Shown: positions 1 through 64,000 of the stretch, in pieces
Numbering within the stretch: position 1 is the stretch's first letter
Layout of the letters: every line of letters starts with the position of its first letter
NCBI GenBank assembly: GCA_963969595.1
Contig: OZ018408.1
Span: 45,013,022 to 45,077,021, forward strand
Origin: Neckera pumila
Lineage: Eukaryota; Streptophyta; Bryopsida; Hypnales; Neckeraceae
Direction of reading: 5' to 3'
DNA: 64,000 bases
Translations under genes and position numbers: made by a program
The notes under the pieces: model-generated
What the model was told of the DNA's origin: nothing
Databases searched by the model: none
What the model saw: the letters and a program-made list of their open reading frames with translations, nothing else

Positions 1-20
1 AATACTCACACAGCCGTTTA

Positions 21-286
21 GTCCAGTCACAGGTTCATAATAATATTTGACAATTTGCTAAGCAGTACAGCCCACTCATTGGATCAGAACAAGCAAACTA
101 GTAATTTTATAATTTTCACAACCACAACACAAACACACAGAATGTAATTTAGCACAAATAAATAAAGAGATCCAATCACTGGATTCTCAGGACAAATTGT
201 TAAAATATTTCACAATTCAGAGGATCCAATCACTAGATCTTGATTGCGAATTATAAAAATGCTCAATTTAGTCCAATCACTGGATC
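21..286. repeat. Five dispersed copies of a short palindromic motif
   Basis: A motif close to GATCCAATCACTGGATC, itself an imperfect palindrome, recurs near 21, 71, 169, 223 and 271. The spacing is irregular, so this is not a satellite. It may be the end of a longer terminal repeat lying to the left of the window. No gene is visible in 1-560. Confidence 0.5.
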
Positions 287-819
287 TAAATTTAGAGCTT
301 ATAAGACAAATTGCTTATAAGAAATATTATATTGAAGAAGTTCAAAGTACATGAAGACGAGACAACTTGACAAAAGCTATTTGATAACCGAGAGAGTGGG
401 GGCAAAGAAATGACAAATTGCTTGGCTATATGCAAAACTGAAGACAACTATTCAAACCCGAAGTGTAGAGTCAACTTGTCTTTTGCCGTCTTAAACCTTT
501 TATGTTTCTTTCTAAATCCTTTCTAATCTGGCAATTTGTCTATATTACTACTCTATTGTGTGAACTCTTTGTCAATTTGTCTCTATTTACACTATTCACA
601 ACAAATTGTCAAAAAATCAAAAATTTCAAGAGACTACAATGATTTACAAAATTGTTGTTGGATTGAGGGCCATAAATCAATTGTGAAGATTGCGCATGTG
701 GTCAAAAGGTTGTTGTTAATGTGGTAGTTGTTATCTACTACTTTGTGTAATCCATCCATCCATACTTTAAGTTCGACTATTTGTTTTGTGTAATTTTGAG
801 ATATTTGACACTACATGTC

Positions 820-1260
820 ATCCGGTTGCATTCTTGGTACCATTGGAAAGCCCTTGGCAATGGGAGGGGCGCACGGGCTTTGTTTCGTGGCATTTGCACA
901 TATGGTGTGAAAGTTATTGAATTTCAAAGTTTTATTGTTATTAAATTGAAAAATTGAAAAATTAATTTTATTTTTAAATTATATTGTGGCAATGGCAAAG
1001 GGCACACTAATTCCTTCAGTTAGGCTGTTTGTTCAGTTGTTTGTTTTGTTTGCTATGGGATCTCTGGACGATGCGTCTCTTAGTTATATTCTTGGTACCG
1101 TTGGAAAGCCGTCTGCAAAGAGGGGTGCATGGGCTTTGTCTTAGGGCATTTGGACCTATGATTGAAAATATATTGAATTTTTGATTTTTTATGAATTAAA
1201 AAAATCAAAAAATGGCCTTTATTTTTATTTTGACTTTAGCAATAGTAGAGGGCGTGTAGT
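820..1260 (+). repeat. Two degenerate head-to-tail copies of repeat X
   Basis: Both copies (about 820-1015 and 1020-1260) carry the core CTTGGTACCRTTGGAAAGCC, then a 'gggctttg..ggcattt' block and an AT-rich tail. Better preserved copies lie at 9590-9990 (inverted) and 23147-24345. Function and class are unknown. A GTTT-rich stretch sits between the two copies, at the position where the other copies carry (GTTT)n expansions. Confidence 0.6.
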
Positions 1261-1465
1261 TAAACTTTTACAATACCCGTATTTAGTTTTTCTAAGACAA
1301 TAGAAGATATTTAGTATTTAAAAAACACATGGATATAAAAATAACTTTGAAATAGCTAATTAAATTTAAAAAGAAGAAGATTAGGGGTACTTTTTATAAG
1401 GGTTAAAAGTTAAAAATAAAAAATAAAAAATAAATAAAAGTAAAAGTAAAAGTAAAATCAAACAG

Positions 1466-1518
1466 TCACAACGACCCTTGCTAAAGGTCGTGACTGTAGA
1501 CAAGAAGACTATAAATAG
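1466..1518 (+). promoter_or_regulatory. Hairpin plus TATA-like box upstream of a decayed ORF
   Basis: A 30-bp imperfect hairpin with arms like GTCACAACGACC and GGTCGTGAC (about 1466-1495) is followed by TATAAATAG at 1510-1518. About 390 bp downstream begins a long frame broken only by TGA codons. This could be the promoter of an old retroelement or gene. The assignment rests on motif shape alone. Confidence 0.25.
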
Positions 1519-1900
1519 ATTTCAAAAGATGATAACTATGGCATTCAATAGATGACCCATGTAAGTATTCTTAATATATATTTGAGTTTCATTGTTTCAA
1601 TACTTGTCTTGTGTAATTTATATGTTTGAAATTAGGAGATTATTTCCTTCTGAGAGTGTCGTACTGTTGATTATACCATTTTCAAAGTTTAGGGATTTGC
1701 ATACTGTGAAAATTTGGGCTCTGGTAATCTTGATCGAATAAGGAAGTCTGGTTCACAAATCCTTTCTGGAAGTTGGAGAAGTGCGAGGACAGGAGATGAA
1801 ATCAAAATTGAAACATTGATTTGTGAAACGGAGCGCTAGTGTTGGAATTCTTGGATGTTCTGGTTGTGGAGCAGGGGCGTGGAACAGCGAGAAGATATAA

Positions 1901-2623
1901 CAGAAGATTCAAAATTTCAAAAGTTTTGATCTACTCCACGTAATTCGTTGAGTATGATCGCCCAATCATTCCCTGTCTGCAATCATCAGGTTTGAGAAGT
2001 CTAAAATTGAATTGATCCGTCGAGATTTGACTCGGGTGGAGCAGACAAAAGTTTGCAGTCGATGGAGAACGGAAATTTTGATTCTTTGTGAAAACCCAAC
2101 AATTTGAGTGCCTCTGAGTTGTGTTGATTGATTTGAACTGGTCTTGAAGACAAGCACCAGAAATTGGAGACAATTGGTGCAATTTGGGGTGGAAATTTGG
2201 TCACAGGCAGCAGCATATTTGTGAAAATTCGATCCCCATTACAAGATTCATCAGCAATTGCAGAAATCAACTCAAGATTGGAGCGTGCTTGTGAGTCTTG
2301 GAGAAGGGCGTGATTGCGAGAATGAGACTACTTGGAAAAATTTGGTTGAAATTCGTGCAAATTCAATCGCAGTTCGTGACATAGTGGCAGATTTTGGCCG
2401 CCTTTCAGATTTTGATTCTGTTGTCAAAAATTTGGATGTAATTGAGTCGTGACAATCAATTGAACTTGTTTGGAGTGTATGCAACGAGAAATTGGAAGCA
2501 AAAACATCCAATTTGGTCAAAATTGGTGAAGAATTGCTGTCGGAGTCGCAGCATCGGAGGCAGCAAGCTTCCCTGCGGGAATTAACCAATGTTGGTTTGG
2601 ACCAATTTGACCTGACTATTTGA
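1901..2623 (+). pseudogene. Decayed reading frame, product unknown
   Basis: One forward frame runs about 240 codons from just after a TAA at 1898 to a TGA at 2621, without any TAA or TAG. Its internal stops are all TGA (1949, 1955, 2105, 2129, 2222, 2450), the pattern expected if CGA arginine codons decayed by deamination of methylated C. The longest open piece, 2258-2452, reads like a charged helical protein (...VRDIVADFGRLSDFDS...). I do not recognise the family. A retroelement gag-like or leader ORF is possible given the TATA and poly(A) motifs on either side. The base composition is less AT-rich than its flanks. Confidence 0.4.
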
Positions 2624-2990
2624 CCTCAAAACACTGGAGAAAAACAAAAGGAGAAAGATAAAATTAGGTATTACACCTAAACTCACCATACTTTGCATCA
2701 ACTGAGACAATTTGACCTGTGATTGACGGACCTAAGCATTTTGCATTAAGATTGCTCATGGCAAGCACTTACTGGACAATTTGACCAACACATATAAAAA
2801 GGAATAATTAATGAATTATATGTAATATTTTCAAAGTATTATCTTGGAATTGATTAAGTCCTAGATCATACATTGCATAAGACAATTTGATCAAATCTGA
2901 AGTTTTGACCAAACTATTTGACCACCTTGTAGAACACTATATAAGACTGGGACTTCATACATTGTGTCTACATACATTAATAAAGGACTG
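2590..2990 (+). promoter_or_regulatory. LTR-like TTGACC cluster with TATA and poly(A) signals
   Basis: CAATTTGACC or TTGACC recurs at about 2605, 2623, 2712, 2780, 2905 and 2921. TATATAAG follows at 2938-2945 and AATAAA at 2979-2984. A U3-like repeat field, a TATA box and a poly(A) signal 40 bp downstream is the usual arrangement in a retrotransposon LTR. I found no primer-binding site or matching second LTR, so the class is uncertain. TTGACC is also the core of the plant W-box. Confidence 0.3.
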
Positions 2991-3261
2991 AGAACAAAAA
3001 TCCAAACCCTTGGAAATAAGAGTATTTGTGAATTACAAAACTAAAACCAAGTATTTTCAAATTTTAAGTATTATTCTATTTGAAAAGTGACATTAGTCAC
3101 ATAAACGATAGACTGATTAAACCTTTCCCTATAAAAACTTCTATACTAGTGTTTTCCTGGGTTTTGTGGAAAAAGCCAAAACCTAAATTACAGGGCGCAC
3201 AAAGTTAGTATACTAACTTAAACATGAAACATTTGTGTCCACACAAGTATAAGTTCAAGAG

Positions 3262-4206
3262 TTAACCCCTAAAGGACTGTTGTCCGTTTGGGGGACAAAT
3301 GGGATTTCGGGTAGGTACCTATGGGCTGAAATTTTCTCCTGATTTTTTGAAAATTTTTGTGAATGTGAAGAATTGAGAGAGGTATGTGGCCGAAAAAAAT
3401 AATTTGAAATTGGACCTTTGAGCAAGAAGTTATGCCATTTCTTGGAATGCATGGGGAGAGGGGGCAGCAAAAAAAATTTGCAAAATTTTGAATTTTTTTT
3501 TTTAATATTTTTTTCTAATAGATTATATTTTTTCTATATGGAAAGCTTTTATTCATTTCATTTGGATTTGTTATGAGGAATTATAGACATTCTTGTTTTT
3601 TGGGCAGTTAGAGCATCTTCTTGAAAAAAATAATTTGTAGGATTCATTTTGGAATGCAATTTTTTTAATTTTTCAAATTTATTTTTTGTATTGGTTTAGT
3701 TTGGTTTTTGTATTGGTTTAGTTTACTTGCTAGAACAATCTCACCATTGGGATTAGTGCATTTTAATTCCATCTGAAATACATTAATATTTTAGATTTCC
3801 TTCTATCTTGTACCTATTTCTACTTAACAATTATTTTAAGAATGATAATGAAGTTTTTTTGAATTTTTTTTCCCCTAGACTCTCAATTCAATTCTCTACT
3901 AGAAAGATTTAAAGCTCAAAACGCTGTAGTGCAAAAATTTTAAGTTAAAAATGTTTGAAGTCAAAAAATTTAGTCCCGCAATGTGCTGAAAAACTTGTTT
4001 TTTCCACTTTAAGCGCAGATATCTTGCAATCTGTACGGTCAAAAGTTCTGAAATTTTTTCCACATATTCTCATACTAGTTAGATATAAGATCCTACGGTT
4101 AGATGTGCAAAAAAAATAATTTTTAAATTTTTTTACTCTTTGCTCTAGAAATGGCAGTTTTGAGAGTTTTTGGGCAGAAAAAAGGCCTTGGTCCTTTAGG
4201 AATTAA
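3262..4206. mobile_element. TTAA-flanked element P1 (piggyBac-like, non-autonomous)
   Basis: Begins TTAA-CCCCTAAAGGACTG and ends GGTCCTTTAGG-AATTAA. The body carries the subfamily-B marker, a GTCC..GGGGGAC palindrome just inside the left end, and a CAAGATATC-type motif (here as ATATCTTGCAATC). It is about 0.94 kb with no transposase ORF. The family's TTAA duplication is shown directly at P6 (21669-22616). Confidence 0.75.
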
Positions 4207-7200
4207 GGTTGCCGGCCTATTTCTAGTCACCCCTTGATTTTGGTGGTATAGGCTGTTTTCTTTCTGACCATAGATTAATCAATTGAGGTACAGTTTGAGG
4301 AACAGTTATGGTACAATACGATTGGCTACGAGGCTCTCAATATTGCAACTAACCCTTGGTCGACTTTGCAAGGTGGTCAGACTTTGCATGTGGTCAAAAA
4401 TAGAAAGGTCTATATCACCATTATAGGTTGAAGAGAATCTTCCACTAAAAGATTCATAGTAATTATGTTTTCTCTAATAAAATTCTGAAAAAATATGCAG
4501 TCCTTCCAAACTCTATTTCTGTACATGAGAAAAATTCCTCACTCAAAAACCTGGACTCCAAATATGCATAATTGCTTAAGTGATTGGAAATGGGTTAGCT
4601 ACCTTAAGTCTTCTTTTCCTTCGGTTCCAGAAAGACCGATCGACAGATCGACTGACAATGAGCAATTCCTTCTTCCCTACTCTCCAATCCACAACGACTA
4701 TGAGAGCCACGTGCCTCCAGATGCTTGGTCTAGCTGCAGTAGCTGCGGTTAAGAGCAAAGAGGCTCTGGATGTCAACGCTCCAGAACAGGAGATAAAAAA
4801 AAGACTCCTGAAGACTCCCCCAATTGTCCCAAAGTATGTTCACTTGGTCAGCTTGAGCTGCAAAGATCCATTTGTCCAGAATTGAGAAACACGGATGAAA
4901 TTGTTAAAAATCAGCACTCTCTACAAAAAAAGGTCTAGTGATCAAATTTCATTCATTTGTTAAGATTTTGTAAACCGTAGGATCTTACTTTTGACAAGTA
5001 CTAGGGTAACATATAAAAAATTTGGGGTGTGAGGACAATAAATGTGTAAAAACAAAGCTTACAAAGGAAAGCAAGAAGTTTCTTTGAAAGATTGTTCAAA
5101 ATTTTGACAATGTGACTTTCTTTGGCTTGTAAGGCCTACAACTCAAATTATCTTTTCAAGGAAGATTTCATGACTTCAATTTAATTTGAGTAGGGCCTCA
5201 AGAAAGGAAGAAGTATGCAAATTTTCAAAGCAAAATGATGTTGCCATCCTTGTGCCCAAGTTGGATTTCAAAACAAACAAACAAACAAAAAACTCAATCA
5301 TTGGATCTTCATAAAAATTAGATTCCTTGGATGTTGTTTGTTTCCCTAATTTCACCAAAAAAAATGAAGAAGGAAAAACAAAACCTAATACATCATTTTA
5401 GATGCCCAAGATCTTCAAAATCTGTTTCAGTTTGCAAGGAGCCTTAAAGATTAAAAATTTGTTTGTTTGAGATACTACATCAAAATTCACAAGACAAAGA
5501 AGGGGGGAGCCAAATTAGGTACCCTGGTTAGAAGGAAGAACATTAGTTTCAATACTAATGTACTGGCAATATTCCAATACTTTGGCATAGTTCAAGACAA
5601 GCAACCTAAATCCAAAATTTGTATTGGCTATCCTAGTTTGTGACCTGAAATTAGAACTTTGTGAAAGATACAAGTCACAATTTAGGATTGTGTAAATATT
5701 GCCAATTTAATGAAATTGATGTTGAAGACTCTATACTACCAACATTCATACAAATGCCATTTAGATTGGCACACAAAGCTACAACACTTGTTACAACAAT
5801 AACTTAAGAAATATGCTTAATTACAATAAGATAATTACACCTAATTATATTGCAATACATTGACACTTGTCTAAATAAAACACTCCAAAGTCTTGAACAA
5901 TGAGTACACACATTGAGTTTGAAAATATTCAATACCTAAATCGATTTACAATTGATGATCTACCAATAAAAATTTGAATCCAAAACCTTGTGTATATAGT
6001 ATCCAAATAAGGTAGAAACACCTAAAAGCAACATTTTTTGCTCTCCCACACCAAAACAAATGGCCTTGAAGGAACATTTCCATGACTCAAAACCGCCACA
6101 ATTTTTCAAAAGCAAGCAATGAGAGGTAAGTAGTTTTGTGAAGCAACCAATGAAAGTTGAGACATTTTGTCATTTCAACAATGTCCACTCAAGGCAAGTC
6201 TAAGGTAAAACCAACCATATCCAATCCCTTTAAGCGATTTCGGGATAGATCATGAGCAATATGAGGCAATGCAAAATTTTCCATGTAGAAAGATAGGAAA
6301 TATAGAGACTACAATTTTTTTTGTAATTTTATTTCTAAAATTGACATTACTATGAACTTTGGGAGCTGAAAGTGCTTAGAACGTATAGCCAATGTCTAAA
6401 CTCTTCTAATCCCGCTCACTACTTCCTACTTTCTTGCTCATTGACTACTTCCAATGCACTTTGGGACATATATCATGATTCTATTTGTCCCACCCTTCAA
6501 AAGGAAGAAAGCACAAATTTCAAACTTTGGTTGGAAATCTATTCCAACCTTAGGTTGGAAATAGCTTCACTCTGCACATTGGCTATGGCTCCCTGGTTGA
6601 GAACATGTCATGCTACCTTTAGTTAGTCTTGTGTATAGGCTACCCTATATTTTCAGCTTTAAAAATTTGTAAAGTATTGGTAGAGTGTCTGAAAAGTACA
6701 AAACCACATATCAGTGAATCTCTTTTAGACCTCATCAAATTTTGTTGGCCATTCATTCTTTGAGATAGTGGGACCCCCCCAAACAGTTGCTTTTTGATGT
6801 TTCTACCTTCATATGGTAGGCCTACATTGTTTTATGTGTTAGAATCCTCCTAACCAGTACGTTATAAATAATCATCTGTCCATAAATTCTAAAATGTGGG
6901 TACCTTCAATATTGCAGTAATATCAATACCCCCAAAACACTTAAAATTTTTTTTCTGAAACACATGGGCAATTCTCATTGACCCCCAAAGTACTTGGAAC
7001 ATTCTCATTGACCCTGCAAACACGAACATGGACAAGCTCTTTATTTATTTATTTATGAAACACATGGACCATTATTTTCTACATGGATCATTTATTTCTT
7101 TGACAAAAATGACTGGATTACAACAGTTCGTACCTGCATCTCCAAAATGAACCACGATCGTTGTCATCTGACTTTCACCTATCGGTAATTATCAGAAGGT

Positions 7201-7250
7201 TCATGCCCCACAGTCAGTAGATGAGACTTTAGTAGAATTAAAAATTGCAT
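4207..7250 (+). repeat. Family C dispersed repeat, copy C1
   Basis: A roughly 3-kb AT-rich repeat. Parts recur at 14590-15757, 24660-28126, 31690-32530, 38790-39170 (reverse), 43000-44580 (reverse) and 51385-52535. Landmarks are 'gagagccacgygcctcc' near 4700, 'ttcaaaattttgac' near 5095, 'caataaaa.ttggaatcc' near 5966 and 'acccccccaaa' near 6773. Short frames occur (for example 4495-4752), but none is open in every copy. No transposase or terminal repeat was recognised, so the class is open. A mariner-like MITE is inserted at 6203-6623. Confidence 0.65.
6203..6623. mobile_element. Mariner-like MITE, family K (copy K1)
   Basis: The left junction is GTC-TA-AGGTAAAACCAACC and the right is CTACCTTTAGT-TA-GTCTTG. 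Other family C copies read GTCTAGTCTTGTGTATAGG here without an insert, which supports a TA duplication. Relatives with the terminus AGGTAGARCCACCCATA lie at 10901-11304, 19866-21515, 22745-23146, 25755-26137 and 61435-61664. Confidence 0.7.
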
Positions 7251-7486
7251 AGCACATTCATATGAATTCAATACCGCACTAGATGCAAATTTCATAGAAC
7301 GCCATATGATTTGACATTCTAGAAACTCTAAATAGTTGTAACTTCAGCAATTACAATTTCTCATAATGTGACCTTTTTCAGCATTTTGAACTTCTGCAAA
7401 TTATATAATTCGCAATAAAAAAAAAAAGGGTTGAGAGGGCTTTGCAAATATGCAACTCTTCTAAAGCTTTAACTTTTGGATGTTAT

Positions 7487-8017
7487 TTAACCCCTACCAT
7501 TTTTTCACCAAAAACGCTCCAAAACTGCCATTTCTAATACAAGTATCAAATTTTAGAAAAAAAACATTTTTGGACACATGTAACTGGAGGATCTTGTAGT
7601 AAACTTGTTTGAGAATGTGTAGAAAAAATTTCAGAATTTTCCACCTTGTAGATTGCAAGATATTAGCATTTGAATTGACAAAAACCCTTTTTTTGGCCCT
7701 GCGAAAAACTAGGCAGCTGCATTTCACAAGGTCACATTTAAATGAAAAAATGTCCAAAATGGTGGTTACTCCTTGGATTAATTCTTCAAAGCAAGTTGGC
7801 TACATGCTTGAGAAATTGCAAATCATTTGGAATTGTACAACATATAGGAAAAAAGTAGGTTGTAGAAAGAAGTAGAGAATGATTCAAAACACAAAATTTT
7901 TAAGAATTTAATTATGGAATTGAAAAATGTCAATCCAACGGTTGTAATGTTGTTCGTAGTGAGCTGCCCAAAATTGCTATATTGCCAAAAAATGCCATTT
8001 GGTCCTTTAGGGGTTAA
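7487..8017. mobile_element. TTAA-flanked element P2 (piggyBac-like)
   Basis: Starts TTAACCCCTACC and ends GGTCCTTTAGGGGTTAA. It is oriented opposite to P6 and internally shorter (about 0.53 kb). It shares the family body motifs ATGTAAC.GGAGGATCTTGTAG and TTGTACAACATATAGG. Its right TTAA (8014-8017) is also the left TTAA of the next element. Confidence 0.75.
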
Positions 8018-8376
8018 TCCCTAAAGTCCCAAGGCCATTTTTCTGTCCGTTTATCCAAAAAATTTAAAAAAATATATTTTGTTTAGAATCTAACCACAGG
8101 ATCTTATACTACACTTTTCTCAGATCATGATCTTTGATTGTAATTTCAATTTTTTATGGATTTTTTTTGTTGCCAGGTCTCCCCCGTTTTGAGGTTATTG
8201 TAGCATAACTTTTGCTCCCGGGCACCGATTGAAATAAAAATTACATTCTAGGAAAGCTAATAAGTTTTTTTATCTTATGGAAAAGTTTCAGAAAGTTTCA
8301 TCAAAAATTAAGCTCATAGAAACCTGCCCGAAATCCATTTTGTCCCCCGTAGGGACAATGGGATTTTAGGGGTTAA
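8014..8376. mobile_element. TTAA-flanked element P3, abutting P2
   Basis: Begins TTAATCCCTAAAGTCCC and ends ATTTTAGGGGTTAA. This is subfamily B, with a GTCCCCCGTAGGGAC palindrome near the right end and a 'gctcccgggcaccgattg' block. Only one TTAA separates it from P2, as expected when an element inserts into the TTAA flanking another. Confidence 0.75.
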
Positions 8377-8498
8377 GTTGTAACTATTGAAAATTACTGA
8401 AATTTCAATCATATGAAAGCTGTATGAAAAATGGATATTGTGCATTATTGAATTTATATGAATGTCATATAAAGTTTTAGTCCTATGAAGTTGCAATA

Positions 8499-9424
8499 TT
8501 AACCCTAAAGTTTCAAAACAATGTTTTTACAAAAACGCTCTAAAACTAGCATTTGTAGTAGAAGTACCAAATTTAAAAAAAAAAATATTTGGACATATGC
8601 AACCATAGAATCTTGTACTACACTAACTTGAAAACATGTAGAAAAAATTTCAGACATTTCCACAATGTGGATTGAAAGAAATGAGTGTTTGCTCAATCAC
8701 ATATATGCTTTTTTGGGCCTTGCAAAAAAATGGGCAGCTGCATTTCACAAGCTTGCTTTTCTATTAAATAAAGTCCAATATGGTGGTGCTTCTCTGAATT
8801 AATTTTCCTAGGCAAGTTGGCTACATGATTGAGAAATTCACATCATTTGAAATTGTACAACATATAGAAAAAAAATTGTAAGTAGAAAAAAGCAGAGAAT
8901 GATTCAAAATACTACATTGTCAAGAATTTAATTATGGAATTGAAAAATGCCAATCCCAATGGTTGCAATGTTGTAATGAATAATCTGCATCCTATGATTT
9001 TATTTTTTTCCCAAAATGTTGAAAATTGAGTTAGATAAACAACTTTAAAGTTTATTTTAGAGTAGAGAACCCATACTTGCTCGCAAACTAAAACTCCTCA
9101 TAATTTTCATCTCATTGATCAAAATGGAATGATTCAAAGCTTTCCACATTTATATAAATCTAGAAAAATGATTTCAAATTTTTATTTATGAAAAAAGTGA
9201 ATTTTCTTTATCTTCCCGAACTACCCGGCTGAGCAAAAAATAACATATTTGGCTATAACTTTTGGCTCGTACTAACAAATATCAAAAAAATTTGTTCACA
9301 TGAAAAATATTCTTTGTCCACAACTTCTCTTAAAGTTTGGGCCTAAAACATGCAAATCTCTAGTCACACATATTTGCCTATAATTTCTATGTTGCCAAAA
9401 AACACATGCTGGTCCTTTAGGGGT
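8499..9424. mobile_element. TTAA-flanked element P4
   Basis: Left end TTAACCCTAAAG. Right end GGTCCTTTAGGGGT, where the flanking TTAA is lost. Internally collinear, in reverse, with P6 and P8. Its stretch near 9045 (TTTATTTTAGAGTAG) is the unoccupied version of the site that P15 entered at 58312. Confidence 0.7.
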
Positions 9425-9589
9425 GTCATGCATAGTATGCATGTCATATGAAGTTTTAATTATATGAAAGTTGCATCTGGTATGGACCTTCATACACATT
9501 ATTATCATATGAGAGTCAATGACAGTGATAAGGGTTATTTTTTGAAAAGTGGACCTTGGATTGAGCCCCTTCCTTCAACAAAACTAGTG

Positions 9590-9990
9590 TGAACCTGTGC
9601 CATTGGCCCAATTTTCATCTACTCCCGGTTCCACTCCTGGTTCTACTTCCGATTCTACTCCCAGTTCTACTCCCGGTTCCACTCCCAGTTCTACTCCCGG
9701 TTCCACTCCCAGTACCAAGAATGCCACCAAAATCAAAGTAAAAGTAATTTTCTAATTTTTTAATCAATAAATACTTTGAAATTCAATAACTTTTGCACCA
9801 CCGCTCCAAACACCACAAAACCAAGCCGGTGCACCCCTCCTCGGCGAGAGCTTTCCGACGGTACCAAGCACGCGGCTGGAGGACGCATGGTCAAGAAGTT
9901 GTCTACGCTCCAAACAAAACAAAACAAACAAACAAACAAACAAACAAACAAACAAACAAACAAACAGCCTCATTTAAGGTATTGATTGTT
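9590..9990 (-). repeat. Repeat X with VNTR and (AAAC)n
   Basis: An inverted copy of the repeat also seen at 23147-24345. In order it holds a 12-bp minisatellite (9620-9713, unit like ACTCCCGGTTCC, nearly 8 copies), an AT tail, a GC-rich core (9820-9900) and (AAAC)n at 9911-9966. Reading frames here are low-complexity artefacts. Confidence 0.7.
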
Positions 9991-10898
9991 TGAATCAACT
10001 TCATTGGTGAGAAAAGTTTTGTTTAGCAACTTATACTACACTTCATAGAGCTTGTCATAGAGAATTTGGGCTCAACCAGCCATAGGCCTCTTCTTGAGAA
10101 TATCAACCAGCCTTGGCTTCAAATTGTTCAATTTGCAACTGATTGCCCCAATTTTGATCAACCAAATACTTTTTATTTTTTACCCTTAGCCTACTTAGTT
10201 TCTTCTTCAATCATTTCAATTTGAACCAGCCATTTTCAATTAATACAGTTGACTTTCCAATTTGTTTCCAACTTGCCAGATCCACAAGCTTAAAATGTCA
10301 ACAAATATATAGCAAAACCTTGTCTCCATATGTTTGAAATCAACAAAATTTACCATATTTATGGTTGGAATTGGACATGGACTTGTCCATCAATAAGTTG
10401 ATGGCCATGAATCTACCACCTTCCTATCATGCCATAGTTTCATCATCTTTCATATAAAATCAAAAGCCATGACATAATAGAAAAGAAACCTATCACTATT
10501 ATGCTACATATGCAATGCAAAGACGAAATATATCAAATATGAAGTTCAAAATCAATATCATCATCCTTTCCTTCAAGGTTGAAATGTCCCTAAAGATATT
10601 TCTTTGGATGTGAAAATAACCACCTTGAATTTGGTAGAACTCCTCCACAAAATCATAGCCACTTACAAATGTAATCAAGATCCTCACAAGGGCCTTCTAT
10701 TGCAACACACATAATAGAATTCAAGTGTTTGGTTTACAATCTATTGCAAACCTTTGTTTCAATGCATTTCATGTTTAGGTTGGGCTTAGCATATCTACAC
10801 CTACCACCAAGTATCCATCCATTGAAGGCTTCAATAGGCCAAATCTTCTCCCTCTCTCTCCAACACTTTGAGCATCTGCTAGTTTCCATAATTTATGT
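9991..10898. other. AT-rich stretch without recognised features
   Basis: No ORF above 75 codons has recognisable content, and no terminal repeat was found. 'caaccagcc'-type phrases recur near 10070-10230 but form no clear array. Confidence 0.4.
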
Positions 10899-10900
10899 TA

Positions 10901-11304
10901 AGGTAAAACTCCCCATTACCGACTACCACCCCACTGTTATTCAATAGGGTTTCTTAAAATGCAAGAGAGGCTAGCACTCATTTCCAACCATTAGGTCTTG
11001 GTTTCCAACCGCCATTTCCACCATTCTTGTCTTGACACATGTTCTTGGTTTGGAGTGCCAAAGTGAACAAGAAGTAGATCCTTAAATAATTGAAATTAAA
11101 AGACTCTATACATTGGACATAAGTCAAGGCCAACTTTTGACTTTAAAAATTCATAATAATTTTAGTTCATGCAATAAAATTACCAAATTTTTTTGCAATC
11201 TCCGTCATTTCTATAGATGCACCTCTGAAAATATTTGATTTGTCTTGCACTACTTCAAATCATGTCGGAATTCCTTAATCGGTCGGTTACGGATGGTTCG
11301 ACCT
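10901..11304. mobile_element. Mariner-like MITE, family K (copy K5)
   Basis: TA at 10899-10900 is followed by AGGTAAAACTCCCCATTACC. The right end is GGTTACGGATGGTTCGACCT followed by TA at 11305. The terminal inverted repeats match over about 25 bp with mismatches. Length is 404 bp. No ORF. Confidence 0.7.
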
Positions 11305-11422
11305 TAATCTTGAAGGGACAAAATAACATTTTTGGCAACATAGCATTTTTGTCATCCATTTATGAATGAAATTTTCATTTTTTTCTTTTAAATTTGGATA
11401 CAACATGTAGTTGAAGAGTAGC

Positions 11423-12265
11423 TTAACCTCTAAAGGCCCAAAGTCCCCTTGGGGGACACTTGGGATTTTGGGCAGGCTTGTGTGACATAAAATTTTGGCT
11501 TGATTTTTTTAGACCTTTTTTTAAGATAGGGAATCACATTAGCTTTCTAAAAGTATAATTTTTTTTCAAAATTGGTGCCCGGGAGTAAAAGTTATGCCAC
11601 CAAAGTCAAAAAAGCAACTTGCCGGGCAAAAGAAACCCTTGTAAAGAATTGTATTTAAAATTTAATTTTTTTTCTCAAAGATCATGTTTTTGTCTATATT
11701 TGAAGCTTTGATTCATTCTATTTGGATTCAAAACGAGGAAGTTATAGACAGTCTTGTTTTTGGGGCAATCTAGCATCTTCTTCAAATGTAAAAACAATCC
11801 CACTGTTGGGATTATGGTGTTTTAATTCCACCTAAGAGCTATTAACAATTTAATGCTTCATTCAATTTTGGACCTACTTCTACTTAACAATTCTTTTATA
11901 TGTGAAATTCAAGTTTTGACATCCTGTAATTTTTTTCCTCGAATCTCAACTCAAATGTTCAATATAAAAAAAAATAACCCAATGGTGTGTAGTGCAAAAA
12001 AATCTACAAATGGCCGTCAAAGTCATCTGAAATTGAAGGCTACAATTCAAAAAACTTTTTATTCCAACTTCAAATGCTAATATCTTCCAATCTGTACAGT
12101 CAAAGTTCATGAAATTTTTACCACATAATCTAAGACAAGTGAAGTTCACAATCCTATGGTTAGATTCTAAAAAAAAAGTTATTTTGGTTTCTTGAGTGAT
12201 TGCAGCAGAAATGGCAGTTTTAGTGGTTTCGGAACCAGAAACTGCCTTGGGCCTTCAGGGGTTAA
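11423..12265. mobile_element. TTAA-flanked element P5
   Basis: Starts TTAACCTCTAAAGGCCC and ends GGGCCTTCAGGGGTTAA. Subfamily B: GTCCCCTTGGGGGAC lies just inside the left end, and a 'tgcccgggag' block and a 'caatctgtacagtcaaag' block follow. Confidence 0.75.
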
Positions 12266-13553
12266 AGGCACAACAATTTTCATTATTTGAAATCTACATA
12301 ATGTTCTTATGTTGATTCCATGATCTATATAAAATTAAATTCCAAGCTAGGCGGCCTTGAAAGTGCCAATCGTTATGGATTTGATAAAATTAAGGATCTG
12401 TGGTCTAAAAACTAGGACTCATGTAGATTTGTGGTTACAATCGGTGACTAGAATAGCGCTAATTTCTTGAAATTGTGTAATTTTATTGAATGTAACGATC
12501 AACCCTCAATTTAGTGACATTGCAAGGAAATAACATTATAGAAAGTTTGGGCCCTATGGAGCAAGCTGCCAAATGTGCAAATCCAGAGAGTTTTTTTTCT
12601 TTTTCTTTTTTTTCTTTTTTAGTCCCAGTCCTATGTGGCATACACCCTGACAATGTTTTTGAGTTTAAAAAAAAAATTCTTAAAATTTTTTTTAAATTTT
12701 TTTTCTGTAAATGCACATTTCAGTGATTTCACTGTAGTTGCAGCAGCCCTCAGCAGGGTCCAAATTTCTTCTAATGGATAATCATCAATCCATCAAACTG
12801 TACATGCAAAAGAGATGTACCAAATATGCATTTCTCATTAATTTTGTGCTGCCCTTTTACAATGTGAGATTGATGATGCTCTAAGATTTCAAGCTTGAAT
12901 TCTTGGATAAGTGTAGATAGGTGTTGCAATGAAGAAAGTGTTTATTTAGATTGCACACCTACACATACTTACCTTATTTTTGTACTTGTAAATTCACAAC
13001 CTTGACACGCAAAAATTCTCATGTTAAGGTTGTACGTAAATATACAACTTGGGGAGATTCTAAGGACATTTAGAGATTACAGAATCCCACAGTATGATTA
13101 GAGCCTCCAGTTTCTTAGATCATGAAATCAATTCAAAGGGACAAGTATAAAACAAGGTATGCTTTTTGAGCAAGATTTTGATACCAAGAAAATTTGGGGG
13201 AATATTAAATAATATATTCTTTTATTTTTAGTGGATGAAATTGCTGAATTACTACATATTCAAAGGACAATATTGCTCTTTTTTGAATGAATGTATACTC
13301 TCTTGAATGAATAATTTGATTTCATCCGTATTTATCATGTTTCATCCATTTACATAGATTGAAACAACTACATCACTCTAATGAAGATCACTTTCTGTGC
13401 TGTCCAAAAGAAATTAAAAAAAACTAAAAAAAACTTAAAAATTAATTTAAAAAAAAATCCCTAATGTGAATTCAACTGGTGGGATATTGCCCACATGGTT
13501 GCAAAGCTCCTGAACATAAGCAGCAATGTCACTGACTTACTTGACTTCTCAAC
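12266..13553. other. AT-rich stretch without recognised features
   Basis: Contains T-rich and A-rich runs (12590-12710, 13410-13455) and no credible ORF. 'CAGCAGCCCTCAGCAGGG' near 12742 followed by 'tctaatg' (to 12777) resembles one end of the CATTAG family, so a fossil copy may be present. Confidence 0.35.
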
Positions 13554-14340
13554 CATTAGAGATATTCCCAGCCTTCCGGAGGGCTGCTCCAGAGCAGCTG
13601 AAAGGACCTCAAGATTACATTTAACTTTGCTTAATGATTTGCTTTTCTCCTATAGTCAATCACCTGAAGTCGCAATGTCCGATGACTATCAATGGTTCAA
13701 ATCCCAAGTACAAGTAGTTCAATAATCAGGGTTCAGGTACTCTAATGCACCTTAACCCTAATTATTGCATATCTTGTTTTCTAACCAAGTTATAAAAAAT
13801 AAAGCAAATGCTGAAAATAGTCCCAAGGACATCTACAATCAAGGTTTTTTTTTATTGCCATCATGATAGATTTAATTCATTGACAATTGGTGAGAAGGAA
13901 AGGTGAAGAGGTTATTACAGAACCTCTAAATCATATAAATTACATATCTCACATGGATTGTTCTACGTCCTACCACCCCATGTGTACATAAGGAGCTTCT
14001 CTTCTCATCTTCAAACACCTTAAAATAAGTGGCTTTAGAAGCTAGTTGGAAATGTAAGAGTTCTCTAATTTTTTAGCAACTAGCTTGAAAATCCACTTTA
14101 TTTTGCTTAATTTCATTGAATTTGATTAGATTTCCAATTAATTACCATATATATTCATGCGGCTGAATATTAAACTGACTTCTACTACACCCTTAGTACT
14201 GAAGTCATGATGTCTTTTGCGAAATTCACACACTCTGACAATGCACTGCGACTATATGCCCCTACTAAATCTCATGCAGTTAATAGACTGGTTTGGTCAC
14301 TGTGAAGCAGCCCTCTGGAGGGTTGAGAATTTTTCTAATG
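13554..14340. mobile_element. CATTAG-ended MITE G1, with an insert
   Basis: Left end CATTAGAGATATTCCCAGCC and right end GAGAATTTTTCTAATG, each followed inward by a GGAGGGCTG-type palindrome. The middle contains a piece of the foldback family D arm (about 13915-14015, 'ggattgttctacgtcctacc'), so the element is longer than its relatives. Confidence 0.6.
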
Positions 14341-14589
14341 TAGAGGTGGTTGATTTCTGATTTTTGAGAAGACGCCATTGACTAAAGTATTGAAAAACAG
14401 TGAATAAGGTCTCATGAATTTGGAAGAGAATGGAATTGGATACTGAAATTTTAGAATATTTATGAAAGAAATCACATGTCTTAGAGATCAATTTCTTTGG
14501 TTAGACTCAAGGGTGTTGATCAATTCAGCAAAACTATTAGTATACTAAAATTGTAGGATATGATTGGTGGAGAAAAATTCTACAAAATA

Positions 14590-15756
14590 GATACCAAAAA
14601 TTCAAAGATTTCTTTTAAAACTTTATATTACTGACATTTGTACAGATATCATTTGTACAAAGAAACCACATTTGTCACAACAACAATAATTTATAAAATA
14701 TGCATAATTTTAGTAAGATAGTTACACCTAATTATATTGTGACACGTTGACACTTGTATAAATACAACACTTTAGAACCTTGAACAATGATTATATACAT
14801 TGAGTTTGAAAATATTCAACACCTAAATATGTTTACAATAGAAGATCTACCAATAAAAATTGGAATCCAAAACATTAGAGAAATATTCAAACCTCTAGAC
14901 CTTCAATGGATTGCTCCACAGAGTCCTTTAGTACCCTGAAATTTATTTTTAAGGGGCTGAAAAAAATTATTTTTCCCCTATTTCCGTACAACAGTTTCTG
15001 CTGTGACAGTGGCGCAAGAACCGAAATTTGCAAATAAAAAATTTATATATATATATATTTTAATCTTAAAAAAAAAAAAAATCTACGAAATCTGACTGCT
15101 CTAGCGAGCAGTTATACACACTGTAATTGCTCACCATGGGTACTTTTTCAGGTTGACAAGCCATGCATTAAATAACATGGCATGTCAACTTGGAACGCCC
15201 TCCCATGGGCTGAAATTTTCTCTAATGACCTATTGTGTATGGTATCTAAATAAGATAGAAACAACTAAAAGAAACATTTTGCTCTTCAATACCTCAAAAA
15301 ATGACCTTTTAAGAACACTTCCATGGTCCAAAAGTGCCACAACTTTTCAAATTAAAGCAAGCAATGAAAGGTAAATAGTTTTGTGAAGCAACCAATGAAA
15401 GTTGAGACATTTTGTGCTTTAAAGGAGAGTCCATTGAAGAAGAGTCTAGTCTACGTAGTCTTGTATATAGGCTACCCTATATTTTCAACTTTTGTAAAAT
15501 GTTAGTAGATTGTCTGGAAAGTATAAAACCACTTAAAGTGCATCTGTCTTGAGTTTGCATCTAGATCTCATCAATTGTATTAGACATTCAATCATTGAGA
15601 TAGTTGGACCCCCAATGTTGTTTTTAGATGTTTTTACCTTAATATGGTACATTATCTTATGCGTTGGAATCCTCTTTGACAAGTATAAAGAATAACTTGT
15701 CCATTCTAAAAAGGTAGATACTTTCAATATCAAACACCTGGAGTGGATATCTTTAA
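14590..15756 (+). repeat. Family C repeat copy C3, upstream of ERF copy 1
   Basis: Collinear with 31755-32530, which lies upstream of ERF copy 2, so it is part of the duplicated segment. It is also a dispersed repeat found elsewhere without ERF genes. Interrupted by G2 at 14873-15227. Confidence 0.65.
14873..15227. mobile_element. CATTAG-ended MITE G2
   Basis: Left end CATTAGAGAAATATTC, right end GAAATTTTCTCTAATG. Internal hairpins include a GCTCTAGCGAGC-type stem and a CATGCATTAAATAACATGG stem. The family C site without insert reads GAATCCAAAACCTT. Here it is GAATCCAAAA, the element, then ACCTA, so any target duplication is at most 1 bp. Confidence 0.75.
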
Positions 15757-15947
15757 GGGCCAACTTACATGTATCGGTAGGTGGATGTAGTCAACAGTAC
15801 GAAAATATAGAAAGCACTTTTACGTTCCTTCTAATGTGTATTTCATACTGATATTGGTAAAATACCTCCACGCTTACCGATCATCGGTGGAACTGTTCTT
15901 ATTCTTGACTTGTAGTTGAACCACTGGGTTCACATGTAAGTTGGCCC
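15757..15947. mobile_element. Harbinger/Tourist-like MITE
   Basis: Ends GGGCCAACTTACATG and CATGTAAGTTGGCCC form a 15-bp perfect inverted repeat, flanked by TAA at 15754-15756 and 15948-15950. The corresponding site upstream of ERF copy 2 (near 32505) lacks the element. A 3-bp TAA duplication and GGGCC ends fit PIF/Harbinger MITEs. Length 191 bp, no ORF. It sits about 460 bp upstream of the ERF copy 1 start codon. Confidence 0.75.
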
Positions 15948-16075
15948 TAATACCTTAGTTCCAGTCTGTACCAGTCCGTACATGTATGTCGTCTGTACTA
16001 TATGGTAAGACTGAACACGACCCAAAGCCACCCTGTTCTAATGAAGGTTCTGTAGATCGACGACACTAACTACCG

Positions 16076-16412
16076 ATTCCAAACACCGCCATCTCGCAAT
16101 CCAGACAGACCATGTCGTCAGCTTGCTCCAAAGAGGGGAATTTCAAAGGTTTTCGCACGCTGGTCCACTAGCCAGCAGTTTCCCGGACATTCTATCCGGC
16201 CTGTCCTTGGCTTGACTGTGAGCTTCTGGCGTCAGGGGTAGATAACCCGCGCGCCTCTAAATTTCCCCAAGATGTGCACAGAGTTTGCCAGCACGTACGC
16301 ACACCGTTCATGTCAATCGATTGACCATAAAAGTATCATAAACTCTCATTTACGTACGTGAGATCAATCAAACACATGTAGTCGCATATATATAGAGAGA
16401 GAGAGCGCAGAC
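16076..16412 (+). promoter_or_regulatory. Promoter and 5' leader of ERF copy 1
   Basis: Conserved with 32906-33320 of copy 2, interrupted only by small indels. It contains the palindrome TCAATCGATTGA (16313-16324), whose right half overlaps a TTGACC W-box core, then TATATATA at 16387-16394 and a short (GA)n run before the ATG. The palindrome block is the best conserved stretch between the two copies. The start site itself is not determined. Confidence 0.55.
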
Positions 16413-17789
16413 ATGCATGATATGATCAGTAAAGGTAGGAAGTGTAATTCTGAGGTCATGGAGAGGAAGGCAGACTGCAGCGTCGTCTTGGACGTCATCG
16501 TGGAAGGGTACTCTATGCCAGAGCCTGCATGTGTGGACCTGGAGACGTGGGATCCAGCAAGTACGAGGTTCGCGGCACTCATGGCAGACTGCGGGGAGGA
16601 CTCACCGCGAACTCGAAGACAGCAAGCGCTCGAAAGCTTGAACCAGTACTTGTTCCAGGATCAGCACGAGTCTCATGTGAAGGAGCCGTTGTCAAGTGAT
16701 ATTCACGAAGACGAATCCGACATTGCGCAATTCGGGTTCAGTTTGGAGCAGCTCAGCGACGCCGTGACCATGAATGACGTCGATGAGTTCGAAGCTGCCA
16801 GCTTCGTGACGGGACACACGGAGGTTGAGTCGACGAGTTTTGCAGCTGACTGGAGTCACGGGACGCCAGCGAACGCGGAGATTGCGAAGGCGTTCGATGG
16901 GAGGATAGCCAACCTGGAAATCGAGAACGAGTTTGCAACTGAGCTGGAATGCTCGATTACGGAGGACAATTCGCTTTCGTACATGAGCGGTCACTCTGAG
17001 TACTTCGATGACGACTTGCCAGGCGTATTCCAAGAGGAGAAAGTGTTGTCTCCCGAGGACGACGGGTTGCTGCAGCACCCGCGAACACTCCCAGGTGACG
17101 ATCTGGAGGTGGAAGTTTCGACTGCGCAATCCGTGCACTGCTCACATCCTTACCCGCCGTCGCCTCATTACCGCGGCGTGCGGCAACGTCCCTGGGGCAA
17201 ATTCGCGGCGGAGATTCGCGACCCGGGGAAGCAAGGCGCGCGCGTGTGGTTGGGGACGTTCGACACCGCCGAGGAGGCCGCCACGGCTTACGACATCGCG
17301 GCACTTCGCCTCCGAGGCTCCCGGGCCCTTCTCAATTTCCCCTTGCTCGCCGCCAAGGCGTTCACGGATCCGCAGTCGCTCCCTCCAGCACCCAAAACCT
17401 CCGCCACCAGCCGCGGCTCTTCCAACACCAAACTCTCACCACCAGCGCCACCGCCAACATCCCCTGCCACACCATCTCCACCGCAACCTCTCACACCACC
17501 GGCACCTGCAGCACCAGCGCCACAGTCTCGTTCTTCGCGGCTGTTGTCAAAGGTGCGTAGCAGGCAGTTCACGTCGAAAGTGGACACGCATAGCTACATT
17601 GCGAAGCAGATTCTGATGTCAGAGTACAAGAGACCGAAAGAGGATTGGTCCAGGACTCGAGAGTCGGTAGCGTGCAAGATTAGGAGCGACAAACTGCCGC
17701 AGTGGAAACAAGCACGTGTTGTCGGTGCGTTCAACGTGCTGCCTCTGCTGCTGCAAGCTAGTCGCCCGGCTAATCGATGTCAAGGTTAG
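16413..17789 (+). CDS. AP2/ERF-domain transcription factor, copy 1
   Basis: An intronless 458-residue protein predicted to act in the nucleus as a sequence-specific DNA-binding regulator. The AP2/ERF domain lies at about residues 252-311. It begins [19 protein letters not shown], contains the WLG core in [17 protein letters not shown] and ends RALLNFP. Ala and Asp at the subfamily-diagnostic positions (14 and 19 in ERF numbering) mark it as ERF rather than DREB, so GCC-box binding is expected from the family. The N-terminal half is acidic and could be an activation region. Residues 320-375 are a Pro/Ala/Ser-rich linker, followed by a basic C-terminus of unknown role. The ATG at 16413 is 19 bp after a TATA-like run; an in-frame ATG at residue 16 (MERKAD) is an alternative. 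The last nine residues (SRPANRCQG) come from a small deletion that removed the stop used by copies 2 and 3. The Pro-rich linker and duplicated flanks suggest recent amplification. Confidence 0.93.
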
Positions 17790-17845
17790 CATCAATTCGT
17801 GTACACACATTACTGAAGCTACACTTGTTAATTACGAACGCTACT

Positions 17846-17851
17846 AATAAA
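17846..17851 (+). terminator. Poly(A) signal of ERF copy 1
   Basis: AATAAA lies 57 bp after the stop, within a 3' flank conserved in all three ERF copies. The same hexamer is at 35025 (copy 2) and, on the minus strand, 62974-62979 (copy 3). Confidence 0.55.
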
Positions 17852-18805
17852 GTTGTCCTGGGCGGCAGCTAATGCCATCTTTTACGGTTGCATGATCGAT
17901 ACCACACCAGAGGTATGCACTAGAGATTTGGAAATTAAACGTTTGCATGATACCACACCAGAGGAATGCAAAGAGTCCATATACAAACCCGCTTCCACTG
18001 TGGAATTATGAAATCGATCTCACAGTGGCTCTCTGGAATGGGGTCTCCGGAGGATTTGGTTTTCTGGTGCCAGTTGATACCTTCATTTTCAAGCATTTCA
18101 ATTGATTTTTACTGATTTCACTTATTTAATTAGTAGACTCGCTTAGCTACAGTACGAAGCAGATTCTGGTTCGGATTCAGATTCTGATATCCACTTGTCC
18201 AGGAGGAGGAATCGAGTTGCCAAAACTGCAAGAGTGGGGAACAGTGATCTCATAACTGGCTAAATTTCGCTCCGTTTCTACTTAATTTTTTCTGACCTCA
18301 GTGTAAATTGAAAGAAAATCTTTCAAAAATGAACATTTGGCTAAAAACTCTAAACCCGTTCTGAGATCACTGGTGGGGAATAAAGACAACTGCAGCATGC
18401 AATGGAATTGGCAAGTGCGCGTCGGCATGCAGGATGCGCCAAGCCGTGAATTGCATTCTAGCTGTGCACTAGAGATTTGGAAATTAAACGTATGATTGAT
18501 TTATTGTTCTGGCTAGCAACATCATACATTCAAGAGCAGATTGCAAGACTGCCTTCTCCCTGACAAAATGGTGTGGAATATTCCACATCATTTCATCTGT
18601 CGGTTGATATGGTGTGGAATATTCTACACCATATTTAGCTAATGAACACCTGTAAGCTAATATGGACACCACATGCCCGCATTGATGAATTTTCAAGGAT
18701 GTGGCCTCAGGGATGGAAAGGCAACGTCCCTGAAGTCTAATGAATGTTATGATTCTCAGATCGGAGTGTCTGCCAAAATGGAGTCAGCCGCTTGATAAGT
18801 GACAA
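17852..18805 (+). repeat. 3' duplicated flank of ERF copy 1
   Basis: About 1 kb homologous to 35031-35615 and, inverted, to 62491-62973. Shared landmarks are 'accacaccagagg', 'gatctcacagtggctctctgga' (in parts) and 'gaattgcattctagctgtgc'. It contains no ORF of note. It shows that the duplication extends well beyond the coding sequence. Confidence 0.8.
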
Positions 18806-19475
18806 CAGATTTACTACACTAAATAGTGAATTAGGTTGTCCTATAAAAATCTTCAACATTTGACACTATATAAGTATTCATTGTTATCGTACAATATGCA
18901 CTACTTTTGAATTAGGTATTGTTGTAATTGAGACTCATGAACCTCCATGTGTACAAATGGAAGTATCTTTAGAAATATCTGTTGACTTTGATAACTTGTA
19001 AGTAACTTTCTTGGAGGAAGGCAGCCTAATTTTTTTGGCAATTTAATTTCACTATTTAGTGTAGGTTGCCTAACAATTAGGTTGCCTTATTTGGACCTAA
19101 GAAAGTTACTTTACATGCCATCAAATTTAACAAATACAGTAGAACCTCTCTAAAGCGACATTTTTGACAAGATCAACTTAGAGAGGTTTATTTGTTTATG
19201 GAGGGTCATTTTTAGTCATAACCTTTGTCTTGGTGTTAAATTCAAGACCGGTCTGACAACATTAGCTTACAAAGGTTGAACATCAGCTTTTAGAAGAACA
19301 TGTTAGGGAGGTCCTATTGTACTTCTACAGATATTTCCATTTGTACACATGGTTTATAAATCCCAATTACAACAATAGTTGATTCAAGAGTAGTGCACTC
19401 TTGTACAATAACATTAAATAACATCAAATGTCAAGTATAGGGCAATCTAATTTCAATATTTGGTGTAGTATGTCT
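18806..19475. mobile_element. Foldback element in the ERF copy 1 flank
   Basis: The ends TACTACACTAAATAGTGAAT and ATATTTGGTGTAGTA are imperfect inverted repeats that continue inward for more than 200 bp ('tgtacacatgga', 'aaagtagtgca' on both arms). ERF copy 3 has a short uninterrupted sequence at this point (near 62505-62520), so the element entered after or outside that lineage. Copy 2 keeps a rearranged version split by P8. A mariner-like MITE sits in its middle. Confidence 0.6.
19137..19319. mobile_element. Emigrant/pogo-like MITE
   Basis: Ends CAGTAGAACCTCTCTAAAG and GTTAGGGAGGTCCTATTG are inverted repeats flanked by TA (19135-19136, 19320-19321). The terminus closely resembles the Arabidopsis Emigrant terminus CAGTAAAACCTCTATAAA, which belongs to the Tc1/mariner pogo group. 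ERF copy 2 has the uninterrupted site near 37160. Length 183 bp. Confidence 0.7.
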
Positions 19476-19865
19476 ACACTCAAAATAGAAGAATATATCA
19501 ATTTGTTAAATTGGTGGTATTCCATTATTTTGTCATCTTTCATAACAAGAACCTATTATAAAATATAAATCCATACAAGTCCTACATGTTAGATCTTTAT
19601 GCACATATACTTCACAATTTTGGGAATTGCACCACATTAGCAAAATTGACGTTAGAGGTTGGTGCGTCAATTTTGCCAAGATGTCAATAAATTGTGCTAG
19701 CAGCTTGCAGAGGATTAATTCTTGTTTGTAATTATCAAAGCTTGGAATTGAAATCAACTTTTTGCTGCATAGAATCAAATAAAAGGATCTTATTCCAACC
19801 ATTTTAGGATTATTGAATACAACTGCCTTTGACTGGCTAGCCATGGTGGTGCTTGGCAGACGCTG
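19476..19865 (-). repeat. Conserved block downstream of ERF genes (copy 1)
   Basis: Homologous to 37447-37820 and, inverted, to 62075-62490. It is as well kept as the gene-proximal flank. On the minus strand it is open in copy 1 but interrupted by stops and frameshifts in the other two, so any coding role is lost in at least those. It contains 'gtgctagcagcttgca' in all three. It may be a relic exon or a conserved non-coding segment. Confidence 0.55.
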
Positions 19866-20483
19866 ACTATAGAAGAACTTCCCATTCCTGATCAAGGAAC
19901 CATACACAATATGTAGGCTGCAATTATTTCCAATCAAGCCGCTGGAATAGATTTCCAACCTATGTTTTTCTTCTTCTTTTTCAATGTTGGGATGAATAAG
20001 GTCATGATATATGTCCTAAAGTAGTGAGCACAAAAGTAATTCTTGAATGATCGGAATTAGAAGACTCTATACGTTGGATATGGGTTCATGCCAACTTTGG
20101 GCTTCCAAAACTCATAGAAATTTCAATTCAAGACATAAAATTACCAAAAAATTGGCAATCCTTGTGATTTCTATCTTTTTACGTGGCAAAATATTCAGAT
20201 TGCCTTATACTGCTCTAGAACATGCACGGTATCACTAAAGTAGTCAACTATGTACTACAAGAGAATGCAGCGTTTGCAATACTTTTTGCAATGGTTTTGC
20301 AATGCCCACGAATTTTGTTTCAATGACTTTGCAATGGTTTTGTATGAAGTATTGCATTGTGTTTACTATGGTTTTGCTTTACATGCAAGTTTGTTTCATC
20401 GATTTTGCAATGCTTTAAATTATAGTATTGCACTATGTTTGCAATGGTTTTGCAATGGACTCATAATTCGGTGATTTTAGTCT

Positions 20484-20832
20484 CAGTAGACTTTGGTGGC
20501 CATTTTGGCATAGTAGAAAAAAAAATTTCAAAAATCTTTGAACTAGTAAAAGTTGGGAAATGAAGTGAAATTTCACCACTAAAAAACTGTTTGATATTTC
20601 AAGTCTCCAATCAAAAGTTATGAACAAATTTCAGAGAGGGGTTGGAATGAACATTCTCTTTGACATTTTTAAACACCTTTTTAAATTTTGTCCATAACTT
20701 TTGATTGGAGACTTGAAATCTGAAATGGTTTTTTGGAGATGAAAGATTACTTTACTTTCCAACTTTACTAAGTTTAAAGTTTTACAAAAGAAATTTCCTA
20801 CTACCCCAAAATGACCTCCAAAGTCTGCTAGT
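20484..20832. mobile_element. Foldback family D copy D1
   Basis: An imperfect 350-bp palindrome. The arms begin GTAGACTTTGGTGGCCATTT and end AAATGACCTCCAAAGTCTGC. The centre carries the family signature CAAGTCTCCAATCAAAAG with its inverse. Relatives are at 30850-31690, 39537-40062, 46380-46742 and 56748-57170. Confidence 0.65.
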
Positions 20833-20894
20833 TTACAGCTAATGGAAAACATAAATGAAATAAATCAAAATTGTGTCCCATAAAGGTCACATGC

Positions 20895-21140
20895 AATTTT
20901 GGATGGTGTATTGGTCAGACCTTGCACCTCACGCATGAGGTGCAAGGTTTGATTCCTTGGGGCAGGGGGCGGGGGGTTGTTTGGGCTAAGTGGTGTTTGG
21001 GCTGTCTGGGAAGGTAGTGGTGGTTGAGGTTGTTCAAGTACCCGGGTTGGGGTTGTTTGAGCTGCCGAGGGGGTAGTGGTGGTTGGGCTGCCCGGAGAGA
21101 GGTTAGTTGGTTGCCCCGTGGGTGGTTGGATTGCCTGGGC
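20895..21140 (+). mobile_element. Possible tRNA-derived SINE fragment
   Basis: TGGTGTATTGG (20904-20914) resembles an A box. GGTTTGATTCC (20946-20956) is one base from the B-box consensus GGTTCGANNCC. The spacing of 31 bp is normal for tRNA-type promoters. A perfect GCACCTCACGCATGAGGTGC palindrome lies between them. A G/T-rich body follows. It does not fold into a complete tRNA by eye, so it is not called a tRNA gene. Confidence 0.45.
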
Positions 21141-21668
21141 AAAAAATTTTAATTTTTAATTTTTTAATTTTAATGATTTTGCAGTAATTTTGCAATGGTC
21201 TTGCAATGGTTTTTCAATGACATTTCAATGATTTTGCAATGACTTCTACACACAACAATTACATTTTTCATGATTTTGCATTTTAAGTTTTAGGGATTTG
21301 CAACAATTTAGAAATGAAATAGCATGGATTCAATGCCCAACACTTTTGTATTTAAATAATCACAATTCTGCAACGTTTTTGCAATGCATTATTTTTTTTT
21401 TGAGTTCCAAACTAAATTCTGTTATACATTTTTTCATTGCAAAACCATTGCAAATGCGTTGCTAGTGTGTTGCAGTCACTGCTTTCTGTTGTAGTGTATG
21501 GGTGGTTCTACCAAAGCATCCATTGCACAAATAATCAGATAACTGAAACTGAAGATAGTCATGGGCCTTCTTATGTCCATTATCATGTTTCAGTCCACTG
21601 TGCAGACTAACCATAAGAGATGGATCTTATAACAATTTTAAAAGATATGAAAGCAAATGCTGGCATTG

Positions 21669-22616
21669 TTAACCCCTAAAGGACTGAACATGCTTTTTTG
21701 AGAACATAGCTTTTTTGGGCAGCTCACTACAAGCGGAGATTTTATTTTTTTTTCTTTGAAATTTTCACACAACATTTTCCTGAGGAGTAGCTTTAAGGCC
21801 CAATAATTTTCATAACTTTTGATTACAAGATTAAAAAGTTATTGCATGATATGCCGTTTTCATTGCTCGGTGGGCAGCTCGGGCAGCAAAAGAAAATTCA
21901 TTAAAAATCACTTTTTTTAAAAATAAAAATTTGAAATTGGTTCTTTAGATTTATATGTACGCGAGAAGCTTTGAATCATTCCATTTGGATCTATGAGTCA
22001 AAAGTTATGAGGATTCTTAGTTTGAGGGTAGTTATGGAATCTCAACTCTAAAATAAACTTTGAAGTCCTTTATTTCACTCAATTTTCAATTTTTTGTTGA
22101 AAAAAAATAAAAACCTTGGGTGTAGATTGTTTATTACAACATTACAACCGTTGGGATTGGCATTTTTCAATTCCATAAACAAATTCTTAACAATTTAGTG
22201 TTTTGAATCATTCTCTACCTCTTCCTACTTACTATTTTTTTCCTATATGTTGTACAATTCTAAATGATCTGAATTTTTTTCAAGCATGTATCCAACTTGT
22301 CTAGGAAAATGAATCCAAAGAGTAACCACCATTTTGGACATTTTTTCATACAAATGTGACCTTGTGAAGGGCAGCTGCCCGGATTTTCGCAGGGACAAAA
22401 AAAGGATTTTTGTCAATTCAACTGCTATTATCTTGCAATCCACACGGTGGAAAATTCTGAAATTTTTTCCACATCTTCTCAAAAAAGTTTACTACAAGAT
22501 CTAATGGTTACATGTGTCCAAAAATATTTTTTTTTCTGAAATTTGATACTTGTATTAGAAATGGCAGTTTTGGAGCGGTTTTGGTGAAACCATAGTCAAG
22601 AACCTTTAGGGGTTAA
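21669..22616. mobile_element. TTAA-flanked element P6 (type copy)
   Basis: TTAA (21669-21672) precedes CCCCTAAAGGACTG. The right end is AACCTTTAGGGG followed by TTAA (22613-22616). The homologous position in the ERF copy 2 segment (38112-38140) is unoccupied and reads GGCATTGTTAAGTTGTG with a single TTAA. The element is therefore the 940-bp interval between the TTAAs, and TTAA is its target duplication. That duplication and the CCC-start inverted termini match the piggyBac superfamily. No transposase ORF. Confidence 0.85.
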
Positions 22617-22744
22617 GCTGTGTGATATCAGAGGTGGTAGACCTAATCAAAGGAAGCGTAACAAACAATGTTCAAGTGTTTAGCAATGTTTATGTTTCTC
22701 TCAACCAAAAACAGCTCCAAGAATGTATATATGATTATAATTAA

Positions 22745-23146
22745 ACCACCTTTAGTCAACCACTTAAGCGATTTCGTGCATGTTCTGGAGCAGTATAAGG
22801 CAATGTAAAATTTTTCTGCCACCTAGAAAGATAGAAGTCAATGTTATTGTCAATTTTTTGGTAGTTTTATGTCTTGAATTGAAATTTCTATGAGTTTTGG
22901 AAGCCAAAAGTTGGCATGAACCCATATCCAACGTATAAAGTCTTTTAATTCCAATCATTCAAGAACTACTTTCCCGCTCACTACTTTAGGACATGTGTCA
23001 TGACCTTATTCGTCCCAACTTTGAGAAAGAAAAAAAAACATTCCAAGCTTTGGTTGGATAACTATTCCAGCCATGGTTTAAAATAACTGCAACCTACATG
23101 TTGGGTATGGCTTTGCCTGATCAATAATGGGTGGTTCTACCATAAC
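22745..23146. mobile_element. Mariner-like MITE K3
   Basis: Collinear with K1 and K2 ('cacttaagcgatttcg', 'tatccaacgtataaagtc'). The right end GGGTGGTTCTACCATAACC abuts repeat X. Confidence 0.6.
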
Positions 23147-23162
23147 CAATACCTTAAATGAG

Positions 23163-24098
23163 GCTGTTTGTTTTGTTTTGTTTTGTTTGGGTTTTGTTTG
23201 GGTTTTGTTTGGGTTTGGTTTGGGTTTGGTTTGGGTTTGGTTTGGTTTGGGTTTGGTTTGGGTTTGGGTTTGGTTTGGGTTTGGTTTGGGTTTGGGTTTG
23301 GGTTTGGTTTTGGGTTTGGTTTGGGTTTGGTTTGGGTTTGGGTTTGGTTTGGTTTGGGTTTGGGTTTGGGTTTGGTTTGGTTTGGGTTTGGTTTCGGATT
23401 GGGTTTGGTTTGGGTTTGGATTTGGTTTGGGTTTGGTTTGGGTTTGGTTTGGTTTGGGTTTGGTTTGGGTTTGGTTTGGGTTTGGTTTGGGCTTGGTTTG
23501 GTTTGGTTTGGGTTTGGGTTTGGTTTGGTTTGGGTTTGGGTTTGGTTTGGTTTGGGTTTGGGTTTGGATTGGGTTTGGTTTGGGTTTGGGTTGGGTTGGG
23601 TTTGGGTTTGGTTTCGGGTTTGGTTTGGTTTGGGTTTGGGTTTGGGTTTGGTTTGGTTTGAGTTTGGTTTGGTTTGGGTTTGGTTTGGGTTTGGGTTTGG
23701 TTTGGGTTTGGTTTGGGGTTTGGTTTGGGTTTGGTTTGGGTTTGGGTTGGGTTGGGTTTGGGTTGGGTTGGGTTGGTTTGGGTTGGGTTGGTTTGGTTTG
23801 GGTTGGATTGGGTTGGGTTGGTTTGGGTTGGTTTGGTTTGGTTTGGGTTTGGTTTGGGTTGGGTTGGTTTGGTTTTGGTTTGGTTTGGTTGGTTTGGGTT
23901 GGTTTGGGTTGGTTTGGGTTGGTTTGGGTTGATTTGGGTTGGGTTGGTTTGGGTTGGTTTGGTTGGTTTGGTTGGTTTGGTTGGTTTGGTTGGTTTGGTT
24001 GGTTGGTTGGTTGGTTGGTTGGTTTTGTTTGTTTGTTTGTTTGTTTGTTTGTTTGTTTGTTTGTTTGTTTGTTTGTTTGTTTTGTTTTTGTTTTGTTT
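23163..24098 (+). repeat. Large (TTTGG/TTTGGG)n simple array
   Basis: About 930 bp made almost only of T and G on the + strand. It is graded: (GTTTT) and GGGTTTTG units at the left, alternating TTTGGG and TTTGG through the centre, GGGTTGG then (GGTT)n, and (GTTT)n at the right. It lies exactly where the repeat X copy at 9911-9966 has a 56-bp (AAAC)n tract, so it is an expanded microsatellite within repeat X. Long open frames on both strands (up to 379 codons) are artefacts of the repeat. Confidence 0.9.
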
Positions 24099-24345
24099 GT
24101 AGCGTAGACAACTTCCTGACCGTGTGTCCCCCAGCCGCGTGCTTGGTACCGTCGGAAAGCTCTCGCCGAGGAGGGGTGCACCGGCTTGGTTTCGTGGCAT
24201 TTGGAGCGGTGGTGCAAAAGTTATTGAATTTCAAAGTATTTATTGATTAAAAATTTAGAAAATTACTTTTACTTTGATTTTGGTGGCGTTCTTGGTACTA
24301 GGAGTGGAACCAGGAGTGGAACCGGGAGTAGATGAAAATTGGTCC
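24099..24345 (+). repeat. Repeat X core next to the simple array
   Basis: GC-rich core 24110-24220 (GCTTGGTACCGTCGGAAAGC and GGGGTGCACCGGCTTGG), an AT tail, and three units of the 12-bp GGAGTGGAACCR minisatellite (24297-24333). Nearly identical to the inverted copy at 9590-9910. Confidence 0.75.
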
Positions 24346-25343
24346 AACAGCACAGGGTCACACTAGTAGTGGTTAAGTACTCTCATATAGGAGCTGGAGG
24401 ACCAAGCCCAGCGAGTGATCTAGATGCAAACTAGATCATCTTCTTGACACATGCTGCAGACTGACTGTTCAAGATTTGAAAAGACTTCCTCTGCTGTACA
24501 GTACAGTACAGTACATATCAGAAGCATAAGTCCAAGAGAGACATATTTCCTGGCTGCAGTCCTATTGACACAAGCCATTCCTTGCGATTTCTAACCAGAT
24601 TGAAGTGTAAATCAAGTTTAACCAAGACAAAAGTCCCCCAAAACGATTCATTTCCCGAATTCACCCTATATACCGATCTTCAATCACTACCTTATGCCGA
24701 CATGTTTGGCCTACACATAATTTCTTCTCTGCAGGCAGGGCTGTGAGTTTCCCGGGTCTTCCAATGGACCACACAATCACAGCGGAATTGACACCCACAT
24801 TGCAAAATCTGGTGCTCTTCTTCGAAGAACTGCCGTGGCACTCATCAGACCGACTGACAATCGGAACAATCAATTCCTTCATACCCACCCTCAACCAAAT
24901 CCCCGACGACCATGAGAGCCACGCGCCTCCAGAGGCTTGGGTCGAAGTCAGCTGCAGTAGCTTCGATCAGTTAAGAGCAAGGAGGCACTGAATGTCAACA
25001 CTCCAAACCAGCAGAGAAAAAAATAAGGACTAAGGTAACTACACCTAAAATCAACTGTGTTCTAATTGCGACCCCTATCTAGGAAGGAGTGACATGTTGC
25101 TTGAAGTATGTTCTACTGGCAATGATGAGTTAGGTAGGCTTAATTGGTCGCTTTAAGAGCATACTACCTTACCCCTGGTTCTCAAGACTCCCCCAGAGTA
25201 TGTTGGTCAGCTCAAGCTGTAAAGAACCATGTGTCTAGACCTATAAAGATCCATGTGTCCATACTTGTAAAGATCCATGTGTCAAGAATTGGGCAGTATA
25301 GATGAAATTGTCAAAAAATTAACACTCTCTGCAATAAGGTCTA

Positions 25344-25752
25344 AGGTAGGATGCTCTAAAAGCGACCACTTAAAGGCTGGTCCGCCTTTTTCGTAGGTTT
25401 GCATGAATAGAAATATTTTTCACTCATTTTGCGGAGAAAGAAAAATGGATGAAGAACGTAATCCAAGTGGTTTCATATTTTTTGAAGCATTTTTGAATTA
25501 GTTATGAATTTCCTAAGATTTCTGTTGTAGGTACCTATTTGTAACCCTACGTCTCCCAAAATGCGTCCACTTACAACTTCTAAAGTGATTTACGGAAATC
25601 AAGGCCAATGACTGGCTCTTGCAAGAAAGAATACTTTTGGGGGGGGTCAATCAATGACTAAAGTGGTCCATTTAAAGATCAACTCATATCTGTTCAATAC
25701 CATTTTGTAGGGTTGATTTGAAAAAAACGGTTGCTTTTAGAACATTCTACCT
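25344..25752. mobile_element. Mariner-like MITE, AGGTAGGATGC family, copy 1
   Basis: Ends AGGTAGGATGCTCTAAAAGC and GCTTTTAGAACATTCTACCT, about 25 bp inverted with few mismatches, flanked by TA on both sides. Length 409 bp. Sister copies at 51995-52404 (inverted, 410 bp) and a truncated one at 44578-44904. Confidence 0.75.
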
Positions 25753-25754
25753 TA

Positions 25755-26137
25755 CCTAATCACTTAAGCTCCTATGGCGCAGATGGCAAGCAGTTGAATG
25801 CGATGGAGATTTTTCCTGTGTAGGAAGATAGAAAATACTAAGATTGCAAAATTTTCAGAATTTTTTGTGCAAAATTGAAATTTTTGTGAATTTTGGGAGC
25901 CAAAAAGTGTTCCGAACCAATTCCCAATCACTAGAGTCGTCCAATTCCGATCACTCAAGAACTAGCTTCCTACTATCTACTTTCTTGTTATTTTTTGCAT
26001 ACTTTAGGACATGTGTCATAATCTTACTAGTTCCAAACTTAAAAAAGAGTAAAAAATACATTACAAGCCTTGATTGGAAATAGAGGCACTACCGGTTGGG
26101 AATTGGTCCCTGGTTGGAAATGGGTGGTCCAACTTTA
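25755..26137. mobile_element. Mariner-like MITE K2
   Basis: Follows the previous MITE directly. Its right end GGGTGGTCCAACTT-TA rejoins the family C sequence at 'gtgatcaaatttcattcatt'. The left terminus is worn. Confidence 0.55.
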
Positions 26138-26370
26138 GATAGTGATCAAATTTCATTCATTAACTAAGAATTTGGAAATGTAGGATTTTACTTTTGATGA
26201 GTATCAGGGTCACATATACAAAATTTGGGATGTGAGAACAATGTACCAATGTAAGAACAAAGCTTACAAAGGGAAGCCAAAAGTTTCTTCGAAAGCAAGA
26301 TTGTTCAAAATTTTGACAATGTGACTTTCTTTGGCTTGCAAGGCCTACAACTCAAATTTCCTTTTCAAGG

Positions 26371-26600
26371 CACTATAAGATAACAAGAGAATGGGGTGTT
26401 TTAAATGATTTCTTAAGTATAGTCCTAGACATAAGGTTGTAAGCAATGACCTTTAAGGCAATTTTCAGCAAAATTTGACTATAAATACATATATTTTTAG
26501 TCAAATTTTGCTAAAAATTGCCTTAAAGGTCATTACTTAAAACCTTATGTCTAGGACTATACTTAAAAACTCACTTAATACACCCCATTCTCTTGTAGTA
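26371..26600. mobile_element. CACTA-type hairpin MITE, copy 1
   Basis: An almost perfect palindrome. The ends are CACTA(taagataa)CAAGAGAATGGGG and CCCCATTCTCTTGTAGTA, flanked by AGG (26368-26370, 26601-26603). C1 has the site without insert, CAAGGAAGATTTC, at about 5157. Each arm is about 105 bp around AGTCAAATTTTG. The CACTACAAGA end and 3-bp duplication fit the CACTA superfamily. Confidence 0.8.
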
Positions 26601-26999
26601 AGGAAGATTTCATAACTTCAAATTTAATTTAATTAGGGCCTCCAAAGTTTGGAAGAGGTATGCAAATTTTTTAAGCAAATGATGTTGCCCTCCTTGTGCC
26701 TAAGTTGGAACCCAAAACAAGACTAAAATATATTCTTTTTTTTTCAATCCTTGGATCTTCATAAAATTAGACTCCCAAAAGTTTGTTTGTTTCTCTAATT
26801 TTACCAAAAAAAGAAAGAAGAAAAAACAAAATATGATACCTCATTTTAAATACCCAAAAATTCTCAAAATCTGTTTTGGCTTACAAGGTCTAGAGCTTTA
26901 GGGGTTAAGTATATGTGTGTTTGAGGTCCTATATCAAAATTTACAAGACAAAGAAAGGGAAAGGTAGAATAGATATTCCAATTGGAAAGAAGAATATAT

Positions 27000-27493
27000 A
27001 TTAGAGGGGATTTGGAGGCCTTGGAAGACCGTTTCAGGCCCGTTCCCAAATTTGCCCAAATTTGCCCAAATTTAGTGAACGACGGTACGGTCGTGTCAAA
27101 AAATTTTCTTTTCAGAAAAAAAACAAAACATTTTACCAAAATATCATTTTAACATTACAAGAGAATGGGGTGTTTTAAATGAGTTTTTAAGTATAGTCCT
27201 AGACATAAGGTTTTAAATAATGACCTTTAAGGCAATTTTCAGCAAAATTTGACTAGAAATATATGTGTTTTTAGTCAAATTTTGTTGAAAATTGCCTTAA
27301 AGGTCATTACTTAAAACCTTATGTCTAGGACTATACTTAAAAACTCACTTAATACACCCCATTCTCTTGTAGTATAAGCAAAAAAAACAAAAAAACTGAC
27401 GTGGCAATTGCTGTACCATGTCAATTGCTTTCACGCAATCTGGGAATGTAAGGGAACTCGCAGTCTCTCAACACCCCCAAATCCCCTCTAATG
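27000..27493. mobile_element. CATTAG-ended MITE G3, with a CACTA hairpin inside
   Basis: Ends ATTAGAGGGGATTTGGAGG and CAAATCCCCTCTAATG. Comparison with other family C copies leaves no room for a duplication over 1 bp. The internal 'atatcatttt-aagc' site is split by the hairpin MITE at 27153. Confidence 0.65.
27153..27374. mobile_element. CACTA-type hairpin MITE, copy 2
   Basis: Ends CATTACAAGAGAATGGGG and CCCCATTCTCTTGTAGTA, flanked by TAA (27150-27152, 27375-27377). The related element G4, on the other strand near 31100-31118, has the unoccupied site (in this orientation ATCATTTTAAGCAAAA) with a single TAA. Arms of about 105 bp would pair almost fully in a transcript. Confidence 0.85.
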
Positions 27494-28126
27494 AATTTCA
27501 TTAAATTGACAATATTTGGACAATACTTTGGTACAATTCAAGACAGGCGGCCTCAGCCCAAATTTGTACCTATCCTTGTTTGTGACTTGGGAAATTAGAC
27601 CTTTGTGAAGATAAATGTCACAAATTTTAGATTTGTGAATATCACCAATTTAACAAAATTGATGTTAAAGACTCTATACTATCAACATTCATACAAATAC
27701 CATTTAGATTGACATACAAAGCAACAACACTTGTCACATCAATAATTTAAGTATACTTGTTACGACAACAATTCAAGAATATTTTTAATCACAAAAAGAT
27801 AATTACACCTAATTACACTGCAATATATTGACACTTATCTAATTACAGCACTCCAAAATCTTGAATAATAAGTACACACATTGAGTTTGAAAATATTCAA
27901 CACTTAAATGTGTTTACAATAGATGATCTACCAATAGAAGTTTGAATCCAAAACCTATTTTGTATGGTATCCAAATAAGATAGAAACACCTAAAAGCAAC
28001 ATTTTCTGCTCTCTACCACTTAAAAAAATGGCCGTGCAGGAACACTTCCATGGCTCAAAAGTGCCACAACTTTTCAAAAGCAAGCAATGAGAGATCTTGT
28101 GTATAGGTTATCATGTGTTTTCAACT

Positions 28127-29097
28127 TTAACCCCTCACCGCCAAAGGGGACCAAAAGTGTCTTCATATAGTTTTAAGTCCAATTCAAAGTGCTCTAACTT
28201 TTGCATCCAATGTCCAAATTCAATCAAACTTATTAGAAAAAATGAGCTCTCTCTTCTAGTTTGTGTAATAAAAAATTTGATCAATATAAGATGTACTGAT
28301 TTATTGGAAGCCAGAAAAAGTTCACAGGTTCAATTTGAGTTTACCAAATTGCATTTGATGACTAGAACTTTGGAGGCTTGTATCTCCTTCATCCAATGTT
28401 CATTTTCAATCAAATTTGTTGTGTTATATTTTCCTTGAAGTTTCATTATTGTGGTAAAAATTTTATGTCAATCTAATTTGTCTTGAATGTTTGGAAGCAA
28501 TTTGAAGTTCTCGAACCCCAACATTTTGGATTTTGATGAACTTTGGTGGCTTGTTTCTTCTTCATACACTGTTTGTTTCAAGTAAATTTTTCTAAAAAGG
28601 TTGTGCATACTAGTCGAGTTTGTGTGGTTAAAATTTCATATCAATCCAAGAAGTGATTAGTGATTAAGAAGCATTTTAGTAGAAAGAAGTTCAACTTTAA
28701 ATGTGATATTTGCAAGGTTTCTTGGTATTTTTTGACATTTCAAAGCCATTTTGCAAACACAATGAGTCAATGATATTTTCTTTCTCCAATGTATTTGTAT
28801 GCTAGTTTTGAATCACTTTATTGTTTAAAATTTTTTCATTTGAGTAGGTTTAGAAATTGAATTTTACTTCCAAATGCGTTGTTAGGAAAATTTTAGTATC
28901 CATTTTCAACACTAAAACATTATAATCTTGCAATCTATATGGCCAAATGACTCCAAATTGATCATGTCCTCTACAACACATACACTACAAGCTTGTATGG
29001 TTGAGATCTCTATAACTTAGCGACATTTTGATCCAAAACACTTCAAAAGCAATGATGTTTTTGAACTTATAAAAGGCCTTGAGCTTTGAGGGGTTAA
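28127..29097. mobile_element. TTAA-flanked element P7, divergent
   Basis: Begins TTAACCCCTCACCGCC and ends GAGCTTTGAGGGGTTAA. The interior differs from the other subfamilies (repeated 'tccaatgttc' and 'tttcaatcaaa' phrases) and the GG(T/A)CC adjoining the terminus is altered. Inserted in family C sequence on the left. Confidence 0.6.
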
Positions 29098-29520
29098 GGT
29101 GCAACAATTTTCATAACTTTTGACTACATGATTAAAAATTATTGTATAATATGTATTTTCTATTGCTTGACAAGCAGCCTGGATAGCAAAGAAAAGATCA
29201 CTTTTAAAAGTAATAAAAATTTGAACTTGGTATCCTAGATTTATATATACTACAAAAAGCTTTGAATCATTCCATTTTTATTAGTGAGATGAAAGTTATG
29301 AGGAGTTTCATTTTGTGGGCAATTATAGAATTTCTACTCTAAAATAAATTTTGAAGTCCTTTGTTTAACTCAATTTTCCAAATTTTTGAAAAAAAATATT
29401 ATAGTATGTGGATTGTTCATTAATTACAACATTATGATCTTTGGAATAGAATTTTCTTAATTCCATAACTAAATTCTAAACAATTTTGTATTTTAAATCT
29501 GACTCTATTTACTATTTTTT
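29098..29520. mobile_element. Fragment of a P-family element
   Basis: Collinear with P6 from its TTAAGGCCCAATAATTTTC position onward, but lacks the left third and the right end. P7 appears to have entered at that internal TTAA, with later loss of the left part. Confidence 0.5.
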
Positions 29521-30849
29521 GTCAAGCACAAACATGAAATTTTTTTATTGAAATGTTTTATATGTATTTCCAATTTATTTCTTCAACATATTATAGAAAG
29601 TTGCAAATTCTAGGATCTCCACATTTTTGTTAAAAAAATTTGAAAGAAGAATCCAACTAATTGGGAAGAGTTGAAAATATTTCTTTTTGAAATCCAAGCA
29701 TCATGATCTTGCAATTGGTAAGTTTTCTTACATTGAAATGTTAGGAGGGTGTACTCTAATAAGTTAACTAAAGATTTAATAACCCCTAAATGTATTGGAA
29801 GTGCTTTGGAAGAAAGTGATCAAAATAGGGACATTCATTGAATGTAAAGAGTGGACATTAGTTGACAACTTTTTTTGAACTTTCATTTATAAGATCTTGA
29901 ATTTGTCTTCACTATTTACCTACCTACTAATTTTCAAAAGTAGATTCTTTGAAGTAAGTGAGATCTAGGGATTTAAAATTGGAATTTAGGTATTTTTGAA
30001 CTCCAAAAAATACAGGCAATTGCACTTTGACTGCTGAATTCTGTATGTCTACTATTCCATTTTGACTATTATTCTTTGAATTTGGGTTCTCATACAAGTT
30101 AGAAAGATGTGGAATTTTCTTTGAAAGCATTACATTTTCATAACATATCTAAAATGGCATGATTGTAAATATAGGTTGGCAAAAGTAGTTTACACTACCA
30201 CATTTTCCATAATTGAGTTTCAAATTCAAATGTTCTATTATCCAAAATTTGAATGGTAGAGACAATCATATCTGCCTATTTAACTATAACAAATTGTCTT
30301 TCCCGAAAAAATTTAAGATCTCCAAATGTGGAATCACAAATTTAGCCCCAACCCTCAACCTTTTGAGCATACCTCATAGTTTAGACAACCCTAAAATATT
30401 AGGTTCTATGCTGGATCCAGTTTTTCATCCATCTCGAGGATGCTGACAAGTCTAAATTAGGAGATGTGATGGCAAACAAGATTTTCCATCGCAAAAGAAT
30501 AAAACCAAAAGCCCCATCTAAACCTGCAGCTCCCATCAGTTGGAACAGCCTTTTGTTCAACAATCCCATTAGAGAAATTATGTGGCCTCTAGAGGGCCGT
30601 TGCAAAGTGCAGCCAAGCTATTTAAAGTCCACTAGGAAGCCTATCTAAAGTGTTGGAAATGTATTGTCATACAAGCTGACTTTCATAAAAAATGCCTGAC
30701 TTTGCAAAAGTTATTGCTATAATAATCACAATACATAGCAAGGCAACAAGGTGTTTAATTGGCAGTTCAAACTTATTTATTGCAATTATGTCCAATTTAG
30801 CACTTAGCCACTTGCTTTGGCTTAAATAGCCACTTAGCTAATTTTGTGA
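29521..30849. other. AT-rich stretch, two short unplaced frames
   Basis: Forward frames at 30213-30446 (77 codons) and 30466-30648 (60 codons) follow one another on a less AT-rich patch, but I recognise no domain and see no splice evidence. They could be a gene remnant. The remainder shows nothing. Confidence 0.3.
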
Positions 30850-31690
30850 GTTAGAAGAGGAGAAGAGAAGCTCTTTATGCAAATGGGTTAGTGGTAGGTC
30901 AAACAACTAATGTGGGATTTGTAAGTTAGGATTCATAGGAGCTCAACCGCTCATAGCATTAGATGAGATTCAGGGGTCTTGGAGGGCTCCGAGTTCCCAT
31001 GCTGTTTGCTGCGTTTCCAGACTGCGGGAACGCAGCAACAACAGTTGGCTGACGTGGTCAAGCAATTGCCACGTCCTTTTTAAAAATAAATTTTTTTTTT
31101 TGCTTAAAATGATATTTTGGTAATTTTTATTTTTGTTTTTATTTTTAAATTTCTGACAACCGTACCGGCGTTCATCGAATCTGGGCAGATTAGGGAACAA
31201 GCCTAAAACGGCCCTCCAAGACCCCCAAATATCATCTAATGTTAAGTCAAGTGTAGAAATTGTGTTTAAAATTGAACTTTAGACCTCATTTAAGCATAAT
31301 AGAGTAATATTTTTCAAAAAAAATTGAACTAATATAATGTGGAAAATCAAGTAAAATTTCTTCTACAAAAAACCATTTGAGATTTGGAGACCCTAATTAA
31401 AAGTTATGGCCAAATTTTAGAGAGAGGTTGGAAGGGACATTTTTTGGGACATTTTCAAACACCCTCTCTAAATTTTGTCCATAACTTTTTGTTGGAGGCT
31501 CTAAACCTAATACCAATTTTTGGAAATAGAATTTTTGCAACTTCCTTTAGTTCAAAGTTTTTGAAAAAAATTATTCTACTATGCCTAAATGAGATTTGAA
31601 ATTTGACTTTGAGCACAATTCTTATTTTAACTTTATTATAAGAAATTGAACTCCTAAGCAGCCTAATTTACATTTGGCCTCAGATTTTCT
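30850..31690. mobile_element. Foldback family D copy D2, carrying G4
   Basis: Left arm markers 'ggagaagagaagctc' and 'aatgtgggatttgtaagt', central signature 'aattaaaagttatggc' with its inverse, and right arm 'cctaatttacattt'. A CATTAG MITE (30958-31241) splits the left arm. Confidence 0.6.
30958..31241. mobile_element. CATTAG-ended MITE G4
   Basis: Ends CATTAGATGAGATTCAGGGG and CCCCAAATATCATCTAATG. The D3 palindrome has the uninterrupted site CTCATAGTTTATTC (39621-39634). Here CTCATAG precedes and TTAAGTC follows the element with no repeated base, so there is no target duplication. Confidence 0.8.
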
Positions 31691-32530
31691 CTAATGTCAT
31701 ATATTGAAGTTGTAGACTTGGGGGACACAGTGGACGTATAAGGGTTCTAAAAGTAGATACAAAAAATTTAGGATTTTTTTTTAAGACTTTATAGGCTACC
31801 AAGTACCAAAAATCATATAGATACCACTTAGATTGACACACAAAGCAACAACAATTTAAGAAATATGCTTAATCACAATAAGATAATTTACAACTAATTA
31901 TAATAAGACACACTAATTTTTGTCTAAGTACAACACTCTAAAATCTTAAACAATGAGTATATTGAGTTTGGAAATGTTCAATACCTAAATTTGTTTACAA
32001 TAGGTGATCTACCATTAAAAGTTGGAATCCAAAACCTTTTGTGTATGGTATCAAATAAGGTAGAAACACCTAAAAGTGACATTTCCCGCTCTCCAACACC
32101 TAAAAAAATGGCCTTGTAAGAACACTTCTATGACTCATAAGTGCCACAAATTTTCAAAAGTTGAGACATTTTGTATGTCAAGGGTGAGTCCATTCAAGGC
32201 AAGTCTAGTCTTGTGTATAAGCTACCCTATATTTTCAGCTTTAGAAGTTTGTAAAAATTAGTAGAGTGTCCGAAAAGTAGGACACCACTTGGAATGCATT
32301 TCGCTTTAGTTTGCTTCTACTGTAGATTCATCATTTGGACTCCCCAAACTTGTTGCTTTGAGATGTTTCTACCTATATATGGTAACTTACATTAGTTGTC
32401 TTATATGTTGGAATCCTCTTTGACTTCCTAGCCAGTATAAATAAAAAAATCTGTCCATTCTCAAAGTGTGTACCTTCAATACCAGACACGTGGAGTGCAC
32501 ACCTAAAATACCTTGTATAGCAGTCCTTAC
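31691..32530 (+). repeat. Family C repeat copy C4, upstream of ERF copy 2
   Basis: Matches C3 upstream of ERF copy 1 and places the left border of the ERF duplication at or before 31755. Contains no credible ORF. Confidence 0.6.
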
Positions 32531-32644
32531 ATTTATGTCGTCTGCATTGGATGGTATACAAATTAAAGCACCCCAGGTCTCACAATCTTATTGTAGAACG
32601 ACGACACTAATTTCCGGTTCCAAACACCGCCACGTACTGCCACC

Positions 32645-32905
32645 CACTGGGAACTTCTGCCACTTTATGCCGGACCTAAAGGGGGGCCTAATGTGCATCT
32701 CTGGTTCGGGCTGAGGTTCGGAAGACCGCAGGAACCTGAGTTGACGCACTTTTAGCGTCAATTGAGGCCTAATGCGTACAAAAATGGGCCAAAAGGGGGA
32801 GCAAAAGTTTCGCACCCCCACCTCAGATTTGTACAAAAATGGGCCAAAAGGGGGGCCTATCTCTTCACGAGTTAGCCAAGCATAAAGTCTTCAAAGTTCC
32901 CAGGT
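32645..32905. mobile_element. CACTG-ended MITE in the ERF copy 2 promoter region
   Basis: Starts CACTGGGAACTTCTGCCAC and ends AAGTCTTCAAAGTTCCCAGGT, flanked by ACC (32642-32644, 32906-32908). Internally it has direct repeats of TGGGCCAAAAGGGG. Length 261 bp. ERF copy 1 has no insert at the equivalent point (near 16093). The CACTG start and 3-bp duplication point to the CACTA group. Almost identical to the copy at 33391-33652. Confidence 0.8.
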
Positions 32906-33390
32906 ACCTCGCAATCCAGACAGACCATTTCGTCATGCACAAGTTTCGCTGGCCGTGAATGTCCACATAGCCAGCAGTTTCCCGGACATTCCGTCCTGTT
33001 CTTGGACTGACAAGTGGTCTTCCGGCGTCAGGAATCGACAACCCACCCTCTAATGCGTAAATTCCCCTAATTTTCCCCTAGATGTGCACAGAGTTCGCAA
33101 GCACATACGCACACCGTTCAAGTCAATCGATTGACCATATATGGAAGCAATGTATCATAAACTCTTCCCAGCCCATATACATGATATCGATGGAATTAAC
33201 AAACGTAGTCGCATATATTTATGTGCTTACAGACACACTGCATAATTATTTTTCATTAATTTCGTGCCTGTAAGGAAAGCTTCAATTCCACACTTACATT
33301 CTGGGAGCTAGCGCATATGTGCATGATATTGATCAGTAAATTAAAGCTTTTATGTGTAATTTTGAGGTCATGGAGAGGAAGGCAGACTTG
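32906..33390 (+). promoter_or_regulatory. Promoter and original 5' coding tip of ERF copy 2
   Basis: Homologous to 16090-16470. Carries TCAATCGATTGA at 33123-33134 and a TATA-like TATATTTAT at 33214-33222. An extra 87-bp piece (about 33222-33308) with short inverted ends CTTACAGACAC/GTGCCTGTAAG separates the TATA region from the old start region. The old second start codon (MERKAD) survives at 33370 but is cut off by the MITE at 33391. Confidence 0.55.
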
Positions 33391-33652
33391 CACTGGGAAC
33401 TTCTGCCACTTTATGCCGGACCTAAAGGGGGGCCTAATGTGCATCTCTGGTTCGGGCTGAGGTTTGGAAGACCGCAGGAACCTGAGTTCCGCGCACTTTT
33501 AGCGTCAATTGAGGCCTAATGCGTAAAAAAATGGGCCAAAAGGGGGAGCAAAAGTTTCGCACCCCCCACCTCGGATTTGTAAAAAATGGGCCAAAAGGGG
33601 GGCCTAACTCTTCACGAGTTAGCCCAGCATAAAGTCTTCAAAGTTCCCAGTG
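33391..33652. mobile_element. CACTA-group MITE inserted in the ERF copy 2 coding region
   Basis: CACTGGGAAC at the left and GTTCCCAGTG at the right form a perfect 10-bp terminal inverted repeat, imperfect to about 26 bp. They are flanked by TTG at 33388-33390 and 33653-33655. ERF copy 1 has the uninterrupted coding sequence with one TTG at this point. Length 262 bp, so the insertion of 265 bp also shifts the reading frame. Confidence 0.88.
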
Positions 33653-33679
33653 TTGGACGTCATCGTGGAAGGGTACTCT

Positions 33680-34936
33680 ATGCCAGAGCCTGCATGTGTG
33701 GACCTGGAGACGTGGGATCCAGCAAGTACGAGGTTCGCGGCACTCATGGCAGACTGCGGGGAGGACTCACCGCGAACTCGAAGACAGCAAGCGCTCGAAA
33801 GCTTGAACCAGTACTTGTTCCAGGATCAGCACGAGTCTCATGTGAAGGAGCCGTTGTCAAGTAATATTCACGAAGACGAATCCGACATTGCGCAATTCGG
33901 GTTCAGTTTGGAGCAGCTCAGCGACGCCGTGACCATGAATGACGTCGATGAGTTCGAAGCTGCCAGCTTCGTGACGGGAAACGTGAAGGTTGAGACGAGT
34001 TTTGCAACTGACTGGAGTCACGGGACGCCAGCGAACGCGGAGATTGCGAAGGCGTTCGATGGGAGGATAGCCAACCTGAAAATCGAGAACGAGTTTGCAA
34101 TTGAGCTGGAATGCTCGATTACGGAGGACAATTCGCTTTCGTACATGAGCGGTCACTCCCAGTACTTCGACGACGACTTGCCAGGCGTATTCCAAGAGGA
34201 GAACGTGTTCTCTCCCGAGGACGACGGGTTGCTGCAGTACCCGCGAGTACTCCCGGGTGAGGATCTGGAGGTGGAAGTTTCGACTGCGCAATCCGTGCAC
34301 TGCTCATATCCTTACCCGCCGTCGCCTCATTACCGCGGCGTGCGGCAACGTCCCTGGGGCAAATTCGCGGCGGAGATTCGCGACCCGGGGAAGCAAGGCG
34401 CGCGCGTGTGGTTGGGGACGTTCGACACCGCCGAGGAGGCCGCCACGGCTTACGACATCGCGGCACTTCGCCTCCGAGGCTCCCGGGCCCTTCTCAATTT
34501 CCCCTTGCGCGCCGCCAAGGCGTTCACTGATCCGCAGTCGCTCCCTCCAGCACCCAAAACCTCCGCCACCAGCCGCGGCTCTTCCAACTATAAACTCTCA
34601 CCACCAGCGCCACCGCCAACACCCCCTGCCACACCATCTCCACCGCAACCTCTCAAACCACCGGTACCTGCAGCACCAGCGCCACAGTCTCGTTCTTCGC
34701 GGCTGTTGTCAAAGGTGCGTAGCAGGCAGTTCACGTCGAAAGTGGACACGCATAGCTACATTGCGAAGCAGATTCTGATGTCAGAGTACAAGAGACCGGA
34801 AGAGGATTGGTCCAGGACTCGAGAGTCGGTAGCGTGCAAGATTGGGAGCGACAGACTGCCGCAGTGGAAACAAGCGCGCTTTGTCGGTGAGTTCTACGTG
34901 CTGCCGCCACTGCTCCAAACCTATTACTCGGGCTAA
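33680..34936 (+). CDS. AP2/ERF-domain transcription factor, copy 2 (5'-disrupted)
   Basis: The first in-frame ATG after the MITE gives a 418-residue protein starting [13 protein letters not shown], equivalent to residue 35 of copy 1. An in-frame TAG at 33620 blocks any earlier start, and the frame entered from the original ATGs closes inside the MITE. The AP2/ERF domain ([19 protein letters not shown] to RALLNFP) is identical to copy 1, while about 27 other residues differ and one serine is missing near residue 140 of copy 1, a pattern suggesting selection on the DNA-binding domain. The C-terminus [12 protein letters not shown] matches copy 3 and is probably ancestral. Whether it is expressed is unknown: upstream ATGs in the MITE and lost N-terminal sequence could make it a weak or dead gene. 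Function as for copy 1: a predicted nuclear GCC-box binder. Confidence 0.8.
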
Positions 34937-35024
34937 TTGCCCGGCTAATCGATCTCAAGGTTAGCATCAATCCAAGTACAGACATTACATACTGAAGCTA
35001 CGTTTGTTAACTACGATCGCTACC

Positions 35025-35030
35025 AATAAA
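35025..35030 (+). terminator. Poly(A) signal of ERF copy 2
   Basis: AATAAA lies 89 bp after the stop, in the conserved context CTACCAATAAAGTTGTC. Confidence 0.55.
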
Positions 35031-36178
35031 GTTGTCTTGGGCGGCAGCTAATGCCACCTTGTACGTTTGCATGATACCACACCAGAGGAATCCAAAGAGT
35101 CCATATGCAAACCACTTCCATTGTGGAATTATGGAATCGATCTCACAGTGGCTCTCTGGAATTGGGTCTCTGGACTTCTTGGATTTGGTTTTCTGGTGCC
35201 AATTGATACCTGAATCATTTCAAGCATTTCTACGGATTTTACCTGATTTCACTTGTATAATTAGTAGACGGGCTTAGCTACAGTGCGAAGCAGATTCAGG
35301 TTCTGATTCTGATGTCCACTTGTCCAGGTAGAGGATCGAGTTGCCCAATTGCCAGATTGGGGAAATTAAGATGACCTGCAGCATACAATGGAATTGACTA
35401 CAGTAGTTGCGCGTAGGGGTGCAGCCGATGCGTCAAGTTGGTGGCGCCGTGAATTGCATTCTAGCTGTGCACTAGAGTTTGCAGACTGAAGTATTGAACG
35501 GATGATTGGTTTATAGTTCTGGCTAGCAAGATTCTCAGATTAGAGTGTCTGCCAAAGTGGAGTGGGCGGCTTGATTAGTGACGACAGATTTCCTTCACTG
35601 AATAGTGAAACTACAGTGCTGAACAGTTGCCTACCAAAAAGATAAGTGATGGCAGTTTGGAAAATCAGTTTTCTTTGCATAATGTAAAACAAAATTGACA
35701 TTTTTTGTTTTGCATAATTAACTTTGATATCTTATGCAATCCCAATCAACTATACCAAATTTCAGTTTCAAAAAAACTAAAATTCCATTTGTGGTGAATT
35801 TTTAAATTAATTTTCATGATTTTACATGAAAATTCATTGAAGAACATTGTTGATGAATTCTTATAATTCAATTGGAAAGATATGTAGGAAACCTCCATAC
35901 GCACATCTTTTCTTCAACAAGCATCTACAGAAAAAATTCACAATTCCCTCTAAAAAGATTTCCGTTTTGGTGAATTTTGCCCTTAGTTTGAAAATAAATA
36001 ACTCTTTACTCTAATTAGATTTTTGCATTTTTCCTTCTTGCTAAAACTACCTTGGTAGCTGAGAGCATGATGGTACAATTTGTTTGCAAAAATCTAATTT
36101 CAATAAAGAGATATTTCTCTTCAAAGCTGAAGGTGAAATCACATATCTTTGTGGTAGGCCATTGTATTGTAGGTTGCT
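35031..36178 (+). repeat. 3' duplicated flank of ERF copy 2 and an extra segment
   Basis: 35031-35615 follows the copy 1 flank closely. From 35640 to 36170 the sequence differs from copies 1 and 3 and has no recognised element ends. It ends in a 'ttgtaggttgc' stretch that rejoins the foldback of copy 1. Confidence 0.6.
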
Positions 36179-37108
36179 TTAACCCCTAAAGGACCAACAT
36201 GCGTTTTTTGGCTGTATAGAAATTTTGGGCAGGTATGTGTGACTAGAGATTTCTGTATTTCAGGCTGAAACTTTAATAGAAGGTGGGTGTGAGGAGTATC
36301 TTTCATATGCACTAATTTTCGTGACATTTGGAAATGTGAGTCAAAAGTTAGAGCCTAATATGCTACTTTTTTTGTAACTGGGCAGTCTATGCAAATCAAA
36401 AAAAGTCGCATTTTTCAAAAACAAAAATTTGAAATCAGTTTTCTAGAGTTATATACACGTAAAAAGCTTTGAATCATCCCATTTTGATCAATGAGTCAAA
36501 AGTTATGAAGATTTTTAGTTTTCAAGCAGTTATGGATTTTCTATACTAAAATAAACTTTGAAGTCCTTTATATTACTCAATTTTCAATATTTTTGAAAAC
36601 AATAAAATCCTAGGATTTACATTCTTTATTACAACATTGCAACCATTGGGATTAGCATTTTTCAATTCCATAATTAAATTCTTGACAATTTTGTATTTTG
36701 AATCATTCTTTATTACTATCTACTTACAATTCTTTTCCTATATGTTGTACAATTCCAAATGAAGTGCAATTTTTTAGGCATGTAGCCAACTTATCTAGGA
36801 AAAAGACTCCAAAGAAGCACCATCATTTTGGACATTTTTTCATCAAAAAGTGAGCTTGTGAAGTGTTGCTGCCCTATTTTTTGCAGGGCCAAAAAATGAT
36901 TTCAGTAAATCTGAATGCTTATATCATACAATCCACGTGGTGGAAATTTTTGAAATTTTTACCGTATGTTCTCAAGTCAGCATACTACAAGACCCTATGG
37001 TTACATGTGTCAAAAAATGTTTTTTTCCAAAAATTGGATGCTTGTACTAAAAATGGCAATTTTTGAGTGTTTTTGGTGAAAACATAGTCATGGAATTTTA
37101 GGGGTTAA
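36179..37108. mobile_element. TTAA-flanked element P8
   Basis: Starts TTAACCCCTAAAGGACC and ends GGAATTTTAGGGGTTAA. The corresponding site in copy 1 (near 19062-19080, TAGGTTGCCTAACAATTAGG) is unoccupied and has a single AA-containing target. Internally collinear with P6. Confidence 0.75.
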
Positions 37109-37446
37109 CAATTTGCTTACCTAATTCCCCCCAAAAGTTACTTTACAGGCCATCAAAGACAATATATTTCCATTTGTACACATGGAAGTTCATAAGTCCC
37201 AATTACAACAAGCTAGACTAATGTTCTTTTTTCCTTCCTTTTTTTTTTTTTTAATGGACACCTTTCCTTCCAAAAACTAAAAAAAGTCCCAATCACAACA
37301 AGTAGTGAGGCTCAATCAAGTAACCCCAAAAGCCTAATTCAAAAGTAGTGCATTCTTGTGCAGGAACAGTGAATATTTATATAGTGTCAAATATCAAGAA
37401 ATGAGTGGGGGGAAACCCAATTTCACTATTTAATGTAGTGTATCTA

Positions 37447-37820
37447 CACTCATAATGGAAGAAAAATTTCAATTTCGTTAAATTGGCGGTATTCCATTAC
37501 TTTGTCAAAAAACTTGTCCTAAAAAATAAATCCATACAAGTCCGATGTGTTTGATGTTTACGTCCACATAGATGTCACAATTTGGGAATCGCACCACTTC
37601 AACGAAATTGACGTTTGAGGTTGGTGCATCAATTTTGTCAAGCAGTCAGTAAATTGTGCTAGCAGCTTGCAGTGGATTAATTACTGTTTGTAATTATCAA
37701 TGCCTGGAATTGACATCAACTTCTTGCTGCATAGAATCAGATTGAAGGACCTTATTCCAACCATTTATTTTAGGATTATTGGCTACGACTGTCTGTGGTG
37801 GTGCTTGGTAGATGCTGACT
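37447..37820 (-). repeat. Conserved block downstream of ERF genes (copy 2)
   Basis: Homologous to 19476-19865 and 62075-62490. On the minus strand it has in-frame stops, unlike copy 1. Confidence 0.55.
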
Positions 37821-37883
37821 AAGCTTACCATCCATTGCACAAATAATCAGATAACTGGAAACTGAAGATAAGTTAGTCATGGG

Positions 37884-38007
37884 CAGTGTTTTTTTTGGAC
37901 AAGTGTCGCCAGAAGCCTCCAAACCACTGGAGCAAATCTGGAGGGAGGGCGTCCGACAGGCTGAAACAATCTGACAAGTGCGAAATTCCGCCCAAAAAAA
38001 CCCGCTG
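37884..38007. mobile_element. hAT-like MITE, 124 bp
   Basis: Ends CAGTGTTTTTTTTGG and CCAAAAAAACCCGCTG, flanked by perfect 8-bp duplications GTCATGGG (37876-37883, 38008-38015). ERF copies 1 (near 21558) and 3 have one GTCATGGG or GTCACGGG and no insert. An 8-bp duplication and a CAGYG start are hallmarks of hAT elements. Confidence 0.85.
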
Positions 38008-38145
38008 GTCATGGGCCTTCTTATTTCCATTATCATGTTTCAGTCCACTGTGCAGACTAACCATAAGAGATGGATCTTATAACAATTATAAAAGATATGA
38101 AAGCGAATGCTGGCATTGTTAAGTTGTGTGATATCAGAGGTGGTA

Positions 38146-38420
38146 AGGTAACTACACCTAAAAGCGCACAGTGGATATTCTTGTTTAAAATGTACTCCCA
38201 TTGTTCATATGACTCTATGATCGCTTTTGGGTACACCTATTCTCAACACTTTGGAAATTTGTAGTTTATTCACACGGTGTCCAAAAAATGCATTCTAAGA
38301 GAATCTAGAATCCCCTTTTGACTACCAATGGGACCCCACAAAAAAAATTCAATATAATAATAAAAACCATGTTTAATCAAGCCAAATTGCTTAACTGTGC
38401 AATTTAAGGTGCAGTTACCT
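38146..38420. mobile_element. Mariner-like MITE, AGGTAACT family
   Basis: Ends AGGTAACTACACCT and AAGGTGCAGTTACCT flanked by TA (38144-38145, 38421-38422). ERF copy 1 has the uninterrupted site GAGGTGGTAGACC (22631-22643). Length 275 bp. Pieces of the same family occur at 25030 and 39155. Confidence 0.8.
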
Positions 38421-38469
38421 TAGACTTGATCAAAGGAAGCGTAACAGACAATGTTCTCAATAGGCTACT

Positions 38470-38790
38470 AAACGTTCTGACCCGCAAACTAATACTCCTC
38501 TTGACTTTCATCTTATTAATTATCAAAATGGAATGATTTAAATCTTTCCACATATAAAAATCTAGGAAACCAATTTCAAATTTGTATTTTTTTAAAAATG
38601 ATAATTTGAGTTGCTTGTGGAGCAATGAAATTTTTAAAAATATATGAAAATTGTTGCACCTTAAAGCTACTCCATGATCACATGTTGTGTGAAAAAATTT
38701 GGTAGAAGAAAATAAAAAATTCCCTTTTCAGTGAGCTACACAAAATTTCTATGTTGCCAAAAAAAATTGTTTGGTCCTTGAAGGGTCAAA
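38470..38790. mobile_element. Right-end fragment of a P-family element
   Basis: Collinear with the right arm of P9, ending TTGGTCCTTGAAGGGTCAA, a worn terminus. The left part is missing. Confidence 0.5.
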
Positions 38791-39170
38791 GTTCGTGTTT
38801 TTGGGGTCAATGAGAATTGCCCATGCATTTTGAAAAAAGAAAGGAAAAAAGAAACGGTGTTTTGGGGGTCAATAAGAATTGCCCATGTGTTTTGAAAAAA
38901 GAAAGGAAAAAAGAAACCGTGTTTTGGGGGGTATTGGTATCATTGTTGGCAGAAAGTCATCAGTTGCAAAAACGCATGAAGAGTCAGGCTCGTGGTCTGG
39001 ACTGGAGAATGGAGATGCATGAAGAGTGAAAGAGGCTTCTGGTACGGAAGGTACACTTTAGAATGGTATTGAAGGTACGGCACTTTAGAATGGACAGATG
39101 ACTATTTATTCTTGTTAGGAAGTCAGAGAGGATTCTAACACATAAGACAATGTAAGGTAACTAACTTACA
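38790..39170 (-). repeat. Family C fragment C7 with a 63-bp tandem duplication
   Basis: Inverse of the C1 region 6900-7130 and of 52540-52700. A unit containing GAATTGCCCATG and GAAAGGAAAAAAGAAAC is present twice (about 38809-38934). Confidence 0.6.
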
Positions 39171-39536
39171 CCTAAAATCGCACACATAAGCTCTGTGCCA
39201 TGACCATTATACTGTAGAAAATGAACAACTATATATATAGGAGAAGGACTGTGAATCAAAATGCAAGATTTTCCATAATTTTTGGACACATTCTGAACTA
39301 GGGCATTGTCACCACAAACTTGTCAAGGAGGGGGGGGGTTTCAGGACTCCTCCTCTGTCCCACAACTAATGTGCCAAATAGGGGCACAAAATATGTAATG
39401 GGTGCTGGATATGTAATGCAAAAGATTTTGATGTTTTTAAAATTAAATTCAAAAAACTTTTACTTAGCTCATTGAGAACTAGATCACATTGTTTCAAACG
39501 CATTTCCAACTTAGTTTGCATTTTTGAACTAATAGA
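39171..39536. other. No recognised feature
   Basis: AT-rich. It begins with a piece of the AGGTAACT MITE family. No ORF of interest. Confidence 0.35.
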
Positions 39537-40062
39537 GAAGCTCAATATATACACATAAGATGGTAGGAGGTATAACAATAAATGTGGAATAAGTAAATTA
39601 GATGTAGTAGGAGCTCCACACTCATAGTTTATTCAAAAGTAGGAATTGTGTTAAAAATAGAATTTGAGACCTCATTTAGGCATAGTAAAAATTTATTTAA
39701 GATTTCAAGTCTCCAATCAAAAGTCATGGACAAATTTCGGAGAGAATGTTTGAAAATGTCAAAAAAAGTCCTTTCCAATCCCACAAGTTAAATTTGTCCA
39801 TTTGATTGGAGACTTGAAATCTCAAACGGATTTTTAAAGATGAAATTTAACTTGATTCTTCAACTTTTCTTAGCTCAAAGTTTTATGGAAAAAATTATTC
39901 TACTATGACTAAATGAGGTCTAAAATTCTATTTTTAACACAATTCTTACTTTCGAATAAACTGTGAGTGGTGGAGCTCCTACTACATCTAATTTACTTAT
40001 CCCACATTGATTGTTCTACCTCCTACCACTCCATGTGTATATAGAGAGCTACTCTTCTCACT
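39537..40062. mobile_element. Foldback family D copy D3: 526-bp palindrome
   Basis: The best preserved member. The arms AGCTCAATATATACACATAAG and ATGTGTATATAGAGAGCT pair outward, and the inner signature CAAGTCTCCAATCAAAAG pairs with TTTGATTGGAGACTTG around a centre near 39797. Each arm is about 250 bp with scattered mismatches. No ORF. Confidence 0.75.
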
Positions 40063-40561
40063 AGGAACTCAACAAAAGTTGAAAATATTCACATTCCAAT
40101 TTTGATAGACACAAATAAAGGATCTTTCTTGTAGTCAAAAGTATTTTTTTCCTTTGTTTTTCACTAAATGAAGGGAATTTCATGGCAATTAAACTCTTTT
40201 AATTACAATTGAGTGCCAACTGGGGGTGTCAGTACCTCAAAGCTGGATAAAAGGTGAAATCAAATCCTATAGTGAGGCATGCCAGGGACTCCCCATTTGC
40301 CTATGTGCTCTTCAAAACTTGAAGTAGCTAGGCATTTCTGGCAAGTCCATGTGCATGTGGTGGGGGAAAATACTTGGCCTAACGTGCCAATTCAATGTGT
40401 CAGCCTCTCTTGGCACCCTGCGGTGGCGATGCTCTTAGTTACAAATTTTCAACGATGCAAGGTATAGGATAGTAAAAGTGTCATATAGGTGATGCCAAAA
40501 TCCATTTGATGCACAAGGAGAAATGAGACTAGTAGTATCATGACATGTCATGGATAAGAAG
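40063..40561. other. No recognised feature
   Basis: One 62-codon frame (40279-40467) without recognisable content. No terminal repeats. Confidence 0.35.
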
Positions 40562-40908
40562 TTAACTCCTAAAGGACCAAGCTACATTTTTTAGCAACAT
40601 AATGATTTTGGGTAGCTCATTATAAATGGAGTGTTTATTTTCTTTCTTTGAAAATTTTACACAACATGAGCTCAAGGGGTAGCTTTAAGGCTTAACAATT
40701 TTTGTAACTATTGACTATTTGGTTAAGAAGTTATTGAATGATATGTGATTATCTTTGAACTTTGGGCAGCCCGGGCAGCTCAAAAAATTTCTTTAAAAAT
40801 GACTTTTTAAAAGAATAAAAATTTGAAATTGGTTCTTCAGATTTATATGTACATAGGAAACTTTGAATCATTCAATTTCAATCTATGAGTAAAAACTTAT
40901 GAGGAGTT

Positions 40909-42592
40909 TTAACCCCTAAAGTTCCATGACTATGTTTTCACCAAAAACGTTCAAAAACTCCCATTTTTAATACAAGTATCCAATTTCTGAAAAAATAACT
41001 TTTTTTGACACATGTAATTGTAGGATCTTGTAGTATGGTGACTTGAAAACATATTATAAAAATTTCAAGAATTTCCACCTCGTGGATTGCAAGATATAAG
41101 CATGCAAATTCACTCAAACCATTTTTTTTGGCCCTTCAAAAAACAGCGCAGCAACACTTCACAAGCTCCCTTTTTGAAGAAAAAATGTCTAAAATGATGG
41201 TGCTTCTTTGGATTCATTTTCCTAGACAAGTTGGCTATATGCTTAAGAATTTTCACTTCATTTGGAACTGTACAACATACAAGAAAAAAATAGTAAGCAT
41301 ATAGTAGTAGAGAATGATTCAAAATACTAAATTGTTAAGAACTTAATTATGGATGATTGCATGAAAGACCTGTACTATTTTCCGTCACATATTGTATACT
41401 GATTATTTTTTTGGCTATAACTTTTGTGTTTTGACTTCAAATGACTCAAGATTCATAGGCAAGGTACTTATGGCTATTATATACTTTGTTTAATTTTTGG
41501 AAAATTTTAAAAAATGTTTTACTATTTAATAATAGCCCCCAATATTATGTCACACTTAGCAATTTTGGGGGTTTTAGTACTATTTAGTACCCAAAAAAAT
41601 TGAATTTGGAGCTGAAATTTGGTGGAGATGGTCTTCTAGTAGACTTGTAGCTAATGTCCAAAGCAATTCTAAAAATACTTAAATTTATGTGGTGTAGAAG
41701 TCCACAAAGTGAGCTTCATTTAGCTTGCATTTTGAAACATATAAAACATATTTTTGGTGGTTTCTTTGGTAAATGACCATCTACATAGAGTTCGTAGAAA
41801 TGGCCAATTTTTATTTTACTTATTAAATTTTTTTTCCTATTTTTAACTAATTTAAACATCAAAGTATCTATTTTCACGAGTTTTGGCATTTTTCTAGTTC
41901 TCCTACTTAGAGAACTTTCCTAGACTTTTCCTTCGGTGGTTACCTTCATCTTAAAGGTATATACATTAGCTATATTTTTAAAAAAATTTAAAAATTATTT
42001 TTCTAATTTTAAAGTACTCCAAAAGAAATCATGAGTACTATTGCAAAATGCAACAAATAGTACAGGTCTTTTGTGCAATCACCGAGGCAATCACCCTTAT
42101 AAAATTGAAAATGCCAATCCCAATGGTTCCAATGTTGTAATTAACAATCTACATCCTAGGATTTTTTGTTTTTTTCAAAAAACATTGAAATTCATTAAGG
42201 TAAAGGACTTTAAATTTTATTTTAGACTAGAGAATCCATAACTACCTACAAACTAAAAATCTTCTTAACTTTTGACTAATTGATCAAAATGGAATGATTC
42301 AAATTTGTTTACCTATATATAACTCTAGAAAAATTATTTCAAGTTTTTGTTTTTGAAAAATGTGAGTCTTTTATCTGCCCGGAGTGCCCACTTACGAAAA
42401 AAGGTAACATATTTAGGCCATAACTTTTGACTCATATTTCCAAATGTTATGAAATTTGGTGCATATGAAAGACATTCCTCGCCCCCACCTTCTATTGAAA
42501 TTTCAGCCAAAAACATGGAAATCTCTAGTTGTATGTACCTATCCAAAAATTCTATACGGCCAAAAAATGCATGTTGGTCCTTTAGGGGTTAA
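40909..42592. mobile_element. TTAA-flanked element P10, nested in P9
   Basis: Ends TTAACCCCTAAAGTTCC and GGTCCTTTAGGGGTTAA. Other P elements read AGGATTCTTAGTTTGAGGG where P9 is split at AGGAGTTTTAA/TTAATTTGTGGG, so the target was a single TTAA. It contains a third-level insert (41353-42096). Confidence 0.8.
41353..42096. mobile_element. MULE-like MITE, third-level insert
   Basis: Ends GATTGCATGAAAGACCTGTA and TACAGGTCTTTTGTGCAATC. Sister copy at 54556-55276 and a worn fragment at 57175-57590. The flanks TTATGGA and TTATAAA suggest a decayed 7-9 bp duplication, consistent with Mutator-like elements but not proof. No transposase. Confidence 0.55.
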
Positions 42593-42999
42593 TTTGTGGG
42601 AAGTTATGGTTTTTTAAGACCCCATACCAACCCTCGAACTGAAAATCCTCATAACTTTTGATTCATAGATTGAAATTGAATGATTCAAAGTTTCCCATGT
42701 ACATATAAATCTAGAAAACCAAATTCAAATTTTTATTTTCTTTAAAAATCAATTGTTAAAGAATTTTTTTGAGTTGCTCGGGCTGCCCAAAGTTCAAAGA
42801 AAATCATATATCATGCAATAACTTTTTAATTGTGTAGTCAATATTTACAAAAATTGTTGGGCCTTAAAGCTATTCCTTGGGCACATGTTGTGTAAAAATT
42901 TCAAAGAAAAAAAATAAAAACTCCATCTGTAGTGGGCTGCCCAAAATTGCTATATTGCCCAAAAATGCAGCTTGGTCCTTTAGGGGTTAAATCAATAGA

Positions 43000-44577
43000 A
43001 AGTAAACCCAAAATGGACCACTTGCTTGAGGTTGCCACCTCTACAATGCTATTAAAAGACTTGCACACTACTCAAAATGGGCCTTAACTTCACCTTACAA
43101 TTGTCCTTGTAATGTGCACTATTATGGGTATCCTCTATGTTCATATTTCCTTCAAAAATAGGGGTCGCTTTTCAAGAATGGTTCATTTTAGGTGTCATTG
43201 CCTTACCATTTCAAGGTAGAATCATCAAAAAAGCAATTTTGGAGGGTCCCACTATCTCAATTTTCAAATACCTAAAATCAAACTTAAAAGAGATGCACCC
43301 AAAGTACTTTTGTTCTTTCTCAACACTCTACTAATACTTTAAATCTTTTTGTGTAGGTACTAAAGAGTAGAAAATATTGCTTTTAGGTGTTTCTACCTGA
43401 TTTGGATACCATATACAAAAGAGATTGGATTTAAATTTTTATTAGTAGATCATGGCAATTGTAAACAAATTTAGATGTTGAACATTTCCAAACTCAATGT
43501 ATGTACACTCGTTGCTTAAGATTTGGGAGTGTTGTATTTAGACAAATGTCAATAAGTTGTAATATACTTAGGTGTAATTATCTTATTATAGTTAAGTGTA
43601 TTTCTTAAGTTATTTTTGTGACAAGTGTTGTTGCTTTGTGTGTCAATCTAAGTGGTATCCATATGAATGTCGGTAGTATGAGTCTTCAACATCAATTGCA
43701 TTAAATTGGCAACATTTGCACAACCAAAAATTGTGACATACATCTTCACAAAGGTCTAATTTCACGTCGTAAACTATAATAGGTCACATGTCTTGAATTG
43801 TGCCAAGGTATTGCAATATTGCCAATAAAATGAAACAAATGTTCTTCCTTCTAATTAGAGTACCTAATTTGACTCCCTCTTTCTTTGTCTAATGAATTTT
43901 GATGTGGAACCTCAAACAAATAGATTCTTAACCCCTAAGGCTCCTTGCAAGCCAAAAAAGGTTTCTTATAATTTTGGGCATCTAAAATGAAGTATCAAAA
44001 TTTTTTTTTTCTTCTTTATTTTTTTGGGGAAATTAGGGAAACAAACAAACTTTTGGGGAGTTTAATTTTTATGAAGATTCAATGATTGAAAAAGAAGTTA
44101 TGTTTTTTTGTTTTGGGTTCCAACTTGGGCACAAGGAGGGCAACATAATGCTTTGAAAATTTACATATTTCTTCCTGACTTGAGGCCCTACTCAAAATTC
44201 AAAGTCCTGAAATCTTCTTTGAAAAGGAAGTTTGAGTTATAGGTCTTACAAGCCAAACAAAGTCTACATTGTCAAAATTTTGAACAATCTTGCAAAGTTG
44301 GAAGCTTTTTACTTTCCTTTAAAAGCTTTGTTCTTACACTAATACAGTGTCTTCACACCCCAAATTTTGTATATGTGACTCTGTTACTTGTCAAAAAAAG
44401 ATCCTACGGTTACAAATTCTTAGTAAATGAATGAAATTTGATCACTATATAATAGACCTTTTTTCAGAGAGTGCTGTTTTTTTACAATTCCATCCGTATT
44501 TCCCAATTCTTGACCCATGAATTTTTACAGGTTTGGACACATGGATCTTTACAGCTTGAGCTGACCAAGTGAACATA
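43000..44577 (-). repeat. Family C repeat copy C5, inverted
   Basis: Reverse of C1 from about 6700 back to 4830. Unlike C1 and C2 it lacks MITEs through most of its length, so it is useful as the unoccupied reference. Confidence 0.65.
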
Positions 44578-44904
44578 AGGTAGGAGGTTCTAAAAGCGAG
44601 CATCTAAGGGCTGGTCCACCTTTTTCATGTGGTTTCTTGGATGGGATTTTTTTTGCTCATTTTTTAGACAAAGAGAAATAGGTTTTGATTGTAACACGAG
44701 TTGTTTTGTATGTTTTGAAGCATTTGAATTACTTATGAATTTTTCACAAGATGTGTCATATGTCCCTATTTATGACCCTAGGTATTCCATAAACTGTTCA
44801 CTTGCATCTTCTAGAGAGAAGTGGAGAAAGCAAGACAACGATTGGCTCTTGCAATAAATAATTATTTTTTAAATTGATCCATTCAATGACTATACAAGAT
44901 CCAT
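44578..44904. mobile_element. Truncated AGGTAGGATGC-family MITE
   Basis: Left end AGGTAGGAGGTTCTAAAAGC after TA. Collinear with 25344-25690. The right end is missing where P11 begins. Confidence 0.6.
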
Positions 44905-45490
44905 TTAACCCCTAAAGGACCAAGGCCTTTTTTCTGCAAAAAAATACACTCAAAATTGCCATTTCTAAAGCAAAGAGTACAAAATTTGAAAGCTGCTTGT
45001 TTTGCACACCTAACTGTGAGATCTTACACCTAATTAGTATGAGAATGTGTGGAAAAAATTTCAGAATTTTTGACTGCACAGATTGCAAGATATCTGCGTT
45101 TAAAGTGGGAAAAACAAGTTTTTCATCACATTGTGAGACTAGACTTTTTGACTCTGAACATTTTTAACTTTAAATTTTTGCGCTATAGAGTTTTGAGCTT
45201 TAAATGTTTATAGTGGAGAATTGATTGAGAATCTAGCAAAAAAAAAATTCAAAAAAATTCAATTTTCATTATTAAAAAAATTGTTAAATAGAAGTAGGTA
45301 CGAGATAGAAGGAAAATTAGAAATATTGATATCTTTTATATGGAATTAAAAAGCACTAATGCCAATGGTGAGATTGTTGTAGCAAAAAAACTAAACCACA
45401 TAGAACTTCTTTTTTTGAAAAATTGTAGAAATTGCGTTCATAAATGAATCCTACAAGTTATTTTTTTTGGGAAGATGCTTCATGTTTAAT
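44905..45490. mobile_element. TTAA-flanked element P11, right end lost
   Basis: Starts TTAACCCCTAAAGGACC. Subfamily B body, reverse of P1 ('gattgcaagatatctgcg', 'gagaattgattgagaatc'). Stops at 'gaagatgcttcatg', where an unrelated element follows. Confidence 0.65.
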
Positions 45491-45655
45491 ATTATACGGA
45501 GTAAGATAGATGCACCCGTTCCCACCCTTGCACTTAATTCCATCCTCATTTACCAATGGAGTGCATTCTAGAAAAAAAAGTGCACCACTTATACATGAGG
45601 TGAGGAATTCTTAAAGGGACGGGAATGAGTGCGTCTCCCTTAGTAGATAATAACC
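45491..45655. mobile_element. Short foldback MITE
   Basis: The arms GATGCACCCGTTCCCACCC and GGGACGGGAATGAGTGCGTC pair imperfectly around a 110-bp loop. No clear duplication. 'TACGGAGTAAGA' at the left recalls Stowaway-type ends, weakly. Confidence 0.4.
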
Positions 45656-46379
45656 ACCACAATAATAGCAACTTTTTAACCACACAATCTTTGCAATTGA
45701 TTTGTCGCCCTCAATCCAACGACAATTCCATCAATCATGTTAATGTAATTCCATTGGATGAAATAATTGGATGATATTTCTCCAGGACAAAAATGTGACG
45801 GATTTTGTAAGAACACTCATGACAAGGTGTGACACTACGTATTAATCTTGTAAGGATGATGCAAACCAAAATGTTCCAATGGATGACAAAGAATTCTTTT
45901 ACGGAAGACATAAATGCATATAATCATCTTTGGAAGTTTGTGCGGAAAGGGAAGGTCTTGCATAGTAGTTTGACCTACAATGAGTGCTTGTGGATTTTTT
46001 TTAAATAGAAGATTCACATTGTACCAAATGGGATGAATTCCACAGTGATGAGTCCATCTTACAGAGTAAATATTATAGGTTAAGCCATAAAATGATGGAG
46101 TGTATTATTGTATAGTCAAATTTGAAAGTTCCTCACATTGTATCCTCCATTTCTTCCCTGTTTATTAGTGAATTTTTTTTTTCTAGAGATGAAATCACAT
46201 GTCTAATATCTATTATAAAGTTTTCAATTTGTTTTTGTGAAAATTTCAAATTACTATGAATATTTGAAGAAAAAATGAAGAAACTTTATATCAAATACAA
46301 ATCATATTCAGAAAATGAAAGATTTTCATAATAAAAGTACATTATAGTGAAGAACATTGTTGTACAAAGAAAATTTCTG
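45656..46379. other. Sequence related to the interior of P17
   Basis: 45780-46060 shares order and phrases with 61830-62005 ('ggtcttgcatagtag', 'gggatgaattc'), so it may be the remnant of a longer P17-type element. No terminal repeats seen. A 60-codon minus frame is unremarkable. Confidence 0.35.
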
Positions 46380-46742
46380 TGTCACTCCACATCTAGAAAT
46401 GTAGTTATAGATTCTCAACTATAAAAATAAATTAAAATGTTTATTTATGGATTTTTTCAAAGTTTTCAAGTGGAATAAAAATCTGTTTGTAATTTTGAAT
46501 CTCCCCCAAAAAGTAATGGACAAAATTTAATGATGGTGCTTGAAAATGTCCCTTGCAAACCTTCTTTGAACTTTATCCATAACCTTTGATTGGAGGCTCA
46601 AAATCTCAAACAACTTTTTGAAGATGAAAGTTAGCTTAAATTTCAAAATTAATATAGTTCACAATGTTTTGAAAATAGTTATTCTACATTGCCTAAATAA
46701 GGTCTGAAATTTTGCTTTTGAACACATTCCATGTTTTCAACT
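46380..46742. mobile_element. Foldback family D copy D4, split by P12
   Basis: Central signature present (TCCATAACCTTTGATTGGAGG and its inverse). The right arm resumes at 47823 ('actatgagtgg ... cctcctaccatcc') after P12. Confidence 0.6.
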
Positions 46743-47822
46743 TAACCCCTAAAGTTCCATGACTATGTTTTCACCAAAACGCTCAAAAATTGCCATTCTA
46801 TAGTACAAGTACCAAATTTTTGAAACAAAATTTTTTTTTGACAAATGTAACCATAGGATCTTATAGTATGCTGACTTGAAAACATGTGGTATAAAATTTA
46901 AAACATTTCCATCATGTGGATTGAAAGATATAAGCATTCAAATTCACTGAAATCATTTTTGGGCCCAACAGTGCTAGTATGAGAGCCCAAAAATGCAAGC
47001 TTGTTAACATTGAGCTACAAAATAGGTACCTATAATATAGATACTACACACTATAGAAGGTGTATGTATCATAAACACCTATAATATGGGGTATTTGTAA
47101 CATATATACCTTCTAATCATAGACAGTTTCTATGGTATATACACCTATAACATAGGTGTACAGTATTCTAGGCTCATGGGCTCACACTCCTATGCTCACA
47201 TAGTAGCACCCCTCTCCTACTTTGGATTCTTTTTCCTAGACAAATTGGCTAAATGCTTGAAAAATTTCAAATCATTTGGAATTGTACAACATATAAGAAA
47301 AAAAATAGTAAGTAGATAGTAGCAGAGAATGATTCAAAATACCAAATAGTTAAGATTTTATTTATAAAACTGAAAAATGCCAATACCAATGATAGCAATG
47401 TTGTGTAAAACAACCTACAGCTTATGATTTATTTTTTTTCAAAAAATATTGGACATTGACAAGATTGATGAAAGATGTTTAATTAGGCGGAATGCTGTAC
47501 ATAGTTGAAATCAAAATGCTCAAAAGTGATCCAAAAATTTTGATTTTTTTCCACCGGTTCATATCATCATAAGAAAGATGTGTAGCTTTTTCAAATCAAT
47601 TCAAAGTGTGGAAAAAAGATATGAAGATGTAAAGTGACAACTCATATTGTCTTTTCTATTTTCAAAAAATTCACCAAAAAGTGCTCACTCAATCATTTCT
47701 TGATCGGATTGCATCAATCGATTTAGCAGAAAAAACTTCTAAAGTCTCTTTATTGTTCAAGGATTATTAGTGAGGTAGTTGCAGAGGCCATGTGGTATCC
47801 TCATAATTCTTTAGGGGTCAAC
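46743..47822. mobile_element. TTAA-flanked element P12
   Basis: Starts TTAACCCCTAAAGTTCC and ends TTTAGGGGTCAA, where the terminal TTAA has one substitution. The uninterrupted site in D3 near 39955 (CGAATAAACTGTGAGTGG) agrees with insertion at one TTAA. Contains a MITE at 46963-47214. Confidence 0.7.
46963..47214. mobile_element. GTGCTA-ended MITE
   Basis: Ends GTGCTAGTATGAGAGCCC and GGGCTCACACTCCTATG...CATAGTAGCAC are inverted imperfectly. The centre holds repeated AT palindromes (ACACCTATAATATGGG and ACCTATAACATAGG). Flanking P12 sequence was lost at the insertion, so no duplication can be read. Superfamily unknown. Confidence 0.5.
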
Positions 47823-47935
47823 TATGAGTGGTTAAGTTCCTACTTGTTCTAATTTACATATTGCATATGGATTGTTTTACCTCCTACCATCCTACTTGGA
47901 TAAAGATCTCGTCTTTTCACCTCCATATACATGAA

Positions 47936-48889
47936 TTAAGTGGTTTCTAAAACTATGTGACATTGTTGCCAAATATTTTGATTTTATATTGAATTTAGTG
48001 TAGAAATTTTTTTATTTAAATTTTAAAGTGATGAATATGTGTTCTTGAACTTTAATTAATTATTTGGCATCAATGTGCTAACCCTGCTCTACAACCATAT
48101 CATTCTATAGCATGTATTAAAGTAGAGGTACCTATAACGGATAACTTAAGCATTTCAGCCTGTAGGATATGGACAAACTGTTGAGAAATGAGCTCAATGT
48201 GTGCAAAAATAAAGATGACGAAGAATGCCAAAAAAAATAATTTTTCCTCAAGAATTAATATTTTATTCAATATAAATGTGGATGTTTCATTGAAACCCAT
48301 TGCAGTCTCGTAGACTCACCTATTACAATTAGCTTTGGCACTTCTCCCCAAGCAAGGAGGAAAGAAAAATGAGTAGACAAGAAGGTACAAACAAAGATCT
48401 TTTTTTGTGAACAATGCATCCAACTATTCTCCGCAATAGGTCACCCTATAGAATAGTAATTTTTTTTTTGGATTTGGGCCAAATGCTCAGGTGGCTACTT
48501 ATTTGAAAATTCCATGTTTAATATGGCAATTTAAATTCGTTTTTTTTTGTTATTTATTTATTTTTATTTTTTTTCATGGCCTTTAAACAAAAAAATCAAG
48601 TCATAATGGGAATAGCTGGTGATACATATTTATCCTACCATTCAAGATTTGGCAACTAGCAAACAAATATGTACACGTAGCTGTCTACAAACGTTGAAAC
48701 ACAAAAACTAATCTGGCATATTGTTAACTAAATTTCTACAAATTTGGCATTATATTGGCTACACCATTTCAAACAATGTATCTAATATGGCACTATATTC
48801 ACACACATAAGGAACATAACAAAAAAGCTTGAACATGAGCAATGGACCTACAAAACAACAAGTGACTCTTCAACGCCCTAATGATAATA
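47936..48889. other. No recognised feature
   Basis: AT-rich with A/T runs (48530-48600). The largest frame is 66 codons on the minus strand (48100-48300), without recognisable content. Confidence 0.35.
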
Positions 48890-49460
48890 CATTAAAGAAA
48901 AAAGCAACCCTCCGGAGGGCTGCCCCAGCTTGACAGACCAAGCATTAGATGACATTTAAGGCCTCTAAGAGACTACAAGTTTATTTGCGTTCTCCGACTG
49001 CAGAAACGCATGAGAAGTAGCCAGCTGATATAGTCAACACCGTGCCACATCATTTTCGAAAAAAAAAAAAAAAATTGAAAAAAAAATTCTAACAGCCCGT
49101 ATCGGCCGTTTGCAAAGTCAGGCCAGCATTAAGAACGGGCCTGAAACGGCCCTCCAATGCCCTCAAATGTCATCTAATGCTATTTTGAGCTTGGCCTGTC
49201 AATCTCGAAATGGCCCCAGTTGAGTAATCAGCTTGGCTAACTACTCGCCGAAACAATCAACTTTTTTATTTTTTTAAGATTTAAAAATTAATTAATTAAT
49301 TTTTTATTCACAAAATTGACTTCCTGCGCCACTATCACTGTAGAATTTGCTACGCGGAAATAGGGAAAAAAAGCAATTTTCAGCCCCGTTAAATCAAATT
49401 TTAGGGTCCTTCGGAGGGCTATGGAGTAGCCCTCTAGAGGGCTGATTTTTTTTTCTAATG
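48890..49460. mobile_element. CATTAG-ended MITE G5, with an inner copy
   Basis: Outer ends CATTAAAG and TTTTCTAATG with inner palindromes CCCTCCGGAGGGC and GCCCTCTAGAGGGC. An inner element of the same family occupies 48943-49179. Confidence 0.65.
48943..49179. mobile_element. CATTAG-ended MITE inside G5
   Basis: Ends CATTAGATGACATTT and AAATGTCATCTAATG. The related element G8 has the unbroken site CCAAGCTATTAAAAGCTTGG (61103-61122). Here CCAAG precedes and CTATTTTGAGCTTGG follows with no base repeated, so there is no target duplication. Confidence 0.8.
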
Positions 49461-49480
49461 AAATCAAAGGATCAAAAGAT

Positions 49481-50255
49481 ACCCCCTAAAGGCCCAAGGC
49501 CATTTTTTCTGCCAAAAAACACTCAAAATTGCCATTTTTATAGCAAAGAGTAAAAAAATTTGAAAACTATTTTTTTTGCACATCTAACCGTAGGATCTTA
49601 TACCTAACTAGTATGAGAATATGTGGAAGAAATTTCAGAACTTTTGACCGCATAGATTGCAAGATATCTGCATTTAAAGTGAAAAAAATATGTTTTTCAA
49701 CACATTGTGGGATTAAATTATATGACTTTGAACATTTTTAACTTAAATTGTTTGCACTATAGAGTTTTGAGCATTAAAACTTCATAGTAGAAAATTGAGT
49801 TGAGAATCTAGGGGGCAAAAAAATCCAAAAAAACATTTATTTTCATTACTAAAAAAATTGTTAAGTAGAAGTAGATACAAGAGAGAAGCAAATCTAAAAT
49901 ATTAATATCTTTTTTATATGGAATTAAAAAGCACTAATACCAATAGTGAGATTGTTCTATCAAAAAAACTAAACCTTGTGGAACTTTTTTTTTGAAAAAT
50001 TGTTAAAATTGCATTCAGAAATGAAATTTACAAGTTATTTTTTTTAGGAAGATGCTCTAAGTGCCCCAAAACAAGATTGTCCATAACTTTCTCATAAAAA
50101 TCCAAATGAAATGAATCAAAGGTTTCTAGATGGACAAAAATATATTCTATAAGAAAAAAAAATATTAAAAGAAAAAATTAAATTAAATTTTTGTTGCCCC
50201 CCGTCCCTTGTTTTGAGCTTATTTGGGCATAACTTTTTTTCCTGGGCACTGATGC
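49481..50255. mobile_element. P-family element P13, subfamily B, truncated
   Basis: Starts CCCCCTAAAGGCCC after a worn TTAA (ATAC). Reverse-collinear with P1 and ends within the 'cctgggcactgatg' block without a right terminus. Confidence 0.6.
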
Positions 50256-51384
50256 AATGAAAGGTTGAGATGTGGAAGCACTCTATTGAACTAGGCTTTT
50301 GTGCCATAGCAGTATCTCTCAGCTAAATGGACCCATTGTTTGAAACATGCGTCATAAAGGAAATTCTCTAACGTATATATTCTTGGGCTTTCATACCCAA
50401 ATTTGTTAAATCTACACAAACCCTAAATTGTAAGCTATGGCATGCAAACTCAACCACCCATGCAAGGTATATACAAAAGCAAACAAGTGAAAACTATTGA
50501 AGCATATTGTGCAAATGGAAAAAAGGAATCACTCAAAGCAAATTTGGTGAAGAGGCAATTTAAGTAGGTAGACCAAGAGCAAGCAAGGGATAAACAAGGA
50601 ATCACTCAAAGCAATTAGGTGAAGAGGTCATTTGATCAAATAGACCAAGAGTAAGCAAGGAACAACCAAGACATCATTCGAAGCAAATTAGATGAAGAGG
50701 TAATCTAAGCAGGTAGACTAAGAGCACAAGCAAGGGACAAACCTAATTGTGAGAGAGAGTGAAGGCGATGGTGTGAGGCAACAATGACATAGAATAGTGC
50801 CCGATAAGAGAAAATGTGGGCAATGGGATGCAAAATCATAACTCTTCCCATTTTGAGTAAATTGGATGCTCCAACTCATTGCAATCCTTGCACCTTGCAC
50901 TTGCTTTCTACTCCACTTGCTTTCTACTCCACTTCATTGCACTCAAGATCACTTACAAATCCCACTTATTGGCATTGAAAACTAACGTCTGTTCACAACC
51001 TCTAGGCTACTAGCCCTCAACCATGAAAATAATTTTGGCGATAAGGTAATACAAAAGAGATGCAAAGTGACTTTAATGCAATGAGAAGAAGAGTCCATCG
51101 GGCTATATAGCATTTAATTCACAAGCAAAACGGGCGACATGGCCATAAAGGAGGTATGCAATTTGGCAATCTTGAGACAAAGAAGGCTAGAGTTTAGACA
51201 CATTTAGATGATCTCACCTTAAGTCACAGTGTCAAAATTGCAAAAGGGTCTAGTGACACTAAGGGTTACATACCCTTCATATAGAGTCCATTTGGCACTT
51301 TAGCTCAAGATGCGTTTTGCCATTTGGTTTCCGAGGCCCTTTTAACACTAAAATTGTTCAAAAGCCAATCGCCAAAGATTTTTT
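50256..51384. other. No gene; contains a 73-bp minisatellite
   Basis: Three imperfect head-to-tail units of 72-75 bp occupy 50523-50743 (each containing a 'gaatcactcaaagca'-like and a 'tagaccaagagcaagca'-like part). The rest shows no recognisable element or ORF. Confidence 0.55.
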
Positions 51385-52960
51385 TTGGAAGCAATCTAGC
51401 TATTAAGCTTAGATTGACACACAAAGCAACTACATTTGTCACAACAATTTAAGAAATATGCTTAACTACAGCAAGATAATTACACCTAATTATATTGCAA
51501 CACGTTGACACTTGTTTAAATACAACATTCCAAAATCTTGAACAAAGAGTGAACACATTGAGTTTGAAAATGTTCAACACCTAAACCTATTTACAATAGA
51601 TGATCTACCAATAAAAGTTGGAATCCCAAACCTTTTGCGTACGGTATCCAAATAAGGTAGAAACACCTAAATTAAAGCAGCATTTTTGCTCTCCCACACC
51701 TAAACAAATGGCCTTGAAAGAACACTTCTATGGTTCAAAAGGGCTACAACTTTTTAAGAGAAGCTAGTAGTTTTGTGAAGCAACCCGTGAAAATTGAGAC
51801 ATTTTGTACTTCAAGGGAGAGTCTATTCAAGGTGAGTTTAGTCTTGTACATAGGCTATCCTATACTTTTAACTTTAAATTTCTTAAAATATTAGTAGAAT
51901 GTTAGGAAAGTTCAAAAAGAGCTTGAGGTACATCTCTCTTGAGTTTTTCTTTTAGATCTCATCAACTTTTGCTGGCCATTCAATCTTTGAGATAAGGTAG
52001 GATGCTCTAAAAGCGACCAGCTTCTTCAAATCAACCCTACAAAATGGTACTGAATAGATATGAGTTGGTCTTTAAATGGACCACTTTAGTCATTGATTTA
52101 ACCCTCCAAAAAAGTATTCTTTATTGTAAGAGCCAGTCATTGGACTTGATTTCCTCAAATCACTTTAGAAGTTGTAAGTGAACGCATTTTGGGAGACCTA
52201 GGGTCACAAATAGGTACCTACAACAGAAATCTTAGGAAATTCATAACTAATTCAAAAATTCTTCAAAAAATATGAAACCGCTTGGATTACGTTCTTCATC
52301 CATTTTTCTTCCTCTAAAAAATGAGTGAAAAATATTTCTAATCATGCAAATTTTTGAAAAAGGCGGACCACCCCTAAAATGGTTGTTTTTAGAGCATCCT
52401 ACCTTACTTGGACCCAAAAAAGTTGCTTTTGGATGTTTCTACCGTGGTATCATACATTGTCTTATGTGTTAGAATCCTGTCTGACTTCCTAACATCTGTC
52501 CATTCTCAAAGCCATGTGGCCGTTACTTTCAATAAGTTAACAGACCAGGCCTAGAGCCTCACTCTTCATGTTTTGGGGCAATAGATGCCCCTTTCTGCCC
52601 ACAATAATACCAGTACCCGAAACTACTTTTTTCAAATTTTTTTTTGAAACACATGGGCAATTCTCATTGACCCCCAAAACATGAACTTTGACAAGCTCTG
52701 TATTTTTATTTTTTTTGAAACACAAGGACCATCTCCAGTGAAAAGAGGAAACAATGCAAGGAACCAAGGGAGCACGTCCCAAACCAAGCGAGCTCAAATG
52801 AGCAAAAAAAATCGCTTTGACGAGCTCTTTGACAAAATGACTGTATTATAACAGAGCCGTGCTTGCATCTCCAAAGAAAATCCACAATCAGGAGTTCAGG
52901 ACACCCCTTGATCATTGTCATCTGACTTTCATGCTGCACAGTAGATGAGACTTTCGCGTA
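51385..52960 (+). repeat. Family C repeat copy C6
   Basis: Collinear with C1 from about 5770 to 7200, with an inverted AGGTAGGATGC MITE at 51995-52404. C1 and C3 give the site without insert (GAGATAGT.GGACCC). Confidence 0.65.
51995..52404. mobile_element. Mariner-like MITE, AGGTAGGATGC family, copy 2
   Basis: Ends AGGTAGGATGCTCTAAAAGC and GTTTTTAGAGCATCCTACCT, flanked by TA. Its interior is the reverse complement of copy 1 at 25344-25752. Confidence 0.78.
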
Positions 52961-53778
52961 GAATTAAAACTTTATTTATTGGAATGGAATGTGGGAGGCA
53001 CAGCAGTCCCCTTCATGAGCTTCATGGCCAGCTTGGGCCGGCATCTTCTGAGGAGGAAACACAAGGTTGAAAAGAAGTGGGGAGGGGCCCTGCTGGGTGA
53101 CTTTCAATTGAAATGGAAGACTGTTTGGGCAAAAGAGTGCATAAGAAAGGAGGCCGGCCTCTGCTATAAGGTAAAAGACCCCATTGCGGTCAAATGACCC
53201 ATGATGGACACCTAATGACTCCATTGTGGCTTTTTAGACCACAATCAATGCCTTATATGGTAGTTATGGAGTAGCTAGTGACCTCAATAGGTACTTCCAA
53301 CTTTTCAGTGTAAAATTCTTTGTAAAAACTATTTTTTTTAGGTCTTCCATGTTTGAAAATGTTGTGACCTCATTAGGTAGGAAGATGACCATATTGGATT
53401 CAGATTTTGTCGGTCATGAGGTGGCCTACAACCCCTTATCAGCTGATCACTTCAAAAATTCAAAACTAATTCATACTTGGTCCAAAAAATATAATTTCAA
53501 ATGCCCTCACTGTCTCTCACACTTATCTTTGTGTGGGAAAAAATCTGAAAAATTTCAGCAATGGCATGAGGGTAGACTCCAAAGTTTGATCACTATAGGT
53601 TGGTTTACCTTAGTGGCTAGTCTGGCACAAGGCGGTCGCGGTAAACCATTGGCGTGGTTGCATTGATGGAGTGGTGGACACCCAGTGTCCAATTTATCCT
53701 AGACACTTAGAGGAGAATGAAGAGACTGTTCTCTACAGATTCTGGGAGTGCTTCTTGACACAAAAGCATGGCATTAGG

Positions 53779-54056
53779 CATTAGGAAAAATTTCAGGCCT
53801 CCAGAAGGTTGCAAGTTCTGCACTTGCCCAGTGCAATTATAGGAAAAAATCAAGATAAGAAATTATTATTATTATTTTAAAAAAATTTAATTATTTTTAT
53901 AAAATTGGGTGTTGATGTGGCACTAATAATGCCTTGTCAAATTTTATTTTTTTTAATATTTAAAAATATATATATATATTTTTTATTTATGCACCAAAGG
54001 GGTCTCATAAATCAATTCCTTAGCGGCCTTCTAGAGGGCTGAAATTTTTCCTAATG
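53779..54056. mobile_element. CATTAG-ended MITE G6, inside the LINE relic
   Basis: Ends CATTAGGAAAAATTTCAGGCC and GGGCTGAAATTTTTCCTAATG. Contains (ATT)n and (AT)n runs and no ORF. Confidence 0.75.
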
Positions 54057-54555
54057 CCATGCGCATCATGAATTGTCTTGTGACAGAAAAGGGGTCAAAG
54101 GGCCATGACACCCTCTCACTTAGAGGCAAGGCAGCTTCTCAATCAATATTCCAAGGAAATCCAACCCCTTCAAAAGGATCTAGCTTGAGGTGCAAATGTC
54201 CATTCTTTGGCCACTTTGGATGCAGAGGAATGATATGGTCTTCAACAACCAAGAATGGACAGAAGAGCAGCTGTTGAACCACATTAGGGGCCTCATCGAC
54301 TATGGTAGGATTGAGTGGGCGGACATCTCCAAGCAGCGGTCCATTGCGATTTAACGGAACATGATTTGCACCTTAAAAAAAGTGCAGATGCAAATTCAAA
54401 ATCTTCGCAAGAATAGAAGCGGGCAACCTTGGTAGGTGTTGCAGGGACCCAACACCGGATTTGCTTTCCAGCCTCCATGATTCTTCAGTCAATTGGACGG
54501 CGCAGGATCACACCTCCACATGGCCTCTCCCTGAGCTCTGGTCTCGTGGGTTGTT

Positions 54556-55276
54556 GGATGAATGCAAGAAACACTTGTACTATTTTTTGTCACACTTTGC
54601 ATGCTGATTTATTTTTTAGGCATAACTTTTGCGTATTGAATCCAAATGACTTAAGATTTATAGGGAAGGTGCTCATGACCACTATACACCTTGCCTAATT
54701 TTTGGCAATTTTCAAAAATATTTTACTAAATAAAAATAGCCCCCGATATTATGTCACAAATTCCAATTTGGAGGTTTTGAGTACTATTTAGTACCCAAAA
54801 AATTGAATTTGGAGCTGAAATTTGGATGAGATGGTCTTCTAGTAGACTTCTAGCTCTCCAAGAGAGGGATATTAAAAAAAGTTAATTTTGTGTAGCGTAG
54901 AAGTCTACAAAGTGAGCTTCTTTCTGCTTGCATTTTGAAACACATAAAACATTATTTTGGTGGTTTTTTTGGTGAATGACCATCTCCATAGAGCTGTTGC
55001 AAATGGCCAATTTTTATTTAATTTATTTAACTATTTTTAACTAATTAAAGCATCAAAGTGTCTGTTTTCTTGAGATTTGGCACTTTCTAGTTCTCCCACT
55101 TAGAGAATTTTTCTATGCTTTTCCTTCCTAGGGTTTCTTCATCTTAAAGGTATATACATTGGCCATATTTTTTTTTAAATTAAAAATCATTTTTCTATGC
55201 TTAAAGTACCCCAGAAAAAAAAGCATCAAAAAGTGAAAACGCAACAAATAGTACAAGTGTTTCTTGCAAATTCACC
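54556..55276. mobile_element. MULE-like MITE inside the LINE relic
   Basis: Ends GATGAATGCAAGAAACACTTG and CAAGTGTTTCTTGCAAATTC. Collinear with 41353-42096 over its whole length. Confidence 0.6.
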
Positions 55277-55440
55277 CTGTTAAGGTCTCATATTTGTCTG
55301 TTAGTTGGTCCTTGTTGGATGGGTTAGTCTAAGGGTCAATTTGCTCCCGCCAAGCTACCTGTGGATGGCGGTCTTGTATCTTATTCTTTGCAATGAAATT
55401 TTGTTTCGTTTGTGCCAAAAAAATAAAAACTTTATTTATT

Positions 55441-56173
55441 TATTTATTAAATATTATCAAGGAAAAAGTACAAGCTGCCAACCATAGGTGGCCTGGTGGG
55501 AGACAGACTAGACACACAACAATTGGACAGAACCAAACTCAAGAACAACAAAGCAACCACTAGCCAACTAAAGGAAGCAACCCATTCTTGACTACCCTCC
55601 CATTCTGGTTATGCAGGTTGTTCTCTTTCCGTGAAGGAGGAGATGAACGGTGATTAATTATGGCATGGTTCCCAAGGTAGTTGTGGCACATTAGCATTGC
55701 CTCCAAGACTCTCAATATTGCAACCAACTCCTTGATGGATTTTGTGACCTGCCCTTGGTTGGAAATAGGAAAGTCTATATGATAAGAATGGGTTGAACAG
55801 AATCTTCAACTAAAAAATTCATAGTAAATACATTTTGAGAAATAAAAATCTGGAAAATTGTAGAAACCTTGTGAAGTAGAAGTCATGGTCGTTGAACTAA
55901 ATTGCAATTTTCATATGAATGTCATGTGATTTGAAATTCCAGAAACTTTAAATACTTGTAACTTCAGCATTTCCAAAATTTAAGAATTTTTTTTATAGAG
56001 GTCCATGCCGCACAACATATTATTTTACTTATTTATTTTAAACACATGGACGGATTCCATTGATAAAAGGAAGCACAACATAACATTCACCATTAGTAGT
56101 TAGAAGGACAAGTGGCATTCAGTGGGAGAATTGTCAGTGTCACACCTGGTTTGCAGCTGCAGCACTAGAGTAC
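55441..56173. other. Repeat fragments without genes
   Basis: 55660-55880 is related to 4270-4480, and 55900-56000 to 7250-7400, both flanking parts of C1. They may be the outer ends of family C. Confidence 0.4.
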
Positions 56174-56590
56174 CAAATAAGAGCATCGCCACCTATTCAC
56201 GGACAAAACGGCTCGGGGAATGGGGTAGCCCGGGCACAAAAGAAGCCGGGCCGCTTCCATCCGCCACCCTTTCACGGGAAAGAAGACACACCAAAGGGAA
56301 TCAATTACAAACATTAATGCTTTGTCATTGTCAAGAACCAATCAACATATGGGTTTATAAAAAAAGTATAAAAAATAGCCCCAAAATTGAGAAGTCCGAC
56401 AAGATCTTGCAAAGTCAATGCATGGTGGATCGGGTGATAGGGACGCTCTCCTATCGTTTGGAGAGAGAAATTTCCCATGACCGGTCTCTTCTTGGAGCAT
56501 TTCCGTGGATGGGTGGCTCATTTTTTTATCCCGGCCCCGCCCAAACCCCAGGCCGAGAGTTTGACAGTGAATGGGTGGCAATGCTCTAAG
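56174..56590. mobile_element. AGAGCAT-ended MITE
   Basis: Ends AGAGCATCGCCACCTATTCA and TGAATGGGTGGCAATGCTCT are a good inverted repeat. The interior is relatively GC-rich with further inverted pieces (GCCCGGGCAC, CCGGCCCCGCCC). Flanking 'ataag/taag' allows a short T/A-rich duplication. A 155-codon frame over it is judged spurious. Confidence 0.6.
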
Positions 56591-56747
56591 TAATTAAAGA
56601 CCAAAGTAAATTTCAATGCTTCTAAATAAAACTTTGGAAAAATCATCAATCACTTCATTCAAAACAATGAATTCAACAACTAAGTTATCTCACAATGCTT
56701 CAAAAGGCATTTATATTTTGAGTTTGAAGATGAAAATTTAACAAGTT

Positions 56748-57170
56748 GTTTATATACATAGAGGGTGGTAGGAGGTAAAGCACTTCATGTGGGATATATA
56801 AATTAGAATTAGTACATAGGAGCTCAAGTCAAAACATGAATTTTTGAAGTAGAATATCAAACCTCATTTAGACAATGTAGAATAAATTTTTAATGAAAAT
56901 TTTGAAGTAAGAAAAATTGTGAAATTAAATTAAGTTTCACCTCCAAAAATCCGTTTAAGATTTCAAGTATCCAATCAAAAGTCATAGACAAAGTTTAGAG
57001 AGGGGTTGGAAGGGACATTTCTTTGACATTTACAAACATCTTCTGTGAATTTTGTCCATAACTTTGATTTTGAGGCTCTAAATATCAATTGAATTTTTAG
57101 AGATGAAATTTAACTTAATTTACCAATTTTTCTAAATTCAAGTGTTTTGGAAAAAAAATTCTACTATGCC
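56748..57170. mobile_element. Foldback family D copy D5, right arm cut
   Basis: Left arm 'tatatacatagagggtggtagg', centre CAAGTATCCAATCAAAAG with its inverse. The right arm stops where a MULE-like fragment begins. Confidence 0.6.
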
Positions 57171-57174
57171 TTCC

Positions 57175-57590
57175 AATCTAGATTATGTAATGTCTTCCAC
57201 GTTTGTGCAAGTAAGGCTCTTTAGTAAGTGTACTTTTTGACAGTGAAGATGGTTTTGAACTCATTCTTTTAGTGACATTTGATCATCATCAAATTTTTGC
57301 AAATGGTCAATTTTTGTTTTAATCTTTGTTTTGTTTTTACTATTTTATACGAATTTAAACATCCAAGTGCCTATTTTTCTTCAAAATTACTGTCACTCCA
57401 TTTCATAAATATCTTAAATAGGTCTCAAATTTTGATGATATATTGTTTTTAGTATAATATTAATTATCCATTTTTTAATTTTAAATATTTCCTTCCAAAA
57501 GACCATAGTATTGTGAGACACTAAGTAATACCCCAAGCGCTACAAAATTGATCAGTCTTTTTTGCAATCACCCTCCTAATAATGAAATAT
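57175..57590. mobile_element. Worn MULE-like MITE fragment
   Basis: Shares 'catcaaatttttgcaaatggtcaatttttg' in parts and the right end CAGTCTTTTTTGCAATCACCC with 41353-42096. The left end is not defined. Confidence 0.4.
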
Positions 57591-57749
57591 TTATCATTGA
57601 GATTTTAAAAATTGAAATATGGGTGGAAGTATGGACTTCTCAATTTATTTTTTGAAATTCTCAAAGACTTATTATAATCATGGATTATTTGTCATATTGA
57701 TATTTAAAATAAAACGTGAAGGACAAAGATTTCAATAAGTACTTTCCTT

Positions 57750-59260
57750 TATAACCCCTAAAGTTCCATGACTATATTTTCACCAAAATTGCTCCAAAAT
57801 TGCCATCTTTAGAACAAGTACCAAGTTTTTGAAAAAAACTTTGTTTGGCACATGAAACCGTTAGATCTTGTAGTATGCTAACTTGAGAATATGTGGTAAA
57901 ATTTCAGAACTTTCCACCTCGTGGATTGCAAGATATAAGCATTCAAATTCACTGAAATTATATTTTTGGCCCTGCCAAAACTAGGCCAACTACACTTCAC
58001 AAGCTCGCTTTTCTATGAAATAATGTCCAAAATGGTGGTGCTTCTTTGGATTAATATCTGTGGACAAGTTGGCCACATGCTTGAAAAATTTCAAATCATT
58101 TGGAATTGTACAACATATAGGAAAAAAATAGTAAATAGACAATAGTAGAGAATGGTTCAAAATACTAAATTGTAAAGAATTTAATTATGGAATTGAAAAA
58201 TGCCAATCCCCATGGTTGCAATGTTGTGATAAACAATCTACATCCTATGATTTTATTTTTTACAAAAAAGTATTGGAAATTGAGTAGGATAAAAGGACTT
58301 CAAAGTTTATTTTAACCCCTAAAGTCCCATTGTCCCTACGGGGGACAAAATGGATTTTGGGCAGGTTCCTATGAGCTCAGTTTTTAATGAAACTTTCTGA
58401 AACTTTCCCATAAGATAGAAAAACTTATTAGCTTTTGGGGAATGTAATTTTTATTTCAATCGGTGCCCGGGAGCAAAAGTTATGCCCAAATAAGCTCAAA
58501 ACAGGGGAGAGGGGGCAGCAAAAAAATTTTGCAAAAAATTTAATTTAATTTTTTTAATTTTTTTTCCTTACAGATTATATTTTTGCCTATTTGGGAAGCT
58601 TTGATTCACTTCATTTGGATTTTTTATGAGGAAGTTATGGACAATCTTGTTTTTCGGGCAGTTAGAGCATCTTCTTGAAAAAAACTTTTTCTTTCACTTT
58701 GAATGCTGATATTTTTCAATCCGTACGGTCAAACACCACTAAATTTTTACTACATGATCTATAAAAAGTGTAGTACAAGATCCTACGGTTAGTTTCTAAA
58801 AAAAAATATTTTTTCTGATCTTTTAGATGAATGCAACAAAAGCAGCAGTTTTGAGTGATTTTTGACAGAAAAATGGCCTTGGGACTTTAGGGGTTAAATT
58901 AGAAAATCCAGAACTGCCCACAAACAAAAAAACCTCATAACTTTTGACTAATTGATTAAAATGGAATGATTCAAAGCTTTCTCGGTCTACATAACTCTAG
59001 AAAATCAATTGCGATTTTTTATTTTTGAAAAAATTGCTTTTCTTTTGTCTGCCCAGACTGCCCATTTACGAAAAAAAATTTAATTAATTAGGCCATAACT
59101 TTTGACTTGTGTTTCCAAATGAAATTTAGTGCATATAAAAGTTATTCCTTGTTCCCACTTTCTATTAAGATTTGGCAAAAAAAATGAAAATCCCCAGTCA
59201 CAAATACCTGCCCAAAATTTCTATGTAGCCAAAAAATGCATGTTGGTCCTTCAGAGTTAA
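57750..59260. mobile_element. P-family element P14, split by P15
   Basis: Left end TATAACCCCTAAAGTTCC, right end GGTCCTTCAGAGTTAA. Collinear with P4 and P10. P15 lies at 58312-58897. Confidence 0.7.
58312..58897. mobile_element. TTAA-flanked element P15, nested in P14
   Basis: Ends TTAACCCCTAAAGTCCC and GGGACTTTAGGGGTTAA. Subfamily B with GTCCCTACGGGGGAC inside the left end. P4 and P10 have the uninterrupted site TTTATTTTAGA.TAGAGAA with one target. Confidence 0.8.
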
Positions 59261-59621
59261 TATTTGCAATTTGCAAAGACTCATCCTAATTATGCAATGT
59301 TTGTCACTTTGATTTTAAGATAAAAAAGAATGGTAGAGATTCATATAAGCACCTGTTTTATCTTTTGCAATTTTTGCTTTTTTGAAGGAGATTGGACTTT
59401 CTTGTTCTTGTGGTCACCCCACTTTATTTGCTCGTGCCCTTTTGCCCACCCGAAGTTGCCCTTTGCCCAACTTGTAGTCACCCTTTGCGATTGTGTCATC
59501 TACAATAATGCTACACTCATATGTGCTTAGAGTGTCTAAGTATACATTGTTGGAGCTTTTTCTAATTGGCAGAAACATTTATAATGCTAAACACTTGAAC
59601 ATTGTCTATTATGATTCCTTT

Positions 59622-59984
59622 CATTAGAGGAAATTTCAGGCCTTTGGAAGACTGCTCTCCAAGGTACCCTGAAATTTACTTTTTTTTTGCTTAAAAATTT
59701 GTTTTTTCCCTATTTCCGCCCAACTGAAACTGCAGCGGCAGTGGCGCAGGAACCCAAAATTCCAAATAAAAAATTAGTAATTAATTAATTAATTTTTTCA
59801 ATCTTAAAAAAATATTAAAAATAAAAAAATTAGAAAAACAATGCAAAATCTAACTGCTCCGGTGAGCAGTCATAGTCTCTGACTGCTCACCAAGAGCACT
59901 TTTCAAAGTTGACAGGCCATGCATGAAATAGCATGGCATGTCAACTTCGAATGGCCCTCCAAGGGGCTGAAATTTTCTCTAATG
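59622..59984. mobile_element. CATTAG-ended MITE G7
   Basis: Ends CATTAGAGGAAATTTCAGGCC and GGGCTGAAATTTTCTCTAATG. Internal stems TGCTCCGGTGAGCA and CATGCATGAAATAGCATGG. A fragment of the AGGTAGAGCCACCC MITE family follows directly (near 59996). Confidence 0.75.
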
Positions 59985-60127
59985 AATTAAGTCTAAGGTA
60001 GAGCCACCCATATTTGACTAATGACCTATACCAATCTATAGGTGAAATTATTTTTGACTAAGGTTGCATCAAATTTTTTGAATCTTAAAATTTTTGTTTT
60101 TTCCTTTTCAAGGTTGGAACTAATAAG

Positions 60128-61053
60128 TGAACCCCTAAGATACCAAGGCAATTTTTGGGTCCAAAACCACTGAACAATGCCATTTTAGCTGCAATTACTC
60201 CCTAAACCAAAAAAAACTTAAGAAAAAAATCTAACCATAAGATCTTGAACTTTACTTATCTTAGATCATGTGGTAAAAAATTCATGAAGTTTGACCGTAC
60301 GGATTGGAAGATATTAGCATTTGAAGTTGGAAAAAGAAGTTTTTTTGAATTGCGGCTTGCAATTTCAGATGACTTTGACGGCCATTTGTGGATTTTCTTG
60401 CACTATAAACCATAAAATTAAAATTTTTTGTGTTGCACATTTGAGTTGAGAGTTGAGGATAAAAATTTCAGAATGTCAATACTTGATTTTCACATATAAA
60501 AAAATTGTTAAGTAGAAGTAGGTCCAAAATTGAACAACACACTAAATTGTTAGTAGCTCTTAGGTGGAATTAAGACACCATAATACCAATGGTGTGATTG
60601 TTCTTGCAAACAAACTTTACCTTGTCAAAAAAAAAAACTTTAAAAAAACTAAAAATTGCATTTAAAAATGAATTCTATAAGTTTTTTTTTTTTATAGACG
60701 CTTAGATTGCTCGAAAAACAAGATTGTCCATAACTTTCTCATTCTGAGTCTAAATAGAATGAATCAAAGCTTCAAATGTAGACAAAAACATGATCTTTGA
60801 GGGAAAAAAATTGAAAAAAAAAATTATTTTCTTAATGTTTTTTTTTTCTGCCCAGCAAAATGCTTTTTTGACTTCGGGTGGCATAACTTTTGCTCCCGGG
60901 CACCAATTGAAAAAGAAATTATATTTTTAGAAAGTTAATGTGATTTCCTATCTTCCAAAAAAGTTTCAAAAAATCAAGTCAAAATTTCAGGTCACATGAG
61001 CCTGCCCGAAAACCCAAGTGTCCCCCGAGGGGACTTTGGTAGTTTAGGGGTTA
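60128..61053. mobile_element. P-family element P16, subfamily B
   Basis: Left end AACCCCTAAGATACC (TTAA worn to TGAA), right end GTCCCCCGAGGGGAC..AGTTTAGGGGTTA. Reverse-collinear with P5. The last A of its TTAA lies beyond G8. Confidence 0.7.
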
Positions 61054-61378
61054 CATTAGAGAAAAATTGAATCCTCTAGAGGGCTGCTAGAATGTGACAA
61101 ACCAAGCTATTAAAAGCTTGGTTTGTCACACCAAGCTGACTGCTGTGGTGAGCAGTCAGCTTTCGCAATTTTTTTTTCTTTTAATAAATTTTTTAAGATT
61201 AAATTTTTTTTTTTAATAATTTTTTATTCGGAATTTTTGGTTCCTGCGCCACTGCAACTGCAGTTTCAGCAGGGTGGAAATAGGGGAAAAACGAGTTTTT
61301 CAGCAAAAAAAAACAAATTTCAAGATACCTCGGAGGACCGTGGAGCAGCCCTCCGGAGGCCTGAAATTTCCTCTAACG
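61054..61378. mobile_element. CATTAG-ended MITE G8
   Basis: Ends CATTAGAGAAAAATTG and GAAATTTCCTCTAACG. Carries two strong hairpins (ACAAACCAAGCT/AGCTTGGTTTGT and GACTGCTGTGGTGAGCAGTC). It sits between TTA and A of P16's flanking TTAA, again without a duplication. Confidence 0.75.
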
Positions 61379-61434
61379 AATGACACATGTCCCAAGTTGT
61401 GAAAAAGAAAATAGGAAACAATGAATAGGAAAAA

Positions 61435-61664
61435 GTTCTTTATTGATTAGAATTAGAAGAGTCTAGACATTAGCCATGCGTCCGGCGCACTTTTGCCTCC
61501 CAAAATTCATAATAATTTTAGTTCAAGCGATAAAATTATCCAAAATTTGCAAACCTTGTCATTTCTATCAATGCAACTCTAAAAATATTTGTTTACCCTG
61601 CACTATTCCAAATCATGTCGGAGTTGCTTATTTGGTCGGTTATGGGTGGCTCTACCTTACCACA
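61435..61664. mobile_element. Mariner-like MITE K6
   Basis: Right end GGTTATGGGTGGCTCTACCT then TA. It occupies the same TA site in ERF copy 3 that the AGGTAACT MITE occupies in copy 2 (38144). The left end is worn. Confidence 0.55.
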
Positions 61665-61786
61665 TCTGATTTTATACAACTTATAATAACATTGCCAGAT
61701 CTTGCTTTCATATCTTTTATAAATGTTGTAAGACCCATCTTTTGTAGCTTGTCTGGTAGTTCCTACTGAAACATGATAATGAGTAT

Positions 61787-62017
61787 TTAACCCTTAAACA
61801 TTGGCATGGTTGTTTTTTGCCCTACAGCTGATAGAGAATCTTTCTATGTAGGATAGAAGTACAACAATTCATCGTCAGAATTTCGTTATGAAAAAATAAG
61901 GTCTTCTACAATAGTGTGACTTCCAATGAATGCTTTTGCATTTTTTTAAGCCAATGGTTCGCAAGATAACCAAAGGGATGAATTCTATGATCACCAGCCG
62001 GTCCTTTAAGGGTTAAG
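61787..62017. mobile_element. Short TTAA-flanked element P17
   Basis: Ends TTAACCCTTAAACATTGG and GGTCCTTTAAGGGTTAA. At 231 bp it is the shortest family member. ERF copies 1 and 2 lack it (near 21570 and 38025). Confidence 0.65.
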
Positions 62018-62074
62018 ATTTAAGAAGGCCCGTGACTATCTTCAATTAACTGACTTTTGTGCAAAGGATGCTAG

Positions 62075-62490
62075 TCAGTGGCTGCCAAGCACCATCATGG
62101 TAAGCTTAGCAATTCAAAGACAGTTGTCGTCACTAATCCTAAAACCGTAAAATGGTAGAAATAAGGTCCTTCAATAGTTCAATCTGATTCTATGCAGCAA
62201 GAAGTTGATTTCAATTCCAGGCATTCATAATTACAAACAACAGTTAATAGTCTGCAAGCTGCTGGCACAATTTACTGACCAGTCTTGACAAAATTGATGC
62301 ACCAACGTCTAACGACAATTTCGTTAAAAGTGGCGTAATTTCCATTATTGTAACATACATGGACGTAAAGATCTATCATGTAGGACTTGTACGGATTTAT
62401 ATTTCAGAACAGGTATTTTTGTTCTGGAAGATTACAAAGTAATGGAATACCGTCAATTTAACAAAATGACGTTCTCTTCCATTCTGACTG
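62075..62490 (+). repeat. Conserved block downstream of ERF genes (copy 3)
   Basis: Inverse counterpart of 19476-19865 and 37447-37820. Stops interrupt the frame that is open in copy 1. Confidence 0.55.
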
Positions 62491-62973
62491 TAGCTAGTTA
62501 GATTACTGTAGTAAGTCTGTCATCACTAATCAAGCCGTTGACTCCATTTGGGCAGCCACTCTAATCTGAAATTAATTCTAACCAGAACAATAGATCAATC
62601 ATACGTTTAATTTGCAAATCTCTACTGCACAGCTAGAATGCAATTTACGGCGCCACCAACTTGGCGCATCCTGCACGCCGACAGTCCGACAAGCACTTGT
62701 CACTTCCATTGCATGCTGCAGATCGTCTCACTGTAGCTAAGCGAGTCTACAATTTATATAAGTGAAATTAGTAAAAATCAGTAAAAATGCTTGAAATGAA
62801 GGTATCAATTGGCACCAGAAAACCAAATCCTAGGAAGTCCAGAGACCCAATTCCAGAGAGCCACTGTGAGATCGATTCCAAATTTCCACAATGGAAGTAT
62901 GTTTGTATATGGACTCTTCGGATTCCTCTGGTGTGGTATCATGCAAACGTACAAGGTGGCATTAGCTGACAAC
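62491..62973 (-). repeat. 3' duplicated flank of ERF copy 3
   Basis: Inverse of the copy 1 and 2 flanks. It lacks the foldback element present at 18806-19475. Confidence 0.7.
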
Positions 62974-62979
62974 TTTATT
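62974..62979 (-). terminator. Poly(A) signal of ERF copy 3
   Basis: TTTATT on the + strand, AATAAA on the coding strand, 89 bp after the stop, as in copy 2. Confidence 0.5.
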
Positions 62980-63067
62980 GGTAGCGATCGTAGTTAACAA
63001 ACGTAGCTTCAGTATGGTATGTGTGTACTTGGATTGATGCTAACCTTGAGATCGATTAGCCGGGCAA

Positions 63068-64000
63068 TTAGCCCGAGTTAAAAGTTTGGAGCAGCGGCGG
63101 CAGCACGTTGAACTCACCGACAACGCGCGCTTGTTTCCACTGCGGCAATCTGTCGCTCCCAATCTTGCACTCTACCGACTCTCGCATCCTGGACCAATCC
63201 TCTTCCGGTCTCTTGTACTCTGACATCAGAATCTGGTTGGCAATGTAGCTATGCGTGTCCACTTTCGACGTGAACTGCCTGCTACGCACCCTTGACAGCC
63301 GCGAAGGGCGAAACTGTGGCCCTGGTGCTGCAGGTGGTGTGAGAGGTTGCGGAGGAGATGGTGTGGCAGGGGGTGTTGGCGGTGGCGCTGATGGTGTGAG
63401 TTTGAAGTTGGAAGAGCCGCGGCTGGTGGCGGAGGTTTTGGGTGCTGGAGGGAGCGACTGCGGATCCGTGAACGCCTTGGCGGCGCGCAAGGGGAAATTG
63501 AGAAGGGCCCGGGAGCCTCGAAGGCGAAGTGCCGCGATGTCGTAAGCTGTGACGGCCTCCTCGGCGGTGTCGAACGTCCCCAACCACACGCGCGCGCCTT
63601 GCTTCCCCGGGTCGCGAATCTCCGCCGCGAATTTGCCCCAGGGACGTTGCCGCACGCCGCGGTAATGAGGCGCCGGCGGGGAGGGATATGAGCAGTGCAC
63701 GGATTGCGCAGTCGGAACTTCCACCTCCAGATCGTCACCCGGTAGTACTCGCGGGTACTGCAGCAACCTGTTGTCCTCGGGAGACAATTGCAACACGTTC
63801 TCCTCGTGGAATACGCCTGGCAAGTCGTCATCGGAGTACTGGGAATGACGACGACCGCTCATGTACGAAACCGGATTGTCCCCCGTATTCGAGCATTCCA
63901 GCTCAATTGCAAACTCCTTCTCGATTTCCAGGTTCGCTGTCCTCCCATCGAACGCCTTCGCAATCTCCGCGTTCGCTGGCGTCCCGTGACTCCAGTCAGT
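63068..64000 (-). CDS. AP2/ERF-domain transcription factor, copy 3 (5' end off window)
   Basis: The last 310 codons lie in the window. The frame is open to the right edge, so the start codon, and about 145 residues judged from copy 1, are outside. The first readable residues, [19 protein letters not shown], correspond to residue 146 onward of copy 1. The AP2/ERF domain is intact ([43 protein letters not shown]) with one Ala-to-Val change relative to copies 1 and 2. Two extra residues follow MSG (GRRHSQ), the Pro-rich linker is shorter, and the C-terminus is [12 protein letters not shown] as in copy 2. ERF-type Ala/Asp residues again predict GCC-box binding. No breaks are seen, so this may be the least damaged copy, although its promoter is not visible. 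The ATG at 63862 within this frame is internal, not the start. Confidence 0.9.

Follow-up and report, generated by a model that had tools for sequence, protein, structure and literature searches.

Short TTAA-flanked elements and piggyBac transposase genes in the genome of the moss Neckera pumila

The element at 21669-22616 starts TTAACCCCTAAAGG, finishes CCTTTAGGGGTTAA and has many relatives around it, which raises the question of what kind of transposase moved this family in a moss. It lies in the window analysed here, a stretch of 64,000 nucleotides (C1:45013022-45077021) within a 339.5-Mb assembly of 18 contigs; further loci fetched from this genome are cited as L009 and so on, with positions inside the locus. 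We conclude, with high confidence, that the short elements belong to piggyBac as non-autonomous members, which the piggyBac transposase of full-length elements would move at TTAA. The observations behind this reading are the TTAA flanks, the empty sites, the transposase-bearing elements with matching ends, the conserved catalytic residues and full-length copies that duplicated recently. The superfamily itself is known, and what is new is a member with an unusual host and scale.

Short elements in the window

TTAACCCCTAAAGG, with up to three mismatches, occurred 35 times in the window against 8.25 expected and a maximum of 15 over 100 shuffles. Its core, CCCCTAAAGG with at most one mismatch, was found 23 times, 17 of them directly after TTAA, and about 300 permuted cores, used as its control, averaged 1.6 occurrences with a maximum of 9. 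Elements and fragments with TTAA and CCCCTAAAGG at their boundaries number approximately 17, a total that includes interrupted, truncated and decayed copies, and 12,254 of the 64,000 bp show homology to the family. The sequence-only reading had counted at least 17 elements with uniform ends; the number stands if decayed copies are included, but the uniformity does not, as strict pairing (TTAA, at most two mismatches, 200-1000 bp) left six complete elements and 21669-22616 is the only one with the exact 14-mer at both termini. The remaining elements are mismatched at one or both ends, or have one end decayed or absent. Two motif matches, 26895-26908 and 43928-43941, were rejected as elements and left uncounted because they sit within another repeat, whose homology runs across both.

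The window has two main sequence groups, A (consensus 932 bp) and B (consensus 920 bp), whose consensuses have a common tip and are 73% identical over the final 200 bp and 71% over a 69-base stretch. Group A comprises A1, the element of 948 bp introduced above (21669-22616, plus strand; P6 of the sequence-only reading), which is intact, with exact ends and TTAA on both sides, and whose nearest relative in the sampled loci is L010:5470-6411 (94.6%); A2 (36179-37108, plus, 930 bp); A4 (40909-42592, minus), into which an unrelated repeat has inserted (about 41354-42096); A6 (46742-47459, minus), partial with the right end kept; A7 (57751-59264, minus), with an ATAA flank at 57751 and a decayed end at 59264; A8 (8499-9427, minus, about 929 bp), with both tips decayed; A9 (7483-8017, minus), which carries an internal deletion and a decayed outer end that makes 7483 approximate; and the fragments at 29094-29520 (plus) and 38480-38789 (minus, with a decayed left end). 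Group B comprises B1 (3262-4206, plus, 945 bp), B2 (8014-8376, minus, 363 bp), B3 (11423-12265, plus, 843 bp), B4 (44905-45500, minus), a partial copy with homology to about 45479 and an exact right end, B5 (49479-50265, minus), without a left end and with a non-TTAA flank at 49479, B6 (58312-58897, plus, 586 bp), and B7 (60124-61054, minus, about 931 bp), with decayed tips. Several copies are nested: B6 splits A7, B3 is placed in an A-type fragment, and A4 splits mid-element a copy with two left-type ends at 40562-42990 (about 749 bp by arithmetic). In addition, A9 and B2 use one common TTAA (8014-8017), and at L030:355-358 and L034:889-892 one element has inserted into the very TTAA that terminates another; a preference for insertion at element ends is possible.

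The subterminal regions are also conserved. Among 26 oriented elements (24 short and two full-length, with four palindromic or ungrouped ones excluded), GGGYAG lies 38-58 bases inside the left TTAA in 21, of which 20 have it at 47-48, and CTGCCAT lies 35-75 bases inside the right TTAA in 15, of which 12 have it at 49. Element length also clusters: 17 of the 28 complete short elements from the window and the fetched loci measure 913-948 bp under a pairing limit of 200-1000 bp, and eight of 13 do so when the loci picked for the motif are left aside. A separate palindromic class of about 747 bp has two left-type ends (L009:3411-4157, L017:4076-4822, L022:5899-6641, and the interrupted copy at 40562-42990, which shares the design of the first two); its three uninterrupted copies (743-747 bp) each align with their reverse complement from end to end at 83-91%. 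The narrow length range near 930 bp, together with scale and host, is what surprises in this family.

A coding role of the short elements was rejected: substitutions in their open frames of 80-100 aa follow no consistent pattern over the three codon positions, and when ten window frames, of which six lie within elements or overlap them, were compared with Pfam, three frames had weak matches, four in total, and none reached the cut-off. An internal period of about 155 bp, suspected from the spacing of motifs, was dropped: a lag scan of 18 elements gave 23 windows (0 when shuffled), but every lag stemmed from a single element.

The surrounding DNA holds other features. Three AP2/ERF gene copies, 85-92% alike in DNA, lie at 16362-17789 (plus), 33623-34936 (plus) and about 62726-64000 (minus, cut by the window end). 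The AP2 domain was assigned through homologs of the first copy; among the best 120 of its 4,424 matches, the named ones that span most of its length come from two mosses, Ceratodon (41% over 63%) and Physcomitrium (34% over 83%). The three copies mark the host as a land plant, and the matches of the first make a moss likely. About 1 kb at 23160-24110 is nearly G/T-only, with strong strand skew, TTTGGG/TTTGG units at one end and TTGG/TTTG at the other. The unrelated repeat within A4 (41354-42096) has GTACAAGTGTTTCTTGCA-type ends and recurs at 54555-55276; a 225-bp pair, 26376-26600 and 27150-27374, is 94% identical and also self-matches in inverted orientation; and another dispersed repeat occurs at 5810-6109, 14697-14996, 27778-28077 and 51455-51754, with copies also near 31804 and 43348.

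Target site and empty sites

The sequence-only reading had taken the paralog of the A1 site to be unoccupied and to hold one TTAA, and this is what the alignment displays: the joined flanks of A1 align ungapped to 38008-38145 with 97.1% identity, and the empty site holds a single TTAA (38119-38122). In another paralog, which is less similar (61781-61658, 76%), the sequence at the site is TTATTATAA, a 5-base difference. Empty sites were sought in two sets, one of 13 elements and one of 32 joined elements with a spanning match for nine of the 32. Single-TTAA empty sites were obtained for four elements, namely A1, L012:4372-5299 (86.9%), L026:7982-8622 (85.9%, with one gap 10 bases away) and the full-length element L029:380-6013 (84.2%). 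In the match of A2 to 19057-19125 (77% over 70 columns), a gap of one base falls within TTAA; A4 and B6 show no junction indel but paralogs that read TTAG, TCAG, TTTG and the like; the paralogous TTAA of B3 is off by one base (CTTTAAGG); and L014:4501 (10 gaps), L016:4733 (two gaps) and L016:5736 (71%, TTGA) were uninformative.

Flanks point to the same tetranucleotide. In the window and ten loci taken at round coordinates (L019-L028), TTAA precedes 36 of 47 core ends (at most one mismatch), the 11 others being decay or chance. Across all 327.5 kb fetched, which include L009-L018, loci chosen for the motif, the figure is 85 of 101. The sequence-only reading had called for a tabulation of flanks on the genome scale, where 6,804 of 7,820 CCCCTAAAGGACCAA ends (87%) proved to be preceded by TTAA, compared with 0 for reversed controls.

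Transposase-bearing elements and rival enzymes

A search of the 339.5-Mb genome with PF13843 (DDE_Tnp_1_7) yielded 116 scored matches from 873 first-look candidates, all 116 above the Pfam cut-off (best E 4.6e-80, 276 bits versus a cut-off of 22.4) and 35 of them stop-free; the same profile found nothing in 14 control genomes. Nine of the 116 loci were opened, every one drawn from the 35 stop-free matches, and among them three complete transposase-bearing elements have TTAACCCCTAAAG / CCCCTAAAG ends: L029:380-6013 (5,634 bp), L033:88-7387 (7,300 bp) and L031:44 to L038:257 (7,314 bp). The sequence-only reading had suggested looking for a DDE_Tnp_1_7 gene with matching ends and had placed the enzyme for the non-autonomous copies elsewhere in the genome; the 116 matches and these three elements, with the gene between TTAACCCCTAAAG ends, bear it out on both points. 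The L029 protein matches the solved piggyBac transposase 6x67 (phmmer, 5.3e-36), whose residues 268, 346 and 447, counted along the alignment, pair with D in L029, and this DDD triad (D268, D346, D447) is kept in all nine opened loci, which are all stop-free picks. The open frames extend up to 999 aa, and the domain begins at residue 405-518. The L029 and L031 frames have no clear start codon where they begin, which makes an exon further upstream likely for them. The piggyBac superfamily has a C-terminal cysteine-rich domain; on visual inspection several of the nine frames end in Cys-rich tails, and the Pfam scan of three (L029, L030 and L031) matched PF13843 alone and no domain of that kind.

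A second lineage is represented by complete 5,371-bp elements with CCCCTTGRGG tips, L030:355-5725 and L034:889-6259, the latter with a stop upstream of the domain in its frame; the protein search for this lineage returned 20 matches. L032, L035, L036 and L037 each have one candidate end, with a divergent tip in L035 and L037, and the CCCCTAAAGG end of L032 and L036 may be internal because their mutual homology extends past it. Plant relatives were not named among the best 120 of 151 matches in the protein searches, or among another 20 in which two insects were named; such searches reach relatives that share short exact words.

Several features connect these enzymes with the short copies. Terminal inverted repeats of the piggyBac superfamily start 5'-CCY, as the sequence-only reading also stated, and here CCCC opens the consensus ends of A and of B as well as the two termini of L029 and of L033. 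The left 53 bp of L029 are 96% identical to the left end of B6, and its right end matches that of B6 at 75% over 212 aligned columns; the L029 right-end region also matches A1 (71%), stopping short of the tip. The A elements are tied to transposase-bearing copies only by the 10-bp tip, by a motif close to position 48 and by right-end sequence. As the right end shared by A and B lies outside the L029 transposase frame, it is read as a putative transposase-binding region rather than as part of a gene. In addition, L024, a round-coordinate locus, holds a 99.6% copy of L031 that lacks 2108-5158, the segment with the transposase domain, from which it follows that deleted copies arise from long ones.

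Other enzymes could leave part of this pattern. A Tc1/mariner element of the Stowaway type, with a TA duplication and an ACCCC tip, deserves consideration because TTAA is palindromic, so that TA and TTAA cannot be separated by empty sites alone. Stowaway MITEs duplicate TA and leave the outer bases free; here T stands outermost in NTAA at 36 of 38 ends from the window and the round-coordinate loci (A 2, C 0, G 0), against 32% T among the window bases, and in all 327.5 kb it is T in 85 and A in 2, which makes this reading extraordinarily unlikely. PIF/Harbinger (Tourist) MITEs make a 3-bp direct duplication of TWA and were rejected, since TTAA on both sides, taken as 3-mers, gives TTA and TAA, which are not direct copies. 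Sola3 also duplicates TTAA, and so does Kolobok according to a passage in PMC9587614, so another TTAA-duplicating superfamily might be thought to move the elements. The same passage gives Kolobok ends as 5'-RR...YY-3', whereas those found here are CC...GG (5'-CC), and the full copies bounded by such ends carry a PF13843 transposase gene; in L029 and L031, Pfam families besides this one gave no match at E<=0.01. The Sola3 alternative that the sequence-only reading had kept in view is therefore not needed, and we regard either superfamily as a very improbable source.

Within piggyBac, several enzymes may divide the work. L029- and L033-type enzymes may move B, with A moved by a distinct piggyBac lineage that went undetected or was lost: a transposase-bearing copy with A-type tips is absent from the nine opened loci, and the transposase lineages are only 34-46% identical to each other. 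Against this, A, B and L029 share their tip, a motif around position 48 and sequence at the right end, and the A-tipped copy was sought in only nine of 116 scored loci. We consider such a division a real possibility, and infer from the shared ends that an L029-type enzyme would move the A elements. Under the piggyBac reading, full-length elements elsewhere in the genome would make the transposase, which would recognize the shared terminal repeat (CCCCTAAAGG) and the subterminal sequences of the short elements, cut an element out at TTAA and insert it at another TTAA, leaving TTAA on both sides. By analogy with animal piggyBac, excision would restore TTAA cleanly. The palindromic copies of about 747 bp and those with internal deletions may be derivatives that retain two usable ends.

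Abundance, activity and comparison with known systems

The family is abundant in this genome. Exact TTAACCCCTAAAGG occurs 18,843 times genome-wide, whereas the reversed pattern occurs twice. In the ten 10-kb loci L019-L028, of which C1 supplied three, C2 two and C3-C7 one each, 13.9% of the DNA is homologous to the short elements, with 0 for reversed sequence, and 17.2% to the short and the three full-length elements together (SE about 3.3 points, by hand from ten values). These 100 kb contain 35 TTAA-flanked ends with at most two mismatches (reversed, 0), which extrapolates to about 119,000 ends or 60,000 elements in the genome; with 7 exact motifs per 100 kb, the sample predicts about 24,000 of them genome-wide, close to the 18,843 counted. 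The identity of L031 and L033 is 99.58% across 6,458 bp, and that of L030 and L034 98.9% across 5,379 bp; pairs so similar point to recent movement of full-length copies. We tentatively suggest that piggyBac may be dominant and still active in a living plant lineage, with copies in the tens of thousands that make up about one-seventh to one-sixth of the genome, with several transposase lineages that have long N-termini and a length of about 930 bp that the transposition complex or chromatin may favour.

Plant repeat annotation usually seeks five other superfamilies, and such elements may therefore be overlooked in other bryophytes and in ferns. piggyBac, taken from a moth, is a standard genome-engineering tool; the many copies, stop-free domains and near-identical full-length pairs in this moss could offer a native plant system for the study of spread, silencing and footprint-free transposition. 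The sequence-only reading regarded descriptions of such elements from land plants as very few or absent. This was partly right: among the literature matches listed, none described one in a moss, subscription journals being mostly outside the scope; for land plants at large it was too strong, because passages in reviews place piggyBac-like elements in plants (PMC8086355, PMC2874221) and a repeat table for the fern Ceratopteris has 1,230 PiggyBac entries (122,417 bases, 0.00% of the assembly; PMC6890710). That fern resembles the present case in having piggyBac-labelled repeats in a land plant, and the passage with the table gives no element structure (PMC6890710). Kolobok, as described in part of PMC9587614, has the TTAA duplication in common with the moss family and differs in its ends.

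The piggyBac-derived MITEs of animals are, like the moss elements, short non-autonomous copies that share their ends with a piggyBac element, and compared with them the moss family is distinguished by its preferred length (17 of 28 at 913-948 bp), its palindromic class of about 747 bp and its coverage of 13.9% of the sampled DNA. The closest comparison is with the Trichoplusia ni piggyBac (6x67), which has in common with it the TTAA duplication, the CCC tips, the aligned D268, D346 and D447 and the asymmetric ends. The frames here reach 999 aa against 594 aa in T. ni, and the complete elements 5.4-7.3 kb against the 2.4 kb stated in a passage of PMC2874221. The moss system differs further from that of the moth in its land-plant host and in its short derivatives, estimated to number in the tens of thousands.
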